Shown here in pieces: positions 1 through 64,000 of a stretch of DNA of 64,000 nt. The DNA comes from Roseateles depolymerans. Its GTDB lineage: Bacteria > Pseudomonadota > Gammaproteobacteria > Burkholderiales > Burkholderiaceae_C. A program made the translations under genes and the position numbers. The stretch is from positions 124,001 through 188,000 of the forward strand of contig NZ_QUMT01000006.1 of NCBI RefSeq assembly GCF_003387155.1, written 5' to 3'. The notes under the pieces are model-generated. The model saw only the letters and a list, made by a program, of their open reading frames with translations, had not been told where the DNA came from and made no database searches. Position 1 is the first letter of the stretch. Each line of letters starts with the position of its first letter.

Positions 1-125
1 AACGCGCCGCCGAGGCCCGTCGCCTCGCCCCCGAACCCGCCAGCACCATCGAACAAGGCCGGCCCACCAAGCAGGACCGCCGCCGCCTCGCCGAATGGGA
101 CCGCTGGTCCGCGTCCATCGACTGA
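1..125 (+). CDS. hslR: Hsp15-type S4 RNA-binding protein, C-terminal fragment
   Basis: This is the 3' end of a gene that begins before the window. The reading frame from base 3 gives about 40 residues ending in a TGA at 123-125. The tail is Arg-rich and contains GRPTKQDRRR, which resembles the basic C-terminus of Hsp15 (HslR), a ribosome-associated protein that recycles free 50S subunits still carrying nascent peptide. The S4 domain itself lies outside the window, so the call rests on the tail and on its position directly before grpE-dnaK-dnaJ, a frequent arrangement in Burkholderiales. Another short basic RNA-binding protein is possible. Confidence 0.6.
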   Translation, partial: RAAEARRLAPEPASTIEQGRPTKQDRRRLAEWDRWSASID

Positions 126-272
126 CCCATCCGATGACCGATGACGGGAGCCTGCTCGAACGTGCTCCCCCGGGGCCCCTCGTCCGAGGGTCCGCAAACG
201 GCCAGCCGCCCCCGTGGCACCGGCGCCCCATCCGGTTCCCCAAAAAATCTGCGCGCATAGAATCCGGGGCCC

Positions 273-300
273 CTTGAAACCCGTCGGGACGCCCGCAAAT
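273..300 (+). promoter_or_regulatory. sigma-32-like heat-shock promoter before grpE
   Basis: A perfect CTTGAAA -35 element lies at 273-279. It is followed after 12 bases by CCCGCAAAT (292-300), a partial match to the CCCCATnT -10. The site is 65 bases upstream of the grpE start, in the gap that separates grpE from hslR. The -35 is convincing and the -10 is weak. Confidence 0.5.
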
Positions 301-364
301 ACCGCGCATCGCCCGGTATGGGGGCCAAACCCTCCCCCTCGGGCTTCGTTTTAGGGCCATCAAC

Positions 365-877
365 ATGACCACCGAGAACCAAAACATCGACCCGCACTCG
401 CCTGAAGACGCCCAGCCCGTGGACCTCCAAGCCAAGCTGGCCGAGACGGAAAACCGCCTGGCCGAGATGTCCGACGCCTACCTGCGCGCCAAGGCCGAAG
501 TGGAAAACATCCGCCGCCGCGCCGACGAAGACGTCGCCAAGGCCCGCAAGTTCGCCGTCGAAGGCTTCGCGGACGCCATGCTGCCCGTCATGGACAGCAT
601 GGAAGCCGCCATCGGCCGCCCCGACGCTTCCGTCGAACAGGTCCTCGAAGGCGTCCACGCCACGCGCCGCCAACTGGCCGCCGCCCTGGAACGCAACAAG
701 GTCGTGGAAATCAACCCGGCCGCCGGCACCAAGTTCGATCCGCACCAGCACCAGGCCATCTCCGTGGTCCCCGCCGACCAGGAAGCCAACACCGTGGTGA
801 CCGTCCTCCAGAAGGGCTACTCCATCTACGAACGCGTGCTGCGCCCCGCCCTGGTCACCGTGGCCGCCCCCAAGTGA
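365..877 (+). CDS. grpE: nucleotide exchange factor GrpE
   Basis: The product is a 170-residue GrpE, the cytoplasmic exchange factor that releases ADP from DnaK. The sequence shows the expected order: an acidic, polar N-terminus (about residues 1-20); a long helical, coiled-coil segment (about 22-95, with the [13 protein letters not shown] stretch typical of the dimerisation helix); and a C-terminal beta domain with FDPHQHQAI and the terminal [13 protein letters not shown] motif. Length is normal for beta-proteobacteria. It is followed 176 bases later by dnaK, and each gene has its own heat-shock-like promoter. Nothing is missing. Confidence 0.98.
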
Positions 878-979
878 TCTGATCCCAGTCCGGATCTTCA
901 AAAAAAGCCCAAAACCCCCAGATCGATCCTCGGAAACCCGGTTTTCAAGCCAATTGAAGCGTCTTTCAGGGTCGCTGCT

Positions 980-1008
980 CTTGAAACCGCAGAAGTTATC
1001 CACAGATC
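980..1008 (+). promoter_or_regulatory. sigma-32-like promoter before dnaK
   Basis: CTTGAAA at 980-986 is a perfect sigma-32 -35 element. About 12 bases downstream lies TCCACAGAT (from about 1000), a loose -10. The dnaK start codon is about 45 bases further on. A TTATCCACAG word overlaps the spacer and resembles a DnaA-box core, but I treat it as incidental. Confidence 0.5.
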
Positions 1009-1053
1009 AGAAGCATCCGGATCACACCAATCCCAGAATTCAGGAGTCCTCAC

Positions 1054-3045
<1,992 letters not shown>

Positions 3046-3082
3046 GCGTTTCATGCCGACCCTCCCGTCGGCGTGACAGCCC

Positions 3083-3117
3083 GCCGCGCGAGAGCTGCAT
3101 GCTTCGCGCGGCGTTTT
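3083..3117 (+). terminator. hairpin plus T-run between dnaK and dnaJ
   Basis: GCCGCGCGA (3083-3091) pairs perfectly with TCGCGCGGC (3104-3112) around a 12-base loop, and a G and TTTT follow. It lies 38 bases after the dnaK stop and 38 bases before dnaJ. It probably acts as a partial terminator that lowers dnaJ relative to dnaK. Confidence 0.75.
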
Positions 3118-3155
3118 GGTTTGAAGCTGGATGAGCAGCAGGCCCAGGAAACCCC

Positions 3156-4310
3156 ATGGCAAAGCGTGACTATTACGAAGTCCTAGGCGTCGCCAAGAAC
3201 GCCAGCGAAGAGGACATCAAGAAGGCTTATCGCAAGCTTGCGATGAAGTACCACCCTGACCGCAACCAGGGTGAAGGCTCGAAGGAAGCCGAGGAGCGAT
3301 TCAAGGAGGCCAAGGAAGCCTACGAGATGCTCTCCGACGGCCAGAAGCGCGCCGCCTACGACCAGTACGGCCATGCCGGCGTGGACCCCAACGCCGGCGG
3401 CTTCCGCGGCGGCCCGGGCGCGGAAGGGTTTGGCGGTTTCGCCGAAGCCTTCGGCGACATCTTCGGCGACCTGTTCGGCGGCGGTGCCGGCGGTGGCGGT
3501 GGTCGTCGTGGCGGGGGCCAGCAGGTCTACCGCGGCAGCGACCTGAGCTACGCCATGGAGATCACGCTGGAAGAAGCGGCTCGCGGCAAGGAAACCCAGA
3601 TCCGCATCCCGTCCTGGGAAAGCTGCGAAACCTGCCATGGCTCCGGCGCCAAGCCCGGCACCAGCGCCAAGACCTGCGGCGCCTGCAGCGGCTCCGGCAC
3701 AGTGCACATGCGCCAGGGCTTCTTCAGCATCCAGCAGACCTGCCCGCACTGCCACGGCACCGGCAAGATCATTCCCGAGCCCTGCACCACCTGCAACGGC
3801 GCCGGCAAGATCAAGAAGACCAAGACGCTGGAAGTCAAGATTCCGGCCGGCATCAACGAAGGCATGCGCATCCGGTCGGCGGGCAACGGCGAGCCGGGCG
3901 TCAACGGCGGCCCCTCCGGAGATCTCTACATCGAGATCCGGATCAAGCAGCACGACATCTTCGAGCGCGACGGCGACGACCTGCACTGCACCATGCCGGT
4001 CTCGATGACCACGGCCGCCCTGGGCGGCACCATCGAGGTCCCGACCCTGGGCGGCAAGGCCGAGATCGAGCTGCCGGAAGGCTCGCAGCACGGCAAGACC
4101 TTCCGCCTGCGGGGCAAGGGGATCAAGGGCGTGCGTTCCAGCTACCCCGGAGACCTCTATTGCCACATCAGCGTGGAAACGCCGGTCAAGCTCACCGAGC
4201 ATCAGCGCAAGCTGCTCAAGGAGCTGGACAAGAGCTTCCGCGAGGGCGGCGACCGTCACTCGCCCAATGCCAAGTCGTGGACGGACCGGGTCAAGGACCT
4301 GTTCAAGTAA
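3156..4310 (+). CDS. dnaJ: chaperone protein DnaJ (Hsp40, type I)
   Basis: A 384-residue type I J-protein, the DnaK co-chaperone. The J domain (about residues 1-70) carries the essential HPDR loop. A Gly/Phe-rich linker follows (about 75-130) with an unusually dense GGGAGGGGG run. The zinc-binding domain has all four CxxCxGxG-type repeats ([32 protein letters not shown]). The C-terminal substrate-binding domains are complete. It is the third gene of the heat-shock group, separated from dnaK by a likely partial terminator. Confidence 0.99.
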
Positions 4311-4526
4311 GTCGACGGCCACGCGGCTGGCGGTGGATGGGGTGATGGGTCGATCAGGCCTCTCTGCGCGATACGTCTGACGATTTCGTCAACAGCGCAC
4401 AGTTCGACCGGCCCACCCCCACAAACTCGGGCTAACAAGCTCGGGCATCAGACTGACAATGCAATGGTGATGTCCACCCCGCATTCCGGTCAGTCGTCCC
4501 GCGGCTTCTGCCGTCCCGGGCGCCAC

Positions 4527-4565
4527 AGCCCACCGAGTCCAGCCTTGGACGCGGTGGGCTTTTTT
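4527..4565 (+). terminator. strong intrinsic terminator abutting the next start codon
   Basis: AGCCCACCG (4527-4535) pairs with CGGTGGGCT (4552-4560), followed by a run of six T (4560-4565). It is 217 bases after the dnaJ stop and ends only five bases before the ATG at 4571. It could end the dnaJ transcript or a small RNA encoded in 4311-4565, where I see no coding frame. Confidence 0.85.
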
Positions 4566-4570
4566 GCATC

Positions 4571-6190
4571 ATGAGCTACGCCAACGGAGCTTTCGCCAAG
4601 ACCCAGGCGCTGGTGATCGACAGCAATGCGACCTCGCGCAGCCTGATGACGGCGCAATTGCGGGAGCTCGGCGTGGGCCATGTCCGTCAGGCCACCCGCA
4701 CGCGGGATGCGCGGGTGATTCTGGAAACACAGCCCTACGACATCGTGCTGTGCGACTACTACTTCGACGGCTCGGAGCTGTCGGGCCAGGACCTGCTGGA
4801 CGAACTGCGCCGCGAGCAACTGCTGCCCTACTCCACCGTCTTCGTGATGGTCACCGGCGAGGCGTCCTATGCCAAGGTGGCCGAAGCCGCGGAGGCTGCG
4901 CTCGACGCCTATCTGGTCAAGCCCTATACCAGCGCCGCACTGGCCGAGCGGCTCGCCAGCGCCCGTCACCGCAAGCACGAACTCAAGGACATCTTCGAGG
5001 CCATCGACGGCAAGGACTTCGGCAAGGCGGCCGACCTGTGCCTGGCCCGCTTCGAATGCCGCGCGGCCTACTGGCTCTATGCCGCCCGCATCGGCGCCGA
5101 ACTGCTGCTGCGCCTGGAGCGGCATGACCAGGCGCGCGAACTCTACGAGGCCATCATCGCCGCCCGCACCGTGCCCTGGGCCCGGCTGGGGGTCGCCCGC
5201 ACCGAGGTGGCCTCGGGCAACCTCAGCGCCGCACGGCGGACCCTGCAGACCCTCATCGGCGAGCTGCCGGACCAGGCCGACTCCTACGACCTGATGGGCC
5301 GGGTGCAGATGGACCAGGGCGAGATCAGTGCCGCGCTGGCCACCTACCGGACCGCCGCCACCCTCACCCCGGGCTGTCTCTCCCGCCAGCAGCACTGCGG
5401 CACCCTTGCCTTTTATGCCGGCGAGCGGGCGGAAGCCCTGAAGATGCTCGAGCGCAGCGTGGCGCAGGGCTTGAAGTCCAAGCTCTTCGACTTCCACAGC
5501 GTCGCCCTGATCGCTCTCATGCGCTTTGACGCCAAGGACAGCAAGGGCCTCAAGTACGCGCAGGATGCGCTGATGATGGGCATGGACCGCGCCCCAAAAG
5601 ACCGCCGCCTGCAGCGCTTTGACCTGCTGCTGCAGGGCCTTCGCCTGCTGCTGGACCGGCGGCTGGCGGATGCGCTGAGCCTGGCCCGCCGGTTTGCCGC
5701 CATGCTGCCCGATGAAGACTTCGACCTGGAGTCGGCGAGCCTGCTGCTGGCGCTGTGGGTGCGCATGAGCCGGCAGGACATCGAGCTGGCCGAAATGGAC
5801 GACATGGCCCAGCGCCTGGGCCTGCGCTTTTGCAGCTCCAAGTCAGCCACCGAAGTGATGGCCAGCATGTCCGAAGGCCACGAACCCACCACGCAGTTGC
5901 TGCGCGACGCCCATGCCCGGGTGTTTGCCGTCTCCGAAACGGCGATGCGGCACGCCATGCGCGGTGACGCCCGTCTGGGGGTCATGCTGTTGCTGGACCA
6001 GGGCGCGCAGACAATGAATGCGAAACTCATCGACATGGCCGCGCTGGTGCTTCGACGCTACCGGGACCGCATCGCTGACCCGGATGTGCTGGAGCCCCGC
6101 ATCCAGCAGCTGCAGGACCGTTACGCACGCACCAGCAGCCAGGGCCTGAAGGCGGCCCGGGCCGCAGGCGGCATGGCACTGCGTGGGTGA
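4571..6190 (+). CDS. response regulator with tetratricopeptide repeats
   Basis: The product is 539 residues. Residues about 12-135 form a CheY-like receiver: the acidic residue in LVIDSN, the phospho-acceptor Asp in VLCDYYFDG, the switch Thr in VMVTGEAS and the Lys in VKPYTS are all present. The rest is helical, with TPR-type repeats (for example about residues 185-290) and no DNA-binding or enzymatic output domain. It therefore probably signals by protein-protein contact; its partner histidine kinase is not nearby. The start is odd: a strong terminator ends five bases upstream, leaving no room for a normal ribosome-binding site. A downstream start would cut into the receiver, so I keep this one. 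Confidence 0.85.
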   Translation: MSYANGAFAKTQALVIDSNATSRSLMTAQLRELGVGHVRQATRTRDARVILETQPYDIVLCDYYFDGSELSGQDLLDELRREQLLPYSTVFVMVTGEASYAKVAEAAEAALDAYLVKPYTSAALAERLASARHRKHELKDIFEAIDGKDFGKAADLCLARFECRAAYWLYAARIGAELLLRLERHDQARELYEAIIAARTVPWARLGVARTEVASGNLSAARRTLQTLIGELPDQADSYDLMGRVQMDQGEISAALATYRTAATLTPGCLSRQQHCGTLAFYAGERAEALKMLERSVAQGLKSKLFDFHSVALIALMRFDAKDSKGLKYAQDALMMGMDRAPKDRRLQRFDLLLQGLRLLLDRRLADALSLARRFAAMLPDEDFDLESASLLLALWVRMSRQDIELAEMDDMAQRLGLRFCSSKSATEVMASMSEGHEPTTQLLRDAHARVFAVSETAMRHAMRGDARLGVMLLLDQGAQTMNAKLIDMAALVLRRYRDRIADPDVLEPRIQQLQDRYARTSSQGLKAARAAGGMALRG

Positions 6191-6286
6191 AGGTCGCACG
6201 GTCTATCCGGGTGTACCCAATGACTTCAGTGCATCTTCAGGTGGTCCAATTACAAGCATTAATCGCTCAGACGTCTTCCTTAGTCA

Positions 6287-7957
6287 ATGCTTGCTGATTC
6301 CCTGACCCGCCGCGTGAAAGCCGAGCGATCCCCTCTCACGCTGGCCTGGGCCACCGCCCTCTGGATCGGACTGCTGGGCAACTGGCCCCTGTGGCAGCGG
6401 ATGCTGGATATGCCGGACTTTGCCGGCGCCAGCGGTCGCCTGTTCATCGGCGTGTTCGCCGGCATGGTGGTGATGGTGCTGGGCGCGCTGTTCAGCCTGA
6501 TGGCCTGGCGGGTGGCGGTCAAGCCGCTGCTGTCGCTGATGCTGATCATGACGGCGCCGTTGGCCTACTTCATCGGCAGCTATGGGGTGGTGATCGACAG
6601 CACCATGATCACCAATGCGCTGCAGACCGATGTGCGCGAGACCCGCGACCTGCTGGGCTGGGGCCTGCTGGTGAATGCGCTGGTGCTAAGCGTGCTGCCA
6701 ATGATCTGGCTGTGGCGCCAGTCGGTGAGGGACACGCGCTGGATCAAGCGCCTGGGCTGGAACCTGCTGTCGGTGGTCGTGGCCCTGGGGCTGGGCGCCG
6801 GCCTGGGGGCACTGCGGACCGCCGACCTCGCCTCCACCCTGCGCAATCACAAGATGCTGACCAAGATGGTGAGCCCGGTCAATGCCATCTGGGCCACGGT
6901 GGCGCTGGGTGTGCAGAAGCAGAAAGTGCCCAAGGGCCCGCCGGAAGTGGTGGGCGCGGATGCCACGCTGGCAGCGCGTCCAGCGGGCGCCAAGCCGCCG
7001 CTGGTCATGCTGGTGGTGGGCGAGACGGCCCGGTCGGAGAATTTCTCGCTGAACGGCTATGCCAAGCCAACCAATCCTGAACTCGCCAAGCTGCCGGTGC
7101 TGAGCTACCGGGAGGTGTCGTCCTGCGGCACCAGCACCGCCGCCTCCCTGCCCTGCATGTTCTCGCACCTGGGTCGTGAGGTGTATGTCGACCGTCCGAC
7201 CTACCAGGAAACCCTGCTGGACGTGCTGCAGCGGGCCGGCCTGGCCGTCCTGTGGCTGGACAACCAGTCCGGCTGCAAGGGCGTGTGTGACCGCGTGCCC
7301 AATGCCCAGGCCATCAACCCGGCCCGTGCGGACCACCCGCTGCCCGCCGGTCTGTGCGGCGCGGACGGTGAGTGCTTCGACGAAGCCATGCTGCATGACC
7401 TGGATGCGCGCATTGCCGCACTGGACCCGCAGCGGGTCGCCAAGGGTGTGGTGCTGGTGCTGCATCAGATGGGCAGCCATGGCCCGGCTTACTTCAAGCG
7501 CACGCCGCCTGACCGCAAGCCCTTCCAGCCGGAATGCCGCAGCAGCGCGCTGCAGCAGTGCCCGCTGGAGGAGGTCCGCAACGGCTACGACAACTCCATC
7601 GCCTACACCGACCATGTGCTGGCCCAGGCCATTGGCTGGCTGGACCGTCAGCAAGCGCGTTTCGACCCCAGCCTGCTGTATGTGTCCGACCACGGCGAGT
7701 CGCTGGGCGAGAACAACCTGTTCCTGCACGGCATGCCGTATGCACTGGCCCCGGTGCAGCAAAAGCATGTGCCACTGATCCTGTGGCTGCCGCCGTCCAC
7801 CCGGGCCGCCCAGCGCCTGGACAGCGACTGCCTGACCGCCCGGCGCGACACGCCCATGTCCCATGACGGCCTCTATCACACCGTGCTGAGCCTGTCCGGT
7901 GTGCAGACCTCGATCTACCGCAAGGACTGGGATTGGGTGGGGGCCTGCCGGCGCTGA
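6287..7957 (+). CDS. eptA: lipid A phosphoethanolamine transferase, EptA family
   Basis: A 556-residue inner-membrane enzyme that moves phosphoethanolamine onto lipid A phosphates in the periplasm. About five N-terminal transmembrane helices (residues about 15-185) precede a sulfatase-fold periplasmic domain. Visible active-site elements are VVGETARSENFSLNGY (metal-binding Glu), CGTSTAASLPCMFS (nucleophile Thr), the MGSHGP motif and SDHGESLGE with FLHGMPYA. This matches the EptA/MCR family in order and length. Chromosomal members normally affect surface charge and cationic peptide resistance. There is no linked two-component system. No clear ribosome-binding site is visible before the ATG. 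Confidence 0.9.
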   Translation: MLADSLTRRVKAERSPLTLAWATALWIGLLGNWPLWQRMLDMPDFAGASGRLFIGVFAGMVVMVLGALFSLMAWRVAVKPLLSLMLIMTAPLAYFIGSYGVVIDSTMITNALQTDVRETRDLLGWGLLVNALVLSVLPMIWLWRQSVRDTRWIKRLGWNLLSVVVALGLGAGLGALRTADLASTLRNHKMLTKMVSPVNAIWATVALGVQKQKVPKGPPEVVGADATLAARPAGAKPPLVMLVVGETARSENFSLNGYAKPTNPELAKLPVLSYREVSSCGTSTAASLPCMFSHLGREVYVDRPTYQETLLDVLQRAGLAVLWLDNQSGCKGVCDRVPNAQAINPARADHPLPAGLCGADGECFDEAMLHDLDARIAALDPQRVAKGVVLVLHQMGSHGPAYFKRTPPDRKPFQPECRSSALQQCPLEEVRNGYDNSIAYTDHVLAQAIGWLDRQQARFDPSLLYVSDHGESLGENNLFLHGMPYALAPVQQKHVPLILWLPPSTRAAQRLDSDCLTARRDTPMSHDGLYHTVLSLSGVQTSIYRKDWDWVGACRR

Positions 7958-8020
7958 TCGCTCCGACGGCTCCGACGGCTGTGACGGCAGCATCCCGGCC
8001 GCCGGCTGAGTCGCATCGCA

Positions 8021-8050
8021 CCAAATATCGCCAAATTGCGCCAAATAGCG
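8021..8050. repeat. three phased 10-bp iterons upstream of the CheY-like gene
   Basis: CCAAATATCG, CCAAATTGCG and CCAAATAGCG follow one another with an exact 10-base period, one helical turn. They are 73 bases before the start codon at 8123. The phased AT core in a GC-rich gap suggests a protein-binding or bending site, but the binder is unknown. Confidence 0.6.
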
Positions 8051-8122
8051 CCCGCTGCTCGCCGCGGGTGGGTGGCCCCGGCATGGGCTCGCGCTAGCAT
8101 TCCCCCCAGAGGAGAGCCGACC

Positions 8123-8557
8123 ATGGTGACGACGATCAAGCGCGAGGACTTCTGCTTTCTGGTGGTGGACGACTTTGCCACCATGCGCCGGATCATTTCC
8201 GGACTGCTGCGCGAGCTGGGGTTCAAGAAGATCCTGGAAGCGGAAGACGGCAAGGTCGCCCTGCGGGTGCTGGAAGGCGCGCAGGGCTCTGGCGAGCCGG
8301 TGCATTTCGTGCTGAGCGACGTCAACATGCCGGTGATGAACGGCTTCCAGATGCTGGAATCGCTGCGCACCCGGCCGGAGGGCGACCCGCTGCAGAAGAT
8401 TCCCGTCCTGCTGGTGACCGCCGAAGGCCGCAAGGAAGACATCCTGCGGGCCGCTCAGTTGGGCGCCACCGGCTATGTGGTGAAGCCGTTCAACAAGGAC
8501 ACCATCGGGGACAAGATTCACCTGGCGCTGAAGCACCGCAACATTCTGGTGGAATGA
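8123..8557 (+). CDS. single-domain CheY-like response regulator
   Basis: A 144-residue stand-alone receiver. It has the acidic pair in FLVVDDF, the phospho-acceptor in VLSDVNMPVMNGF, the Thr in LVTAEG and the Lys in VVKPFN. The FATMRRI and VNMPVMNG words are close to chemotaxis CheY. The frame is open further upstream, but the start at 8123 is chosen because GAGGAGAG precedes it at normal spacing and the receiver begins directly after it. No chemotaxis genes are in view. It may be co-transcribed with the GAF gene 51 bases downstream. Confidence 0.9.
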   Translation: MVTTIKREDFCFLVVDDFATMRRIISGLLRELGFKKILEAEDGKVALRVLEGAQGSGEPVHFVLSDVNMPVMNGFQMLESLRTRPEGDPLQKIPVLLVTAEGRKEDILRAAQLGATGYVVKPFNKDTIGDKIHLALKHRNILVE

Positions 8558-8608
8558 GCCAGGCCGCGCTGGCAGGACGCCGGAGCGGGGACGACAAGAG
8601 AAAGCCAA

Positions 8609-9340
8609 ATGCAGTTTGAAACCTATTGGGACCGTTGCGGCGTGGCCGCGCAATTCGAGGCCGTGAGCGGCTCGCCGGCGTTTGCCGCGCAGGTGCGCCA
8701 GCATCAGGCCGCGCTGGCGGCCCTCACGCAGGCGCAGGCACTGGCAGGCGTGCCGGTGAAGTGGCAGTTCCAGGTGCCCGAGCTGGGGGAAGGCGGCGCC
8801 TGCTCCCTGTTCGGACAACTGGCCGCAGAGCCCTATGACCTGACCCGCATCCTGGGCGGTGTCACTGCGCAGACCCAGGCCCTGCTGGCCACCGCCACCG
8901 CCGTCACGGCCTACTACCAGCAGCACAGCCGCAGCCACTGGTTCGGCATCTACCAGGCCCGGCCCAACACCGCCGGCGAGCCGGTGCTGGTGAAACTGGC
9001 GTATTTCGGCGCGGAGAGCCGGGCGGAGTTTCCGCTGACCGAAGCCTTTGCCCAGGGCAGCAACAACAGCGCCGTCGGCCTGAGCGGGCGCGGCCGCATC
9101 ATCAACGACGTGGCGGCCTATGTCGCCGAGGGCGGCGGCTACTACACCTGCGATCCGAAGGTGAAGGCCGAAGCCTGCCTGCCGCTGTTCAATGCCGCAG
9201 GTCAGGTCATCGGCATCCTCGACTCGGAGGCCTTTGACACCGGCTTCTTCCAGGGCGATGAGCTGGCCCTGGTGGTGGCCGTGGCCGCGCAGCTGTCGGG
9301 AGACAGTGTGGTGGCTGAGTCGGCAGTGCCGGTTGCCTGA
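8609..9340 (+). CDS. GAF-domain protein of the free-methionine-R-sulfoxide-reductase type
   Basis: A 243-residue protein. The N-terminal ~80 residues are helical and unassigned. The C-terminal part (about 95-235) reads as a GAF domain resembling fRMsr: HWFGIYQ, a central INDVAAYV segment, a YYTCD motif corresponding to the conserved Cys-Asp of fRMsr, and VIGILDSEAFDTGFF at the end. The other Cys-bearing loop of fRMsr (usually GVCG) reads SAVG here, so the redox chemistry may be altered or lost and the domain may only bind a ligand. It follows the CheY-like gene on the same strand. Confidence 0.6.
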   Translation: MQFETYWDRCGVAAQFEAVSGSPAFAAQVRQHQAALAALTQAQALAGVPVKWQFQVPELGEGGACSLFGQLAAEPYDLTRILGGVTAQTQALLATATAVTAYYQQHSRSHWFGIYQARPNTAGEPVLVKLAYFGAESRAEFPLTEAFAQGSNNSAVGLSGRGRIINDVAAYVAEGGGYYTCDPKVKAEACLPLFNAAGQVIGILDSEAFDTGFFQGDELALVVAVAAQLSGDSVVAESAVPVA

Positions 9341-9370
9341 CGAGAGCGGTCGCGGCTGCATGACGATGGT

Positions 9371-9430
9371 GGTGCCTGCTGCGTGAGCGCGGTGCCTGCT
9401 GCGTGAGCGCGGTGCCCGCTGCGTGACGAA
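9371..9430. repeat. 20-bp tandem repeat, three copies
   Basis: The unit GGTGCCTGCTGCGTGAGCGC occurs exactly at 9371-9390 and 9391-9410, with a diverged third copy at 9411-9430. It sits in the convergent gap between the GAF gene and the VOC gene. It is not a terminator and I see no other function. Confidence 0.85.
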
Positions 9431-9441
9431 GGCGGATCCGA

Positions 9442-9930
9442 CTAGCCGCGCGCCGCCGCCTCAATGGCGGCGACATCGATCTTCGTCATCGACATCATTG
9501 CTTCGAAGGCGCGGCGCCCCACCGCCTTGTCCGGATCGGCCAGGGCCTCGATGAGCACCCGCGGGGTGATCTGCCAGTTCAGGCCCCAGCGGTCCTTGCA
9601 CCAGCCACAGGCGCTGGCCTGGCCGCCATTGCTGAGGATCGCGTTCCAGAGACGGTCGGTTTCGGCCTGGTCGTCGGTGGCGATCTGGAAGGAAAACGCC
9701 TCGGAATGGGTGAACGCCGGGCCGCCATTGAGGCCGATGCAGGGAATGCCGCAGACGGTGAAGGACACCGTCAGCACGTCGCCCGCCTTGCCGGCGGGAT
9801 AGTCGCTGGGCGCCAGGAAGACGCCGTCCACACGGCTGTCCGGAAAAGTCCTGGCGTAGAACTCGGCCGCTTCCTGCGCGGTGCCGTCATACCAGAGGCA
9901 GATGGTGTTCTTGGGGATGGCGGTGGCCAT
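9442..9930 (-). CDS. VOC-superfamily protein (PhnB-like, 3-dmu-9_3-mt family)
   Basis: A 162-residue protein starting with a typical VOC strand (ICLWYDGTAQEAAEFY) and containing SFTVCGIPCIGLNGGPAFTHSEAFSF and WGLNWQITPRVL, the pattern of the PhnB/3-demethylubiquinone-methyltransferase-like VOC family. Despite the family name, these small proteins are not ubiquinone methyltransferases and their substrates are mostly unknown. It stands alone, convergent to the GAF gene. Confidence 0.85.
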   Translation of the reverse strand: MATAIPKNTICLWYDGTAQEAAEFYARTFPDSRVDGVFLAPSDYPAGKAGDVLTVSFTVCGIPCIGLNGGPAFTHSEAFSFQIATDDQAETDRLWNAILSNGGQASACGWCKDRWGLNWQITPRVLIEALADPDKAVGRRAFEAMMSMTKIDVAAIEAAARG

Positions 9931-10162
9931 GGAAGCGTCTCCTTGTCAGGTTGGATCGAACCGACATCGGCGAGTGTCCTGGGATGGGCGCTGATCGTCA
10001 CTCACCCATCGGCAGCCCCCCTTCGGAAGGTAGCTCGCAACAGTCCGGTCATGCGATGCTAGGCCCCGCTGTGACGCCCGTCTGTCCCCCAAGCCATCCG
10101 CAGTGATGGCGCAGCCGCGGCAGCCACGGACGACCGCTTTCATTCAGATCAGGGAGATCACG

Positions 10163-11995
10163 TTGAAACCGATGCTGTCTTTGATGAAGTTGCTGCCAGT
10201 CCTAAGGGCCGTAAGGGCACTTACGGCCCTCACGGCGATAACGACCCTGCTGGGCGTGGCCCCAGCGGCCCGGGCTGCAAACTGCGAGATGGAGCCGATG
10301 ACGCTCCCGGTACGCCTGGTGGAGCACCGCGCGGTGGCCACGGTCACGGTGAACGGGCAGCCGCTGGACATGCTGGTGGACAGCGGTGCGTCGGTCAGCA
10401 TCTTGCCCGCCGCCACGGCCGAGCAACTCAAGCTCACGCTCCACATGATGCCCTTCGGCACCTACATGTATGGCCACACCGGTTCCATGGAAGCCAACCG
10501 GACCTGGGTGAAAACGCTGGGCTTCGGCAGCGCGGAACTGAAGAACGTGCTGTTCGTGGTGGGCGGCCATGAGCATGGGAACGGCATCCAGGGCATCCTG
10601 GGCCGCAACATCCTGGCCCTCGGGGACACCGAATACGACCTGGCCCACGGCATCGTCCGCCTGGTCTTTCCCAAGGGGGACTGCGAAGCGGTGAGCATGG
10701 CCTACTGGGCCAAGGACGCGCCCGTCATCGTCGCCCGGTTCGCCCCCCAGCCCCGTGGCGGAAGCGATGCCGCACGGGTGCAGGTCAAGGTCAATGGCGT
10801 GCCGATGACGGCGCTGATGGACACCGGCGCGCCGTCCACCAGTATTGCTTTGTCGTCCGCCCGCAAGGCCGGCCTGCAGGAAGGCGCCATGACGCCGTTC
10901 GGGCGGGCCGCAGGCCTGGGCGAGGACAAGGCACGACGCTGGCTGGCCGATTTCGACAGTTTCCAGATCGGCGGCGAGACCCTCACCCACCAGCGGCTGT
11001 TGGTGGACGACGTGGAAAACGACCACTACGACCTGCTGCTGGGGCTGGACTACTTCCTCGCTCACCGCGTGTATGTGTCGCGCCTGCAAGGCAAGGTGTA
11101 CGCTACCTGGAATGGCACCGGGGTCTTCGCGCAGTACCCCGGCGCCGCTCGCACTGAATGGGATACCCGTTTTGCCCTGACGCCAGACGCCATCGCGCCG
11201 GATGATGCGGACGGTTTGGCCCGACGCGGAATGGCGTTGCAGACCCAGGGCAAGCCCCGGGAAGCCCTGGAGGACCTGAACCGTGCCATTGCGCTGAAGC
11301 CGGAAGAAGCGCAATACCGCCTCGCGCGGGCGCGGGTGCATCAGGCCCTGCGACAGAGCAAGGAGGCGCTGGTCGATGTGGGCGAAGCGCTGCGCCTGGA
11401 CCCGGCCCTCCATACGGCCAGACTGCTGCGCGCCGAACTCATTGCCGCCAAGCCGGACCGAGCAGCGGCCTTGGCCGACCTGCGGCAACTGGACGCGCAA
11501 TTGCCGCCCACGGCCGGCGAGCGGGCCGACATGGGTGACCTGTACGCCAGCCTGGACCAGAAGGATGACGCCCTGCGGCAATATCAGCTGTGGCTGGCCA
11601 GCCATGGCAACGACCTCCGCCAGGCCCGGGTTTTCAACCAGCGCTGCTGGCTGCGCGCACGCACCGGCACGGAACTGGCCGATGCGCTGCAAGACTGCCA
11701 AAGTGCCCTGAAGAAAGATGGCGACGTGGCGCTGTTCCACTCGACGCTGGGGTGGGTCTACCTGCGACAAGGCGATGCCAGCAAAGCGATCAGCGCCTTC
11801 AATGCGGCCATTGAAAAGGATGGCCGCCTGAGCTGGGCCTACTTCGGGCGCGCGCTGAGCGAATGGCGTCAGCAGGACAACGTCAGCGCGGATCGAGACC
11901 TGGAGAAGGCCCGTCAATTGCGCCCTGGCATTGACGAAGCGGTGAAACGCGCCGGCTTCGAGGTGCCGCCGGCATGGACGCGGCCGGCAAGCTGA
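10163..11995 (+). CDS. exported double retropepsin-like protease with TPR region
   Basis: About 610 residues. I choose the TTG at 10163 because AGGGAG (10151-10156) precedes it at six bases; an ATG at 10172 is the alternative, and the frame is also open back to 10103. A signal peptide follows (hydrophobic core LTALTAITTLLGVAPAARA). Two aspartic-protease modules each carry a catalytic triplet: MLVDSGASVSIL, and about 150 residues later ALMDTGAPSTSIA. The C-terminal half (about 340-600) is built of TPR helices. Family knowledge supports a periplasmic or secreted retropepsin-fold protein, but its substrate is unknown. Two active modules in one chain could pair intramolecularly, as in pepsins. 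Confidence 0.8.
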   Translation: MKPMLSLMKLLPVLRAVRALTALTAITTLLGVAPAARAANCEMEPMTLPVRLVEHRAVATVTVNGQPLDMLVDSGASVSILPAATAEQLKLTLHMMPFGTYMYGHTGSMEANRTWVKTLGFGSAELKNVLFVVGGHEHGNGIQGILGRNILALGDTEYDLAHGIVRLVFPKGDCEAVSMAYWAKDAPVIVARFAPQPRGGSDAARVQVKVNGVPMTALMDTGAPSTSIALSSARKAGLQEGAMTPFGRAAGLGEDKARRWLADFDSFQIGGETLTHQRLLVDDVENDHYDLLLGLDYFLAHRVYVSRLQGKVYATWNGTGVFAQYPGAARTEWDTRFALTPDAIAPDDADGLARRGMALQTQGKPREALEDLNRAIALKPEEAQYRLARARVHQALRQSKEALVDVGEALRLDPALHTARLLRAELIAAKPDRAAALADLRQLDAQLPPTAGERADMGDLYASLDQKDDALRQYQLWLASHGNDLRQARVFNQRCWLRARTGTELADALQDCQSALKKDGDVALFHSTLGWVYLRQGDASKAISAFNAAIEKDGRLSWAYFGRALSEWRQQDNVSADRDLEKARQLRPGIDEAVKRAGFEVPPAWTRPAS

Positions 11996-12033
11996 GCGAG
12001 CATCGATGCCGTCAAAACCAGGGCGGGATGCGG

Positions 12034-12915
12034 TCAGGCCGATGTCACCGGTGGCGCCACCACTCCCGGCACCACCTCCCGCTGCCAGCACGGCCCTGCA
12101 TCGTCGATCTTGACGTAGGCACCGGCGCGGAATCCAGCGGCCTGCAGCGCCTCCACCGCAGTCTGCGCCGCCGGACCGGTGCGGCCGATACAGCCGCACG
12201 ATGCGTCATCCATCAGCGACGCATACAGCGGCAGCGCCGGCAGCAGGTCGGCCAGATCGCGTCGCCACTTCGGCCCCACGCCGGGCGCCTGGCCCTGCTC
12301 CGGCAGGAACCGCTCGCCCAGCCCGCGCCAGAACGGCGACTGTCCCTTCGGATCCCGGTGGCCTTGCAGCTCCACATAAAAGGTCGTTGGCACCGCCTCA
12401 GGTGCCGGTGACGTCGCTAGCGCAGGTGACGCCGATGCCGCCGTGGACGTCGTTGACCTCGCCGACGTCGGGGATGCCAAGCCCATCGATCCCCCCACAA
12501 TCGCCTGCAGCAGATGCCCCAGCTTCAGCGCCCCCTCCTGCGCCTCGGGGTCCACGGCCAGGTCGGTGATCTCGGTGGCATCACACAGGTCGTTGCCCAT
12601 CAGCAGAATCTGCTGCGGGTTGTAGAGCTGCAGCTCATCGCTGACATGCACCAGCTTGCCCACTCGGAAATGGAAGCGCAGTCCATCACTGGCCGCACTG
12701 GCCTGCGCCGGTGGCAGCGTGACGGCAGGCAGCGCTGGCACCACCCGCGCACAGGCGAGCGGCCGGTCCCGCGCCGGGTCCACCAGCACCCACAAGGACT
12801 GGCCCGCGCCCAGGCTCATCGACAGCGGCTCGCCCAGCTGATTTCGCCAGCCGCTCATCAAAGTGCGCCATGAGGTCGGCCACGCTGCCTGACTGTCCAC
12901 ACGTTCAAGCCTCAT
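12034..12915 (-). CDS. astA: arginine N-succinyltransferase, second (diverged) subunit
   Basis: A 293-residue AstA-like protein. The start at 12915 has AGGAGG seven bases upstream and overlaps the stop of the preceding astA by 11 bases; the frame is open slightly further upstream. AstA landmarks are present in weakened form: ILLMGNDLCDATEITDL, GQSPFWRGLGERF (compare GHSPFWSAVGERF in its partner) and a C-terminal VEALQAAGFRAGAYVKIDDAGP. A Ser/Thr/Ala/Pro-rich linker (about residues 150-185) is inserted mid-protein. Pseudomonads use two adjacent AstA-like subunits (AruF/AruG), and this pair looks the same. It transfers succinyl from succinyl-CoA to arginine, the first step of the AST pathway. 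Confidence 0.85.
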   Translation of the reverse strand: MRLERVDSQAAWPTSWRTLMSGWRNQLGEPLSMSLGAGQSLWVLVDPARDRPLACARVVPALPAVTLPPAQASAASDGLRFHFRVGKLVHVSDELQLYNPQQILLMGNDLCDATEITDLAVDPEAQEGALKLGHLLQAIVGGSMGLASPTSARSTTSTAASASPALATSPAPEAVPTTFYVELQGHRDPKGQSPFWRGLGERFLPEQGQAPGVGPKWRRDLADLLPALPLYASLMDDASCGCIGRTGPAAQTAVEALQAAGFRAGAYVKIDDAGPCWQREVVPGVVAPPVTSA

Positions 12916-14065
12916 CACCGTCCTCCTGCGCGACATCGTCCAGTTGCAGCGGCGTCACGTCCACCCGCTCCCCGGCCTTCACCCCGAGCCGCCGCGCCGC
13001 CTCGCTGTCGGCCGGCAAAGTCCCGCTCGTCGGCAGCAGACCCAGGCAGGCCCGGAACGAGCAACGGTCTCCCGCCACCATGAGGCCCCAGGCCGGAGGC
13101 GCATCGGCCGATCGGGCCTGCGCTCTTGGCCGCTCCTGGTCAAGACCCGGGCGTTGACTCGAGACCTTATTCGAGCCGCTACTTCCGCCATCAAGCGGAC
13201 CTTGCCCCGCCCCAGCCCCTTGCACCGTGAGGCTCCTCGCCGCGCGCACCGTGGCGATCTGGTCCAGATGCGCCACCACCGTCGGCCCGGCGTCAAACAC
13301 ATCCACGTAGGTATCCGCTTCAAAGCCCTCCCGGAACAGGATCTCAAAGGGCAACTGCCCAACCGGATGCAACTGCCCGATGCTCATCTGCGCCGCCGGC
13401 GGCAGCAGTCCCACATACACCGGCGTGCGGGGCATCAAATCGGCAATCAGCGACCGGCTGCGACCCTCGCTGACGCGCTCCGCCTCCGGATAACTCATCT
13501 TGAAGAATCGCTCACCCACCGCCGACCAGAACGGCGAATGCCCCTCCCCATCGGAGATGCCGGGCATCTCGGCCGCCACGCGTGGACCCGGGAACCGATC
13601 CGCGAAGCGCCGGATGAACAGCAAACGCGCCCGCGACAGGAGCTCCGGCGCCACCGTGTCCTCGAACTCGGGTTCGATGAAGAACGACGTGAGCAGCGTC
13701 GAGCCGGTGAGGTCATGGCACAAGTGCAGCGTGTGCATCCGCTTGTTCACATGCAGCCCCTTGGAGGCATGCACCATGAATTCATTGCGGTAGCTGTAGA
13801 AGCGTTCCCGGAATCCCGCGCTGGCGGCGATGCCGCTGCAGCCAATCACCCTGCCCTGCCACTCCAGCAGGAACAGGTAGGACTCCTCCCCGCTGGCCAC
13901 GTCTTCGGACTGGAAGGACTGCTCGGCCAGTTCCAGCCGTCGCAGCAGCCGCTGCGGGTTTTTGGGCAGCGAGCCGATGCCGTGCACGCTGGAGGCGGCA
14001 ATCCGCTCCAGCGCCGGCAGATCGGCCACGCCCGCCGGGCGCAGCCACAGGTCTTGCGGATTCAT
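12905..14065 (-). CDS. astA: arginine N-succinyltransferase (AstA/AruF-like)
   Basis: A 386-residue AstA. Typical motifs run in order: the N-terminal LRPAGVADLPALERIA with SLPKN; the VIGCSG and RNEFMVHASKGLHVNKRMHTLHLCHDLTG region (each part well conserved in AstA); AAEMPGISDGEGHSPFW; and PFEILFREGFEADTYVDVFDAGPTV. The C-terminal ~110 residues after the AHLDQI position are longer than in E. coli and include a low-complexity Gly/Ser stretch. Its ATG overlaps the stop of the upstream AraC regulator (ATGA), so the two are co-transcribed. The rest of the AST pathway (astB, C, D, E) is not in the window. Confidence 0.95.
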   Translation of the reverse strand: MNPQDLWLRPAGVADLPALERIAASSVHGIGSLPKNPQRLLRRLELAEQSFQSEDVASGEESYLFLLEWQGRVIGCSGIAASAGFRERFYSYRNEFMVHASKGLHVNKRMHTLHLCHDLTGSTLLTSFFIEPEFEDTVAPELLSRARLLFIRRFADRFPGPRVAAEMPGISDGEGHSPFWSAVGERFFKMSYPEAERVSEGRSRSLIADLMPRTPVYVGLLPPAAQMSIGQLHPVGQLPFEILFREGFEADTYVDVFDAGPTVVAHLDQIATVRAARSLTVQGAGAGQGPLDGGSSGSNKVSSQRPGLDQERPRAQARSADAPPAWGLMVAGDRCSFRACLGLLPTSGTLPADSEAARRLGVKAGERVDVTPLQLDDVAQEDGDEA

Positions 14066-15264
14066 GAACCCTCTCCTGGATCACGGGCGGAGGCCTCGGT
14101 CGGTCCGCCGGGCGAGCGTTCCTCGCGGGGCGTACGGCCGAAGCGGGCCTTGTAGGCATTGGAAAAATGCGGTCCCGACGAGAACCCGCAGCTCAGCCCC
14201 ACCTGCAGGATGGACTGGCCGCTCTGCAGCAGCAGCCGGCGCGCCCGCTGAAGCCGCAACTCCAGGTAATGGCGGGAGGGCAGCGTGTCGAGATGCCGCT
14301 TGAACAGGCGCTCGAGCTGACGGCGGGACACGCCGCACAGCCGGGCCACGTCCTCGGTGGGAAGCGGCTCGCCCAGGTTGGCTTCCATCAGCGCCAGGGC
14401 CTCCCTCAGCTTGGGGCTGGCGGTCTGGCTCAGGCGGTTGGGACGCGGCTGGGATTCATCACCGGGCCGGCCCCGCTCCAGGCCCAGCAGCGGGGCGAGG
14501 TCGGGCAGCAGGTGGTCGCCATGACGCTCTCCGATCCAGGCCAGCAAGGCGTCGATCAGCGCAGTGCCGCTGGTGGCAGTTAGCACGAGCGTGCCAGGCG
14601 CTGCGGGCGAGCTGACGTGACTGACAGCAGCGCCTGCATGGGTGCCCGCGGATCCGCCATGGGGAGCCGCAGATCCGGCATGGATGCCTGCGGAGCCGGC
14701 GTGGATCCCTGAAGCGCCGACTTGGGATCCCATCGCTCCGACATGGGTGCCCGCAGCGGCGATGTGGGCCGTCGCACTGGTCCACAGCTGCGTCGTCCAC
14801 AGCACCTGCGGATATTCGGCTTGAAGCGCTTCCGCGCTGCTCCACGGGCAGGCCGCGCGCAGGCCATCCAGCAGCCCCGCCTGAGCCAGCAGACTCACCG
14901 CGCTGCCGCTGGCGCACAGGGTGCAGCCCTGGCTCGCCAGACTGCGCAGCGCGTCGATCATCGGGCCGCTGTCCGACGGCGCCAGTCCGGCCCCATCAAA
15001 GCCAATGTCGATATGGGCTTCCTGCCCCACCAGCACCATCAGCCCCCAGGGCGACTCGACCCGCAGCGGCTCGGTCTCCACCCGCAGGCCGGCACTGCCG
15101 GTCATGGCGCCGCCCCGGAGCGACACCACCCGCGGCGCCAGCAGATAGGGTTGGTCGAGCAGATCGGCCACGGCCTGGAGCGTGGACAGCGCCGCGCCCA
15201 ACGCCAATGCCGAACACCCTGGCAGAACCAGGGCCGCGGTCGGGGCGTAGCGGGAGTCACTCAT
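14062..15264 (-). CDS. AraC-family regulator with GATase1-like domain (ArgR-like)
   Basis: About 400 residues. The N-terminal half resembles the DJ-1/GATase1-like sensor domain of GlxA/ArgR-type AraC regulators. The C-terminal ~100 residues are a complete AraC double HTH (EDVARLCGVSRRQLERLFKRH, then a second helix pair ending GFSSGPHFSNAYKARFGRTP). Pseudomonas ArgR has this architecture and activates the aru (arginine succinyltransferase) genes. Here the stop overlaps the astA start (ATGA), which supports the same role. The start is MSDS at 15264; a GTG at 15288 is in frame. A glycine/histidine-rich heptad repeat is inserted between the two domains. Confidence 0.85.
   Translation of the reverse strand: MSDSRYAPTAALVLPGCSALALGAALSTLQAVADLLDQPYLLAPRVVSLRGGAMTGSAGLRVETEPLRVESPWGLMVLVGQEAHIDIGFDGAGLAPSDSGPMIDALRSLASQGCTLCASGSAVSLLAQAGLLDGLRAACPWSSAEALQAEYPQVLWTTQLWTSATAHIAAAGTHVGAMGSQVGASGIHAGSAGIHAGSAAPHGGSAGTHAGAAVSHVSSPAAPGTLVLTATSGTALIDALLAWIGERHGDHLLPDLAPLLGLERGRPGDESQPRPNRLSQTASPKLREALALMEANLGEPLPTEDVARLCGVSRRQLERLFKRHLDTLPSRHYLELRLQRARRLLLQSGQSILQVGLSCGFSSGPHFSNAYKARFGRTPREERSPGGPTEASARDPGEGS
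14613..14763 (-). repeat. in-frame 21-bp minisatellite in the AraC regulator
   Basis: About seven degenerate copies of a 21-base unit encode seven-residue repeats such as SAGIHAG, ASGIHAG and SAGTHAG inside the regulator. The units remain in frame and the flanking domains are intact. Confidence 0.75.
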
Positions 15265-15307
15265 GGGCGGGCAGCATGCACGCCGCACTGTAGCGCGGCC
15301 GCGGTAC

Positions 15308-16819
15308 TCACCATCCCACCCATTGCGGGGCCAGCATCGGCACGGCCAGCATGATCAGCGCCAGCACCACGAAGGCCAGTTGCAAGGGCAGCATCCATCG
15401 CACCCAGCGGCCGAATGGAATGCGGGCCAGGCTCAGCACCCCCACGGTGATGCCGGAGGTCGGGATGATGGGCGTGGTCAGTTCTCCAAACTGGAAGGCC
15501 AGGATGGCGCTCTGACGGCTGACATTCACCAGGTCACTCAGCGGCGCCATCACCGGCATGGTCAGCGCGGCCTGGCCGGTCCCGCTGTGGATGAAGAAAT
15601 TGATGACGGACTGGATGCCGAACATCTTGTAGAGCGACAGCGTCGCATGCTCGGACGCCACCAGCGGCGCCAGGCTGTGCAGCAGGCTGTCGATGATCTG
15701 CGCGTCCCGCATCAGCACCACCGTGCCCTTGGCCAGCGCAATCACGAGCGCCGTCCCTGCCAGGTCCTTGGCCCCGGCCAGGAAGTGCTGCACCCAGGAC
15801 TCGGCGCCCATGCGGGCCAGCACGCCCACCAGGATGGCCATCGCCAGGAAGACGGCGGCAATCTCCTCGATGTACCAGCCGTACTTCACCACGCCCACCA
15901 TCATCGTCACCAGCGTGCCGGCAAAGGCCAGCAGCACCAGGCGCTGCCGCATCTGGATGCCGGTGAAGGCGCGCATGGCCGCCAGGTCCAGGTCGGCGCG
16001 GCGCTGCTGGTCGTCCTCGAAACAGGCGCTGGCCTGCGGATGCCGACGAATGCGGGCCGCATGCCACATCAGGAAGGCAATGGTGACGCCGGTGAACAGC
16101 ACCCAGCACACGAAGCGGTAGCCCAGCCCCGAGAAGAGCGGCAGCCCGGCCAGCCCCTGGGCCACACCGACGTTGAAGGGATTGAGGAAGGCGGTGGCGA
16201 ATCCCACCTGGGACCCAACAAACGGGATGGCCACGCCGATGAAGGTGTCGTAGCGCAGGGCAAGCGCCAGCGGCACGAAGATCAGCACGAAAGGAATGGC
16301 TTCCTCCGCCATGCCGAAGGTCGCCCCGCCCAGCGAGAACAGCCCGACAAAGCCGGGGATCAGCAGCGCCCGCACCAGGGCGGAGCGTTCATGCGCTTTC
16401 GCCACCGACTTGATCAGCGCATCGATGGCCTGGGTGGCCTGCAGCACTGCAAAGGCGCCGCCCACGATCAGCACGAAGCCGATGATCAGTCCCGCTTCCA
16501 CAAAGCCCTTGATCGGTGCCATCAACACCGCGGCTGGCCCCTGCGGATGACTGGGCACAGCCTGATAGGAACTGGGGTCGATCACCGGCTTGCCGTCCAC
16601 CATGACCGTGGCGTACTTGCCGCCGGGCACGAACCAGGTGAGCAGCGCGATCAGCACCAGCAGGCCGAAGATCAACACGAAGGTGTTGGGCAGCTTCAGC
16701 CGACGGAGGAAGGACGGCGGGGGCTGGCCCGCGTCGATGCGCCGTGGTGGGTCACCAGCGGCGGACGCGGAGATCGAGGACGGCGGCGTGGACGCGGCGT
16801 GCAGGGTGGGTGGCGTCAT
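15308..16819 (-). CDS. YfcC/DcuC-superfamily membrane carrier
   Basis: A 503-residue integral membrane protein with a ~40-residue polar cytoplasmic N-terminus and about 12 hydrophobic helices. Features of the YfcC/C4-dicarboxylate-anaerobic-carrier superfamily are visible: the TWFVPGGKY loop after the first helix, GGATFGMAEEAIPF, and FLNPFNVGVAQGLAGLPLFSG. Superfamily members carry short-chain acids, dicarboxylates or basic amino acids. Its place between the ArgR-like regulator and the cyanophycin hydrolase suggests uptake of beta-Asp-Arg, arginine or aspartate across the inner membrane; that is an inference. Confidence 0.8.
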   Translation of the reverse strand: MTPPTLHAASTPPSSISASAAGDPPRRIDAGQPPPSFLRRLKLPNTFVLIFGLLVLIALLTWFVPGGKYATVMVDGKPVIDPSSYQAVPSHPQGPAAVLMAPIKGFVEAGLIIGFVLIVGGAFAVLQATQAIDALIKSVAKAHERSALVRALLIPGFVGLFSLGGATFGMAEEAIPFVLIFVPLALALRYDTFIGVAIPFVGSQVGFATAFLNPFNVGVAQGLAGLPLFSGLGYRFVCWVLFTGVTIAFLMWHAARIRRHPQASACFEDDQQRRADLDLAAMRAFTGIQMRQRLVLLAFAGTLVTMMVGVVKYGWYIEEIAAVFLAMAILVGVLARMGAESWVQHFLAGAKDLAGTALVIALAKGTVVLMRDAQIIDSLLHSLAPLVASEHATLSLYKMFGIQSVINFFIHSGTGQAALTMPVMAPLSDLVNVSRQSAILAFQFGELTTPIIPTSGITVGVLSLARIPFGRWVRWMLPLQLAFVVLALIMLAVPMLAPQWVGW

Positions 16820-16943
16820 GGGGCACCTGGAAGGCGGTCAATGGATTGGGAGGGACCAGAGAGGGGACAGTGACAAGGCAATGGGACGACATCAGCGTGA
16901 ACGGGAGCGCCTCACGCGCCGAGCCCCGCAAGAGCCCCTCCCA

Positions 16944-18062
16944 TCAAGGTGACAGCAACGGCCCCGCCCGATACGGCGTCGGCCCGGCGATCTTGGCCAG
17001 CCGCATGCCGCGCGTGACCCAGCGCCGTGCGATCCGGGCAAACAGCACCCCGTCGACCTCCGCCCGGACGGGCACGCGCAGGCGGCTGGCCGGGTCCACG
17101 ATCTCGGCGACGCAATCGCCGGCCGCCACCCGCTCACCGAGCTGCCGCAGGAAGACCAGAATGCCGCTGCCCGGCGCCACCAGCGGCTGCACGCCCGCGA
17201 GAGGCGTGGCCGCGCAGCGCGGGGCAGGCAGCATCGCCGCCGGTCCCGCGACATGGCCGGTGTCCTGCAGAAACTCGATCAGGCCCTGGGCGTCCTGGAC
17301 GGCCAAGCCATCTTCCACGTCCGTCTCCCCGCGCAACTCCACGGTCGCCGCAAAGCAGCCGGCCGTGAGCGGATGCTCTGGCCCGAAGCGCTCAGGCAGT
17401 TCCCACCAGTGGCGAGAGAGCGATTCGTCGAAGGGATCGTCCCCCGAGCATTCGCACAGCAGCAGCGCCTTGGCCCCCAGCCGCTGCGCCAGCAGCCGTG
17501 CGGTGGACGCCTGCGGCGTGCCTGCATACACATGCAGACAGGCCTGATGGTCGCAGTGCAGGTCCAGCGCAATGTCGGCATCCACGGCCAACTGCTGGAG
17601 CAACTGCTTGAGCGCCTCGGTCTCGGTCTGCGGGGAAAGATCGGCCAGCACCTGCTGCGCCGCCTCGCGCACCCATTGCGTGTTCATCGCTGCATCCGGC
17701 CCCAGCAGCGGCTGCACCCGCTCCGCGATACGCGCCGTCAGATGCTGGAACTGTCGATTGAAGTTGATGCCGGAGGCCTGGTCAAAGCGCCCGAAGTGGC
17801 TGCCCTGCACCGTCTGGGACAGCCCGATCGGATTGGCCATCGGCACCAGCACGATTTCCCCGGCAATGGCCCCGGTCTCCTCCAGGCCCTGGAGCATGGC
17901 CTGCAGATGGTGGGCCACCAGCATGGCCGGAACCTCGTCCGCATGCAGCGAGGCCTGCAGATAGACCTTGCGCCCGCTCATGCGCTGGCCGAAATGCAGG
18001 CTGGTCACCACACGCCGGGTGCCGCGCGAGGCGCCAGGCAATTCATGGTCACGGACTTCCAT
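16944..18062 (-). CDS. M14-type succinylglutamate desuccinylase/aspartoacylase-family hydrolase, CphZ-like
   Basis: About 372 residues. The start is the ATG at 18062 (GGGAGG eight bases upstream, two bases after the cyanophycinase stop); a TTG at 18068 is in frame. The family zinc site is present: ASLHADEVPAML (His and Glu ligands), then ALDLHCDHQA (His ligand), and a late TVELRGETD with the catalytic-type Glu. A C-terminal beta barrel-like region follows. AstE removes succinate from N-succinyl-amino acids; beta-Asp-Arg has the same shape with an added amino group. I recall that M14 enzymes of this kind linked to cyanophycinase genes have been described as cyanophycin dipeptide hydrolases (CphZ). 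The fused position after cyanophycinase makes that the best call. Confidence 0.8.
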   Translation of the reverse strand: MEVRDHELPGASRGTRRVVTSLHFGQRMSGRKVYLQASLHADEVPAMLVAHHLQAMLQGLEETGAIAGEIVLVPMANPIGLSQTVQGSHFGRFDQASGINFNRQFQHLTARIAERVQPLLGPDAAMNTQWVREAAQQVLADLSPQTETEALKQLLQQLAVDADIALDLHCDHQACLHVYAGTPQASTARLLAQRLGAKALLLCECSGDDPFDESLSRHWWELPERFGPEHPLTAGCFAATVELRGETDVEDGLAVQDAQGLIEFLQDTGHVAGPAAMLPAPRCAATPLAGVQPLVAPGSGILVFLRQLGERVAAGDCVAEIVDPASRLRVPVRAEVDGVLFARIARRWVTRGMRLAKIAGPTPYRAGPLLSP

Positions 18063-18064
18063 GC

Positions 18065-19510
18065 TCAAGGCCTCCCGGTCGGCGACGAGGCCGGCAGCGG
18101 AGCGCCCTGTGGCGCCACGATCGGGACGTACAGGGGGCTGTTCACCCGCACCGGCCGCACGTCCAGGTGGACGTTCACCACGGTGTAGTCCTCGCCGCCG
18201 AAGGCGCCGGTGAACCAGCCCCGGGTGCCCGGACCCTTGTACAGGCGGAACTCAAAACCGGGCTGCCCCCGCACCTCACCCTGCGGCCCCAGCCGTGCGG
18301 CGAGTCCCCGCAGCTCGGAGGCCGGGCTGTCGAGCAGTTGCGCCATGGCCTGCGCGATGGTGTTGTCGCCCAGGATGTCCGGATAAAACGGCTCGTTCTT
18401 GAAATAGGGTTTGAAGTCCGATGCGGCAGGATCGATCGGGCTGCTGCTGCGCTTGGCCTCGGACGCAGTGACCACACCGGTCTTCAGATCGATCCGGTCC
18501 CCACGCTCCAGGTAACTGAGCCGCGCATTCTGCAGATTGAAGGCGCCCAGGGTGCTGTCGGTGCGGGCGTCGCGAAGGTCCACGAACAAGGCGCCGCGTG
18601 CGCCGATCACCTCGGCCTGATGGCCCTTGATGACCGCCGCGCTGTTTTCCTCGATGCCCAGCCCCACGCGCAAGCCTTGCGCCACCATCAGCGGCAGCAT
18701 GCGGCCGATGCGGCCTCGCTTGAGGAAGTGCTGGTCGATGAACAGGTCCGGCCCGACGAATCCGAGCCCCTGGTCGATCTCGCGGCCCGGTCGCAGTTGT
18801 CCGCCCAGCACCTCCATCACATCCTGCGCATCGCGGAACATCACGCGGCTCATGATGGCCGCGCCCGCACTGGTGCCGGCCACCACGCCGCCGCGGCGAT
18901 AGACGTCCCAGATGGCATCGAGCATCGGCGTGGGCTTGCCGCCAGGCTGGAAGGTGGCGGTGATGTGTTCCTGCGCGCCGCCTGAGAAGAACACGCCGCG
19001 CGCCGACCGGACCTTGTCCAGCAGGACCGGGTCGCGCAGCGCGGCAGCCAGTTGATCCGCGGGCAGTTGCGGCGTGATGGCCAGGGCCTCGGCCCTGGCT
19101 CCTCGCCGGTTCAGCGCCTCCACAATCTGGGCTGCCGAGCGCGCGGGATTGGCCGCCGCCGTGCCGAAGACCACGAAGCGCGCCTGCGGCCCACCGGCTT
19201 CATCCACCACGCGTTGCCACACGCTGTCGTTGTCGAACTTGAGCGCACCGCCGATGACGACGGCGGTCTGCGCCTGCGCCAGCGTGCTGCCCAGCAGCAG
19301 CGCCGCACCCAGCGCCCACCGGGCACGATGCCGCAATGGGGCCCACGAGGAGCCCGACGACAAGCGCCATGACGAGCCCCACGAGGAGCACCGCGACGAG
19401 CACCGCAAGTCATGCCCCGTGCGCTGCGAGCTGAGACGCCGCACGCCGCCAAGATCAGCACCGGCCGTTGACCGCCGGGCGCTCCACAAAGAACTGCAAG
19501 AGATGTGCAT
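18065..19510 (-). CDS. exported cyanophycinase (S51 family, CphE-like)
   Basis: Hydrolyses cyanophycin, the Asp backbone/Arg side-chain polymer, to beta-Asp-Arg. The serine nucleophile is in GTSAGAAIMSR. FFSGGAQEHI and FIDQHFLKRGRIGRM supply the other family signatures, so the S51 active site looks complete. A clear signal peptide core (WALGAALLLGSTLAQAQ) precedes the mature protein, so it acts in the periplasm or outside the cell. The N-terminus is uncertain: the start given (19510) leaves ~58 odd Ser/Arg-rich residues before the signal peptide, encoded by a repetitive stretch at 19338-19415. A TTG at 19336 would give a normal 22-residue signal peptide but has no visible ribosome-binding site. 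Confidence 0.9.
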   Translation of the reverse strand: MHISCSSLWSARRSTAGADLGGVRRLSSQRTGHDLRCSSRCSSWGSSWRLSSGSSWAPLRHRARWALGAALLLGSTLAQAQTAVVIGGALKFDNDSVWQRVVDEAGGPQARFVVFGTAAANPARSAAQIVEALNRRGARAEALAITPQLPADQLAAALRDPVLLDKVRSARGVFFSGGAQEHITATFQPGGKPTPMLDAIWDVYRRGGVVAGTSAGAAIMSRVMFRDAQDVMEVLGGQLRPGREIDQGLGFVGPDLFIDQHFLKRGRIGRMLPLMVAQGLRVGLGIEENSAAVIKGHQAEVIGARGALFVDLRDARTDSTLGAFNLQNARLSYLERGDRIDLKTGVVTASEAKRSSSPIDPAASDFKPYFKNEPFYPDILGDNTIAQAMAQLLDSPASELRGLAARLGPQGEVRGQPGFEFRLYKGPGTRGWFTGAFGGEDYTVVNVHLDVRPVRVNSPLYVPIVAPQGAPLPASSPTGRP

Positions 19511-19583
19511 GGCCCCATGGTGCAACCGCGCCGGGGGAATGCAGACAGGGTTGCACCTGAGTGGTGAATTCCCTGCAAGGCTT

Positions 19584-19619
19584 TGTCGCAATGCTGCAAG
19601 CAGGTGGTGCAGGCCACGA
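19584..19619. promoter_or_regulatory. ArgR-like (AraC type) binding site in the divergent promoter
   Basis: TGTCGC (19584-19589) is followed by eight bases and AA (19598-19599), a perfect TGTCGC-N8-AA half-site of the kind known for Pseudomonas ArgR. Five bases on, TGGTGC-N8-AC is a degenerate second direct-repeat half-site. Two more TGTCGC words lie at 19637 and 19704 without the full pattern. The site sits between the cyanophycinase and the TonB receptor. TGTCGC alone is not rare in GC-rich DNA. Confidence 0.45.
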
Positions 19620-19787
19620 CGCGGCTGCGGGGCCGTTGTCGCGCCGCTTGCAGCGAAGCGACGCCGTCTTGCGTTGGAGCGACGGCCTCACCAAAACCCG
19701 ATGTGTCGCGGTGGACACCGACTTCTAGAGTGCATCGCAAGGACGGCACGGCGCCGGCCTGAGCCCCCCCAACTACCCGAGTTCGTC

Positions 19788-22487
19788 ATGGTCATCACCA
19801 AGGTTTTGCGTCCGCACGCCATCGCCCAGGCCACCGCCCTGCTTCTGCTGTCCACCGCCGCCGCCGTCCATGCCCAGGAGGGCAACAGCCAGACGCTGGA
19901 ACGGGTGGAGATCACCGGCTCCAGCATCAAGCGGCTGGAAGGCGAAACCGCGCTGCCGGTGCAGACCGTGCGGCGGGAAGACATTGCCAAGACCGGCGCC
20001 ACCACCGCCGCCGAGCTGATGCGCAACATCAGCGGCAATGCCGCCGGCCTGACCGACGGCGCCAGCATCAGCGACAACAACGGCGGCCAGCGCGGCTTCA
20101 ATGGGGCCAACCTGCGCGGCATTGGTGTCTCCAGCACGCTGGTGCTGCTCAATGGCCGGCGCCTGGCCAATTTCGCATCGCCGGGCGACAGTGCTGGCGT
20201 TGACTTGAACAACATCCCCGCCGGCGCCATCGAGCGCGTGGAAATCCTCAAGGACGGCGCGTCCGCCATCTACGGCACCGATGCCATCGGCGGCGTCATC
20301 AACTTCATCACCCGCAAGGACTATCGTGGCGTCGACCTGAATGTGTATGCCGCCGGCACCGACGAAGGCGGTGCGGGCAAGCGGGCGGCCTCGGTGTCCG
20401 GCGGATATGGCGACCTGGCCGCTGCCGGCTTCAACGTCTTCGGCGTGCTGGATGTGCAAAAGCTCGATGCGCTGCGCTCCACCCAGCGCAAGTTCCTGCG
20501 CGAGCGGCCGCTGTCCGAGCTGCTGCCCTACTACATGTCCACCCGCCCCTATCCGGCCAACCTGCGGCTGTCAGGCTCCGCGGCGACCCGTGCGGCGCAG
20601 CTGGCGGCCATCAATGCGGCCGGGTATTCCATCAGCGGCCAGCCCTTTACCGACCGCAACATCAACCTGTTCGCGCCGGACTGCAACCCGCCCGCCAGCG
20701 TCTTCACGCCGGGCACGCAGACCTGCGGCTATGACTACATGGCCGACACCGAGATCTATCCGGACGCCAGCAAGACCAGCTTCCTCGGCCGCGGCGTGCT
20801 GAAGATCAACGACCGCAGCCAGGCCTTCCTGGAAGTGCTGCGCAGCCGGGCGGAGACCACCTATGTGCTGTCGCCCAACCCGACGAATTTCACCGGGGTC
20901 AGCGTCGCAGCGCTCAATCGCAACCTGCAGCGCCCCATCAACTACAACGGCACGGTGGACATCCGCATGCGGGCCACCGAGCTGGGCAACCGCTCCAACG
21001 AAGTCACCAGCGATGCCGAGCGGTATGTGGCGGGCCTGACCGGCACCTTCGCCAATGACTGGGACTACTCGCTGGCCGCGAGCTATGCCAAGAACAAGTC
21101 GCAGGACAAATACGTCAACGGCTACTTCCTCTTCGACAAGCTCGATGCCGCCATCAAGTCGGGCGATGTGAATCCCTTCGGCCCGTCGTCGGACGCCGGC
21201 AAGGCGGTGATCGACAGCATCCGGGTCAACGACGTCGCTCGCAAATCCAGCGGCACGACGCAGGGCGTGGATGCCAAGCTCACCGGCTCGCTGATGGAGC
21301 TGGCCGGCGGACCGCTGGGCATGGCGCTGGGCGCGGAGCTGCGTCGTGAGACACAGTCCTTCACCCCGTCGGCGCTGCTGGTGTCCAACAACATCGGCGG
21401 CGACCGGGACAGCTCGCTGGCACCCGGCGAGGCGGACGCGTCGCTCAAGGCCACGAGCAACCGCCGCAACATCGCCTCCGCCTACACCGAGCTGAGCGCA
21501 CCGCTGCTCAAGACCCTGGAGGTGCAGGCCGCCTTGCGCTTCGACCACTACCAGGGCGTGGGCAACACCACCAATCCCAAGCTGGGCCTGCGCTACCAGC
21601 CCAGCCGCCAGTTGCTGCTGCGGGCCTCGGCCGGCACGGGCTTTCGCGCACCGTCGTTCAGCGAGCTCTATCGCCCCACCAGCTATGGCTCCAGCCCCGC
21701 CTTCCTCTACGACCCGGTGCTGGACACCTTCGACCAGTGGGCCACCCGCAAGGAATCCAATCCCGACCTGAAGCCGGAGCGCTCGCAGCAGTTCTCGGCC
21801 GGCGTGGTGTTCGAGCCGGCCCGCGACATGAGCGTCAGCCTCGACTACTGGCTGATCAAGAAGCGGGACGTCATCAGCGACCTGAACGGCAAGACGATTC
21901 TGGAGAACCCGCAGCGTTATGCGGCCTACATCGAGCGCGACGAGTTCGACGAGCCGACCATCATCCTGCGCAAGGAGAACCAGGGCCGGCTCAAGACCTC
22001 GGGGCTGGACCTGGAAGCCAACGTTCGCAGCAGCCCCACCGCCTGGGGCCGATTCGGCCTGAACCTGAGCGGCACCTACGTGCTGGAGTACAAGCGCCAG
22101 TTCGGACCGCTGGAGCCGTATGTGAGCAACCTGGGCCGCTTCCTGAATGACCAGGTCATCCAGCGCTGGCGCCATCGGGCCTCGCTGGATTGGGAATATG
22201 GGGACTTCAATGTCACCCTGGGCAACACCTTCTACAGCGGCTACCAGGACGACAGCTATCTGCCCGACACGGCGCCCCGCCGCGTCAAGGCCTATTCGCT
22301 GTGGGACATGTCCGGGGCCTGGCGCATCAACCGCATGCTGCGCGTGCGAGCCGGCATCCAGAACCTGGCCAATACCGCGCCGCCGTTCTCCAACCAGAGC
22401 TACTACTTCCTCTCCACCTATGACCCCACCTACACCGACCCGCGCGGCCGGACCTTCTACGCCAGTGTGAACCTGTCGTTCAAGTAA
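19788..22487 (+). CDS. TonB-dependent outer-membrane receptor
   Basis: About 899 residues. The frame is open ~700 bases upstream, but the real start is the ATG at 19788: it begins a typical signal peptide (ATALLLLSTAAAVHAQ), followed by a TonB-box-like LERVEITGS. The plug domain shows ALPVQTVRREDIAKTGATTAAELMR, GANLRGIG, VLLNGRRLANF and VEILKDGASAIYGTDAIGGVINFITR, in pieces typical of the Xanthomonas/Caulobacter receptor class. The rest is the beta barrel, ending with aromatic-rich FYASVNLSFK. The receptor is divergent from the cyanophycinase, so a cyanophycin fragment or beta-Asp-Arg is the likely ligand (inference). Confidence 0.92.
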   Translation: MVITKVLRPHAIAQATALLLLSTAAAVHAQEGNSQTLERVEITGSSIKRLEGETALPVQTVRREDIAKTGATTAAELMRNISGNAAGLTDGASISDNNGGQRGFNGANLRGIGVSSTLVLLNGRRLANFASPGDSAGVDLNNIPAGAIERVEILKDGASAIYGTDAIGGVINFITRKDYRGVDLNVYAAGTDEGGAGKRAASVSGGYGDLAAAGFNVFGVLDVQKLDALRSTQRKFLRERPLSELLPYYMSTRPYPANLRLSGSAATRAAQLAAINAAGYSISGQPFTDRNINLFAPDCNPPASVFTPGTQTCGYDYMADTEIYPDASKTSFLGRGVLKINDRSQAFLEVLRSRAETTYVLSPNPTNFTGVSVAALNRNLQRPINYNGTVDIRMRATELGNRSNEVTSDAERYVAGLTGTFANDWDYSLAASYAKNKSQDKYVNGYFLFDKLDAAIKSGDVNPFGPSSDAGKAVIDSIRVNDVARKSSGTTQGVDAKLTGSLMELAGGPLGMALGAELRRETQSFTPSALLVSNNIGGDRDSSLAPGEADASLKATSNRRNIASAYTELSAPLLKTLEVQAALRFDHYQGVGNTTNPKLGLRYQPSRQLLLRASAGTGFRAPSFSELYRPTSYGSSPAFLYDPVLDTFDQWATRKESNPDLKPERSQQFSAGVVFEPARDMSVSLDYWLIKKRDVISDLNGKTILENPQRYAAYIERDEFDEPTIILRKENQGRLKTSGLDLEANVRSSPTAWGRFGLNLSGTYVLEYKRQFGPLEPYVSNLGRFLNDQVIQRWRHRASLDWEYGDFNVTLGNTFYSGYQDDSYLPDTAPRRVKAYSLWDMSGAWRINRMLRVRAGIQNLANTAPPFSNQSYYFLSTYDPTYTDPRGRTFYASVNLSFK

Positions 22488-22512
22488 AGCGGGGCTTCCA
22501 GCGGACTGGGGG

Positions 22513-22538
22513 TGATCCAGCCGGGCGGACGACCCGTA
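22513..22538 (+). promoter_or_regulatory. ECF-type promoter candidate (TGATCC-N16-CGTA) before the lipocalin gene
   Basis: TGATCC at 22513-22518 and CGTA at 22535-22538 are separated by exactly 16 bases. The same elements with the same spacing and the same AG after the -35 occur before the fasciclin gene. TGATCC is the -35 word of RpoE/ChrR-type (photo-oxidative stress) ECF sigma factors. It is about 80 bases before the lipocalin start. Confidence 0.6.
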
Positions 22539-22618
22539 GAAGCAGCAGCTCAATCACCTTCCGGCAGGCGGCGGGGGCGTCCGGTGATGGAGGCCCCCGC
22601 CGTCGGCATCTGCTGCCC

Positions 22619-23392
22619 ATGAGTCTTCTGCCCTTTCTCTCCCGTCGGCCGGCCACGGCCGATGACGGCGTCACCCGACCCGTCGGCGCGACGGCCGTGG
22701 CCGCCCACGACAAGGGTGCGGCGTACGAAGCGCACGCCATGCGCTCGCGGACCGCTCCGACGCCCAGCACAACAGCCCGGCCCGTCACCGGGCTGGGTCG
22801 TTTCTGCTCGCTGGCAATGCTGGCCTGTCTGTCTGCGGCGCTGATGGTGCTGCCAGCCGACCCGGTGCATGCGGACGAAGCGCCATTGCCCACCGTCAGC
22901 ACGGTGGACCTCGCCCGGTATGCCGGCAGCTGGTATGAGATCACCAAGCTGCCCAACCGCTTCCAGAAGCAATGTGTGGCGGACACGCAGGCCGAGTACC
23001 GCCTGGACGGGGACATCGTGCGGGTGATCAACCGCTGCCGCACCTCCACCGGCGAGCTGGACGACATCAAGGGCCGTGCCAAGGTCGTGCCGGGCAGCGG
23101 CAATGCCAAGCTCAAGGTGACCTTCTTCTGGCCCTTCTACGGCGACTACTGGGTGCTGGCCCTGGACCCGGACTACCGCGAGGTGCTGGTGGGGGCGCCG
23201 GACCGCAAATATGCCTGGATCCTGTCGCGCACGCCGACGATGCCGCAGGCGCGCGTGGACGCGCTGCTGCAGCGGGCCAAGGCGCTGGGCTTTGATGCCG
23301 ATGCTTTCGTGGCCACGCCGCAGACGCAGCCCCTGACTGCCGTACAGCCCGCCGCGGCTCCCGCTGCGCTGCCGGCGCCTTCCGCGCCCTGA
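22619..23392 (+). CDS. lipocalin family protein (Blc-like)
   Basis: Up to 257 residues. The lipocalin domain (about 95-235) opens with YAGSWYEITKLPNRFQ, the Blc signature (GxW plus the conserved N and P), followed by a strand-rich region with FFWPFYGDYWVLALDPDY and YAWILSRTPTM. A hydrophobic export segment (LAMLACLSAALMVLPADPVHA) lies at about residues 65-88. The start is therefore uncertain: an ATG at 22739 would put the signal peptide nearer the N-terminus, and neither ATG has a strong ribosome-binding site. Bacterial lipocalins bind lipids or lysophospholipids and are often stress-induced. Confidence 0.88.
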   Translation: MSLLPFLSRRPATADDGVTRPVGATAVAAHDKGAAYEAHAMRSRTAPTPSTTARPVTGLGRFCSLAMLACLSAALMVLPADPVHADEAPLPTVSTVDLARYAGSWYEITKLPNRFQKQCVADTQAEYRLDGDIVRVINRCRTSTGELDDIKGRAKVVPGSGNAKLKVTFFWPFYGDYWVLALDPDYREVLVGAPDRKYAWILSRTPTMPQARVDALLQRAKALGFDADAFVATPQTQPLTAVQPAAAPAALPAPSAP

Positions 23393-23401
23393 AGGTCCGC
23401 C

Positions 23402-23587
23402 ATGAGCCGCGGCCAAGGCGCATCCAGCGGGTTCCGCGGGAACAAGTCCTTCCTCCCCTCCAAGCCCTGCGTCGCTTGCGGCCGCGCCATGACCTGGCGC
23501 AAGGCCTGGGCCCGCAACTGGGACCAGGTCCGGTACTGCTCCGACGCCTGCCGCAAGCGCGGCGCTGCTGAAGGGACTTCGCGATGA
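23402..23587 (+). CDS. DUF2256 small zinc-ribbon-like protein
   Basis: A 61-residue protein with two cysteine pairs (KPCVACGRAM and YCSDACRKR) and a conserved WRKAWARNWDQVRYC core, characteristic of DUF2256. The Cys arrangement suggests metal binding. The family is repeatedly found beside cryptochrome/photolyase genes. Here its TGA overlaps the photolyase ATG (ATGA at 23584), so the two are translationally coupled. Confidence 0.85.
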   Translation: MSRGQGASSGFRGNKSFLPSKPCVACGRAMTWRKAWARNWDQVRYCSDACRKRGAAEGTSR

Positions 23588-25200
23588 GCGCATTGGGACC
23601 GGTGCGCACGCTGGTGATCGTGCTGGGGGACCAGCTCGACGCCGACGCCAGCGCCTTCGACGATTTCGATGCCGCCACCGACCGCGTCTGGATGGCCGAG
23701 GTGCGCGAGGAATCGACCCATGTGTGGTCCAGCCGCATCCGCATTGCGCTGTTCCTCTCCGCGATGCGGCACTTTGCCAACGAGATGGTCAGCCTGGGCC
23801 GTCCGCTGGACTACGTCACGCTGGACGATGCCGACAACACCGGCAGCCTCGCCGGTGAACTGGCCCGCGCGGTCCAGCGACTGCAGCCCCAGCGCCTGGT
23901 GATGACCGCGCCCGGCGACTGGCGTGTGCTGCAGTCGCTGCGATCGGCGGCGAGCGACGCCGGCCTGCCCCTGGAGGTCCGGGACGACCGCCACTTCTTC
24001 TGCACCGTGCGCGAATTCGCCGCGTTCGCCAAGGAGCGCAAGGGCCTCCGCATGGAGACCTTCTACCGGATGATGCGCAAGCAGCATCGGGTGTTGATGG
24101 ACGGAGACGAACCCGCTGGCGACCGCTGGAATTTCGATGCCGAGAACCAGCAGGCCTTCGGTCCTGATGGACCCGGCTTCCTGCCGGAGCGGGTGGGCTT
24201 TCCGCCAGATGCGATCACGCAGGAAGTGATCGACCTGGTGAACCGCGCATTCGCAGACCACCCCGGATCGCTGGACGCCTTCGACTGGCCCGTCACCCGC
24301 GCGCAGGCACAGCACGCGCTGACCCGCTTCATCAATGAACGCCTGTGCGACTTCGGCCAGTGGCAGGACGCGATGTGGCCGGACACGCCGTGGCTCTGGC
24401 ATGCGCATCTGTCGGCCGCACTGAACCTGAAGCTGATCAGCCCCAAGGAAGTGGTGGCGCAGGCAGAGCAGGCCTGGCGCAACGGGCATGCCCCGCTGGC
24501 CAGCGTGGAAGGCTTCATCCGCCAGGTGCTGGGCTGGCGCGAGTATGTGCGCGGCGTCTACTGGACGCGCATGCCCGAGCTGGCGCAGGCCAATGCGCTG
24601 GATGCGCAGCAGCCCCTGCCCGCTTTCTACTGGACGGGCGATACCGATCTGCGCTGCCTGGCCGATGCGCTCAAGCAGACGCTGCAACTCGGGTATGCCC
24701 ACCACATCCAGCGACTGATGATCACCGGTCTCTACGCGCTGCTGCTGGGCGTGCGGCCCAGCGAAGTGCACGAGTGGTATCTGTCCGTCTACGTGGATGC
24801 GGTGGAATGGGTGGAGATGCCCAACACGCTCAGCATGAGCCAATTTGCGGACGGCGGCGCCATCACCAGCAAACCCTACATTGCGAGCGGCAAGTACATC
24901 GAACGACAGAGCAGCGGCAAATATTGTGCCGACTGTGCTTACCGGCCCGATCAGCGCGTCGGCCCTCAGGCTTGCCCGTACACCACGCTGTATTGGGACT
25001 TCCTCATCCGTCACCGCTCGAAGTTTGCGCGTCATCCGCGCCTGGGTGCGCAGGTGAGGAACCTGGACCGACTCTCGAATGAAGAGCTTTCCGCGATCAC
25101 GGCGCAGGCCCAGGCCCATCGGGACCGATGGCACGTTCAGCCCGTGTTCATCGAAGATGTGCGCCATCGCACCCAGAGTAACAAACAAAAAAATTCCTGA
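23584..25200 (+). CDS. FeS-containing bacterial cryptochrome/(6-4) photolyase family protein
   Basis: A 538-residue protein of the photolyase-related (FeS-BCP, PhrB-like) family. The N-terminal alpha/beta domain starts LVIVLGDQLDADASA and would hold the lumazine-type antenna; the C-terminal helical domain binds FAD. Four cysteines in the expected places could hold the 4Fe-4S cluster: one in TDLRCLADAL, two in KYCADCAYR and one in PQACPYTT. Members repair (6-4) photoproducts or act as photoreceptors. It is coupled to DUF2256 and lies in a likely light-stress cluster. Length is normal. Confidence 0.92.
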   Translation: MSALGPVRTLVIVLGDQLDADASAFDDFDAATDRVWMAEVREESTHVWSSRIRIALFLSAMRHFANEMVSLGRPLDYVTLDDADNTGSLAGELARAVQRLQPQRLVMTAPGDWRVLQSLRSAASDAGLPLEVRDDRHFFCTVREFAAFAKERKGLRMETFYRMMRKQHRVLMDGDEPAGDRWNFDAENQQAFGPDGPGFLPERVGFPPDAITQEVIDLVNRAFADHPGSLDAFDWPVTRAQAQHALTRFINERLCDFGQWQDAMWPDTPWLWHAHLSAALNLKLISPKEVVAQAEQAWRNGHAPLASVEGFIRQVLGWREYVRGVYWTRMPELAQANALDAQQPLPAFYWTGDTDLRCLADALKQTLQLGYAHHIQRLMITGLYALLLGVRPSEVHEWYLSVYVDAVEWVEMPNTLSMSQFADGGAITSKPYIASGKYIERQSSGKYCADCAYRPDQRVGPQACPYTTLYWDFLIRHRSKFARHPRLGAQVRNLDRLSNEELSAITAQAQAHRDRWHVQPVFIEDVRHRTQSNKQKNS

Positions 25201-25223
25201 TCCAGCGTGAAGAAGTCACCGTA
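25198..25223 (+). promoter_or_regulatory. ECF-type promoter candidate (TGATCC-N16-CGTA) before the fasciclin gene
   Basis: TGATCC at 25198-25203 overlaps the end of the photolyase gene; CGTA is at 25220-25223 after 16 bases. It is the same layout as upstream of the lipocalin gene. The fasciclin start is about 70 bases downstream. Confidence 0.6.
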
Positions 25224-25291
25224 TGAGGCTAGCGATCCGGCGCCCGGATGAGCAGCGCCGGTCCTACCCCTTCAATACAGGAGACTCGAAC

Positions 25292-26242
25292 ATGATGCGC
25301 TTCTTCAAATGGTTCCTCGGAGCCGCGGCGGTATCGATGATGCTGACGGCCTGTGGCGGCGACGACGACTCGCCGCCGCCCACCATCGCGCAGGCGGCCC
25401 AGGAGCGCGGCTTCACCGCACTGGTGGCGGCGGCCAACAAGGCCGGCCTGGCCAGCACGCTGGCGGACACCTCGGTGTCGCTGACGGTGTTTGCGCCGAC
25501 CAATGACGCTTTCACCAAACTCGCCACGCAGCTGGGTTTCTCCAGCGCGGACGCCATGGTCACCGCGCTGCCGGCCTCCACGCTGGCCAGCATCCTGCAG
25601 TACCACGTGCTGGGCAGTCGCAAGTCCGCGGCTGACTTGACCGCTGGCGGCACGACGCAGGCGACGCTGTACAAGCTCAACGGCAACACCGTGTCCCTGA
25701 CGCTGAACTTCACCGGCGGCGTGAACATCCAGGACGGCGCGCTGACGACGGCCAAGGTCACGACGGCCGACGTGGCCGCCAGCAATGGTGTGATCCACGC
25801 CGTGGACAAGGTGCTGGTGCCCCCCGGCCTGCTCAACATCGTGCAGATGGCGCAGGTCAACCCGAGCTTCACCACGCTGGTGAGCGCGGTGGTGCAGGCC
25901 AACCTGCAGGGCACGCTGAGCGGCGCCGGTCCCTTCACCGTGTTTGCTCCGACCAATGATGCCTTCGCGGCCATTGCCTCGACGGTGAGCGGCCTGACCA
26001 CGCAGCAGCTGACCAACGTGCTGACCTACCACGTGCTGCCGAGCCAGGTGCTGGCCGCCAACATTCCGTTTGGCACGCCGGTGACCACGGTGCTGGGCCA
26101 GAGCATCACCATCAACGCGGGCACGCCGCCGACCATCACCGACTCCACGACCACTCGCGCCAAGATCGTGGCGACCGACGTGCTGGCCAGCAATGGCGTG
26201 ATCCACGTGGTGGACAAGGTGCTGATCCCCAACCCGCTGTAA
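25292..26242 (+). CDS. fasciclin (FAS1) repeat lipoprotein
   Basis: 316 residues. The start at 25292 is preceded by AGGAG at eight bases; the frame is open to 25223 without a ribosome-binding site. A lipoprotein signal (FLGAAAVSMMLTAC) gives a lipidated Cys at about residue 21, followed by GGDDD. The Asp at +5 or so does not give a clear membrane-sorting call. Two FAS1 domains follow, each with VFAPTNDAF and a C-terminal VIHAVDKVL or VIHVVDKVL motif. FAS1 proteins mediate adhesion or surface interactions. Genes of this type recur near photolyase/lipocalin stress clusters. A strong terminator follows. Confidence 0.93.
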   Translation: MMRFFKWFLGAAAVSMMLTACGGDDDSPPPTIAQAAQERGFTALVAAANKAGLASTLADTSVSLTVFAPTNDAFTKLATQLGFSSADAMVTALPASTLASILQYHVLGSRKSAADLTAGGTTQATLYKLNGNTVSLTLNFTGGVNIQDGALTTAKVTTADVAASNGVIHAVDKVLVPPGLLNIVQMAQVNPSFTTLVSAVVQANLQGTLSGAGPFTVFAPTNDAFAAIASTVSGLTTQQLTNVLTYHVLPSQVLAANIPFGTPVTTVLGQSITINAGTPPTITDSTTTRAKIVATDVLASNGVIHVVDKVLIPNPL

Positions 26243-26302
26243 GGCAGTGCTGCGGCGTCTGGTGACGGACGCCGCAATGATGGCAAGAATGCCAGCAAGA
26301 AT

Positions 26303-26336
26303 GGCGGTGGGCTTTCGGGCTCACCGCCTTGTTTTT
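26303..26336 (+). terminator. intrinsic terminator after the fasciclin gene
   Basis: GGCGGTG (26303-26309) pairs with CACCGCC (26322-26328), with some further pairing inside the loop, followed by TTGTTTTT. It lies 60 bases after the stop codon and before the DUF2878 gene. Confidence 0.85.
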
Positions 26337-26368
26337 GGAATCAACGCGCCTTTGAGCGCCAACGCACC

Positions 26369-26938
26369 ATGGCCCAACGTCCTGCCGTGAACAAGATCGT
26401 GAGAGGTCTTGTGGAGTTCTGCCTGTTCCAGGGCGCCTGGTTCGCCTGCATTTTGGGGGCGGCCCACGGGCATGTGGGCTGGGGCGTGCTGGCGGTGATG
26501 GCCTGGGTGGCCATCAGCTGGACGCTGAGTGATCAGCGCTGGGTGGATGGGGTGCTGGCGGTGCAGGCAGTGCTGATGGGCGTGGTGTGGGACACCTGGA
26601 TGCTTCGTGCAGGCTGGGTGGAGTACGCGTCGCCCGGGCCGCTGGCGATGTGGGCACCGGTGTGGATCCTGGCGCTGTGGGCGCTGTTTGCGACGCTGGT
26701 GCGCGGGCCGCTGTCATGGCTGCATGGGCGGCCGGTGCTGGCCGCGGTGTTGGGGGCGGTGGGCGGGCCGATGTCGTATCTGGCTGCGGTGCGGCTGGGG
26801 GCGGGGAAGTTTCCGGACACGACGCAGTCGATGCTGGTACTGGGCGCGGGATGGGCGGTGATGACACCGATGCTCACGGAGATGGCGCGGTGGTTGCCGA
26901 CGCGGGGGCGGGGGGTGAAGCCGGTGGCGAGTGTGTGA
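26369..26938 (+). CDS. DUF2878 membrane protein
   Basis: A 189-residue hydrophobic protein with about five to six transmembrane helices. The SWTLSDQRWVDGVLAVQAVLMGVVWD region (read in parts) and the late GAVGGPMSYLAAVRLGAGKF loop fit DUF2878. Function is unknown, but this family commonly occurs with lipocalin, photolyase and lipid-modifying genes in light-stress clusters, matching the neighbours here. It is separated from them by a terminator, so it may have its own promoter. Confidence 0.8.
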   Translation: MAQRPAVNKIVRGLVEFCLFQGAWFACILGAAHGHVGWGVLAVMAWVAISWTLSDQRWVDGVLAVQAVLMGVVWDTWMLRAGWVEYASPGPLAMWAPVWILALWALFATLVRGPLSWLHGRPVLAAVLGAVGGPMSYLAAVRLGAGKFPDTTQSMLVLGAGWAVMTPMLTEMARWLPTRGRGVKPVASV

Positions 26939-26971
26939 GGCGATGGTCTGACGATCAATCTGTTGGCGGGT

Positions 26972-27508
26972 TCAAGACGCCTCGTCTGGGCGCGCCGAAC
27001 GAAGAAATTCATTGAATGACGGAGCCACGAGCCCGATGTGTTCAAACGACATCGGAGAAGGAATTGCCCACGTCGAAAGGAAAAATACCTTTCCCGTCAG
27101 CTCACCTTCGAGCCCGATGAGGAACAACGAATTGCCGGGATCCGTGCCAATCGGCAGGAGGCCAGGAGGATGCAAATGCTCATTCCAGATCATGCAATCG
27201 TCCAGGTTCGCGCCGCCTCGATACGGAGATGTGGTCTCCTTCCCCTCGAACAGGCTGAAGGTTGTTTCCAGCAGCGCCTCAGGACCGTAAGACTGCGCTT
27301 TCTTGCCAGCCCAATCGATGGGAAATAACACACCGCGGTACTCGCCTTCGTCGTTCTGCAACATCGGTGGCGCGCCTCTGTGCTCTACCAGGTATGCCGC
27401 ATATTCCTGCGGGAGCTTCAGACTGTTCCGCGTCTCGAAAGCTGCAATGTCCTCCCGCGTGATCACCGGAAAGTCATTCAAGAACGGATAAACAATTCGC
27501 CAAGTCAT
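26972..27508 (-). CDS. SMI1/KNR4-family protein, copy 1 (immunity-like)
   Basis: 178 residues from the ATG at 27508, chosen because AAGGA precedes it and the length then equals its neighbour paralogue. It has the SMI1/KNR4 layout: an N-terminal VITREDIAAFE helix, LPQEYAAYLVEHRGAPP, and a C-terminal FEHIGLVAPSFNEFL. It is a clear paralogue of the next gene, with shared HLHPPGLLPIG/HLYPPGLLPIG, GNSLF and SARP blocks. Family members are often immunity proteins of polymorphic toxins. No intact toxin is adjacent. The surrounding DNA is less GC-rich than the window average. Confidence 0.85.
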   Translation of the reverse strand: MTWRIVYPFLNDFPVITREDIAAFETRNSLKLPQEYAAYLVEHRGAPPMLQNDEGEYRGVLFPIDWAGKKAQSYGPEALLETTFSLFEGKETTSPYRGGANLDDCMIWNEHLHPPGLLPIGTDPGNSLFLIGLEGELTGKVFFLSTWAIPSPMSFEHIGLVAPSFNEFLRSARPDEAS

Positions 27509-27585
27509 GGCTGGTCCTTGAAAAAATTCAGAATGGAGCATCCTTCACGATCGAGTCCTCACCCGTCTCTGCCCTGTCGCGAGCA

Positions 27586-28122
27586 CTAAGGCCGCTCGGC
27601 CGGGCGAGCCGACTTCAAAAAGTCGGTGAAGGTCGGGGCAATGAATCCGATGTGCTCAAACGAGATGGGGTCGGGCACGTGGAAGGTCGACAGGTAGAAG
27701 ACCTTGCCTGCATGCTCCTGGTTCACGCCCAGCATGAACAGCGAGTTGCCGGCATTCGATCCGATCGGCAGCAGGCCGGGCGGGTACAGATGATCGTTCC
27801 AACTGATGCTGTCGTCCAAGTCATAGCCGCTGTCGAAGGCGGACTGCACGTCCTTGCCGGTGAAGATGCTGTAGGTCGCTTCAAGTCGCACCGTCGGCCC
27901 GCTGACGCGCGCGGGCTTGTCGCCCCAGTCGACGGTGAACTCAGGACATGTGTACTCAGTCTGTTCGTTCACGAACATCGGAGGAGAACCCCGATGACTG
28001 ACGAGGAAGTCCACATAGTCCGGCGCCAAGGACATCTGATGGCGCGTCTCAAACTCGCGCACGTCTTGCAGAGTGACGACGGGGTAGGACTCGATCTTGG
28101 GGAACACCAGTTTCCAACTCAT
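27586..28122 (-). CDS. SMI1/KNR4-family protein, copy 2 (immunity-like)
   Basis: 178 residues, paralogous to the previous gene and identical in length, but with many substitutions, so the duplication is old or the copies were acquired separately. It contains LAPDYVDFLVSHRGSPPMF and SFEHIGFIAPTF. Its ATG overlaps the stop of a short transposase-derived frame (28119-28241), and GAAGGAG is a good ribosome-binding site. It is likely a retained immunity gene whose cognate toxin has been lost or lies elsewhere. Confidence 0.85.
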   Translation of the reverse strand: MSWKLVFPKIESYPVVTLQDVREFETRHQMSLAPDYVDFLVSHRGSPPMFVNEQTEYTCPEFTVDWGDKPARVSGPTVRLEATYSIFTGKDVQSAFDSGYDLDDSISWNDHLYPPGLLPIGSNAGNSLFMLGVNQEHAGKVFYLSTFHVPDPISFEHIGFIAPTFTDFLKSARPAERP

Positions 28123-28241
28123 GAGACTCCTTCGGTATCAAGATTTGGAGTCCGTGACGATCGACGCACCGCCGGTGTGAGACACAGCGTCGTGCGCTTG
28201 GCCGTCCAGCGCTTGATTTCTTCGTTCATCAACGAACTCAT
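28119..28241 (-). pseudogene. transposase orfA remnant (IS3-type leader)
   Basis: A 40-codon frame starts MSSLMNEEIKRWTAKR, which I recognise as the N-terminus of IS3-group OrfA proteins. It then diverges after the sixteenth residue into unrelated sequence and stops inside the start of the SMI1 gene. AGAGGAAGA before the ATG looks like the original ribosome-binding site. The upstream stretch to about 28290 may be the left end of the element. Only this scrap remains. Confidence 0.65.
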
Positions 28242-28378
28242 GGTGTCTTCCTCTCAACGGTAGCACCTGAGCAGGTTTTCACTGGGTCAATACATTCGCG
28301 CCGATCAGCACGGTCGGGAAGCCGGCGACGAGCGGCGGGTTACATCGAAAGTCCTCTATCAGTGTTCTGGGTACCCGG

Positions 28379-28945
28379 TCACCACTTGGGGCCCGTGAAA
28401 AGCACCGAACTCAGGCAGTCCGGATTGCGCTGCGCAAATCCGAAGCTCAACTTGCCCCACAACTCCTTGCGGGAGTAGGAGGTCTCCTCGTTGGGAGATC
28501 GGCCTCGAGGCGCGTTTGTCACTTCCAGACGTGGGTAGCGCGCGAGGACGTCGCTGCGCGCCACGCATTTGCCGGCGACCGTGAGGTTCAGCAGCCACTT
28601 TTCGGTCGGTTCCTTGACAGAGACACGCAAGCTCACCGCCTCGATGTCGACTTCCCGCGCGAGACTCACTGGCCCGCCCTTGAGCGCGGTGAAGTACTCG
28701 TTCGTGAGCTCTTCATCCTGGATCAGGACGATGCGCAGCGCCTGTTCGATCTTCTCCTTGTCGAACGGCGTGCGCGTCGGCAAGTCGTCCACGAGGGTCC
28801 AGAGGTCGAGTGGATTCATGGTCCTGGGCTTTGGCGAGGAAGGGGATTGGGCAGAAGCGATTGTGGCGGCACAGCACCATGCCACGATGGAGATCCAGCG
28901 ACAGGTCTTTTGGACCGCATGGCTTGCCGGGGAATGCCTTGTCAT
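28379..28945 (-). CDS. exported protein of unknown family, possible immunity protein
   Basis: 188 residues from the ATG at 28945, which follows the stop of a toxin-like fragment after one base (TGATATG). A signal peptide is visible (TCRWISIVAWCCAATIASAQS). The mature part has a helical start (PLDLWTLVDDLP, FDKEKIEQALRIVLIQDEELTNEYF) and later Cys-containing segments (AGKCVARSD, RNPDCLSSVLF). I do not recognise the family. Export, size, position and the immunity-like neighbours make a periplasmic immunity protein plausible, but no more than that. Confidence 0.5.
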   Translation of the reverse strand: MTRHSPASHAVQKTCRWISIVAWCCAATIASAQSPSSPKPRTMNPLDLWTLVDDLPTRTPFDKEKIEQALRIVLIQDEELTNEYFTALKGGPVSLAREVDIEAVSLRVSVKEPTEKWLLNLTVAGKCVARSDVLARYPRLEVTNAPRGRSPNEETSYSRKELWGKLSFGFAQRNPDCLSSVLFTGPKW

Positions 28946-28946
28946 A

Positions 28947-29188
28947 TCAACCGCCGTCATACTCGTTGTGAGCCGGATTCGTCGCCACGGACACGCACTC
29001 GCCATTTCCGAAGACCATGCCGATCTGGTCTCTTGCTGCGCCCGCGTTGCCATCCTTCATAGACGGATCGTAAACGGCGTTGTAGGCGGGGTGATTCGCC
29101 GAGTCTCCTTCTGCAATGTCGGCGACTTGCCCGCAATGTCGTCGACGTTCGGGCCCAGACCGCTCTCTGACGTTCGCCTTGGAATCCC
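28947..29188 (-). pseudogene. truncated toxin-like coding fragment
   Basis: A frame without a convincing start runs into a TGA at 28947-28949. Its end reads as real protein: DSANHPAYNAVYDPSMKDG, then DQIGMVFGNGECVSVATNP, then HNEYDGG. It begins abruptly at the 3' end of the radical SAM gene, so its N-terminal part has been lost. The GNGECVSV word loosely recalls the active-site Cys region of NlpC/P60- or amidase-type effectors, but this is a guess. The one-base gap to the next gene is typical of a toxin-immunity pair. Confidence 0.45.
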
Positions 29189-30319
29189 CTAAAACAGCGA
29201 CTGCTGCCCCGCCTCCATCGCCGGCGCGCGGAACTGACTGAAATCCAGCTCATGCCGCTGCCGCCCCAGGCCGAAGCGCTCACAGGCCTTGCGCATGCGC
29301 TGATGCATCAACTCCGCCCAGATGCCCTCGCCCTTCATGCGGGTGCCAAACCGCGCATCGTTGTCCTTGCCGCCGCGCATGTCCCGCAGCCGGGCCATGA
29401 TGCGCGCCGCTTTGGCGGGCTGATGCTGCTGCAACCAGTCCTGGAAGAGCGGATTCACTTCCCACGGCAGGCGCAGCGGAATGCTGAACGCCCGCTGCGC
29501 GCCCGCCTCCGCCGCAGCTTCCAGAATGCGCTCCAGCTCCGGTTCATTGAGGAATGGAATCAGCGGCGACACGCTCACGCCCACTGGCACGCCTGCCTCG
29601 GACAACGCACGAATCGTCTGCAGGTGCCGGTGCGGTGCTGCCGCTCTGGGCTCCAGCGTGCGCGCCAGCTCCGAATCCAGCGTCGTCACCGACACATAGA
29701 CCGACACCTGATTGCGCTGCGCCATTGGCGCCAGCAGGTCCAGGTCTCGCTCCACACCGCTGGACTTGGTCACCAGCGAAAACGGATGCTGCGCCTCCGC
29801 CAGCACCTCAATGATCTGGCGCGTAATGCCCAGCTTGCGCTCCACCGGCTGGTAGGCATCCGTCGCCGTGCCGATGCATAGATACGAGGGCTGGTAGCTG
29901 GGTGACGCCAGCGTCTCCCGCAGGCGCTGCGCCGCATTGACCTTGGCCACCAGGCGCGTTTCGAAGTCCAGGCCCGGGGACAGGTTCAGATAGCTGTGGG
30001 TGGGGCGGGCAAAGCAGTAGATGCAGCCATGCTCGCAACCGCGGTACGGATTGATGGAGTAATCAAAGCCGATGTCCGGAGACTGGTTGGAGCTGAGGAT
30101 CTTCTTCGCATGCTCCTCCATCACCTCCGTGCGCGGGGGCAGGTGTTCCTCGCGGGCTTCCTGGTCCAGCGTGCCCCAGCCGTCATCGAACTGGTCCCGG
30201 TCGTTGCGTTCGAAGCGGTGAGGAATCGCCCAGGCACTGCCCCGCCCTTTCAGCGCGTCAGGCTGGACGTACAACTCCGGACCGGCGATGGGGGTGGGGG
30301 TAAAAGTGGGGCGCGACAT
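29189..30319 (-). CDS. PA0069-family radical SAM protein (SplB-like)
   Basis: 376 residues. The radical SAM triad is in YRGCEHGCIYCFARPTH (CxxxCxxC), preceded by the family-specific LPPRTEV and YSINP region. DFETRLVAKVN and LGITRQIIEVL match SplB-like proteins (spore photoproduct lyase relatives). The C-terminus ends SQFRAPAMEAGQQSLF. Substrate is unknown; the Pseudomonas aeruginosa orthologue PA0069 is, as I recall, induced in the SOS response. A LexA-like box abuts the start codon here, which fits. Confidence 0.92.
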   Translation of the reverse strand: MSRPTFTPTPIAGPELYVQPDALKGRGSAWAIPHRFERNDRDQFDDGWGTLDQEAREEHLPPRTEVMEEHAKKILSSNQSPDIGFDYSINPYRGCEHGCIYCFARPTHSYLNLSPGLDFETRLVAKVNAAQRLRETLASPSYQPSYLCIGTATDAYQPVERKLGITRQIIEVLAEAQHPFSLVTKSSGVERDLDLLAPMAQRNQVSVYVSVTTLDSELARTLEPRAAAPHRHLQTIRALSEAGVPVGVSVSPLIPFLNEPELERILEAAAEAGAQRAFSIPLRLPWEVNPLFQDWLQQHQPAKAARIMARLRDMRGGKDNDARFGTRMKGEGIWAELMHQRMRKACERFGLGRQRHELDFSQFRAPAMEAGQQSLF

Positions 30320-30338
30320 ACTGTTAATCTATCCAGTA
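30319..30338. promoter_or_regulatory. LexA-like SOS box at the radical SAM start codon
   Basis: TACTGT-TAATCTAT-CCAGTA matches the proteobacterial LexA box (taCTGT-N8-aCAGta) at all but one conserved position. It touches the first base of the ATG of the leftward gene, where a bound repressor would block transcription. Confidence 0.7.
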
Positions 30339-30603
30339 TTTTCGCAAAGTTCCAGTCCCACCTTGCGGCCCGCGCGGGCTTTCAACGCCCCGCCCTCTTG
30401 CCGCGGAGAGTGGCCGCTGCAGTGAACGCGACCGCCGCCGTTGCAATTTCACGGCTGGTGCGGTTACGCGACGTTTTAGAGGGTGCCCCCGATAGCCGTC
30501 CGCAGTGCGCCCCGCTAGAGTGCCTTCGCTTACGGCGTAAGCTGGCGACCGCCGTCAACGGTCCTCCAAAAAAATCGGTCGCAGTCGTTCAGGGAGAGGT
30601 GGG

Positions 30604-31047
30604 ATGAGTCAGGTGCAAGCGTGGATGGCCGCAGTCGGCGTCGTGGCCGGCCTGGGGGTCGGCGTGGCCGGCGCCAGTTGGCATTGGGGGCGCAGGCTCA
30701 GCGCGGTTCAGCGCATGTCCGACCACCTCGCCGCTTCCCGCAATCTGCTGGACCAGCAGAACACGCAGGCCCGCCGTCAGGTGGAGCAACTGCAGACCGA
30801 GCTCGCTGACCTTCGCCTGTTTGCCGATCGTGCCCGGCGCAAGTTGGCCTCGCTGGCCGAGCAGCCTGCGGCACCCGCGCCGGTGCAGGTGCCTCCGCCG
30901 CCGCCCGCCCCTCCCCGGGCCAGTGCCCAGGAAGTGTCCCAGATGCTTCAGCGCAACGACCAGCGCCGCCAGCCCGCCATGGCCCGGGCGGACCAGGACG
31001 ATGCGGGCTTCGAGCCCACGCAGGTCGATCCGCCCGATCCCCTCTGA
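30604..31047 (+). CDS. hypothetical membrane-anchored coiled-coil protein
   Basis: 147 residues with AGGGAGAGG as a strong ribosome-binding site. An N-terminal helix (VGVVAGLGVGVAGASWHWG) would anchor it in the membrane. A ~50-residue heptad-like coiled coil follows (LLDQQNTQARRQVEQLQTEL, LRLFADRARRKLASL), then a Pro-rich segment and a charged tail ending DPPDPL. I do not recognise a family. The 265-base gap before it holds a GCTTAC-GGC-GTAAGC hairpin at 30528-30542 and no other gene. Confidence 0.7.
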   Translation: MSQVQAWMAAVGVVAGLGVGVAGASWHWGRRLSAVQRMSDHLAASRNLLDQQNTQARRQVEQLQTELADLRLFADRARRKLASLAEQPAAPAPVQVPPPPPAPPRASAQEVSQMLQRNDQRRQPAMARADQDDAGFEPTQVDPPDPL

Positions 31048-31049
31048 GC

Positions 31050-32396
31050 TCAGGCCGCGCCGATGGCCGGCAGCACCGTGCCCACGCAGGGCCCAAAGCC
31101 GATACGGCGACGTCCGGGGGCCTCGCAGAATCCCACCAGCGCCACGCTGTCACCGTCCTGAAGGAAGGTGCGTTGCTCGCCATGGGGCAAGGTCAGCGGC
31201 TGCTTGCCGCCCTGGGTCAGCTCCAGCAGCGACCCGCCCTGGTCCGATGCCGGCCCCGACTGGGTGCCTGAACCGAACAGATCGCCCGGCTGGAGGTTGC
31301 AGCCATTGCTCGCGTGATGGGTCAGCATCTGGGCGAAGGTCCAGTAGCAGTCGGCAAAGTCCGACCGCATCAGGCGATGCGGCGGTTGCTGCGCGGCGCG
31401 CATGGCCGCCGTCTGCAGATGCACTTCCAGTTGGATGGAGATCGCGCCCTGCGCGGCATTCGTGTCCCCCTGCAGATAGGGCAGCGGCTGCACATCGTCC
31501 GCAGCGCGGCTGAAGGGCCGGCGGAACGGCGCCAGCGCTTCCATGGTCACCACCCAGGGCGACACGGTGGTGGCAAAGCTCTTGGCCAGGAAGGGGCCCA
31601 GCGGCTGGTATTCCCAGGCCTGCACATCCCGCGCGGACCAGTCATTCAGCAGCACCAGACCGAACAGATGGTCCTCGGCCTGCGCCAGGGCCACCGGCGT
31701 GCCTTGGGCATTGCCCAGCCCCACCAGGGCCCCGACTTCCAGCTCATAGTCCAGCCGCTTGCTGGGCCCGAAGCTGGGCACCTCGGCATCGGGCGCCTTG
31801 CTTTGTCCAAGCGGGCGGTGGAACTGCTGGCCGCTCACGCCAATCGACGACGCCCGGCCGTGGTACCCGATGGGCACCCACTTGTAGTTGGGCAGCAGCG
31901 GGTTGTCCGGACGGAACAGCTTGCCCACGGCGGTGGCGTGATGGATGCCGGCATAGAAGTCGGTGTAGTCGCCAATGCGGCAGGGCAGCGTGAATTCCAG
32001 CGAAGACTGCGACACCAGGGCCGCCGACAGCTTGCCGGGCCACTCCGCATCCGCCTTCTCGTCCAGCACGGCCACCAGTGCGTGGCGGCACTGGCGCCGC
32101 AGCGCCGGACCCGCCGCCATCAGCGGATTCAGGCCCTGTCCTTCACAGGCCCGCAGCACGGCGGCCAGCTCATCGGAAAACACGCCCAGCGCCGCCGCGG
32201 CGATCAGGTCCACCGCTTCCGCGCCGATGGCGGCAAAGGGCCGGAAGGCGCCGGATTGGCCGGCTGGCCGCGCCATGCCCAGCGGCAGGTTCTGCAGTGG
32301 GAACTCGGTGGTCTCATCGTTGGCGCCCGAGACCCAGCTGCGCAGCGCCGGGTCGTGGGTGTGGTCGATGGAGAGGGAACTCAGCGAAGTCATCAT
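31050..32396 (-). CDS. fahA: fumarylacetoacetase
   Basis: 448 residues. Cleaves fumarylacetoacetate to fumarate and acetoacetate, the last step of tyrosine/homogentisate catabolism. The N-terminal SH3-like domain has NLPLGMAR. The catalytic domain has DYTDFYAGIHHATAVG, PIGYHGRASSIGVSG, DYELEVGALVG, LLNDWSARDVQAWE and SGTQSGP, all in family order. The ATG overlaps the hmgA stop (TGATG), so translation is probably coupled. Length is normal. Confidence 0.97.
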   Translation of the reverse strand: MMTSLSSLSIDHTHDPALRSWVSGANDETTEFPLQNLPLGMARPAGQSGAFRPFAAIGAEAVDLIAAAALGVFSDELAAVLRACEGQGLNPLMAAGPALRRQCRHALVAVLDEKADAEWPGKLSAALVSQSSLEFTLPCRIGDYTDFYAGIHHATAVGKLFRPDNPLLPNYKWVPIGYHGRASSIGVSGQQFHRPLGQSKAPDAEVPSFGPSKRLDYELEVGALVGLGNAQGTPVALAQAEDHLFGLVLLNDWSARDVQAWEYQPLGPFLAKSFATTVSPWVVTMEALAPFRRPFSRAADDVQPLPYLQGDTNAAQGAISIQLEVHLQTAAMRAAQQPPHRLMRSDFADCYWTFAQMLTHHASNGCNLQPGDLFGSGTQSGPASDQGGSLLELTQGGKQPLTLPHGEQRTFLQDGDSVALVGFCEAPGRRRIGFGPCVGTVLPAIGAA

Positions 32397-33733
32397 CAGC
32401 CTTTGAATTGATCCTGGAGGCCTGCCCAGCAGGCGGCATATTGGGTGTCCAGCGCCCCACCCTGCATGGCGTAGCGGGTGGGTCGGAAGCGCCAGCGGCT
32501 TTCGAACATGAAGGCCAGCGTGTGGTCGAGCTTTTGCGGCGTCAGCGTGCGGGTGCTGGCGGCATTGAAGGCCTCGGTGTCCGGGCCATGCGGCACATGG
32601 CTGTTGTGCAGGCTGGCACCGCCCGGCCGGAAGCCTTCCGGCTTGGCATCGTACTGGCCGTAGATGAGGCCCATGAATTCGCTCATCACATTGCGGTGGT
32701 ACCAGGGCGGACGGAAGGTGTCCTCCTGCACCAGCCAGCGCGGCGGGAAGATCACGAAGTCGCAGTTGGCCGTGCCCGGTGTGTCGCTCGGCGATGTGAG
32801 CACGGTGAAGATGGACGGGTCCGGATGGTCGAAGCTGATCGACCCGATGGTCATGAAATTTGCGGTGTCGTACTTCACCGGCGTGAGGTTGCCGTGCCAG
32901 GCCACGACGTTGAAGGGCGTCACCGCCTGCTGGTTATGCCAGAGCTCCCCGCCAATCTTGCGGATCACTTCATAGGCCTGCTGCGGTTCATGCGCCGCCA
33001 CCGGCGCCAGGAAGTCGCGCGGGTTGGCCAGTCCGTTGCTGCCGATGGGGCCCAGCTCGGGCAGGCGGAAGGGAGCGCCGTAGTTCTCGCAGATGTAGCC
33101 GCGGGCCTGCGCTTCATGCAGCTCCACGCGGAAGGTGACACCGCGCGGCATCAGCGCGATCTCGCCGGGGATGACGTCGAGCAGGCCCATCTCCGTCACC
33201 AGGCGCAGGCCGCCTTGCTGCGGCACGATCAGCATCTCGCCATCCGCATTCATCAGCGCGCGCTGCTGCATGGAGCGGTTGCACAGGTACACCAGCGCGG
33301 CCATGCCGGTCTGCGCGTCCGGGTCGCCATTGGCCACCACGGTGCGGATGCCCTCCACGAAGTCCCAGGACTCGGCGCCTTGCGGCAACGGGAACGGATG
33401 CCAGCGCAGGGGGTCTGGCGGCACGGAGACGCCGCCCGCGGCACCGGTGGTCCACAGCGGCGCTTCGAAGGGCCGGAACGGGCTGGTGACCACCGACGGC
33501 TGGCGTCGGTAGAGCCAGGTGCGGCGGTTCTCCACACGCGGCGCGGTGAAGGCCGAGCCGGAGAGCAGTTCCGGATAGAGGTCCATCGGTGCGCGTTGCG
33601 GGCTGTTGCGGCCCTTGGGCAGCGCGCCGGGGACGGCTTCGGTCTCGAACTGGTTGGCGAAACCGCTTTGGTAGCGCAGCGACGTGGCGCCGTCGGCCTG
33701 GCTCAAGTGGTCGGAGGTTTGGGGAGCGTTCAT
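32396..33733 (-). CDS. hmgA: homogentisate 1,2-dioxygenase
   Basis: 445 residues from the ATG at 33733, which overlaps the stop of the DUF2783 gene (ATGA). Ring-cleaving non-haem iron enzyme that converts homogentisate to maleylacetoacetate. The start [19 protein letters not shown] is typical. The iron ligands are visible: His in [12 protein letters not shown] together with Glu in SEF, and His in [11 protein letters not shown]. It lies between the monooxygenase/DUF2783 pair and fahA, completing the homogentisate route. Confidence 0.98.
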
Positions 33734-34056
33734 GGCAGTCCCTGAGGGGAAGTCGTGGGAAGAGGCGTTGCGGAGCGCGTTGTGGCGGGCGTCGCGGAGG
33801 TCGTTGTGGACACCGTTGCGGACGTCCATGCAGCGTCTGTCGTCGATGCCCTCGGCATTGCTGCCGCGGCTTCGGCACCTGCGGCCGTCAGCGCCGCGCG
33901 CAGCACATCGAGACGGCCGATGTGATTGGCCAGCAGAAGAATCAGCCTTGCATTGAAGGCGTGGCTGTCGGCCTCGCTCAAGCCCTGGTGGGCGGCCAGC
34001 AAGGCTTCATAGAAGTCATCGGGCGCGTCCAGATGCGGCGCGGTGATCAGTGGCAT
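33730..34056 (-). CDS. DUF2783 protein with Ser/Thr-rich tail
   Basis: 108 residues. The N-terminal ~60 ([20 protein letters not shown], then [15 protein letters not shown]) match DUF2783, a small helical family usually next to flavin monooxygenases and homogentisate genes. The last ~45 residues are almost entirely Ala, Ser, Thr and Pro, encoded by a repeat-like sequence, and are probably an expansion. It overlaps the monooxygenase stop by 10 bases and the hmgA start by 4. A role as accessory to the hydroxylase is inferred from context. Confidence 0.85.
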
Positions 34057-35864
34057 GCCAGCTCCTCCTTTGCCATCGTGGCGCTGGGCAGGCCTGCTGC
34101 GCGAAGCATCGCGTCACGAAGCAGCTCCGGTTTCAAGCGCCGCCAACGGGCGCACAGATGCTGATCGGGACGCAGCAGCAAAACGGTGCCTGGCTGCGCA
34201 TCACAGCGCGTCTGAGCGAGGCCTTGCAGGTCTCGAAGCAAGTGGACCGTCAGACCGGGGGGCGTGGGCTCGCACAGCATGTCACCAACGTCAGCAGCAT
34301 CTGGCGGCAGCAGCAGCAACACCGTCGTCGCGGGCTGCCCCTGCAGCGCGTTGCCGATGCTCGACAGCATGTGTTGAACCTGCGAGCCGCTCTGCGCAAC
34401 ATCCAGGAACATCACCACGCTGAAACGACCCGGCACCAGCGTGTCGAGAAGCCATCCAGTCCTGGCGCTTGCGCTCATCGCTGCTGCAGCGGACACAAGA
34501 GCGACAGGCGCATCCACCATCGGTGCACCGAGCGCCAGCACGCCGCCAAATGGCTCGCCATCCTCGGTGTTGAGTGACGAGTCCACCAGCGTCGTGGGCA
34601 GCGACAACCGACCGCTGTTCACCAGCTTGCGCGCAAACTCGAAGTCCTTGGCCAGATCCAGCACCGCCGTGCGGAACAAGCGGCTCACTGCCGACTTGGG
34701 CGTGATGAAGTCCGTAGACCGCGTGGAATGGCGGATGTTGTCGTCCGCTGCGACCTCGCGTTCACGCGCATAGGTCTCCAGCAGGGACTCGGGCGCCTGC
34801 CCCCGGATCACCCACGCCAGCTTCCATGCCAGGTTGTCCGCATCCTGGATGCCGGAGTTGGCCCCGCGCGCGCCGAACGGCGACACGCCATGCGCGGCGT
34901 CCCCGGCAAACAGCACGCGGCCATGGCGGAAGCGCTCCATTCGCTGGCAGGCAAAGGTGTAGACCGACGCCCACACCAGCTCCATCTCCGGAATCTCCCC
35001 ATTCCCGCCGGCGGCCCGCGAGGCCTGTGCCATCAGCGCCTGCACGCGCGGCAGGATGTTCTCGGGCCGCTTCTCCTGCTCAGGGTCCGCGTCCCAGCCC
35101 AACTGGAAGTCGATGCGCCAGACGCCGTCCGGCTGACGATGCAGCAGCACGCTTTGCCCCGGGTGGAACGGCGGGTCGAACCAGAACCAGCGTTCCGCCG
35201 GAAACGGCGCCCGCATGCGCACATCCGCGATCAGGAAGCGGTCGCGGAAGCTGCGTCCCTGCGTGTCCAGGCCCAGCATGCCTCGCAGCGGCGAGCGGGA
35301 ACCGTCGCAGGCGACGACGTGGTCTGCGTCCAGAAGATAGTCCCCCTCCGGCGTGCGGACGGTCAGCCGAGCATGGGTGGGACACGCGTCCAGGCCCACG
35401 ACCGCATGGTGCCAACGCAGATCCAGCAGCGGCAGTTGCGCCGCTCGGGCCACGAGGTGGGCTTCCAGGTCGTGCTGGGACAGGTTGATGAACGCCGGAC
35501 GGCGATGGCCCGCCTCGGGCAGCAGGTCGAACTGATAGACCTGCTGGTCGCGGAAGAACACCCGCCCCACATGCCAGGACACGCCCTGGCCCACGATCGG
35601 CTCGCCGCATCCGAGGCGGTCGAAGATCTCCAGCGTGCGCTTGGCAAAGCACAGCGCCCGGGAGCCGACCGACAAGCGTCCGTCGTTGTTGAGCAGCACC
35701 ACCGGCACCTGCTGCAACGCCAGATCGATCGCCAGCGACAGCCCCACCGGCCCGGCGCCGACCACCACCACCGGCCGACGCACCGGTGCGGCAGCGTCCT
35801 GGTCGGCATGGCGCCGGTAACCCAGGGACGGCGACAAGTCAGAGTCGCTCAGGGGCGGTGTCAT
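34047..35864 (-). CDS. FAD-dependent aromatic monooxygenase (MhpA-like)
   Basis: 605 residues. Class A flavoprotein hydroxylase: VVVGAGPVGLSLAIDLAL (FAD GxGxxG), the VVACDGSRSPLR DG motif, and GDAAHGVSPFGARGANSGIQ (second FAD motif). It resembles 3-(3-hydroxyphenyl)propionate hydroxylase. In this operon it probably hydroxylates a phenolic acid to homogentisate, for example 3-hydroxyphenylacetate; the substrate is inferred only from neighbours. The C-terminal ~190 residues are a thioredoxin-like dimerisation region typical of this class. Confidence 0.88.
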   Translation of the reverse strand: MTPPLSDSDLSPSLGYRRHADQDAAAPVRRPVVVVGAGPVGLSLAIDLALQQVPVVLLNNDGRLSVGSRALCFAKRTLEIFDRLGCGEPIVGQGVSWHVGRVFFRDQQVYQFDLLPEAGHRRPAFINLSQHDLEAHLVARAAQLPLLDLRWHHAVVGLDACPTHARLTVRTPEGDYLLDADHVVACDGSRSPLRGMLGLDTQGRSFRDRFLIADVRMRAPFPAERWFWFDPPFHPGQSVLLHRQPDGVWRIDFQLGWDADPEQEKRPENILPRVQALMAQASRAAGGNGEIPEMELVWASVYTFACQRMERFRHGRVLFAGDAAHGVSPFGARGANSGIQDADNLAWKLAWVIRGQAPESLLETYAREREVAADDNIRHSTRSTDFITPKSAVSRLFRTAVLDLAKDFEFARKLVNSGRLSLPTTLVDSSLNTEDGEPFGGVLALGAPMVDAPVALVSAAAAMSASARTGWLLDTLVPGRFSVVMFLDVAQSGSQVQHMLSSIGNALQGQPATTVLLLLPPDAADVGDMLCEPTPPGLTVHLLRDLQGLAQTRCDAQPGTVLLLRPDQHLCARWRRLKPELLRDAMLRAAGLPSATMAKEELACH

Positions 35865-35882
35865 GGAGGGCCTCCTCGCCTC

Positions 35883-36836
35883 TCAGCCTTCCAGCGCTTT
35901 CCACATCTCGATGTCGCGCTGCGCCGTCCAGATGCGGGGATGCGGATGCGCCGTCACCTCGTCATAACAGCGGGTGACGTCGAAGGGCATGCAGTGGTCA
36001 AAGATGACCCAGTGCCCATAGCGCGCCTTCATCGAGGCATAGGTGTCCCGGTAGACCGCGGTGAGGTCCTTGCCAGCGGCCACACCGGCTTTCACGGCGG
36101 CATGCAGGTCGGCAATGAAGGCGCGCGTGCCGGCCAGGCCCTGGGCAACGGCCTCGGGCGTCGTCAGCGCTGCGCCTCGGCCAGGCACCAGCGCCACCGG
36201 CTCCAGCGCCGCCAGGCGGTCCAGCGTCTGCGGCCAGTCGGCGAAGTAGGCATCACCTGCGTAGGGGGTGGCATCGAACTCCACCAGGTCGCCGCTGAAG
36301 AGGATCTTCTGCTGCGGCAGCCAGGCGACCGTGTCGCCCTTGGTGTGGCCGCGCCCCAGTTGCAGCAGCTGCACTTCCAGCGAGCCCAGCCACAGGCTCA
36401 TCGCGCCCTGAAAGGTGATCGTCGGCCAGGTCAGGCCCGCGGGGACCGATTCGACATTGCGGAAGAGCCGCGGGAAGCGGCCGATCTCGCTGGCCTTGTC
36501 CTGCTCACCGCGCTCGACGATGAGGTCGTAGGTGTCGCGGCTGGCAATGATGTGGCGCGGCTGGTAAGCCGAGGCGCCCAGCACCCGCACCGCGTGATAG
36601 TGGCTCAGCACCACGTAATCGATGGGCTTGTCGGTCACCTCCCGGATGCGGCGGATGACGTCCTGCGCCATGGCGGGGGTGGCCTGCGTGTCGATGACCA
36701 TGACCGACTCGTCTCCGATGATCACGCCGGTGTTCGGGTCGCCTTCCGCGGTGTAGGCATAGGCGTTGTCACTGAGCTTGACGAACGAGACCCGCTTTTC
36801 CTCCAGGTCGGCGTGGCTGGCGAACTGCTTGCTCAT
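35883..36836 (-). CDS. MBL-fold hydrolase-like protein with altered metal motif
   Basis: 317 residues. The metallo-beta-lactamase fold is visible: VIIGDESVMVIDTQ, VVLSHYHAVRVLGAS, GRGHTKGDTVAWL, ILFSGDLVEF. The first metal motif, usually HxHxDH, reads HYHAVR, so two ligands (Asp and His) are missing while later His and Asp are kept. It may bind one metal or none. It is the first gene of the leftward hmg operon and is divergent from the IclR regulator. A thioesterase- or lactonase-like role in aromatic catabolism is possible. Confidence 0.88.
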   Translation of the reverse strand: MSKQFASHADLEEKRVSFVKLSDNAYAYTAEGDPNTGVIIGDESVMVIDTQATPAMAQDVIRRIREVTDKPIDYVVLSHYHAVRVLGASAYQPRHIIASRDTYDLIVERGEQDKASEIGRFPRLFRNVESVPAGLTWPTITFQGAMSLWLGSLEVQLLQLGRGHTKGDTVAWLPQQKILFSGDLVEFDATPYAGDAYFADWPQTLDRLAALEPVALVPGRGAALTTPEAVAQGLAGTRAFIADLHAAVKAGVAAGKDLTAVYRDTYASMKARYGHWVIFDHCMPFDVTRCYDEVTAHPHPRIWTAQRDIEMWKALEG

Positions 36837-36873
36837 GGGTGGGGTCTCCGTTCATCCAAAGAAAACGCATTAC

Positions 36874-36923
36874 ATATTGGCAAATATAGCCGACGACGCC
36901 AAATTTATTCAACAATGCTGAAT
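36874..36923. promoter_or_regulatory. two palindromes in the divergent hmg promoter (IclR operator candidates)
   Basis: ATATT-GGCA-AATAT (36874-36887) and ATTCA-N7-TGAAT (36907-36923) lie in the 102-base gap between the MBL gene and the IclR gene. Both are AT-rich in a GC-rich region. IclR proteins bind short palindromes in such divergent promoters, and the second palindrome is only 16 bases before the iclR start. Confidence 0.55.
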
Positions 36924-36938
36924 GTGGGGTGAATACGC

Positions 36939-37781
36939 ATGAGCATCGAAGACCAGACGGAAGAGCGCGCGGACGACCGACGTGGCATCCAGAGCATCGA
37001 GGTGGGCGGCCGGCTGCTCAAGGCGGCGGCGGCGCAGGGCCATCCGCTGCCGCTCAAGACCCTGTCCCAGGCCGCGGGCATGAGTGCCGCCAAAGCCCAT
37101 CCTTACCTCGTGAGCTTTTGCAAGCTGGGGCTGATGAGCCAGGACCCGGTCACCGGCTATTACGGACTGGGGCCGCTGGCGATGGAGATGGGGTTGATCG
37201 GCATCCAGCAGGTCGATCCGATCCGGCTGGCCACCGCGCAGCTCGATGCGCTGGCGACGGAGCTGGGACACACGGTGGCGATTGCGGTGTGGGGCTCGCA
37301 TGGGGCCACGATCGTGCGGACCGCCGCCTCGCCCGCCCCCATCCACGTGACGATGCGGCACGGCACGGTCGTGTCGCTGTGGAATACCGCGTCGGGGCCG
37401 CTGTTCGCGGCCTACCGGCCCGAGGAGGAGGTCCGCGCGCTGTGGGCCGACTTCCTGCGGCTGGGCGACATGGACCTGACACGCGGCGCGGGCAGCCGGT
37501 CTTCCGCAGCGGCGGCACCGGCGCCCACCTGGGACGAGTTTGCGGCGCTGCTGACGCAGGTGCGGGGCCGCGGCATGCATCGCTCGGTCGACAGCATCGT
37601 GGAGGGCGTCAGCGCCCTGGCGGTGCCGGTCTTTGACAGCGAGGGCGCACTGGCGCTGGCGCTGACGGCCATCGGCCCCTCCGGCGCCTTCGACGCGGCC
37701 TGGGACGGAGACATTGCCACACGCCTGCGCGCCGCTGCGCAGGACCTCATGCGCCAGATGGGCGGGAGAACACCTTGCTGA
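36939..37781 (+). CDS. IclR-family transcriptional regulator (HmgR-like)
   Basis: 280 residues. An N-terminal winged HTH (IEVGGRLLKAAAAQGHPLPL, then LSQAAGMSAAKAHPYL) is followed by an IclR effector domain (TVAIAVWGSHGATIVR, SVDSIVEGVSALAVPVFD). A Ser/Ala/Pro linker interrupts the effector domain near residues 185-195. It is divergent from the homogentisate operon and translationally coupled to maiA, so it probably controls both in response to homogentisate or a precursor. Confidence 0.92.
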   Translation: MSIEDQTEERADDRRGIQSIEVGGRLLKAAAAQGHPLPLKTLSQAAGMSAAKAHPYLVSFCKLGLMSQDPVTGYYGLGPLAMEMGLIGIQQVDPIRLATAQLDALATELGHTVAIAVWGSHGATIVRTAASPAPIHVTMRHGTVVSLWNTASGPLFAAYRPEEEVRALWADFLRLGDMDLTRGAGSRSSAAAAPAPTWDEFAALLTQVRGRGMHRSVDSIVEGVSALAVPVFDSEGALALALTAIGPSGAFDAAWDGDIATRLRAAAQDLMRQMGGRTPC

Positions 37782-38425
37782 CCTTGCACACCTACTTTCG
37801 CAGTTCTGCGGCCTACCGCGTGCGGATTGCGCTGAACCTCAAAGGGCTGCCGTATGAGAGCGTGCCGGTGCATCTGGTGCGGGACGGCGGCCAGCATCAC
37901 CAGCCGGCGTTCAAGGCGCTGAACCCTGCGGAACTGCTGCCGGTGCTGCAGACCGAAGGCCATGTGCTGACGCAGTCCCTCAGCATCCTGGAATATCTGG
38001 AGGAGCGGTATCCCACCCCTGCCCTGCTGCCCGGCACGCCGGAGCAGCGTGCCTTTATCCGAAGCCTGGCGCTGGATGTGGCCTGCGAGATCCATCCGGT
38101 GAACAACCTGCGGGTGCTGCAGCATCTCACCACCGCCTTCGGCGCCACGGATGAGCAGCGACGGCAATGGGTGCAGCACTGGATACGCACCGGCTTTGCG
38201 GCCATTGAGCAGCGGCTGGCGGGCCCGGCTGGCCTTCCGGGCCCATTCTGCGTGGGCGAGCAGGCAACGCTGGCCGACGTGGTGCTGATTCCGCAGGTCT
38301 TCAACGCCCTGCGCTTCGGGGTGACGCTGGAGCACTATCCCCGCATCGAGCGGGTGTGGACCCACTGCAACCAGCTGCCGGCGTTTGAAGCGGCGTCACC
38401 GGCGCGGCAAGGGGATGCGGAGTGA
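37775..38425 (+). CDS. maiA: maleylacetoacetate isomerase (zeta-class GST)
   Basis: 216 residues. Glutathione-dependent cis-trans isomerisation of maleylacetoacetate to fumarylacetoacetate. The zeta-GST signature FRSSAAYRVRIALNLKG is present, followed by NPAELLPVL, LTQSLSILEYLEE and CVGEQATLADVVLIPQVFNA. It starts with TTG at 37775, overlapping the IclR stop by seven bases, with GGGAGA upstream. It supplies the step between hmgA and fahA, which are on the opposite strand. Confidence 0.96.
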   Translation: MLTLHTYFRSSAAYRVRIALNLKGLPYESVPVHLVRDGGQHHQPAFKALNPAELLPVLQTEGHVLTQSLSILEYLEERYPTPALLPGTPEQRAFIRSLALDVACEIHPVNNLRVLQHLTTAFGATDEQRRQWVQHWIRTGFAAIEQRLAGPAGLPGPFCVGEQATLADVVLIPQVFNALRFGVTLEHYPRIERVWTHCNQLPAFEAASPARQGDAE

Positions 38426-38458
38426 CAGTCCGCGCACAGTGTGCGCGGAAGCCGGATT

Positions 38459-38800
38459 TCAGAAGTCGTTGTCCAGCTTCCTCTGAACACGAACGCGTTT
38501 GGACTGAAGGTGGAACTCCAATGCCATGCCATCTCGATCGAGGCCTGGGTCCGCAAGCAGATCGAATTCACGGTCCAGCCCCAACGCCCAGAGCACCCGC
38601 AAATAAGTTCCAAGACCGGTGGACAGCTTTCCGTTCTCAACAGCTTCCACGGCTGTGCGGCTCAGGCCTGACCTGGAGGCCAGGTCCTCGCGCCGCCACT
38701 TGCGACGGATTCGTGCCGCACGCACGCGTTGTCCCAACTCCGCAGCACGCCGGCTGACGGGTTCGGGAATTCCGGGAATGCGTTCGACGGCGCCTTTCAT
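38459..38800 (-). CDS. XRE-family HTH regulator (HipB-like)
   Basis: 113 residues from the ATG at 38800; a TTG at 38809 is also in frame. An XRE helix-turn-helix lies at about residues 20-75 (LGQRVRAARIRRKWRREDLA, SGLSRTAVEAVENGK). The remainder, with LWALGLDREFDLLADP and a charged C-terminus, resembles HipB-type antitoxins. No hipA follows: the next gene is maiA in convergent orientation. A -10-like TATATT (38811-38816) lies so close to the ATG that the transcript may be leaderless, and palindromic operators flank it. Confidence 0.85.
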   Translation of the reverse strand: MKGAVERIPGIPEPVSRRAAELGQRVRAARIRRKWRREDLASRSGLSRTAVEAVENGKLSTGLGTYLRVLWALGLDREFDLLADPGLDRDGMALEFHLQSKRVRVQRKLDNDF

Positions 38801-38840
38801 GGAAGGCAATATAGCACGTAGCGCCTTCTATAGAAGGCGC
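38791..38840. promoter_or_regulatory. paired palindromic operators of the XRE gene
   Basis: GCGCCTTCTATAGAAGGCGC (38821-38840) is a perfect 20-base palindrome. GCGCCTTTCATGGAAGGC (38791-38808) is an imperfect copy that covers the start codon. The two copies are centred 30 bases apart (about three helical turns) with TATATT between them, the layout of an autorepressor. Confidence 0.75.
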
Positions 38841-38855
38841 ACGGCATTTAGCGAC

Positions 38856-39902
38856 TTAGCCCAGCGCCGGCCGCTCCACCGCCCACCGGCTCGCTGCTTC
38901 CCAGCTCGGCGGCACGCAGCCCTGCTCCTGCACGCACAGGCTGGCACTGGCCAATGCATGGCGGAGCGCCTGATGGCAGACGGTCGGGGACAGCGCCCGC
39001 AGATCGTCCACGAAGCGTCCGTCCGCGGACCGGCGCGACTGCCGCAGCAGATAGGCCAGCAGCCCCGCCAGGAAGCTGTCGCCCGCGCCGACCGTGTCGA
39101 CCACCTCCAGCGGGGCGGCCTCCTTGGCGTAGCAGGTGGCGCCGCTGCGCTGCATCAGCCAGGCGCCGCCGGCCCCCACCGTCAGCGCCAGCAGCTCACA
39201 ACCCGGGTGTGACGCCATCAGGCCCCGCGCCTGGTCCAGCACGTCGGTGCCGCGCACGCCCAAGTGCTCCAGATCCTCGTCGCTGACCTTGATGACATGG
39301 GCCAGCGACAAGGCCGCATGCACCGCCGCCCGGTAGGCCGGCAGGTCCGGCATCACCGACGGACGCAGGTTCGCATCCACCACCACACAGCGGCCCGCCT
39401 GCCGCTGCGCTTCCAGCCACGGCAGATAGATCGACGTGTCCCGGGCATCCAGCGCCAGCGCGCCGCTGCACACGATCTCCAGGGCCGGCAGCGTGGCACA
39501 GGCCGCCGTCAGAGTGGCGGCTGAGACCGCGCGGTCCGCAACGCCCTCGCGGTAGAAGGCGTAGTCGGGATGGCCGTTGGGGTCCAGGTTCACCACTGCC
39601 AGGGACGTCACCTGCTGCACCGCTTCCGGCACCGCCAGTTGCACGCCGTCGGCCACCAGTTGTGCCCGCAGCTCCCGCCCGAAGCGGTCACGCGACAGCG
39701 GATTGAGATATTGGATGCCCACGCCCTGCCGCGACAGCGCACGGCTCAGGTTGTAGAGCGCGCCGCCCAGGCACGGCAGGTAGCTGCCGTCTTCACGGCG
39801 GATGAGGTCGATCAGCGCCTCGCCAGCCACCGCCACTTGGAGGGCGTTGCCGGTGTTGGTGTCGGTGGCGGTGTCGAGAGGTTGGAAGGATGTCGAAGTC
39901 AT
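38856..39902 (-). CDS. PfkB-family sugar kinase, probable fructokinase
   Basis: About 348 residues from the ATG at 39902. Ribokinase-fold enzyme: N-terminal VAVAGEALIDLI, GGALYNLSRALSRQG, VDANLRPSV and the anion-hole/catalytic motif DTVGAGDSFLAGLLAYLL. In a polyol operon with a mannitol dehydrogenase, phosphorylation of fructose is the expected role. It is the last gene of the leftward mannitol cluster, 53 bases after the AraC gene. Confidence 0.88.
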   Translation of the reverse strand: MTSTSFQPLDTATDTNTGNALQVAVAGEALIDLIRREDGSYLPCLGGALYNLSRALSRQGVGIQYLNPLSRDRFGRELRAQLVADGVQLAVPEAVQQVTSLAVVNLDPNGHPDYAFYREGVADRAVSAATLTAACATLPALEIVCSGALALDARDTSIYLPWLEAQRQAGRCVVVDANLRPSVMPDLPAYRAAVHAALSLAHVIKVSDEDLEHLGVRGTDVLDQARGLMASHPGCELLALTVGAGGAWLMQRSGATCYAKEAAPLEVVDTVGAGDSFLAGLLAYLLRQSRRSADGRFVDDLRALSPTVCHQALRHALASASLCVQEQGCVPPSWEAASRWAVERPALG

Positions 39903-39955
39903 GGGATGGGTCCTCACGGACGCGGCTATTCAGTCGAATCGTTGGCCCACAGGCC

Positions 39956-40885
39956 TCAACGCCCGCCGAACCGCCCCGCCGCCTGCTTGCGGTATTCGGT
40001 GGGCGTCATGCCCTTGATGTCCAGGAAGCGGCGGTTGAAGTTGGCCATGTTGTTGAAACCCACCTCGTAGGCGATGTGGGTGATGTAGCGCTCCGACTCC
40101 TGCAGCAGCTGACAGGCCCGGTTCACCCGGATCAGGTTCACGAAGTCGGTGAAGGTGTTGCCGGTGGCGCGGCGGAAGAAGCGCGAGAAGCGGCTCTCCG
40201 TCATGCCCAGTTCCCGGGCCAGGTCGGCCGCGGACACCGGCGCGGCCATGTTGTCGGTGATGCGGCTGACCACGGCATTGATCTGCGCCAGTTGCGTGTC
40301 GCTGTCCTCGCTCTGCAGCTGTGCGCTGGAGAGCAGGCGGAAGTCGGTGCAGCGCGCCAGCTCGCTCATCCAGTTGCAGAAGGCCGCGAAGCGGGCCAGG
40401 CCCTGGCTGGATTTGATGCGGTGCCAATGCTCGGTCGCCTTGTCCTGCATGCCGAAGAATTCGATGCCATGGCGCGCACGCTCCAGCAGCGGCATCACCT
40501 CCCGCAATTCGGCGATGCCTTCCGCCGCCAGCGCCAGCGGCTGATGCGGAAACTGCACCACCAGGTCGCGCTCGGCATAGCCGGCTTCCGGCACGTCCAT
40601 GCTGATCCAGTTGTGCGGCAAGCGCGGCCCGGTCAGCACCAGTTGCCCCGGCTGGAACTGGCCGATCCAGTCCCCGACGAACACCTTGCCGGACGACGCG
40701 GTGATCAGGTGCAGCTCGTATTCATCGTGGTAGTGCCAGCGGGCCAGCGGCGTCGGAAACCCGTGGGAGAGGCAGCGGATGAATCCGGCCGTCTCCGGCG
40801 GCTCGTAGCCCAGCTCGGGCACACGCGAAAACGCATGCTCGAGCTCGGGCTTGGTCTGGCGCGGCAAGGCATGAAGCGAGGACAT
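39956..40885 (-). CDS. AraC-family regulator with cupin sensor domain
   Basis: 309 residues from the ATG at 40885 (GGGAG upstream). The N-terminal cupin domain carries RWHYHDEYELHLI, VFVGDWIGQFQPGQLVLTGP and LPHNW. The C-terminal double HTH reads VSAADLARELGMTESRFSRF and later HIAYEVGFNNMANFNRRFLD with GMTPTEYR. It lies inside the polyol operon, as in Pseudomonas MtlR, so it probably activates the operon in response to mannitol, sorbitol or arabitol. Confidence 0.9.
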   Translation of the reverse strand: MSSLHALPRQTKPELEHAFSRVPELGYEPPETAGFIRCLSHGFPTPLARWHYHDEYELHLITASSGKVFVGDWIGQFQPGQLVLTGPRLPHNWISMDVPEAGYAERDLVVQFPHQPLALAAEGIAELREVMPLLERARHGIEFFGMQDKATEHWHRIKSSQGLARFAAFCNWMSELARCTDFRLLSSAQLQSEDSDTQLAQINAVVSRITDNMAAPVSAADLARELGMTESRFSRFFRRATGNTFTDFVNLIRVNRACQLLQESERYITHIAYEVGFNNMANFNRRFLDIKGMTPTEYRKQAAGRFGGR

Positions 40886-40960
40886 GAAGGCTCCCGGCGA
40901 GGGTGGCGAGGGTTGGCTGGGCCCCATCATCGCAGCGGCGACGGGCCCGCCCCAACCGGA

Positions 40961-42412
40961 TCAAGGGTGCGAAGGCGGCGTGGACGTGGAATGCTTCGAG
41001 GAATGCTGGGAAGAATGGCCCGCCACAAAGCGATCCACCTGCTCCGTGGCGGTGCGAAGCGCCTGGACCAACCGTGCATCCCCGGCCAGTTCGCCCCACA
41101 GCACCGGGTCGGCGGCAAACGCGGCCACCGGGTCGGCCGAGGCGCAGATGGCATGGGCGACGGCCGGGTCCATGGCCTGGTCCTGGTAGGTGTAGGGAAT
41201 CTGGCCGGCATGCCAGCGATGGAGGTAGGCCAGGAACAGCGCCGGCAACACGGCCACGCTGGCAATGCTCTCCCCGCGCGCCAGACGCTCACGCACCGTG
41301 GGCGCGATGAAGCCCGGGATCTTGCTGAAGCCGTCCATCGCGACGCGCTGGTTGGTGTCGGCAATGGCCGGGTTGCTGAATCGATCCAGCACCACGTCGC
41401 GGTAGGCGGCCAGGTCGATGGGGCTCGGTTGCAGCACCGGGATGGCGTCGTCGGTCACGTAGTTGAAGGCCAGTTGGCGAATGGCCGGATCGTGCGTGCC
41501 TTCATGGATGTAGGTGTAGCCCACCAGCGTGCCGGCCCAGGCGATGCAGCTGTGCGTGGCATTGAGCAGGCGGATCTTGGCTTCCTCATAGGGGGCCACC
41601 GAGTCCACCAGCTCCACGCCCACGCGCGCCCAGTCGGGCCGGCCATTGATGAAGCGGTCCTCGATCACCCACTGGATGAAGCTCTCGCCCATCAGCGCGG
41701 CGCGGTCCTGGCGCCCGGTGGCGGCCAGCACCCGCGCGGCCACTTCAGGCGTGGGGCGCGGCGTGATGCGGTCCACCATGGCATTGGGGCTGGTGGTGTG
41801 GGTCTCGATCCATTGCGCCAGCGCATCATCGCCCAGCGCCCGCACGAACTGCAGCAGGCCGTGGCGCGACCGCTCGCCGTTGTGGCGCAGGTTGTCGCAG
41901 TTCAGCAGGGTCACATCGCCCGCGCCCGACGCCATGCGGGCGCGCAGCAGCGTGGTCAGCGCGCCGTACAGGGTGCTGCCGGCACGGCCTTCGCGCACCG
42001 CCTGCAGATCGGCCTTCAGGTCCGGAGCGCTGTCCCAGTCGAGCTGGTGCTGGCTGTTGAGGTAGTAACCCGCCTCGGTGACGGTGAAGGAGATGATGCG
42101 GGTGGTGGGCGCACAGGCCAGCGCCACGAGGCCCGACAGATCCGCCGTCCACGGCACCACGGTGCGGATCGCATCGATCCAGGTGTAGCGGCGCTCCCCT
42201 TGGGCTGTCACCGTCTCCAGCGTGTAGGCGCCGTTCTGGGCCACCAGGGCGTCGATGGTCTCCTGCATGTCCGGCCGCAGGTTGCCACCGGCCAGCACCC
42301 AGCGGGTGTCGCCCAGTGCATGCAGCTGATGCAGGTAGACCGCCTGATGGGCACGGTGGAAGGAACCCAGGCCCAGATGCAGGATGGTGAGAGTGTCTTG
42401 AGCAGTCGTCAT
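40961..42412 (-). CDS. mannitol 2-dehydrogenase family protein
   Basis: 483 residues. Long-chain polyol dehydrogenase: an N-terminal NAD-binding region (ILHLGLGSFHRAHQAVYLHQ), LLNCDNLRHNGE, FINGRPDWARVGVELV and the catalytic KIRLLNATHSCIAW block with Lys, Asn and His. Oxidises mannitol (or arabitol/sorbitol) to the ketose; fructose would then go to the kinase at 38856. The C-terminal ~15 residues are His/Ser-rich (SSQHSSKHSTS), a local repeat. It is 29 bases downstream of the ABC ATPase gene. Confidence 0.93.
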   Translation of the reverse strand: MTTAQDTLTILHLGLGSFHRAHQAVYLHQLHALGDTRWVLAGGNLRPDMQETIDALVAQNGAYTLETVTAQGERRYTWIDAIRTVVPWTADLSGLVALACAPTTRIISFTVTEAGYYLNSQHQLDWDSAPDLKADLQAVREGRAGSTLYGALTTLLRARMASGAGDVTLLNCDNLRHNGERSRHGLLQFVRALGDDALAQWIETHTTSPNAMVDRITPRPTPEVAARVLAATGRQDRAALMGESFIQWVIEDRFINGRPDWARVGVELVDSVAPYEEAKIRLLNATHSCIAWAGTLVGYTYIHEGTHDPAIRQLAFNYVTDDAIPVLQPSPIDLAAYRDVVLDRFSNPAIADTNQRVAMDGFSKIPGFIAPTVRERLARGESIASVAVLPALFLAYLHRWHAGQIPYTYQDQAMDPAVAHAICASADPVAAFAADPVLWGELAGDARLVQALRTATEQVDRFVAGHSSQHSSKHSTSTPPSHP

Positions 42413-42441
42413 GGCAGATCGGGAGGGTCTTCAACAGGGGA

Positions 42442-43485
<1,044 letters not shown>

Positions 43486-43533
43486 GACAGTGGTTCCTGA
43501 AATCTGGACTGCAAACAATCGAAGGGAGGCGGC

Positions 43534-44370
43534 TTACTTGACGGCGCCGAAGGTCAGGCCCTGCACCAGCTGTTTCTGGCTGAACCAGCCAAACACGACG
43601 ATGGGGGCGATGGCCATCAGCGAGGCCGCGGAGAGCTTGGCCCAGAACAGGCCTTCGGGGCTGGAGTAGGACGCGATGAGGGTGGCCAGCGTGCCGGCCT
43701 TGGCGGCGCTGAGGTTCAGGCTCCAGAACGCCTCGTTCCAGGACAGCACCAGGCACAGCAGCCCGGTGGAGGCGATGCCGCCCATGCCCAGCGGCAGCAG
43801 CACCAGCCGTACTTCCTGCCACAGCGTGGTGCCGTCCATGCGGGCGGCTTCCAGGATTTCCGGCGGGATGTCCTTGAAGTGCGAATACAGCATCCACACC
43901 ATGATGGGCAGGTTGGACAGGGCAAACACGATGATCAGGGCCAGCTGCGTGTCCAGCAGATGGCTTTTCTGCGCCAGCACGTAGATGGGCACCAGGGCGC
44001 CGACGGCCGGCATCATCTTGGTGGAGAGCATCCACATCAGGATGTCGCGGGTGTATTTGCCGCGGAAGAAGGCCATGGCGTAGGCCGCGGGTGCGGCCAG
44101 CAGCAGGCCCAGCACGGTGGACAGCACGCTGGTGATCACCGAGTTCTTGGCATAGAGCAGGTAGTCGCTGCGGGCCTGAACCTCGTGGAAGTTTTCCAGC
44201 GTGGGCGAGAAGAACAGCTGCGGCGGCACCGCGATGGCTTGCAGCTCGGTCTTGAAGGCGGTGAGGAACAGCCAGCCCAGCGGGAAGAACAGCAGCAGGG
44301 CCACGGCCCAGGCGGACAGGGTGCGCAGCACGAGGCCCAGCGGCAGGATGGGACGACGACGGGACGACAT
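43534..44370 (-). CDS. sugar ABC transporter permease (SmoG/MtlG-like)
   Basis: 278 residues with six predicted helices. The EAA loop is visible (ILEAARMDGTTLWQEVRLVLLPLG). YAMAFFRGKYTRDILMW and the terminal QKQLVQGLTFGAVK are typical of the MalG-type CUT1 permease. It follows the first permease after 12 bases. Confidence 0.94.
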   Translation of the reverse strand: MSSRRRPILPLGLVLRTLSAWAVALLLFFPLGWLFLTAFKTELQAIAVPPQLFFSPTLENFHEVQARSDYLLYAKNSVITSVLSTVLGLLLAAPAAYAMAFFRGKYTRDILMWMLSTKMMPAVGALVPIYVLAQKSHLLDTQLALIIVFALSNLPIMVWMLYSHFKDIPPEILEAARMDGTTLWQEVRLVLLPLGMGGIASTGLLCLVLSWNEAFWSLNLSAAKAGTLATLIASYSSPEGLFWAKLSAASLMAIAPIVVFGWFSQKQLVQGLTFGAVK

Positions 44371-44382
44371 TGGGGGCGCTCC

Positions 44383-45243
44383 TTACTTGTCCAGGTTTTT
44401 GCCAACGAGGCGGATGAGGAACACCGCGGCGATGTTGGCCAGCAGCACGGCGAACAGGGCACCGGCGGAGGCCACGCCGGCGTCAAAGTTCAGCAGGGCC
44501 TGCTTGAAGATCAGGAAGGTGACGTTGGTGCTGGCGTCGCCGGGGCCGCCGCTGGTGGTGGTGTAGATCTCGGCGAAGACGCTGAGCAGGAAGATGAGTT
44601 CGATCATCACCACCACGGCGATGGAGCGGCCCAGGTGCGGCAGGTAGAGGTAGCGAAGCTGCTGCAGGTAGGTGGCGCCGTCCATGCGGGCGGCTTCCAG
44701 CTGTTCCTGGTCCATGCTTTGCAGCGCGGTCATGAAGATGAGGGTGGCGAACGGGAGCCACTGCCAGGACACCATCACGATGACGGAGAACAGGGGATGG
44801 TCGGTGAGCCAATCGACGGGCTGGGCGCCGAAGAACATCCACACCTGGGCGAGCACGCCGTAGATGGGGTTCATCATCATGTTCTTCCACATCAGTGCAT
44901 TGACGGTGGGCATGACGAAGAACGGCGAGATCAGCAGCACGCGCACGATGCCGCGACCGGGGAACGGGCTGTTGACCAGCAGCGCGATGAGCACGCCGAG
45001 CACGGCAGTGGCCAGGATCACGCTGCCCAGCAGCAGGAGGGTGTTGACGACGGCGGGCCCGAACGATGGGTCGGTGACGAAGAACTCGAAGTTCTCCAGC
45101 CCTGCGAATCCTGTCTGATCCGGCTGCATGAGGTTGTAGCGGATCAGGGAGAAGTAAATGGTCATGCCCAGAGGCACGATCATCCAGAGGAAGAGCGTCC
45201 CCATGGCTGGCGCCAGCAGCAAACGCGGAAGCAGTCGTTTCAT
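44383..45243 (-). CDS. sugar ABC transporter permease (SmoF/MtlF-like)
   Basis: 286 residues, MalF-type, six helices. The EAA loop reads LEAARMDGATYLQQLRYLYLPHL; FFVMPTVNALMWKNM and the terminal FLIRLVGKNLDK fit the polyol permease group. It pairs with the gene at 43534. It is separated from the binding-protein gene by a 170-base gap holding a complex hairpin. Confidence 0.94.
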   Translation of the reverse strand: MKRLLPRLLLAPAMGTLFLWMIVPLGMTIYFSLIRYNLMQPDQTGFAGLENFEFFVTDPSFGPAVVNTLLLLGSVILATAVLGVLIALLVNSPFPGRGIVRVLLISPFFVMPTVNALMWKNMMMNPIYGVLAQVWMFFGAQPVDWLTDHPLFSVIVMVSWQWLPFATLIFMTALQSMDQEQLEAARMDGATYLQQLRYLYLPHLGRSIAVVVMIELIFLLSVFAEIYTTTSGGPGDASTNVTFLIFKQALLNFDAGVASAGALFAVLLANIAAVFLIRLVGKNLDK

Positions 45244-45326
45244 GATGGTCTATTCAGGGACGCCGAGAGCGGCGAAGGGCGACGTCGCCACGTAGGGAAC
45301 AAGTGCCTGGAAGGCGTAGCGAGTGG

Positions 45327-45379
45327 TGCCGGTGCTGTCCCGGAGCCGTACTCCCGTACGGCGAGGAACACCACCGGCA
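45327..45379 (-). other. intercistronic RNA hairpin between binding protein and permease genes
   Basis: An inner hairpin GCCGTAC-TCCC-GTACGGC (45345-45362) sits within an outer stem TGCCGGTG (45327-45334) / CACCGGCA (45372-45379). There is no T-run on the minus strand. Such structures protect the 3' end of binding-protein mRNA and give it higher expression than the permeases. Confidence 0.6.
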
Positions 45380-45413
45380 GATCGGACCGCGCAGTAGCCT
45401 TACGAGCCCTTGT

Positions 45414-46748
45414 TCACTTGTAGTAGCCGGCCTTGCGCATTTCGCGGTCGGCGGTCACCTGGCTCGCCTTCAATGCGTCGTCGACTGAGACACGCCCTGC
45501 CACAGCGGCGCTCATCTGCTGTCCGACGGCGATGCCGATCGCCTGGAACTCCGGAATCGCGGCGAACTGCACGCCCACATACGGGCTCTTCGGCAGCGTC
45601 GCATCGGTCGGATTGGCCGAGTCGATCGCCGTCTTCTCCGCAGCCGCAAACCGAGCCGCCTTCTGGAACTCCGCATTCGCATAGGTGCTCTTGCGGGTCC
45701 CGGTCGGCACATTCGCCCAGCCATTGGTCTTGGCCACCAGCTGGATGTACTCCTTGCTGGTCGACCAGGTGATGAACTTCTGCGCCGCCGCCACCTTCTT
45801 CGAGCCCGCCGGAATCGCCAGATTCCAGGACCAGAGCCAGTTGGCGCCCTTCGGCGTGTTCATCGTCGGCGCCTGCGCAAAGGCCATCTGCGACGCGACC
45901 TTCGACTGCTTCGGATCCGACACGAACGAGGCCGCGATCGTCGCGTCCACCCACATGCCGCACTTGCCGGAGCTGGTCAGCGCCAGGATCTCATTGAAGC
46001 TGTTGGCCGACGACCCGGGCGGGCCGTAGTTCTTCAGCAGGTCCACATAGAAGCTGACCGCTTCCTTCCACGGCTTGGACTCGAGCTGCGGCTTCCATTG
46101 CATGTCGAACCACTGACCGCCAAAGGTGTTGGCAATGGTGGTGATCAGCGCCATGTTGTCGCCCCAGCCCGGCTTGCCACGCAGGCAGATGCCGTAGATG
46201 CCGTTCTTGGGGTCATGGATCTTGGCCGCCAGGTCCTTGATCTGCGGCCAGGTCGGACGCTCGGGCACCTGCACGCCCGCCTTGTCGGCCAGGTCCTTGC
46301 GGTACATCAGCATGGAGCTCTCGGCGTAGAACGGCGCGGCAAACAGCTTGCCGTCCACCGACAGACCGGCGCGCACGGCCGGCAGCAGGTCGTCCACGTC
46401 ATAGCCGGCATCGGGCTTGAGCTCTTGCAGCCAGCCCTTCTTGCTCCAGATCGGCGCCTCGTACAGGCCGATGGTCATCACGTCGAACTGGCCGCCCTTG
46501 GTGGCGATGTCGGTGGTGACGCGCTGGCGCAGCACCCCTTCTTCCAGCGTGACCCACTTGAGCTTGATGTCGGGGTTGGCCTGCTCGAAATGCTTGCTGA
46601 GCTTTTGCATCTCGATCATGTGACCGTTGTTCACGGTGGCAATCACCAGCTCGGTCTGCGCCTGCGCCGCACCGGCGAAGGACCACATCACCGCCGCAGC
46701 CGCGGCCGCTACACGAGCGGCACGCGCGACACGAATGGAAGCGTGCAT
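45414..46748 (-). CDS. polyol ABC transporter substrate-binding protein (SmoE/MtlE-like)
   Basis: 444 residues from the ATG at 46748, with AGGAG at eight bases; the frame is open 60 bases further upstream. A Sec signal peptide (AARVAAAAAAVMWSFAGAAQAQ) leads into a family 1 binding protein (VIATVNNGHMIEMQKLSKHF, GGQFDVMTIGLYEAPIWSKK, WSWNLAIPAGSKKVAAAQKF). The close relatives bind mannitol, sorbitol or arabitol. First gene of the leftward operon; a palindrome lies ~130 bases upstream. Confidence 0.94.
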   Translation of the reverse strand: MHASIRVARAARVAAAAAAVMWSFAGAAQAQTELVIATVNNGHMIEMQKLSKHFEQANPDIKLKWVTLEEGVLRQRVTTDIATKGGQFDVMTIGLYEAPIWSKKGWLQELKPDAGYDVDDLLPAVRAGLSVDGKLFAAPFYAESSMLMYRKDLADKAGVQVPERPTWPQIKDLAAKIHDPKNGIYGICLRGKPGWGDNMALITTIANTFGGQWFDMQWKPQLESKPWKEAVSFYVDLLKNYGPPGSSANSFNEILALTSSGKCGMWVDATIAASFVSDPKQSKVASQMAFAQAPTMNTPKGANWLWSWNLAIPAGSKKVAAAQKFITWSTSKEYIQLVAKTNGWANVPTGTRKSTYANAEFQKAARFAAAEKTAIDSANPTDATLPKSPYVGVQFAAIPEFQAIGIAVGQQMSAAVAGRVSVDDALKASQVTADREMRKAGYYK

Positions 46749-46879
46749 CGGGGAGTCTCCTGTTTGTTGGTTTTCATGTCCGGCGTGGGGGAGCAGCGCC
46801 GACGACACGAACGATACCGATGCAGAAATGCCGCGGTGGTACCCAGTGGTCCATCAGAAGATACTGAGTTGCACCACTT

Positions 46880-46899
46880 GATTAGTGTTACTACTAATC
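46880..46899. promoter_or_regulatory. palindrome upstream of the polyol operon
   Basis: GATTAGT-GTTACT-ACTAATC is a perfect 7-6-7 inverted repeat, 132 bases before the binding-protein start, in the 271-base gap between the operon and the BaiN-type gene. It is AT-rich in a GC-rich setting. It is likely the operator of the operon, but AraC proteins usually bind direct repeats, so another regulator is possible. Confidence 0.6.
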
Positions 46900-47019
46900 T
46901 GGCGAAACCAAGTACAGAGATCGCCCCTGGTGGGCGGATTTTGGCAACAGCAGATGCGGGGAGCGGCCGCTGAGGGCCGCCAGGCGCTCACCCGGCCGTC
47001 GCGGGTGTGCTGAGCGAGG

Positions 47020-48399
47020 TCAGACGAACTGTGCGGCGGCGTGGGCGGAGGCCCAGGCCCATTGGAAATTGAATCCGCCCAGATGGCCGGTCACATCCAG
47101 CACCTCGCCGATGAAGTACAGGCCCGGCGACTTGAGCGACTCCATCGTCTTGGACGACACCTCCCGAGTGTCCACGCCGCCCAGGGTCACTTCCGCGGTG
47201 CGGTAGCCCTCGGTGCCCGCCGGCACCACCTGCCAGGCGGAGAGCTTGTCGGCGATGGCCTCCATCTCCGCATGCGTGTATTGCTTGATGGGCTTGGACG
47301 GGAACCATTGCTCGCAAAGCAACTGCGCCATCTTCTTGGTGAAGACCTCGCCGAGCAGCGTCTTGAGCTCAGCATTGGGACGGTCCAGGCGCTGCTGGGC
47401 CAGCCAGTCCGGCACCGAGCGGTCGGGCAGCAGGTTGATCTCCACCGCCTGGCCCGGCAGCCAGTAGGACGAGATCTGCAGGATGGCCGGGCCGCTGAGC
47501 CCGCGGTGGGTGAACAGGATGTTCTCGCGGAAGCTCTTGCCGTTGCAGCTCACCAGGCAGTCCACCGACGTGCCGGAGAGCTCGGTGCACAGGTCCTTGA
47601 GCTGATCGGTGATGGTGAACGGCACCAGGCCGGCGCGGGTGGGCAGCACGCGGTGGCCGAACTGCCGGGCGACGTCGTAGCCGAAGCCGGTGGCGCCCAT
47701 GCTGGGGATGGAGAGGCCGCCGGTGGCGATGACCAGCGACTGGCAGCGGACAGGGCCGATGGAGGTGTGCAGCAGGTAGCCGTCGTTGGGCGGTGCGGCG
47801 GGGGCTGCGGAGGCGCCTTTGGAGGGCTTGGCCGCCTTGGCGCGCTTGTCGGCCTTGGTGGCCTTGGCAGGCGTGGAGTTGGATGCAACGACACCTTCCG
47901 CGACCTGCGCGCCCTCACCGCTCATTGCGTCCACTCGCGGAATGCACTCGATCTTCTCGACGCTGGTGTTCAGCTGCACCGTGGCCCCCACGGCCTCGCA
48001 TTCAGCCAGCAGCATCTTCAGGATGTCGATGGACTTGTTGTCGCAGAAGAGCTGCCCCAGCTTCTTCTCGTGATACGGCACGCGATGCTTGTTGACCAGC
48101 GCAATGAAGTCCCACTGCGTGTAGCGGGCCAGGGCCGATTTGCAGAAGTGGGTGTTCTCCGAGAGGAAGTTGGCCGGCTCGGTGTAGAGGTTGGTGAAGT
48201 TGCAGTTCCCGCCGCCGGACATCAGGATCTTCTTGCCGGCCTTGTTGGCATGGTCCAGCACCAGCACCCGCCGGCCACGTGCACCGGCTTGCGCGGCGCA
48301 CATCAGGCCAGCGGCGCCAGCGCCGATCACGACCACATCGGTGACGATCTCCTGGGGGCCTTTGCCTTGGGTGTTCACCACCGCCACTTCTGCGCTCAT
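47020..48399 (-). CDS. BaiN/HI0933-family flavoprotein
   Basis: 459 residues. FAD-binding N-terminus VVVIGAGAAGLMCAAQAGARG, followed by GKKILMSGGGNCNFTN and the C-terminal GLYFIGEVLDVTGHLGGFNFQWAWASA, typical of the YhiN/BaiN family of NAD(P)/FAD oxidoreductases. Physiological role is poorly known. An insertion of ~35 residues (about 165-200) is nearly all Lys, Ala, Ser and Pro and is absent from the normal family layout. It lies downstream of dnaB with a 15-base gap. Confidence 0.92.
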   Translation of the reverse strand: MSAEVAVVNTQGKGPQEIVTDVVVIGAGAAGLMCAAQAGARGRRVLVLDHANKAGKKILMSGGGNCNFTNLYTEPANFLSENTHFCKSALARYTQWDFIALVNKHRVPYHEKKLGQLFCDNKSIDILKMLLAECEAVGATVQLNTSVEKIECIPRVDAMSGEGAQVAEGVVASNSTPAKATKADKRAKAAKPSKGASAAPAAPPNDGYLLHTSIGPVRCQSLVIATGGLSIPSMGATGFGYDVARQFGHRVLPTRAGLVPFTITDQLKDLCTELSGTSVDCLVSCNGKSFRENILFTHRGLSGPAILQISSYWLPGQAVEINLLPDRSVPDWLAQQRLDRPNAELKTLLGEVFTKKMAQLLCEQWFPSKPIKQYTHAEMEAIADKLSAWQVVPAGTEGYRTAEVTLGGVDTREVSSKTMESLKSPGLYFIGEVLDVTGHLGGFNFQWAWASAHAAAQFV

Positions 48400-48414
48400 C
48401 TGCCAGGCCCCGGA

Positions 48415-49842
48415 TCAGTACTCGTCGCCGCCCGGGCTCACATAGCCCGGCGCGAGATTTTCAAACTTGGTGTTCTGTCGCTGGAAGGCCAGCTTCACCG
48501 TGCCCACCGGGCCATTACGCTGCTTGGCGATGATGATCTCCGCCACGCCGGGTTCCTTGCACTCGTCCTTGGTGTAGTACTCGTCGCGGTAGATGAACAT
48601 GATGATGTCCGCGTCCTGCTCGATGGCGCCGGACTCACGAAGGTCCGACATCATGGGCCGCTTGTCCGGCCGCGTTTCCACCGAACGGTTGAGCTGCGAC
48701 AGCGCAATCACCGGGCACCGCAGTTCCTTGGCCAGCGCCTTCAGGCCCCGCGAGATTTCGCCCACCACCGTGGCCCGGTTTTCCTCGCTGCCACCGCCGT
48801 TGCCGCTCATCAGCTGCAAATAGTCGATGATGATCAGGCCCAGCTGTCCGCAGATGCGCGCCTGGCGACGGGCACGGGCCCGCACTTCGCTGGGCGACAG
48901 GCCCGGGCTTTCATCGATGAAGATGGGCGCATTGCCCAGCTTGTCGACCGCCTCGGCCAGTCGGCCCCATTCGTCATCCTGCAGGCGACCGGTGCGCAGA
49001 TGGCTCTGGTCGATGCGGCCGATGGAGCCCACCATCCGCAAAGCCAGCTGGGCGGCGCCCATTTCCATCGAATAGATGACAACCGGCAGGCCTTCATTGA
49101 TGGCCACCGATTCGCCAATGTTGATCGCAAAAGCGGTCTTGCCCATGGAGGGACGTGCCGCCAGGATGATGAGGTCGCCCTTTTGCAGGCCGGCGGTCAT
49201 GCGGTCCAGGTCGAAGAAGCCGGTGCGCACGCCGGTGACGTCTTCCGCCCCCTGCTCCGCCAGCTCATTGACCCGGTCCATCAGCTCGACCATCAGCCGG
49301 TCCATGCTCTGGAAGCCCTGGCCGCCGCGGGAGCCTTCTTCGTTGATGCGGAAGATCTTGCCTTCGGCTTCGTCCAGGATCTCATTGACCGGACGCCCCT
49401 GCGGATTGAGGGCAGCGGTGGCGATCTCGTCGGAGGTGGCCACCAGCTTGCGCAGGATGGCCCGCTCCCGGACGATTTCCGCATAACGGCGCAGGTTGGC
49501 GGCACTGGGCACGCCCTGCGCCAACGCATTCAGGTAGGCCAGGCCGCCGCATTCCTCGGCCTTGCCCAGCGAGGTCAGTTCCTCGAACACCGTCACCACG
49601 TCCGCAGGTTTGCCGGCGTTCACCAGCTTGCCGATGGCGGCATAGATCTGCTTGTGCTCGAAGCGGTAGAAGTCGGTGTCGCTGAGGGTGTCAGCCGCCT
49701 TGTCCCAGGCGGTGTTGTCGATCAGCAGCCCTCCCAGCACGCTCTGCTCGGCCTCCACCGAATTGGGCGGCACACGCAGGCGGGCGACATCGTCGTCGCG
49801 GGCGCCGGAACCGGGCGGGTTGGCGGAAAAAATCGCGGACAT
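48415..49842 (-). CDS. dnaB: replicative DNA helicase DnaB
   Basis: 475 residues. N-terminal primase-interaction domain (VPPNSVEAEQSVLGGLLIDN) and C-terminal RecA-like motor: Walker A AARPSMGKTAFAINI, Walker B LIIIDYLQLMSG, sensor region CPVIALSQLNRSVE and the SDLRESGAIEQDADI motif. Unwinds DNA at the fork as a hexamer. Placed after rplI as in most beta-proteobacteria. Full length, no intein. Confidence 0.99.
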   Translation of the reverse strand: MSAIFSANPPGSGARDDDVARLRVPPNSVEAEQSVLGGLLIDNTAWDKAADTLSDTDFYRFEHKQIYAAIGKLVNAGKPADVVTVFEELTSLGKAEECGGLAYLNALAQGVPSAANLRRYAEIVRERAILRKLVATSDEIATAALNPQGRPVNEILDEAEGKIFRINEEGSRGGQGFQSMDRLMVELMDRVNELAEQGAEDVTGVRTGFFDLDRMTAGLQKGDLIILAARPSMGKTAFAINIGESVAINEGLPVVIYSMEMGAAQLALRMVGSIGRIDQSHLRTGRLQDDEWGRLAEAVDKLGNAPIFIDESPGLSPSEVRARARRQARICGQLGLIIIDYLQLMSGNGGGSEENRATVVGEISRGLKALAKELRCPVIALSQLNRSVETRPDKRPMMSDLRESGAIEQDADIIMFIYRDEYYTKDECKEPGVAEIIIAKQRNGPVGTVKLAFQRQNTKFENLAPGYVSPGGDEY

Positions 49843-49923
49843 GTGGACAACTCTGTGGGAAAGCGGTGATCAAGCTCTGGAGAGTCCGGGACATCCCGTG
49901 GACAACCCCAGGCCCTGAAATGC

Positions 49924-49957
49924 CGAAAGCCGACCGCTTTTCAGCTGTCGGCTTTCG
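49924..49957. terminator. 11-bp perfect hairpin between rplI and dnaB
   Basis: CGAAAGCCGAC (49924-49934) and GTCGGCTTTCG (49947-49957) form a perfect 11-base stem with a 12-base loop. In the leftward (rplI to dnaB) direction it is followed by GCATTTC, a poor T-run, so it may only attenuate. In the rightward direction it is followed by TTTGT. Confidence 0.55.
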
Positions 49958-50038
49958 TTTGTCCTAGTGTGGCAGCCTCCGGAGAGGCCACCATTAGGGC
50001 ATGCGCGGTGGACAAACCACCGACGCATCAGGTGCCAA

Positions 50039-50491
50039 TTACTCGGCTTCGGCGACGATCTGCACCGTCACGTCCGACACCACGTCGGTGTGCGGAGCCA
50101 CGGTCACAGCGAATTCACCGACGGTCTTCAGCGGACCGTTGGGCAGGCGCACTTGCGACTTGGCCACGGCGATGCCGGACTTGGTCAGTGCTTCTGCGAT
50201 GTCAGCGTTGGTGACGGAGCCGAACAGACGGCCGTCCACGCCAGCCTTTTGGCTGATGGTGACGGTCTTGCCGTTCAGTTGCTCGCCCAGAGCTTGGGCG
50301 GCGGCCAGCTTTTCAGCAGCAGCCTTTTCCAGCTCAGCGCGCTTGGCTTCGAATTCCTTGATGGCCGACTCGGTGGCGCGACGGGCGCGGCGGGTCGGGA
50401 TCAGGAAGTTACGAGCGTAGCCGTCCTTGACCTTGACGACGTCACCCAGGTTGCCGAGGTTGGCCACCTTTTCAAGCAGGATCACTTGCAT
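50039..50491 (-). CDS. rplI: 50S ribosomal protein L9
   Basis: 150 residues. [32 protein letters not shown] (in parts) is the L9 N-terminal signature, followed by the long connecting helix ([19 protein letters not shown]) and the C-terminal rRNA-binding domain. It is in the conserved rpsF-priB-rpsR-rplI order, 10 bases after rpsR. Confidence 0.99.
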
Positions 50492-50501
50492 GGTGTACTC
50501 C

Positions 50502-50792
50502 TCAGACCTTGTGCTGGTCGCTGTAAGGCAGCAGAGCCAGGAAGCGGGCGCGCTTGATGGCGACCGACAGCTGACGCTGGTAGAACGCGCGCGTGCCGGT
50601 CAGGCGTGCGGGCACGATCTTGCCGTTTTCGCTGATGAAGTCGCGCAGGACGTCGACATCCTTGTAGTCGATCTGCTCAACACCGGCGACGGTGAAGCGG
50701 CAGAAACGCTTGCGACGGAACAGCAGCGATTGTTGGTTGCGCTTGGGCTTGCGGTCCTTCGAGAACCGACCTTTACCACGTGGCGGGGGCAT
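50502..50792 (-). CDS. rpsR: 30S ribosomal protein S18
   Basis: 96 residues with a basic N-terminal extension ([20 protein letters not shown]) and the S18 core: [20 protein letters not shown], then [20 protein letters not shown] and [13 protein letters not shown]. Binds next to S6 on the small subunit platform. The extension is normal for this group. Confidence 0.99.
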
Positions 50793-50869
50793 ATTGACCT
50801 CTTCGAATCTATCCAGATAAAACGATGTGCGCGAAACCTTGAATGAAGGACGTCTGTACCAGCGCTGAC

Positions 50870-51154
50870 TCAGCGATCGACGGCAGTGATGTGGAACACC
50901 GTGCCTCGGCCTTGCCGCTGTGCTGACAGAAACCCGGTGAACACCGCAGCTTCCGTCAGGCCCAGGGCCTGCACCCGTTTGACGATCTCGCCCACGGCCA
51001 CCGCTTTGATCTCCAGGGCCACCTTGCGGCGGGCCCCGGCTTCTTCGGCCTGGGACTCATGCGTGAGCATCAGGTCCAGGGCCGGAAGACCGGCGGGGGT
51101 GTAGCGGACTGCGGCGAGTTCGAGGATTCGTGCGCTTAAAACCAGTTGGTTCAT
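50870..51154 (-). CDS. priB: primosomal replication protein N (PriB)
   Basis: 94 residues forming a single OB fold, SSB-like: [33 protein letters not shown] and [13 protein letters not shown]-type strands. Acts in PriA-dependent replication restart as a dimer that binds single-stranded DNA. Its location between rpsF and rpsR is diagnostic for proteobacterial PriB. Confidence 0.95.
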
Positions 51155-51259
51155 ACCAGTTGGTTCAGACCAGAGGGTTCAAAGCGCAGTCTTCAGGAAC
51201 CGGATCGCCACGAGCGGCTGATTCAGAAACAGAGAACTTCAGGAATCGCGACGGCCAGT

Positions 51260-51622
51260 TCAGGCGGACGCTTCTTGGGGAGCCTTGCGGGCTTCTTCGC
51301 GCTCAACAGCCTTCATCATCACCGAGGGGGCGGTCTCCGCCTTGTCCTTGGCAACGGTCAGGTGACGCAGCACGGCGTCGTTGAAGCGGAAACCGGTCTC
51401 GAGCTCACCCAGGATTTCCTTGGATGCCTCGATGTTCAGGCACAGGTAATGTGCCTTGGCCAGCTTCTGGATCATGTAGGCCAGTTGACGGCGGCCCCAG
51501 TCTTCCACGCGATGCACCTTGCCACCACCGTTGGTGACCAGGCCCTTGTAGCGCTCCAGCATGGCCGGAACTTGTTCGCTTTGATCCGGATGGATCAGCA
51601 GAACGATCTCGTAATGACGCAT
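51260..51622 (-). CDS. rpsF: 30S ribosomal protein S6
   Basis: 120 residues. [19 protein letters not shown] opens the protein, followed by [19 protein letters not shown] and [19 protein letters not shown], as in S6. The C-terminal ~20 residues are a charged Ala/Glu tail. First gene of the ribosomal/replication run. Confidence 0.99.
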
Positions 51623-51728
51623 AAATACTCCTTGTGGGTTTCAGAGGGTCTGAAAGCCGAACCCCAGCGTCTCCTGGGTCCGGCAAGGGAAGCCCGCGAT
51701 TCTAGTGCAAGTCGCAGGGTTGCGTCCA

Positions 51729-51760
51729 CCGGGCATTTGCGGCCGTGCGGAAATGCCGGG
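51729..51760 (-). terminator. imperfect hairpin directly after the symporter stop
   Basis: CCGGGCATTT and AAATGCCGGG-type arms (51729-51738 and 51751-51760) flank a GC-rich 12-base loop right after the stop codon at 51761. The minus-strand exit lacks a T-run, so termination is uncertain. Confidence 0.4.
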
Positions 51761-53911
51761 CTAGATCTCGTGCAGGCGACGCTGCACCGCCTGAGCGGGC
51801 GCCGGCGGTGGCGGGGTGAGCAGGCTCACCGCCACCAGGGCCAGGATGCCTGCGGGCAGACCGAACAGCGCAGCGGCCACGGGCTGAATGCCCCACCAGA
51901 GCTGCGGGTCTCCGGACAGCCCCAGGGCCTGGCGCAGGCCCGCATGGGCGCTGATCATGTAGTAGAGCGTGACGCCCAGCCCGGTGAGCATGGCGGCGGC
52001 GGCCCCGTGCTTGTTGGCGCGGCGCCAGAAGATGCCGCCCACGAGCACCGGCACCAGCGTGGCCCCGGCCAGGGAGAAGGCCGCGGAGACCAGCAGCAGG
52101 ATGTCCGCCGGCTTCTGCGTGGCGACGGCGGCGGCGGTGAGCGCCGTGGCCAGCAGCAGGGCCTTCGAGACGGTCACTCGCTGGGTGGCCGAGGCGGCGG
52201 GATGCAGCACGCGGTAGTAGATGTCGTGGGACAGGGCGCTGGAGATGGTCAGCAGCAGGCCGTCCGCCGTGGAGAGCGCTGCGGCCAGCGCGCCGGCGGC
52301 GACCATGGCCGACAGCACATAGGGCAGCCCTGCCAGCTCTGGCGTGATGAGCATGATGACGTCGCCCCCCACGCGAAGCTCCGCGAGCTGCAGGATGCCG
52401 TCCTGGTTGACGTCCTGGATGCTGAGCAGGCCCGGATCCACCCGCATCCATTGCCGGACCCATGACGGCAGCTCCGCGATGGGCATGCCGACCAGGTGGG
52501 TGAAGACCTCATGCTTGAGTAGCACGGCCAGCGCGGGCGCACTGAGATAGAGCAGCGCAATGAAGAACAGCGACCAGGCAACCGAGGTGCGCGCCTCGGC
52601 GACGCTGGGCGTGGTGTAGTAGCGCGTCAGGATGTGCGGCAAGCCGGCGGTGCCGACCATCAGCACCAACACCAGGGCGACGAAGTTGCGGCGCGAGAGT
52701 TCGAAGGCTTCGCGCTCTTCCGGGGTGCCGTCCGGGTTGCCGGCGAAGGGCCGGGCGTGGGGCGGCATGCCGGCCAGGGGCTGAGCGCGCTGGTGCTGCT
52801 GATGCGCCGCCCAGGCCCATTGCTCGCGAGCCTGAACTTCGGTGCGGGGGAGCGCGGCCCGCAGCTTTTCGGCGGCCTGGATCTGCGCGAGCGGGGCATC
52901 CTCGGCCTTGAGGCGGGCGATGCGCTGGGAGGCGGCCTGGCGTTCCAGGTCCAGGGACTGCGGCAGCTCGGCGATCATCCGCTCGTAGTCGCGGGCGCTG
53001 CGTTCGTAGAGGGCGCGCACCTCCAGTTCCTTGGGGTCTTGCAGCAGGGCCTGCTCCCGGGCGGTGATCTGCTGGAGCTGCCGGCCTGCCGTCAGCTGCG
53101 GCAGCGGGCCACCTGTCTGCTGGACGGACAGCCACATGACCGGCAGCACATAGGCCAGGATCATGATGATGTACTGCGCCACCTGCGTCCAGGTGACCGC
53201 CCTCATGCCGCCCAGAAAGCTGCAGACCAGCACGCCGCCGAGGCCGACGAATACACCGATCTCGAAGGTGAGCCCTGTGAGCCGGGTGGTGATCAGCCCG
53301 ACGGCGTAGATCTGCGCGACCAGATAGATGAACGACACCAGCACTGCCGCCGCAGCGCCCATGACTCGCAGGCCGCGACTGTCAAAGCGCTCCGCGAGGA
53401 AGTCCGGGACGGTGAACCTGGCGAAGCGACGCAGATACGGCGCGAGCAGCAGGGCCACCAGACAAAACCCCCCGGTCCAGCCCAGCACAAACGCCAGCCC
53501 GCCGTAGCCCGACAAGTAGAGGCTCCCCGCCATGCCCAGGAACGACGCCGCACTCATCCAGTCGGCGCCTGCCGCCATGCCGTTGTAGAACGCGGGAACG
53601 CGCCGGCCAGCGACGTAGTACTCCACCGGGTCGGTGGTCCGGCTCAGCACGCCGATGCCGGCATACACCAGCACGGTCAGCAGCAGAAAACTGAAGCCCA
53701 GCCACTGCTTGGACATGCCGAAATGCTCGAGCACACCCAGCACGCCGACCAACATCACCACGCCCACGGTATAGGCCGCGTAGTTGCGGTTCAGACGCCG
53801 GCGAAAAGCGCTCGCCGACGCCAAGCCATGAGGCGCCTGCTGCTCCTGCGGCGCCTGGGCCTGCTGCGCCTGCGGCGACTGTTGGGGGTTGAAGAGAGTG
53901 GGTTTGGACAT
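51761..53911 (-). CDS. sodium/solute symporter, VC_2705 subfamily
   Basis: 716 residues, SSSF fold. TDPVEYYVAGRRVPAFYNGM, ADWMSAASFLGMAGSLY and SFLGGMRAVTWTQVAQYIIM mark the acetate/pyruvate-type symporter group. A Gln-rich N-terminus (QQSPQAQQAQAPQEQQAP) precedes the first helix. A ~145-residue hydrophilic insertion (about 255-400) with coiled-coil character separates two transmembrane helices. Another loop carries DVNQDGILQLAE, a canonical EF-hand calcium loop, next to the PELAGLPYVLSAMVAAGALA helix. Length exceeds ActP (~550) because of these insertions, as is usual in VC_2705. Substrate unknown. Confidence 0.88.
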   Translation of the reverse strand: MSKPTLFNPQQSPQAQQAQAPQEQQAPHGLASASAFRRRLNRNYAAYTVGVVMLVGVLGVLEHFGMSKQWLGFSFLLLTVLVYAGIGVLSRTTDPVEYYVAGRRVPAFYNGMAAGADWMSAASFLGMAGSLYLSGYGGLAFVLGWTGGFCLVALLLAPYLRRFARFTVPDFLAERFDSRGLRVMGAAAAVLVSFIYLVAQIYAVGLITTRLTGLTFEIGVFVGLGGVLVCSFLGGMRAVTWTQVAQYIIMILAYVLPVMWLSVQQTGGPLPQLTAGRQLQQITAREQALLQDPKELEVRALYERSARDYERMIAELPQSLDLERQAASQRIARLKAEDAPLAQIQAAEKLRAALPRTEVQAREQWAWAAHQQHQRAQPLAGMPPHARPFAGNPDGTPEEREAFELSRRNFVALVLVLMVGTAGLPHILTRYYTTPSVAEARTSVAWSLFFIALLYLSAPALAVLLKHEVFTHLVGMPIAELPSWVRQWMRVDPGLLSIQDVNQDGILQLAELRVGGDVIMLITPELAGLPYVLSAMVAAGALAAALSTADGLLLTISSALSHDIYYRVLHPAASATQRVTVSKALLLATALTAAAVATQKPADILLLVSAAFSLAGATLVPVLVGGIFWRRANKHGAAAAMLTGLGVTLYYMISAHAGLRQALGLSGDPQLWWGIQPVAAALFGLPAGILALVAVSLLTPPPPAPAQAVQRRLHEI

Positions 53912-54058
53912 CGCCTATGGATCTTCGCCAGTCGCGTTGCTGGGCGCATCGGTTATTTCCTGCACGGTGGCATGGGACCTGGATACGGCGCGATGTGTGT
54001 GGGGCGCGGTTGAGGGTGGAGTGGGGTTGGGGGTGGGGCGTGGCGGGGGCGAGCGCTG

Positions 54059-54301
54059 AGGTGGGGCATGCCGGCGGGTTTGGGGGTGTGTGGGAGGAGC
54101 CGAGGAGCGGAGGAAGTCGGGGGCGCGCGAAGCGCGCGTCAATGACTAGCTAGAGGGACCGGCTGTTTGAGCGGAGCGAGCCGCAGGTGAGCGAAGCGAG
54201 TTGGGCCCGCCCCGACTTCCGAGCACCGCAGGGGAGTCTTGAGGGCGTCCGCCCTCAAGACCTCCGGACTCACACCCCCAAACCCGCCGGCATGCCTCAC
54301 C
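54059..54301. repeat. REP-like long inverted repeat in the symporter-ppsA gap
   Basis: The arm GGCATGCCGGCGGGTTTGGG with flanks (54059-54090) reappears inverted at 54271-54301. Nested inside are a second inverted pair (GAAGTCGGGG near 54113 and CCCCGACTTC near 54210) and a perfect 11-base hairpin TCTTGAGGGCG-TC-CGCCCTCAAGA (54237-54260). No gene is seen in the whole gap 53912-54450. The layout resembles a REP/BIME-type extragenic element. Confidence 0.7.
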
Positions 54302-54376
54302 TTCGCTGCGGACCTCGGTCCTACGGTCTTTGCCCTGCGCCCCGACCGCGACCGAGACCCCGACCGCCACCGCAAG

Positions 54377-54406
54377 CGAAAAAAAAGGGCAGCGATGCTG
54401 CCCTTT
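54377..54406 (-). terminator. intrinsic terminator of ppsA
   Basis: On the minus strand AAAGGGCAGC pairs with GCTGCCCTTT around a three-base loop, followed by a run of T (A-run at 54379-54386 on the plus strand). It is 45 bases after the ppsA stop. Confidence 0.92.
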
Positions 54407-54450
54407 CGGTAGTGTCAGCAGAGGGAAGCGCATCGCCCCCCATGATGCTC

Positions 54451-56862
54451 TTACTTCGACGCCAGCCGCGTCCAGGTCTCGATGACGGTATCCGGGTTCA
54501 AGGAGATGGACACGATGCCCTCCTCCGCCAGCCAGTCGGCGAAGTCCGGATGGTCGCTGGGGCCCTGACCGCAGATACCGACGTACTTGCCGGTTGCACG
54601 GCAAGCGGCAATGGCGCGCGAGATCAGCGCCTTCACGGCAGGGTCACGTTCATCAAAGTCGCCCGACAGCAGCTCCAGACCCGAATCCCGATCCAGACCC
54701 AGGGTCAGCTGGGTCAGGTCGTTGGAGCCAATCGACATGCCGTCGAAATGCTCCAGGAACTTCTCGGCCAGGATGGCGTTGCTCGGCACCTCGCACATCA
54801 TGATGACGCGCAGATCGTCCTTGCCACCGGCAGCAGCACGCTTGAGGCCTCGCTCGGCCAGCATGGCCACCACCTTCTCCGCCTGCGTCACGGTCCGCAC
54901 GAACGGCACCATGATCTCGACGTTGGTCAGGCCCATGTCATGGCGCACCCGCTTCAGGGCCTCGCACTCCATGGCGAACGCGTCCGAGAACTCGCCGCTG
55001 ATGTAGCGCGACGCACCACGGAAACCCAGCATCGGGTTCTCTTCGTCCGGCTCGTAGCGCGAGCCGCCGATGAGCTTGCGGTACTCATTGCTCTTGAAGT
55101 CAGACAGGCGCACGATGACCGGCTGCGGCCAGAACGCCGCCGCGATGGTGGCAATGCCTTCGGCCAGCTTGTCGACATAGAAGGCACGCGGCGAAGCATG
55201 ACCCCGCGCCACCGATTCGACCGCCTTCTTCAGGTCGCTGTCGACATTCGGATAGTCGAGGATCGCCTTCGGATGCACGCCGATGTTGTTGTTGATGATG
55301 AACTCGAGACGCGCCAGCCCCACGCCGCTGTTGGGCATCTGCGCGAAGTTGAAAGCCAGCTGCGGATTGCCGACGTTCATCATGATCTTGACCTGGCAGT
55401 ACGGCAGCTCACCCCGATGGACTTCGCTGACCTCCGTCTCCAGCAGGCCGTCGTAGATGTAGCCGGTGTCGCCTTCCGAGCAAGCCACGGTGACCAGTTG
55501 GCCATCCTTGAGCTTGTCGGTTGCGTCACCGCAGCCCACCACGGCAGGAATGCCCAGCTCACGCGCGATGATGGCGGCGTGGCAGGTGCGGCCACCGCGG
55601 TTGGTGATGATGGCGCTGGCCCGCTTCATCACCGGCTCCCAGTTGGGATCGGTCATGTCGGTGACCAGCACGTCACCCGGCTGCACCCGCTCCATTTCTG
55701 CCACGCTCTCGACCAGCCGAACCGGACCAGTCCCAATCTTCTGGCCAATCGCCCGGCCCTCGACCAACACAGTGCCCTGGCCCTTGAGCTTGTAGCGCTG
55801 CTCAACCTGGCCTTCGGACTGGCTCTTCACCGTCTCCGGACGCGCCTGAAGGATGTACAGCTGGCCATCCTGGCCGTCCTTGCCCCATTCGATGTCCATC
55901 GGGCGGCCGTAATGCTGCTCGATGATCAGGGCGTAACGCGACAGCTGGATCACATCCTCATCGGTCAGAGAATAGCGATTGCGCTGCTCGACTTCCACAT
56001 CCACCGTCTTGACCAGCTTGCCGCTGGCCGCCTTCTCCTCCGGCGTGGAGAAGGTCATCTGGATCAGCTTGGAGCCCAGGTTGCGGCGGATGATGGGGAA
56101 CTTGCCGCGCGTCAGCGCCGGCTTGTGCACGTAGAACTCGTCCGGGTTCACGGCGCCCTGCACCACCGTTTCGCCCAAACCGTAGCTGGAGGTGATGAAC
56201 ACCACATCCTTGAAACCGGATTCGGTGTCGATGGTGAACATCACGCCGGCCGCGCCCAGATCGGAGCGAACCATGCGCTGCACACCGGCCGACAGAGCCA
56301 CATCGCTGTGAGCAAAGCCCTTGTGGACGCGATAGCTGATGGCGCGGTCGTTATAGAGGGAGGCAAACACCTCCTTCATCTTGTGCAGGACATCTTCGAT
56401 GCCCACCACGTTCAGGAAGGTTTCCTGCTGACCGGCAAAGGACGCATCCGGCAGGTCTTCCGCAGTGGCGGAAGACCGCACGGCAAACGAAGCGTCCGGC
56501 TGGCCTTCGGTCACACGGGCGAACTCCGCCCGAATGGCCGCTTCCAGATCCTGCGGGAACGGCTGGGCTTCCACCCAACCGCGAATCTGCGCACCCGCTT
56601 CCGCCAGGGCACGCACGTCGTCGGTATTGAGGTCAGCCAGGCGCTTCTGGATGCGGGCATCCAGGCCTTCGTACTTGAGGAACTCACGGAAGGCATGGGC
56701 CGTCGTGGCGAAGCCGCCAGGCACCCGCACGCCGGCATCCGCCAGTTGCGAAATCATCTCGCCGAGCGAGGCGTTCTTGCCGCCGACCGACTCGACGTCG
56801 GTCATCCTCAGTTTCTCGAAGGGTACAACCAGGGCGGTCGCCTCGAAGCGTGCATCAGACAT
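54451..56862 (-). CDS. ppsA: phosphoenolpyruvate synthase
   Basis: 803 residues. Converts pyruvate, ATP and water to PEP, AMP and phosphate. The N-terminal ATP-grasp domain has [35 protein letters not shown]. The central swivelling domain carries the phospho-His in [20 protein letters not shown]. The C-terminal PEP domain includes [11 protein letters not shown] and [16 protein letters not shown]. It is divergent from ppsR, its predicted regulator. Full length. Confidence 0.99.
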
Positions 56863-57297
56863 GGGAAAACTCCGTGATGTTGGAAAACTGGGGCCCCGGG
56901 GCCGTGAGGCATGTCCTGCCGGGAAGCGTCATGCGCAGGGACGCGCTTGCGGGCAGGAAAGCGGGCAGGTAAGCGGGCACAAAGGCGGGCTGCACATTGG
57001 GCTGCAAACGCAGCAGACAGAACGGCGCGCGCGACAGGTTTTGTCGATTCTTGTGGGCGTCGCAGCGGGGCGTTCATGATGGGCAGGGGCAAGTTGCGGA
57101 CGATTCTACGGGTTCGCGCCTCTATGATGTAAACCCCGGTTCGGGGACTGCGCGCAACCGGTCCGGCCCTTTTGGGCATGTGACGTGCCCGCAACCCCAG
57201 GCGGTTTTTCCTTTCCGCTTCCCTTTCCGCGTCCGTTTCCGCGTCCCTTCCCACCACCCGTCCGCCCCCCGGCGGCACCTCGCCAGTCAGGCTCGCC
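56863..57297. other. divergent ppsA-ppsR intergenic region
   Basis: 435 bases without a credible gene. It should contain both divergent promoters. Two visible oddities: a CGGGCAGGAAAGCGGGCAGG-like direct-repeat run (56945-56990), and a pyrimidine-rich microsatellite of TTTCCGCGTCC-like units at 57208-57256, immediately upstream of ppsR. No clear terminator. Confidence 0.6.
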
Positions 57298-58119
57298 ATG
57301 ACCCAGCACACCGTCTATTTCGTCTCGGATGGCACCGGCATCACTGCTGAAACCTTCGGTAACTCCATCCTGGCCCAGTTTTCGGTCAAAGCCCGGCATG
57401 TGCGGCGGCCGTTCGTGGACAACGCCGAGAAAGCGCACCAACTGGTCAAGGAGATCAACGAGACCGGCGTGCGCGAGGGCCAGCGGCCCGTGGTGTTCGC
57501 CACCCTGGTGAACCGAGAGGTGCTCAACGTGGTGCGCCAGCACTGCGAAGGCCTGGTGCTGGACATGTTCGGCACCTTCATCGCCCCGCTGGAAGACGAG
57601 TTCCGGGTGAAGTCCAACCACCGGGTCGGCCGGTTCTCGGATGTGGCCAAGAGCCAGGAATATCACGACCGGATCGAGGCGATCAACTTCTCGCTGGCCC
57701 ATGACGACGGCCAGTCCGCCCGCAACCTGGATTCAGCCGACGTGATCCTGGTGGGCGTGAGCCGCTGCGGCAAGACGCCGACCTCGCTCTACCTCGCCAT
57801 GCAGCACGGCATCAAGGCGGCCAACTATCCGCTGATCCCGGAAGACTTCGATCGCGGCGCCCTGCCCTCGCTGCTGGTGCCCCACCGGAAGAAGTGCTTT
57901 GGCCTGACCATCGACCCCGAGCGCCTGGCCCAGGTACGCAACGAGCGCCGTCCCGGCAGCAAGTATGCGGACCTGATGAACTGCCACTACGAGGTGCGTG
58001 AGGCGGAGACGATGATGAAGAAGGCCGGCATCTCGTGGCTGTCGTCCACCCACAAGTCGATCGAGGAAATCGCCACCACCATCCTGCGGGACATCCGGCC
58101 GGACCGGTTGATGTACTGA
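57298..58119 (+). CDS. ppsR: PEP synthase regulatory protein (bifunctional kinase/pyrophosphorylase)
   Basis: 273 residues, DUF299/PSRP family. Inactivates PEP synthase by ADP-dependent phosphorylation and reactivates it by phosphorolysis. MTQHTVYFVSDGTGITAETF (in parts) is the N-terminal signature, and the P-loop reads VGVSRCGKTPTSLYLA. The C-terminus has STHKSIEEIATTIL. Divergent from ppsA, as usual. Confidence 0.98.
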   Translation: MTQHTVYFVSDGTGITAETFGNSILAQFSVKARHVRRPFVDNAEKAHQLVKEINETGVREGQRPVVFATLVNREVLNVVRQHCEGLVLDMFGTFIAPLEDEFRVKSNHRVGRFSDVAKSQEYHDRIEAINFSLAHDDGQSARNLDSADVILVGVSRCGKTPTSLYLAMQHGIKAANYPLIPEDFDRGALPSLLVPHRKKCFGLTIDPERLAQVRNERRPGSKYADLMNCHYEVREAETMMKKAGISWLSSTHKSIEEIATTILRDIRPDRLMY

Positions 58120-58130
58120 CGCTTGCGAGT

Positions 58131-58925
58131 TCAGCCCTGACGCGTCAGGCGGCGACGGGCCGATTCATAGAGGCAGATCGACGCCGCACTCGCCACGTTC
58201 AGCGACTCCTCGCCGCCCGGCTGCGGAATGCCGATGCGCAGGGCGCAGCGCGCCATCAGCGCCTCATCCACGCCCTGCCCTTCGTGGCCCATCACCCATG
58301 CGCAGGGCGACGGCAGTTCCGCTTCATGCAGCAGCGCATCGGTGTGGGAGCTGGTGGCCAGCAAGGGCACCTTCAGGCCGTCCAGGTCGGACACGCTCAG
58401 CCCTTCCACCAGCCGCAGCCCGAAATGCGCCCCCATGCCGGCGCGCAGCACCTTGGGGGACCACAGCGCCGCCGTGCCCTTGAGCGCCAGCACCTGCCGA
58501 AAGCCCAGGGCAGCCGCGCTGCGCAGGATGGTGCCGACATTGCCCGCATCCTGCAGACGGTCCAGCACCACCGAATCCGCCTGCGGCTCGATGCGCAGCG
58601 GCGGCGGCAGTTGCAGGTCAAAACCGATCTGCGCCGGCGACTCCAGCCCCGACACCGTCTTGAACAGCGCCGGCGACACCACCAGCACCTTGCTGGCCTG
58701 GTCTGCCAGCGCCCGCAGTGATTCGTCTGCGGCGGCCACATCGGTGATCAGCGCCAGCGCCGGCCGCAAGCCGCGCTGCAGCGCGGCGCGTGCCAGATGG
58801 TCCCCTTCCAGCCAGACGCCGCCCATCTTGCGATAGGCCGTCGCGTCCTGCGCCAGCTTGCGCAAGCGCTGCAGTTGCGGGTTGTCGCGGGCGCTGATGG
58901 GATGCCAGACGGGGCCGGTGGTCAT
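58131..58925 (-). CDS. TrmH/SpoU-family RNA 2'-O-methyltransferase
   Basis: 264 residues from the ATG at 58925, which overlaps the rnhB stop (ATGA). SPOUT fold: substrate-binding N-terminus ([28 protein letters not shown]) and the knot motifs [37 protein letters not shown] and [22 protein letters not shown] (in parts). Probably modifies 23S rRNA or tRNA; the exact site cannot be read. The frame extends upstream in the rnhB repeat but has no start support. Confidence 0.93.
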
Positions 58926-59695
58926 TCTGGGTCGACCCTGGAAGTGAAGGAAGAGGAAATGGTGGCGGACAGCGTGGCGCTGGCGGCGGTGCGGACCACC
59001 GTCGTGCTGTGTATCGTGGAGGTGGAGGTGGAGGTGGAGGTGGAAGTGGTGGCGGTGGCGAGCGTGCTCACCGACACCGTCTCCAGGCACATGCGCACCG
59101 GCGCGAAGCTGGTGCGATGCCAGGGGCTGGCCCCATGCAGCCGCAGCGCTTCCAGATGCTCGGGCGTGCCGTAGCCCTTGTGATTGTCAAAGCCGTATTG
59201 CGGGTGGGCATGATGCATCTGCAGGCACATGCGGTCCCGATGCACCTTGGCCAGGATGCTGGCCGCCGAGATGGCCGGCACCAGCGCATCGCCCTTGACG
59301 ATGGCCTCTGCCGGAATGCGCAGCACCGGCAGCCGGTTGCCGTCCACCTTCACCTGGGCCGGCGTCAGGCGCAGCCCTTCCACCGCCCGGCGCATGGCCA
59401 GCAAGGTGGCCTGCAGGATGTTGATGCGGTCGATCTCTTCCACCGTCGCTTCGGCAATGCAGAAGCACAGGGCCTTGGCGCGGATCTCGTCGTAGAGCTG
59501 CTCGCGCTTTTTCTCGCTCAGCACCTTGGAGTCGTTCAGGCCCTTGATGGGCTGCATGTCGTCCAGGATCACCGCCGCAGCCACCACCGGGCCCGCCAGC
59601 GGCCCGCGGCCCGCTTCGTCCACGCCCGCCAGCAGGCCTTCGCGCTGCCAGTCCAGACCGAGTTGCTCAGGCGCCGAGGATTTGCGCGATCGCAT
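58922..59695 (-). CDS. rnhB: ribonuclease HII with repeat-expanded tail
   Basis: 257 residues from the ATG at 59695 (overlaps the lpxB end by 29 bases; a GGGCGGG stretch precedes). Removes RNA from RNA/DNA hybrids. Catalytic residues are in [15 protein letters not shown] (Asp, Glu), with [13 protein letters not shown] and [13 protein letters not shown] following. The core ends at about residue 200. The last ~50 residues are almost all Ser/Thr/Ala ([10 protein letters not shown]), encoded by a hexanucleotide repeat, and are not part of the usual family. Confidence 0.95.
59016..59045. repeat. hexanucleotide microsatellite (GTGGAG)5 in rnhB
   Basis: Four exact GTGGAG units and one GTGGAA, followed by diverged GTGGTG and GCGGTG units. 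On the coding strand it encodes alternating Ser-Thr in the rnhB tail. Unit length is a multiple of three, so copy changes keep the frame. Confidence 0.9.
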
Positions 59696-60815
59696 CGCCC
59701 GCCCTTTGCGCAGTGTTGCAGCGCAGCGTCTCGTGGATCTCGATGAAGCGCTGGCGCAGCCGCTCACGACGCGGCGCGTCGTCCAGCCAGGCCAGGCCTT
59801 CACGGGCGATGGTCTCGCCCGTGCAGTCGTCCTGCAGGCACTCCGGCACCAGCGTCTCGCGGGCCAGCACATTGGGCAGCCCCACCCAGGGCAGCAGCGC
59901 CTTGCCCTTCATCCGCCAGGCATTGAACCAGTGCAGCTTGTAGGCAATGACCATCGGCCGCTTGAACAGCGCGGCCTCCAGCGTGGCCGTGCCGCTGGCA
60001 ACGAGGGTCAGGTCGCAGGCGGCCAGCGCCTCATGCGCCTGGCCGTCCAGCAGTTGCAGGTCCAGGCCTTGTCCGTGCTCGCGCACCAGGGCCTCGGCCA
60101 GTTCGCGCACACCCGGCGCCGCCGGCACGATGAAGCGCAGTCCGGGGCGCTGCGCCGCCATGCGGCGGGCGGCATCCAGCAGCGGGGGGAAGATGTAGTT
60201 CAGCTCGCTGCGGCGGCTGCCCGGCAGCACGGCCACCACCGTGGCCTCCGGCGCCAGGCCGAGGTGGGCACGTGCCTCGTCCCGCGGCGGCTCCATCGGA
60301 ATCTTGTCCGCCAGCGGATGGCCGACATAGGTGGCGCCGATGCCATGCCGCTGCAGCAGTTCCGGCTCGAAGGGGAACAGGCACAGCACGTGGTCCGCAC
60401 TGCGCTGGATGGTGTGCACCCGCTCCGCCCGCCAGGCCCAGATGGACGGGCAGACGAAGTGGATGGTCTTGATGCCGGCCTCGCGCAGTCGCTGCTCCAG
60501 GCCGAAGTTGAAGTCGGGGGCATCCACGCCCACGAAGGCGGACGGGCGCTCCTGGATCAACCGGTCCCCCAGCTGACGCCGGATGGCCAGCAGCTCACGG
60601 ATGTTCTTGATCGCGTCCCAATATCCGAAGATGGACAGCTTGTGGCTCGGCCACCAGGCCTGAAAGCCCAGCGCCTGCATCTTGGGTCCGCCGATGCCGG
60701 CGCTGGTCAGTCCCGGCCAGCGTGCCTGCAGGGCCTGCAGCAGCAGGCTGGCCAGCAGATCCCCGGAGGCCTCGCCGGCCACCAGGCCCAGTCGAGGGTC
60801 CGTGATCCTGCTCAT
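59667..60815 (-). CDS. lpxB: lipid-A-disaccharide synthase
   Basis: 382 residues, GT19 family. Joins UDP-2,3-diacylglucosamine and lipid [28 protein letters not shown]-type [37 protein letters not shown] and [10 protein letters not shown] are the standard blocks. It starts two bases after the lpxA stop and overlaps rnhB. Confidence 0.99.
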
Positions 60816-60816
60816 G

Positions 60817-61608
60817 TCAGCGTACGAGTCCGCGCTTGGCCGCCGCGAGGAAGTCCAGCATCAACTGGACATCGGCCACCGTGTCGGCAGCCTGGTCGGC
60901 CTTGAGCGCTTCGATCTGCTGCACCGACTGCTCCAGCGTCAGGCCATCCCGGAACAGCAGCTTGTGCATCTGGCGGATGATGCCGATGCGCTCGTTGCTG
61001 AAGCCCCGGCGCCGCAGGCCGGTCAGGTTGACGGCACGCACCGTCAGCGGATTGCCATCGACCGTCATGTAGGGCGCAACGTCCTGCGCCACATGGCCCT
61101 GGAAGCCAATCATCGCGTGCGCGCCGATGTGCACGAACTGATGCACACCAGTCAGGCCGCCGATGGTGGCCCAGTCGCCCACATGCACATGGCCGGCCAG
61201 CGTCGCATTGTTGGCCAGCACGCAGTGGTCGCCGACCACCACGTCATGGGCCAGATGCACATAGGCCATGATCCAGTTGTCCGACCCGACCCGCGTCACC
61301 CCCTGCTCCTTGAAGGTGCCGGTGTTGAAGGTGCAGAACTCGCGGATGGTGTTGCGGTCCCCAATCACCAGCTCGGTCACCTCGCCGCCGTGGCTCATGT
61401 CCTGCGGCATCGCGCCGATGGAGGCGAACTGGTAGATGTGGTTGTCGCGGCCGATGGTGGTGCGTCCTTCCACCACGGTGTGCGGACCGATCCGCGTGCC
61501 GGCGCCGATGCGCACCTGCGGACCGATGACCGCGTACGGGCCGATCTCGACCCCCTCATCGATCTGGGCCTTGGGGTCAACCAGCGCAGTGGCGTGAATC
61601 TTGGCCAT
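60817..61608 (-). CDS. lpxA: UDP-N-acetylglucosamine acyltransferase
   Basis: 263 residues, left-handed beta helix of hexapeptide repeats ([20 protein letters not shown] onward). The catalytic His lies in [20 protein letters not shown], followed by [19 protein letters not shown] and a helical C-terminal domain. First step of lipid A synthesis. Follows fabZ after nine bases. Confidence 0.99.
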
Positions 61609-61617
61609 GGTCGGCGT

Positions 61618-62076
61618 TCAGCAGTCCAGACGGCGCATGGTGCACATCAGGCCGGCTTCGGCCACGATGTCCTGGCCCACCAGGGCCTTGGCGCCAAACT
61701 TGTAGATACCGGCCTTGGCCCGCTCCAGCGTGACATCCAGCAGCAGTTGGTCACCCGGCTCCACCGGACGCTTGAAACGCGCGCCGTCGATGCCGGCGAA
61801 GTACACGACATGGTTCTCGTCCAGCGAGAAGTCGTAGCTCTGCACCGCCAGCAGCGTGGCCGCCTGGGCCAGCGCTTCCAGGATGAGCACGCCCGGCATG
61901 ACCGGACGATGCGGGAAGTGGCCCTGGAAGAACGGCTCGTTGATGCTGACGTTCTTCAGTGCACGGATGCGCACGCCCTTCTCCACTTCCAGCACCCGGT
62001 CCACCAGCAGGATGGGATAGCGGTGCGGCAGCTTCGCCAGGATGCCGTGGATGTCGATTTTGCTGCTCTCGTTCAT
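61618..62076 (-). CDS. fabZ: (3R)-hydroxyacyl-ACP dehydratase FabZ
   Basis: 152 residues, hot-dog fold. [39 protein letters not shown] with the catalytic His and the Glu of LEALAQAA are present. Competes with LpxA/LpxD for hydroxyacyl-ACP. The ATG overlaps the lpxD stop by four bases. Confidence 0.99.
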
Positions 62077-63134
62077 GTCGTCTTTTTCTCAAGGGCTCGC
62101 ACACGCTGGCGCAGCTCATAGAGCCCGCGCAGCGCGGCGGCATTTTTCTGCCAGGATGCGGCGTCCTCGAAGGGCCACATGCCGGCGTAGGCGCCGGGCT
62201 TGTCGATGCTGTTGCTGATGTTGGCCGTGGGGCCGATCTGCACACCGTCAGTGATCTTGATGTGCCCATTGATTCGGGCCGCGCCTGCAACAATGCAATT
62301 GGCACCGATTTCTGCACTGCCGGCAATGGCCACGGCACCGGCGATGGCGGTGCCCGCGCCGATCTTCACGTTGTGGGCAATCTGAACGAGGTTGTCGATG
62401 ATCACGCGGTCCGCGATGACGGTGTCACCCAACGCGCCGCGGTCGATGCAGGTGTTGGCGCCGATCTCCACGTCATCCCCGATGCGCACCGCGCCGAGCT
62501 GCTCGATCTTGACCCAGCGCATGCCGGACTCGCCCTTGGTCGGCGCAAAACCGAACCCATCCGCACCGATCACCGCGCCGCTGTGGATCAGCGACCGTGC
62601 ACCCACGGTGCAATCAAAGCCCAGCACCACACGAGGCTCCAGGCGGGCGCCCTCGCCCACCACCGCATGATGTTCCACCACGGTGTGAGCGCCGATGCGG
62701 GCGCCATCGCCGATGCGGGCGCCGGATTCGATGACCGCGAACGGGCCGATGTCCACGCCGGCGCCAAGATGGGCATCCGGCGCAACGCTCGCCGTCGGAT
62801 GCACCGACGGCGCCGGACGCGCTGCACGCATGTGCTGCACCCACCATTGGGTCAGGTGGGCGAAATACAGGTAGGGGTCGGGCGTGACGATGCAGCTGGC
62901 CACCTGGCCGTCGCCGCGGCGGGCCGCAGCGGCGTCCTGCGCGGCCGGTGACACGATGACGCAACCGGCCTGCGTGGTCGCCAATTGGGCGGCGTACTTC
63001 GGGTTGGAGAGAAAGGAAATGGCGTCCGGACCGGCTTCGTCCAGCGGCGCGATGCGCTGGATGGCCGTGTCTGACGCACCAACAGAAACGCCGCCCAAGG
63101 CGGCGATCAGGTCGGAGACCGAGACCGATGTCAT
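62073..63134 (-). CDS. lpxD: UDP-3-O-acylglucosamine N-acyltransferase
   Basis: 353 residues. An N-terminal LpxD domain ([20 protein letters not shown]) precedes hexapeptide repeats; the catalytic His region reads [15 protein letters not shown], and [19 protein letters not shown] is typical. A helical C-terminus completes it. Third step of lipid A synthesis; 36 bases after skp. Confidence 0.99.
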
Positions 63135-63170
63135 GCTGATTGCCTCATGCAGAACGCATTACAAAACGCA

Positions 63171-63680
63171 TTACTTCTGCGCGTTGAGGGTGTCGATCAC
63201 CTTCTTGGTGATGTCCACCCGCGCGCTCGCATGAACCGCGTCCTGCACGATCAGGTCGTATTTGTCCTGCTCGTAGATCTGCTTGATGACCTTGTTGGCC
63301 TTCTCGATCACGGAGGACAACTCTTCGTTCTTGCGCTGGGCCACGTCTTCGTTGAATTCGCGGCGCTTGCGCTGCAGGTCACGGTCCTGCTCGATGAGTT
63401 CGCGTTGGCGGCGACTGCGTTCGGACTCGGTCAGGGCCGGACCGTCTTTGTCCAGCTTCTCGGCCGCAGCGCGCAGCTTGCCTTCCTGCTCCAGCAGGTT
63501 CTTCTCGCGACGGCTGAACTCCGCCTGCAGCTTGGCTTCCGACGCCTTGGCCAGATTGGTCTCGCGAAGAATCCGCTCACTGTTGACGTAGCCGATCTTC
63601 AGTTCCTGCGCCTGGGCAGCCAAAGCCGTGGCTGCCGTCAGGGCGACGGCGGCCACCATCTTCAACAGCGTGCTCTTCAT
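63171..63680 (-). CDS. skp: periplasmic chaperone Skp/OmpH
   Basis: 169 residues. Signal peptide (MVAAVALTAATALAAQAQ), then ELKIGYVNSERILRETNLA and a long charged coiled-coil body (LQAEFSRREKNLLEQEGKLR), typical of the trimeric outer-membrane protein chaperone. Its ATG overlaps the bamA stop (TGATG). Confidence 0.97.
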   Translation of the reverse strand: MKSTLLKMVAAVALTAATALAAQAQELKIGYVNSERILRETNLAKASEAKLQAEFSRREKNLLEQEGKLRAAAEKLDKDGPALTESERSRRQRELIEQDRDLQRKRREFNEDVAQRKNEELSSVIEKANKVIKQIYEQDKYDLIVQDAVHASARVDITKKVIDTLNAQK

Positions 63681-64000
63681 CAGAATGACGTCCCGATCTG
63701 GAATTGGAATCGCTCGATTCTATCCGTCCGCTGCTTCCGGATCGGTGTGCCGTAACTCAGGCGCAGCGGACCCATGGGAGACAGCCAGCTGATGCCCACG
63801 CCGGCAGCGGCACGGGTCTCGCTGAAATTCAGCTTTTCGTCGGTGCCCCAGACATTGCCGACGTCGAAGAAGCCGAACAGACGGAAGCTCTTGTCGTTGC
63901 CGGCGCCGGGCACCGGCACGTACAGCTCGGTGTTCAGGTTGAACTTGCGGTTGCCGCCGGTGTAGGAACCGGTGATGTCCACCGGACCCAGCGTTCCGGA
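63680..64000 (-). CDS. bamA: outer-membrane assembly factor BamA, C-terminal part
   Basis: The 3' end of a gene that begins beyond the window, about 106 residues. It shows the last barrel strands: FGFFDVGNVWGTDEKLNFSE, RAAAGVGISWLSPMGPLRLS, YGTPIRKQRTDRIERFQFQI and the terminal GTSF with C-terminal Phe. Position directly before skp-lpxD is conserved for bamA. Confidence 0.97.
   Translation of the reverse strand, partial: SGTLGPVDITGSYTGGNRKFNLNTELYVPVPGAGNDKSFRLFGFFDVGNVWGTDEKLNFSETRAAAGVGISWLSPMGPLRLSYGTPIRKQRTDRIERFQFQIGTSF

Follow-up and report, generated by a model that had tools for sequence, protein, structure and literature searches.

The seven genes at positions 12034-22487 of the window, i.e. 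the whole stretch of 64,000 nucleotides of Roseateles depolymerans DNA that was analysed, most likely form a set for the uptake and breakdown of cyanophycin, a microbial polymer storing nitrogen, with arginine probably acting as the controller of the cluster. The explanation as a whole, that of an arginine-controlled locus for cyanophycin utilisation, is given a probability of roughly 0.75. All seven open reading frames of the original prediction were confirmed by an ORF check and by Pfam and NCBIfam profiles, with the families claimed for them: a TonB-dependent receptor (TBDT), an exported cyanophycinase (CphB), an M14 enzyme, a YfcC-type carrier, an AraC-type regulator and two AstA-like proteins. 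The ATG of the M14 gene (18062) lies two bases past the cphB stop (which ends at 18065) and the regulator gene overlaps astA1 by 4 nt, both as described before, and astA1 and astA2 overlap by 32 nt. No sigma-70-like promoter was found at the locus, and terminator matches there were at chance level.

In gene maps of relatives, built from tblastn pieces joined by position, the order of the locus recurs across many genomes, beyond what chance would give. Cultured relatives that share the architecture include Roseateles terrae CECT 7247 (L093) and Mitsuaria chitosanitabida (L094), in the latter of which the contig stops past the AraC gene. The gene-neighbourhood comparison for which the original prediction had called was run among 200 same-family genomes, where the cluster is conserved, and together with the co-occurrence of its genes this supports one co-inherited locus. 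The single pathway that had been proposed from these genes thus stands in part: it is favoured by the cyanophycinase, the CphZ-like M14 enzyme, the ArgR-like regulator with its operator and the co-inheritance, whereas the classical AST route, the missing cphA and the novelty of the TBDT did not hold. All counts come from related genomes. Those termed CphB-strong pass E ≤ 1e-70, a cut chosen for this analysis that yields 34 genomes and omits 12 of the 46 matching ones (best E of 1e-26 to 1e-15), and the TBDT cut of E ≤ 1e-150 was likewise our own choice. Each genome search scored only the top candidates of a first look (at most 8 for CphB, 4 each for TBDT and CphA, and 7 for astD), and absences are therefore bounded by these numbers. 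The contig scan for relatives covered the best 80 of 442, and the alignments comprised the window plus 36 of 66 (A2), 30 of 63 (A3) or 15 of 27 (A4) usable stretches.

The cphB gene (18065..19510, minus strand) bears out the exported S51 cyanophycinase that had been claimed, its product scoring 131.1 bits in TIGR02069 against a cut-off of 126.6 and being matched by Foldseek to 7UQW and 3EN0. Residue roles in CphB are those of a Ser-His-Glu site and a conserved Arg motif, and S142, H189, E216, Q108, R193, R195 and R198, together with the DQHF-R-R-R motif, show no or almost no variation among the 31 sequences aligned. The start is most likely the ATG at 19510, which aligns with the starts in two relative loci (L092 and L094), with a TTG at 19336 as the alternative; both give an N-terminus that looks, by eye, like a signal peptide. 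The assignment as a cyanophycinase by class is thus supported, and the protein is predicted to release beta-Asp-Arg, cutting the polymer presumably in the periplasm or at the cell surface; the enzyme class is taken from sequence and fold.

The gene directly downstream (16944..18062, minus strand) encodes an AstE/AspA-type M14 protein, for which the role of a cytosolic beta-Asp-Arg dipeptide hydrolase is proposed. In a phmmer search of the PDB, its closest entries are 8EIN and 8EIP, presumably CphZ, which carry the PDB label of succinylglutamate desuccinylase; the 236.7 bits to 8EIN, compared with 98.1 for the next protein, 3FMC, agree with the CphZ-like nature suggested earlier. The enzyme, which is 48% identical to an AotO-like protein encoded elsewhere in the host, would very probably split beta-Asp-Arg into Asp and Arg. 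A cphZ gene follows at 59 of the 116 distinct CphB places, which were de-duplicated by identical DNA only and include relatives that are not independent, and is present somewhere in the genome in all 34 CphB-strong genomes.

The original prediction took the lack of cphA as a sign that the host is a scavenger, a conclusion overturned by the full-genome search, which located a host cphA (G000:C3:410523-413087; 967.5 bits against a cut-off of 850) on a different contig from the locus, and a second CphA-like gene also at G000:C3; scavenger status from missing cphA is hence ruled out. Since the host has a cyanophycin synthetase, the polymer that is eaten may have its source both in lysed kin and in other microbes. 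The two genes also accord with a different proposal, namely that the locus serves the host's own cyanophycin turnover, with the exported CphB and the TBDT recycling polymer shed by the host population, as does the CphA match (E ≤ 1e-50) in 31 of the 34 CphB-strong genomes (2 of them below the curated cut-off) as compared with 101 of the 166 others. This proposal is nonetheless judged quite unlikely: in the host, three S51 proteins were detected (on contigs C6, C1 and C2), all of which start, by eye, like signal peptides and should therefore be kept apart from granules in the cytosol, the cphA gene is on another contig, and internal granules would make an outer-membrane importer useless. According to the portion of PMC10206079 that was available, a recognised cyanophycinase is rare among beta-proteobacteria with cphA1; the present group does have such cyanophycinases, but they look exported.

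The TBDT gene (19788..22487, plus strand) starts at the ATG at 19788, corrected from 19074, and encodes 899 aa with a signal peptide and the Pfam Plug and barrel domains; it is proposed to import cyanophycin oligomers. Its predicted model (pLDDT 80) has a generic TBDT fold with PfeA/FepA, Cir and BtuB as nearest neighbours, and reading the ligand from the fold was given up, the fold being uninformative in this respect. The distribution of the receptor is more telling. Relatives at E ≤ 1e-150 occur in 29 of the 200 same-family genomes, and all 29 fall within the 34 CphB-strong ones (hypergeometric 4e-30, a value that overstates independence as the genomes are related); of the 41 TBDT places, 29 have a cphB no more than 1 kb away, in 28 cases divergently oriented, and a divergent pair is found at 82 of the 116 distinct CphB places. 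A TBDT relative at that cut is absent from 5 of the 34 CphB-strong genomes, and none lies within 1 kb at 17 of 46 CphB places. That the TBDT is missing from some cphB-cphZ loci, that its nearest folds are those named above and that porins should admit a dipeptide would all suit a receptor of general or metal-related function that just happens to share the promoter region, with beta-Asp-Arg entering via porins after extracellular cutting by CphB. This alternative is rather unlikely in view of the confinement of the relatives to CphB-strong genomes (with the best 4 candidates per genome scored), the recurrent divergent pairing and the ARG boxes that sit between the two genes. Because the dipeptide should pass porins, oligomers or polymer are the more likely cargo of the TBDT, and a role for it in carrying oligomers or short polymer of cyanophycin through the outer membrane appears somewhat favoured. 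A receptor for cyanophycin fragments, regarded in the original prediction as novel, had already been proposed in 2012 for Citromicrobium sp. JLT1363, where a TBDT lies near a cyanophycinase and cyanophycin was named as a substrate from gene context (Tang et al. 2012, PMC3400609). That work shares with the present one the closeness of the two genes, but it concerns a single genome and, in the part that was accessible, offers nothing on CphZ, a regulator, an operator or co-occurrence. Among the papers listed in the literature searches, which did not extend to subscription journals, it was the one source found to tie a TBDT to a cyanophycinase, no such tie appearing in the accessible parts of PMC7564069, PMC7494200 and PMC3951458.

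The regulator gene (14062..15264, minus strand, with GTG 15288 as an alternative start) encodes an AraC-type protein with an HTH_18 domain that appears ArgR-like, its best NCBIfam match being GbdR at 180 bits (cut-off 480). The N-domain of Pseudomonas ArgR (AraC/XylS) is GATase1/DJ-1-like; a DJ-1/PfpI domain is matched at E = 0.17 in the window protein and at 28.6 against a cut-off of 26.6 in the orthologue of locus L048, falls below the cut-off in L042, and is not found in L096 and L107. In the DNA between the TBDT and cphB, an exact tandem ARG box, the Pseudomonas ArgR operator, lies at 19575..19599 (plus strand; GNAAN5TGTCGCN6GNAA), the single exact match in the 5.66 Mb host genome, together with a second tandem box at 19648..19672 (minus strand) with one mismatch. 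Of 44 loci with the AraC gene, 38 have TGTCGCN6GNAA in this region, as compared with 0 of 24 bare pairs where no downstream gene was recognised (Fisher 4e-13), and the looser TGTCGCN8AA occurs in 42 of 44 versus 0 of 24; the ARG box was found in 0 of 27 bare TBDT-cphB pairs in all and in none of the 3 loci in which the AraC gene is present and cphB has no TBDT beside it (500 bp upstream examined). Altogether, 46 of the 82 distinct TBDT-cphB regions contain between them 61 TGTCGCN8AA sites (expected 1.1, maximum 6 in 200 shuffles), the density being 1.39 per kb inside these regions versus 0.030 outside. The positions left unfixed by the motif search yield a leading GCAA-N5 and a GC ahead of the final AA, which is the published ARG box in 5-bp tandem. 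Host-wide, the tandem pattern with at most one mismatch has 18 sites (1 exact, 17 with one mismatch) and is rarer than its reversed control (56), and for this reason only upstream sites that recur in relatives were used; a rough ORF test places most of the remaining host sites inside long open frames. The conserved tandem boxes, with their 5-bp spacing at the TBDT and cphB promoters, make a predicted operator that fits the ArgR-like regulator already suspected, and their presence in the TBDT-cphB interval of loci that also carry the AraC gene appears to be new. The ArgR-like protein, with arginine as its likely effector, would quite probably activate the divergent TBDT and cphB promoters via these boxes. 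The second host cphB, on contig G000:C1 (L031), has no adjoining TBDT and no TGTCGCN8AA.

In Pseudomonas, CphZ (AotO) is reportedly encoded inside the arginine importer operon aotJQMOP-argR, with an AraC-type argR. The gene order of this operon is that of the Aot-type loci found here, whereas the present locus has the exported cyanophycinase and the TBDT in front, the AstA pair behind and, in the branch of the window, a YfcC-type carrier instead of the ABC importer. In P. putida as well, argR ends the importer operon, as far as PMC10963909 could be consulted. The carrier gene (15308..16819, minus strand) encodes a member of the DcuC superfamily, passing PF03606 (310.1 against a cut-off of 23.1) and remaining below the YfcC equivalog cut-off (NF008611, 358.2 bits against 500), and is proposed to be an inner-membrane importer of beta-Asp-Arg or Arg. 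Among 59 cphB-cphZ loci, 24 have YfcC, 23 have Aot (a class defined by AotJ and AotQ only), none has both and 12 have neither, by criteria set for this analysis, which suggests that YfcC takes the place of the Aot importer. The carrier, rather than Aot, would then import beta-Asp-Arg, or Arg, a role that is favoured by a slight degree. An aot-like cluster that includes a CphZ of its own exists elsewhere in the host, and YfcC therefore need not be the dipeptide importer; it could instead export or exchange a product, for example by Arg/ornithine antiport. The name of its nearest NCBIfam family, putative basic amino acid antiporter, points that way at a score below the cut-off, but the occupation of the Aot importer's place, never alongside it, argues for import and leaves antiport a doubtful alternative.

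The last two genes, astA1 (12905..14065) and astA2 (12034..12936), both on the minus strand, stand in a row, as do aruF-aruG. AstA1 is an arginine/ornithine N-succinyltransferase-like protein that passes the subfamily model TIGR03243 (326.3 against 284.35) and stays below both equivalogs (337.6 against 458.8 and 262.9 against 391); its nearest arginine N-succinyltransferase is the alpha chain 1YLE (289 bits by phmmer), with the site Leu and His kept, and it is probably the catalytic subunit. AstA2, a strongly diverged paralogue (PF04958, 92 bits; below the cut-off in all four NCBIfam models), carries another residue in place of the motif His when aligned to 1YLE, in a column that is not conserved in 38 AstA2 sequences, and is probably a non-catalytic partner. 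AstA proteins occur in 20 of the 200 genomes, all within the 34 CphB-strong ones and solely with this cluster (in genome G182 the AstA genes lie on contig G182:C18, outside the contigs that were retrieved). Unlike in AruFG/AST, where AstA starts arginine catabolism, as had been supposed here too, the known next enzymes after AstA were not found in the 200 family genomes: astB had no match at E ≤ 1e-30, in the host included, astD none at E ≤ 1e-140 and over the cut-off (up to 7 candidates per genome scored), and astE none over the cut-off, with one weak fragment in genome G093, the E. coli control being positive for all three; PF04952 had no match in the host. Since astB, astD and astE stay below the cut-offs in all 200 genomes, the AST pathway seems absent, and the classical route is ruled out at the model cut-offs. 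AstA1/AstA2 would probably succinylate the released arginine, or ornithine from the host arginase, an enzyme that scores 293.4 in TIGR01229 against a cut-off of 227.6. This arginase, the kept Leu and His of AstA1 and the precedent of AstO in Acinetobacter (PMC12375414, as far as accessible) make it conceivable, at a little under even odds, that the pair is an ornithine succinyltransferase supplied by arginase and that general enzymes of the ArgD, dehydrogenase and desuccinylase types take over the later steps, so that astB would be unneeded. The lack of astD and astE matches over the cut-off speaks against this, as does the full ast operon that Acinetobacter also has according to the same partly available source. 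In Acinetobacter baylyi, the cyanophycin synthetase (ACIAD1279) and the ast genes (ACIAD1284-1289) have neighbouring locus tags and astA, astD, astB and astE are all present, going by the consulted part of PMC6971185, whereas here AstA stands alone and the locus holds no synthetase gene.

The cyanophycin utilisation locus of Ben Hania et al., as cited in the accessible part of PMC10206079, likewise clusters a cyanophycinase, an isoaspartyl dipeptidase and a transporter for scavenging. All three are clustered in the present locus, with CphZ as the dipeptidase in place of IadA; the TBDT, the ArgR-like regulator with its ARG boxes, YfcC and the AstA pair are added, and most carriers of the present locus also have CphA. 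The locus makes it possible to test the feeding of a TBDT on cyanophycin, the cargo of YfcC and the role of an arginine succinyltransferase without the rest of its pathway. A more far-reaching version, tentative and on balance doubtful in its combination of parts, would have the TBDT import whole chains that CphB and a co-regulated third S51 protein digest privately in the periplasm, the ArgR-type protein sense the arginine set free, YfcC import the dipeptide, and a stand-alone acyltransferase, AstA1/AstA2, feed arginine or ornithine derived from cyanophycin into an N-succinyl route that dispenses with the known AST enzymes. If true, the YfcC-type carrier family would gain a substrate, and the locus would be an uptake system for a non-ribosomal polypeptide. 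The third exported S51 gene adjoins astA2 in five other loci, and a tandem ARG box with at most one mismatch lies within 200 bp upstream of it in 6 of 6 copies, that of the host included.

The cluster at 12034-22487 of the window is a real and conserved locus, and a specialised form of a known kind, cyanophycin utilisation loci with a cyanophycinase, a dipeptidase and a transporter having been described already (PMC10206079). All seven open reading frames of the original prediction are present with profile matches to the families as named, i.e. a TonB-dependent receptor (TBDT), cphB, a CphZ-like M14 gene, a YfcC-type carrier, an AraC-type regulator, astA1 and astA2. As predicted, two bases separate the cphB stop from the ATG of the M14 gene and the AraC gene overlaps astA1, by 4 nt. 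The TBDT starts at 19788 and cphB most likely at the ATG at 19510, which aligns with the starts in two related loci, L092 and that of Mitsuaria chitosanitabida (L094); if this ATG is the start, the cphB signal region is about 54 codons longer than that of L094. Repeats of 24 and 12 bp occur within this region (19343-19406). A receptor for cyanophycin fragments had been expected to be novel, but one was proposed in 2012, when cyanophycin was the predicted substrate of a TBDT encoded near a cyanophycinase gene (PMC3400609); such fragments are the putative cargo here, and any cargo of the YfcC-type carrier is equally putative.

Across the 200 genomes of the family set, counted from the best-scoring candidates in each, CphB was matched at E≤1e-10 in 46, of which 34 reached E≤1e-70 (CphB-strong genomes). 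TBDT relatives (E≤1e-150) occur in 29 of the 200, every one of them CphB-strong, and CphZ (E≤1e-40) is encoded somewhere in the genome in 34/34 CphB-strong genomes and in 24 others. Of 41 TBDT places, 29 have a cphB no more than 1 kb away, divergent in 28 cases; the other 12 do not, and include some at the opposite end of the same gene cluster (genomes G062 and G174) and some adjoining AstA or CphZ (G011 and G084). The set was enlarged by 80 named-relative loci, the best of 442 relatives, mostly from Roseateles, Mitsuaria, Pelomonas, Paucibacter, Ideonella, Inhella and Rubrivivax, together with Niveibacterium and a Steroidobacteraceae MAG; it then held at least 116 distinct CphB places, with a divergent TBDT at 82 of the 116. 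Among these best 80 of 442, the CphB closest to the host's comes from a Rubrivivax MAG (91%), followed by Roseateles terrae (85%) and M. chitosanitabida (77%). Five loci (L097, L102, L103, L114 and L115) carry two tandem TBDT-cphB pairs, a bare pair directly preceding the full locus, suggesting local duplication. A second, unlinked member of the TBDT family, about 50% identical, lies on host contig C1 (L074:8206-11076) near an arginase-superfamily gene (PF00491, 81 bits) and, by eye, a GntR/MocR-like regulator; unlinked copies recur in several further genomes.

CphB exceeds the cyanophycinase equivalog threshold (TIGR02069; 131.1, cut-off 126.6), its model (pLDDT 89) is closest to the solved cyanophycinases 7UQV, 7UQW and 3EN0, and Ser, His, Glu, Gln and Arg residues, which we take to be the cyanophycinase site, are invariant across 31 aligned sequences; the TIGR02069 match leaves out about 150 residues at the C-terminus. 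Of the chains matched by the M14 protein, 8EIN/8EIP, presumably CphZ, are much closer to it than the other two. CphZ is already known from the aot operon, and the host has a separate aotJ-aotQ-aotM-cphZ-aotP-like cluster on contig C2 (L075), with a binding protein of the Lys/Arg/Orn type and a CphZ 48% identical to the window protein. Three architectures recur, in which the TBDT is divergent from cphB-cphZ-yfcC-araC-astA1-astA2, from cphB-aotJQM-cphZ-aotP-araC-astA1-astA2, or from cphB alone as a bare pair. Among 59 loci with cphB and cphZ, YfcC is found in 24 and the arginine importer Aot (AotJ/AotQ test) in 23, both in none and neither in 12, several of which retain an AotP- or AotM-like gene.

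The operator of Pseudomonas ArgR, the ARG box, is described as TGTCGCN6GNAA in tandem repeat with 5 bp between (PMC10963909). A looser pattern based on that operator, TGTCGCN8AA, gave 61 sites, spread over 46 of the 82 distinct TBDT-cphB regions, against 1.1 expected from dinucleotide shuffles (at most 6 in 200), and without de-duplication its density was 1.39 per kb inside these regions (68 sites in 49 kb) vs 0.030 outside (78 in 2.6 Mb). The positions left free in the search, GCAA five bases ahead and GC before the final AA, reproduce the tandem form. TGTCGCN6GNAA is present in 38/44 regions of loci with an AraC gene and in 0/24 bare pairs for which 8 kb or more of downstream sequence was available (0/27 overall); the looser pattern occurs in 42/44 vs 0/24, and at 1/27 cphB genes without an adjoining TBDT. 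As counter-evidence, however, no box lies within 500 bp upstream in the three AraC-gene loci (3/3) whose cphB has no neighbouring TBDT. The AraC gene of the window contains 21-bp repeats (14632-14731) encoding a GIHAGSA-like stretch between the two parts of the protein, which as an ORF (408 aa) is some 80 residues longer than its counterpart in L048 (327 aa).

The host genome (5.66 Mb) has a single exact tandem box, at window 19575-19599, and 17 further sites with one mismatch, fewer than the reversed control gives (56 in all). Among the one-mismatch sites, one is 73 bp beyond the exact box in the same region, and another precedes by 117 bp a third S51 gene on contig C2 (L032:7183-8550), which encodes 456 aa with a signal-peptide-like start and scores 98.4 bits against TIGR02069, below the cut-off. 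Its relatives (80-85% identity) adjoin astA2 in L053, L055, L096, L098 and L104, and in 6/6 copies the 200 bp preceding the matched stretch hold a tandem box with no more than one mismatch, the shuffling expectation being about 0.01-0.03 or fewer at two mismatches. The TBDT, cphB and the third S51 gene would thus form one predicted arginine regulon, whose direction of regulation is presumptive. In the host this gene sits among genes that by eye look pectin-related (KduD/KduI-like).

At 289 bits, AstA1 matches 1YLE, an arginine N-succinyltransferase alpha chain, and it retains the Leu and His corresponding to L125 and H229, the predicted catalytic residues of AstA (PMC12375414), with the Leu in 16/16 and the His in 15/16 aligned copies; AstA2 has lost the His. 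AstA-family proteins were found in 20/200 genomes, all 20 CphB-strong, and the genes adjoin cphB, cphZ or the TBDT in the 19 with a mapped stretch; in G182 they lie on a different contig from the rest of the locus, which stops at a contig edge. The original prediction had AstA start arginine catabolism, which fails for the known AST route: in the 200 family genomes astB is without a match and neither astD nor astE reaches its model cut-off, a weak astE fragment occurring in a single incomplete genome, while the same search found all three in E. coli and astB and astD in Caulobacter. AstA is therefore not the entry to the known AST pathway here; its most likely role is succinylation of a putative substrate, arginine or ornithine. 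The host also encodes arginase. Among the titles and abstracts listed, which take in few subscription journals, there was no precedent for an AstA pair without AST enzymes, nor for the regulator-operator link, the YfcC/Aot exchange or the third S51 gene.

The window's lack of a cyanophycin synthetase had suggested that the host may be a scavenger, an argument removed by the genome-wide search, which finds cphA and a CphA-like neighbour on contig C3; CphA is matched (E≤1e-50) in 31/34 CphB-strong genomes vs 101/166 others. The CphB query P0001, with the best 8 of 16 candidates scored, retrieved three S51 proteins from the host, and all three have, by eye, a signal-peptide-like N-terminus. Taken with the host cphA, these starts point to an extracytosolic polymer as the probable substrate of the locus, its host being a producer of cyanophycin as well. 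The second exported cyanophycinase-like gene (contig C1, L031:8980-12104; 120.9 bits, just below the TIGR02069 cut-off) has no TBDT and faces a gene for a family-5 peptide-binding protein (PF00496). The window cluster itself is flanked by a gene convergent with astA2 (10103-11995), which fuses two retropepsin-like aspartic protease domains to TPR repeats, and at 22619-25200 by a lipocalin gene (PF08212) directly 3' of the TBDT, the next gene looking photolyase-related by eye.
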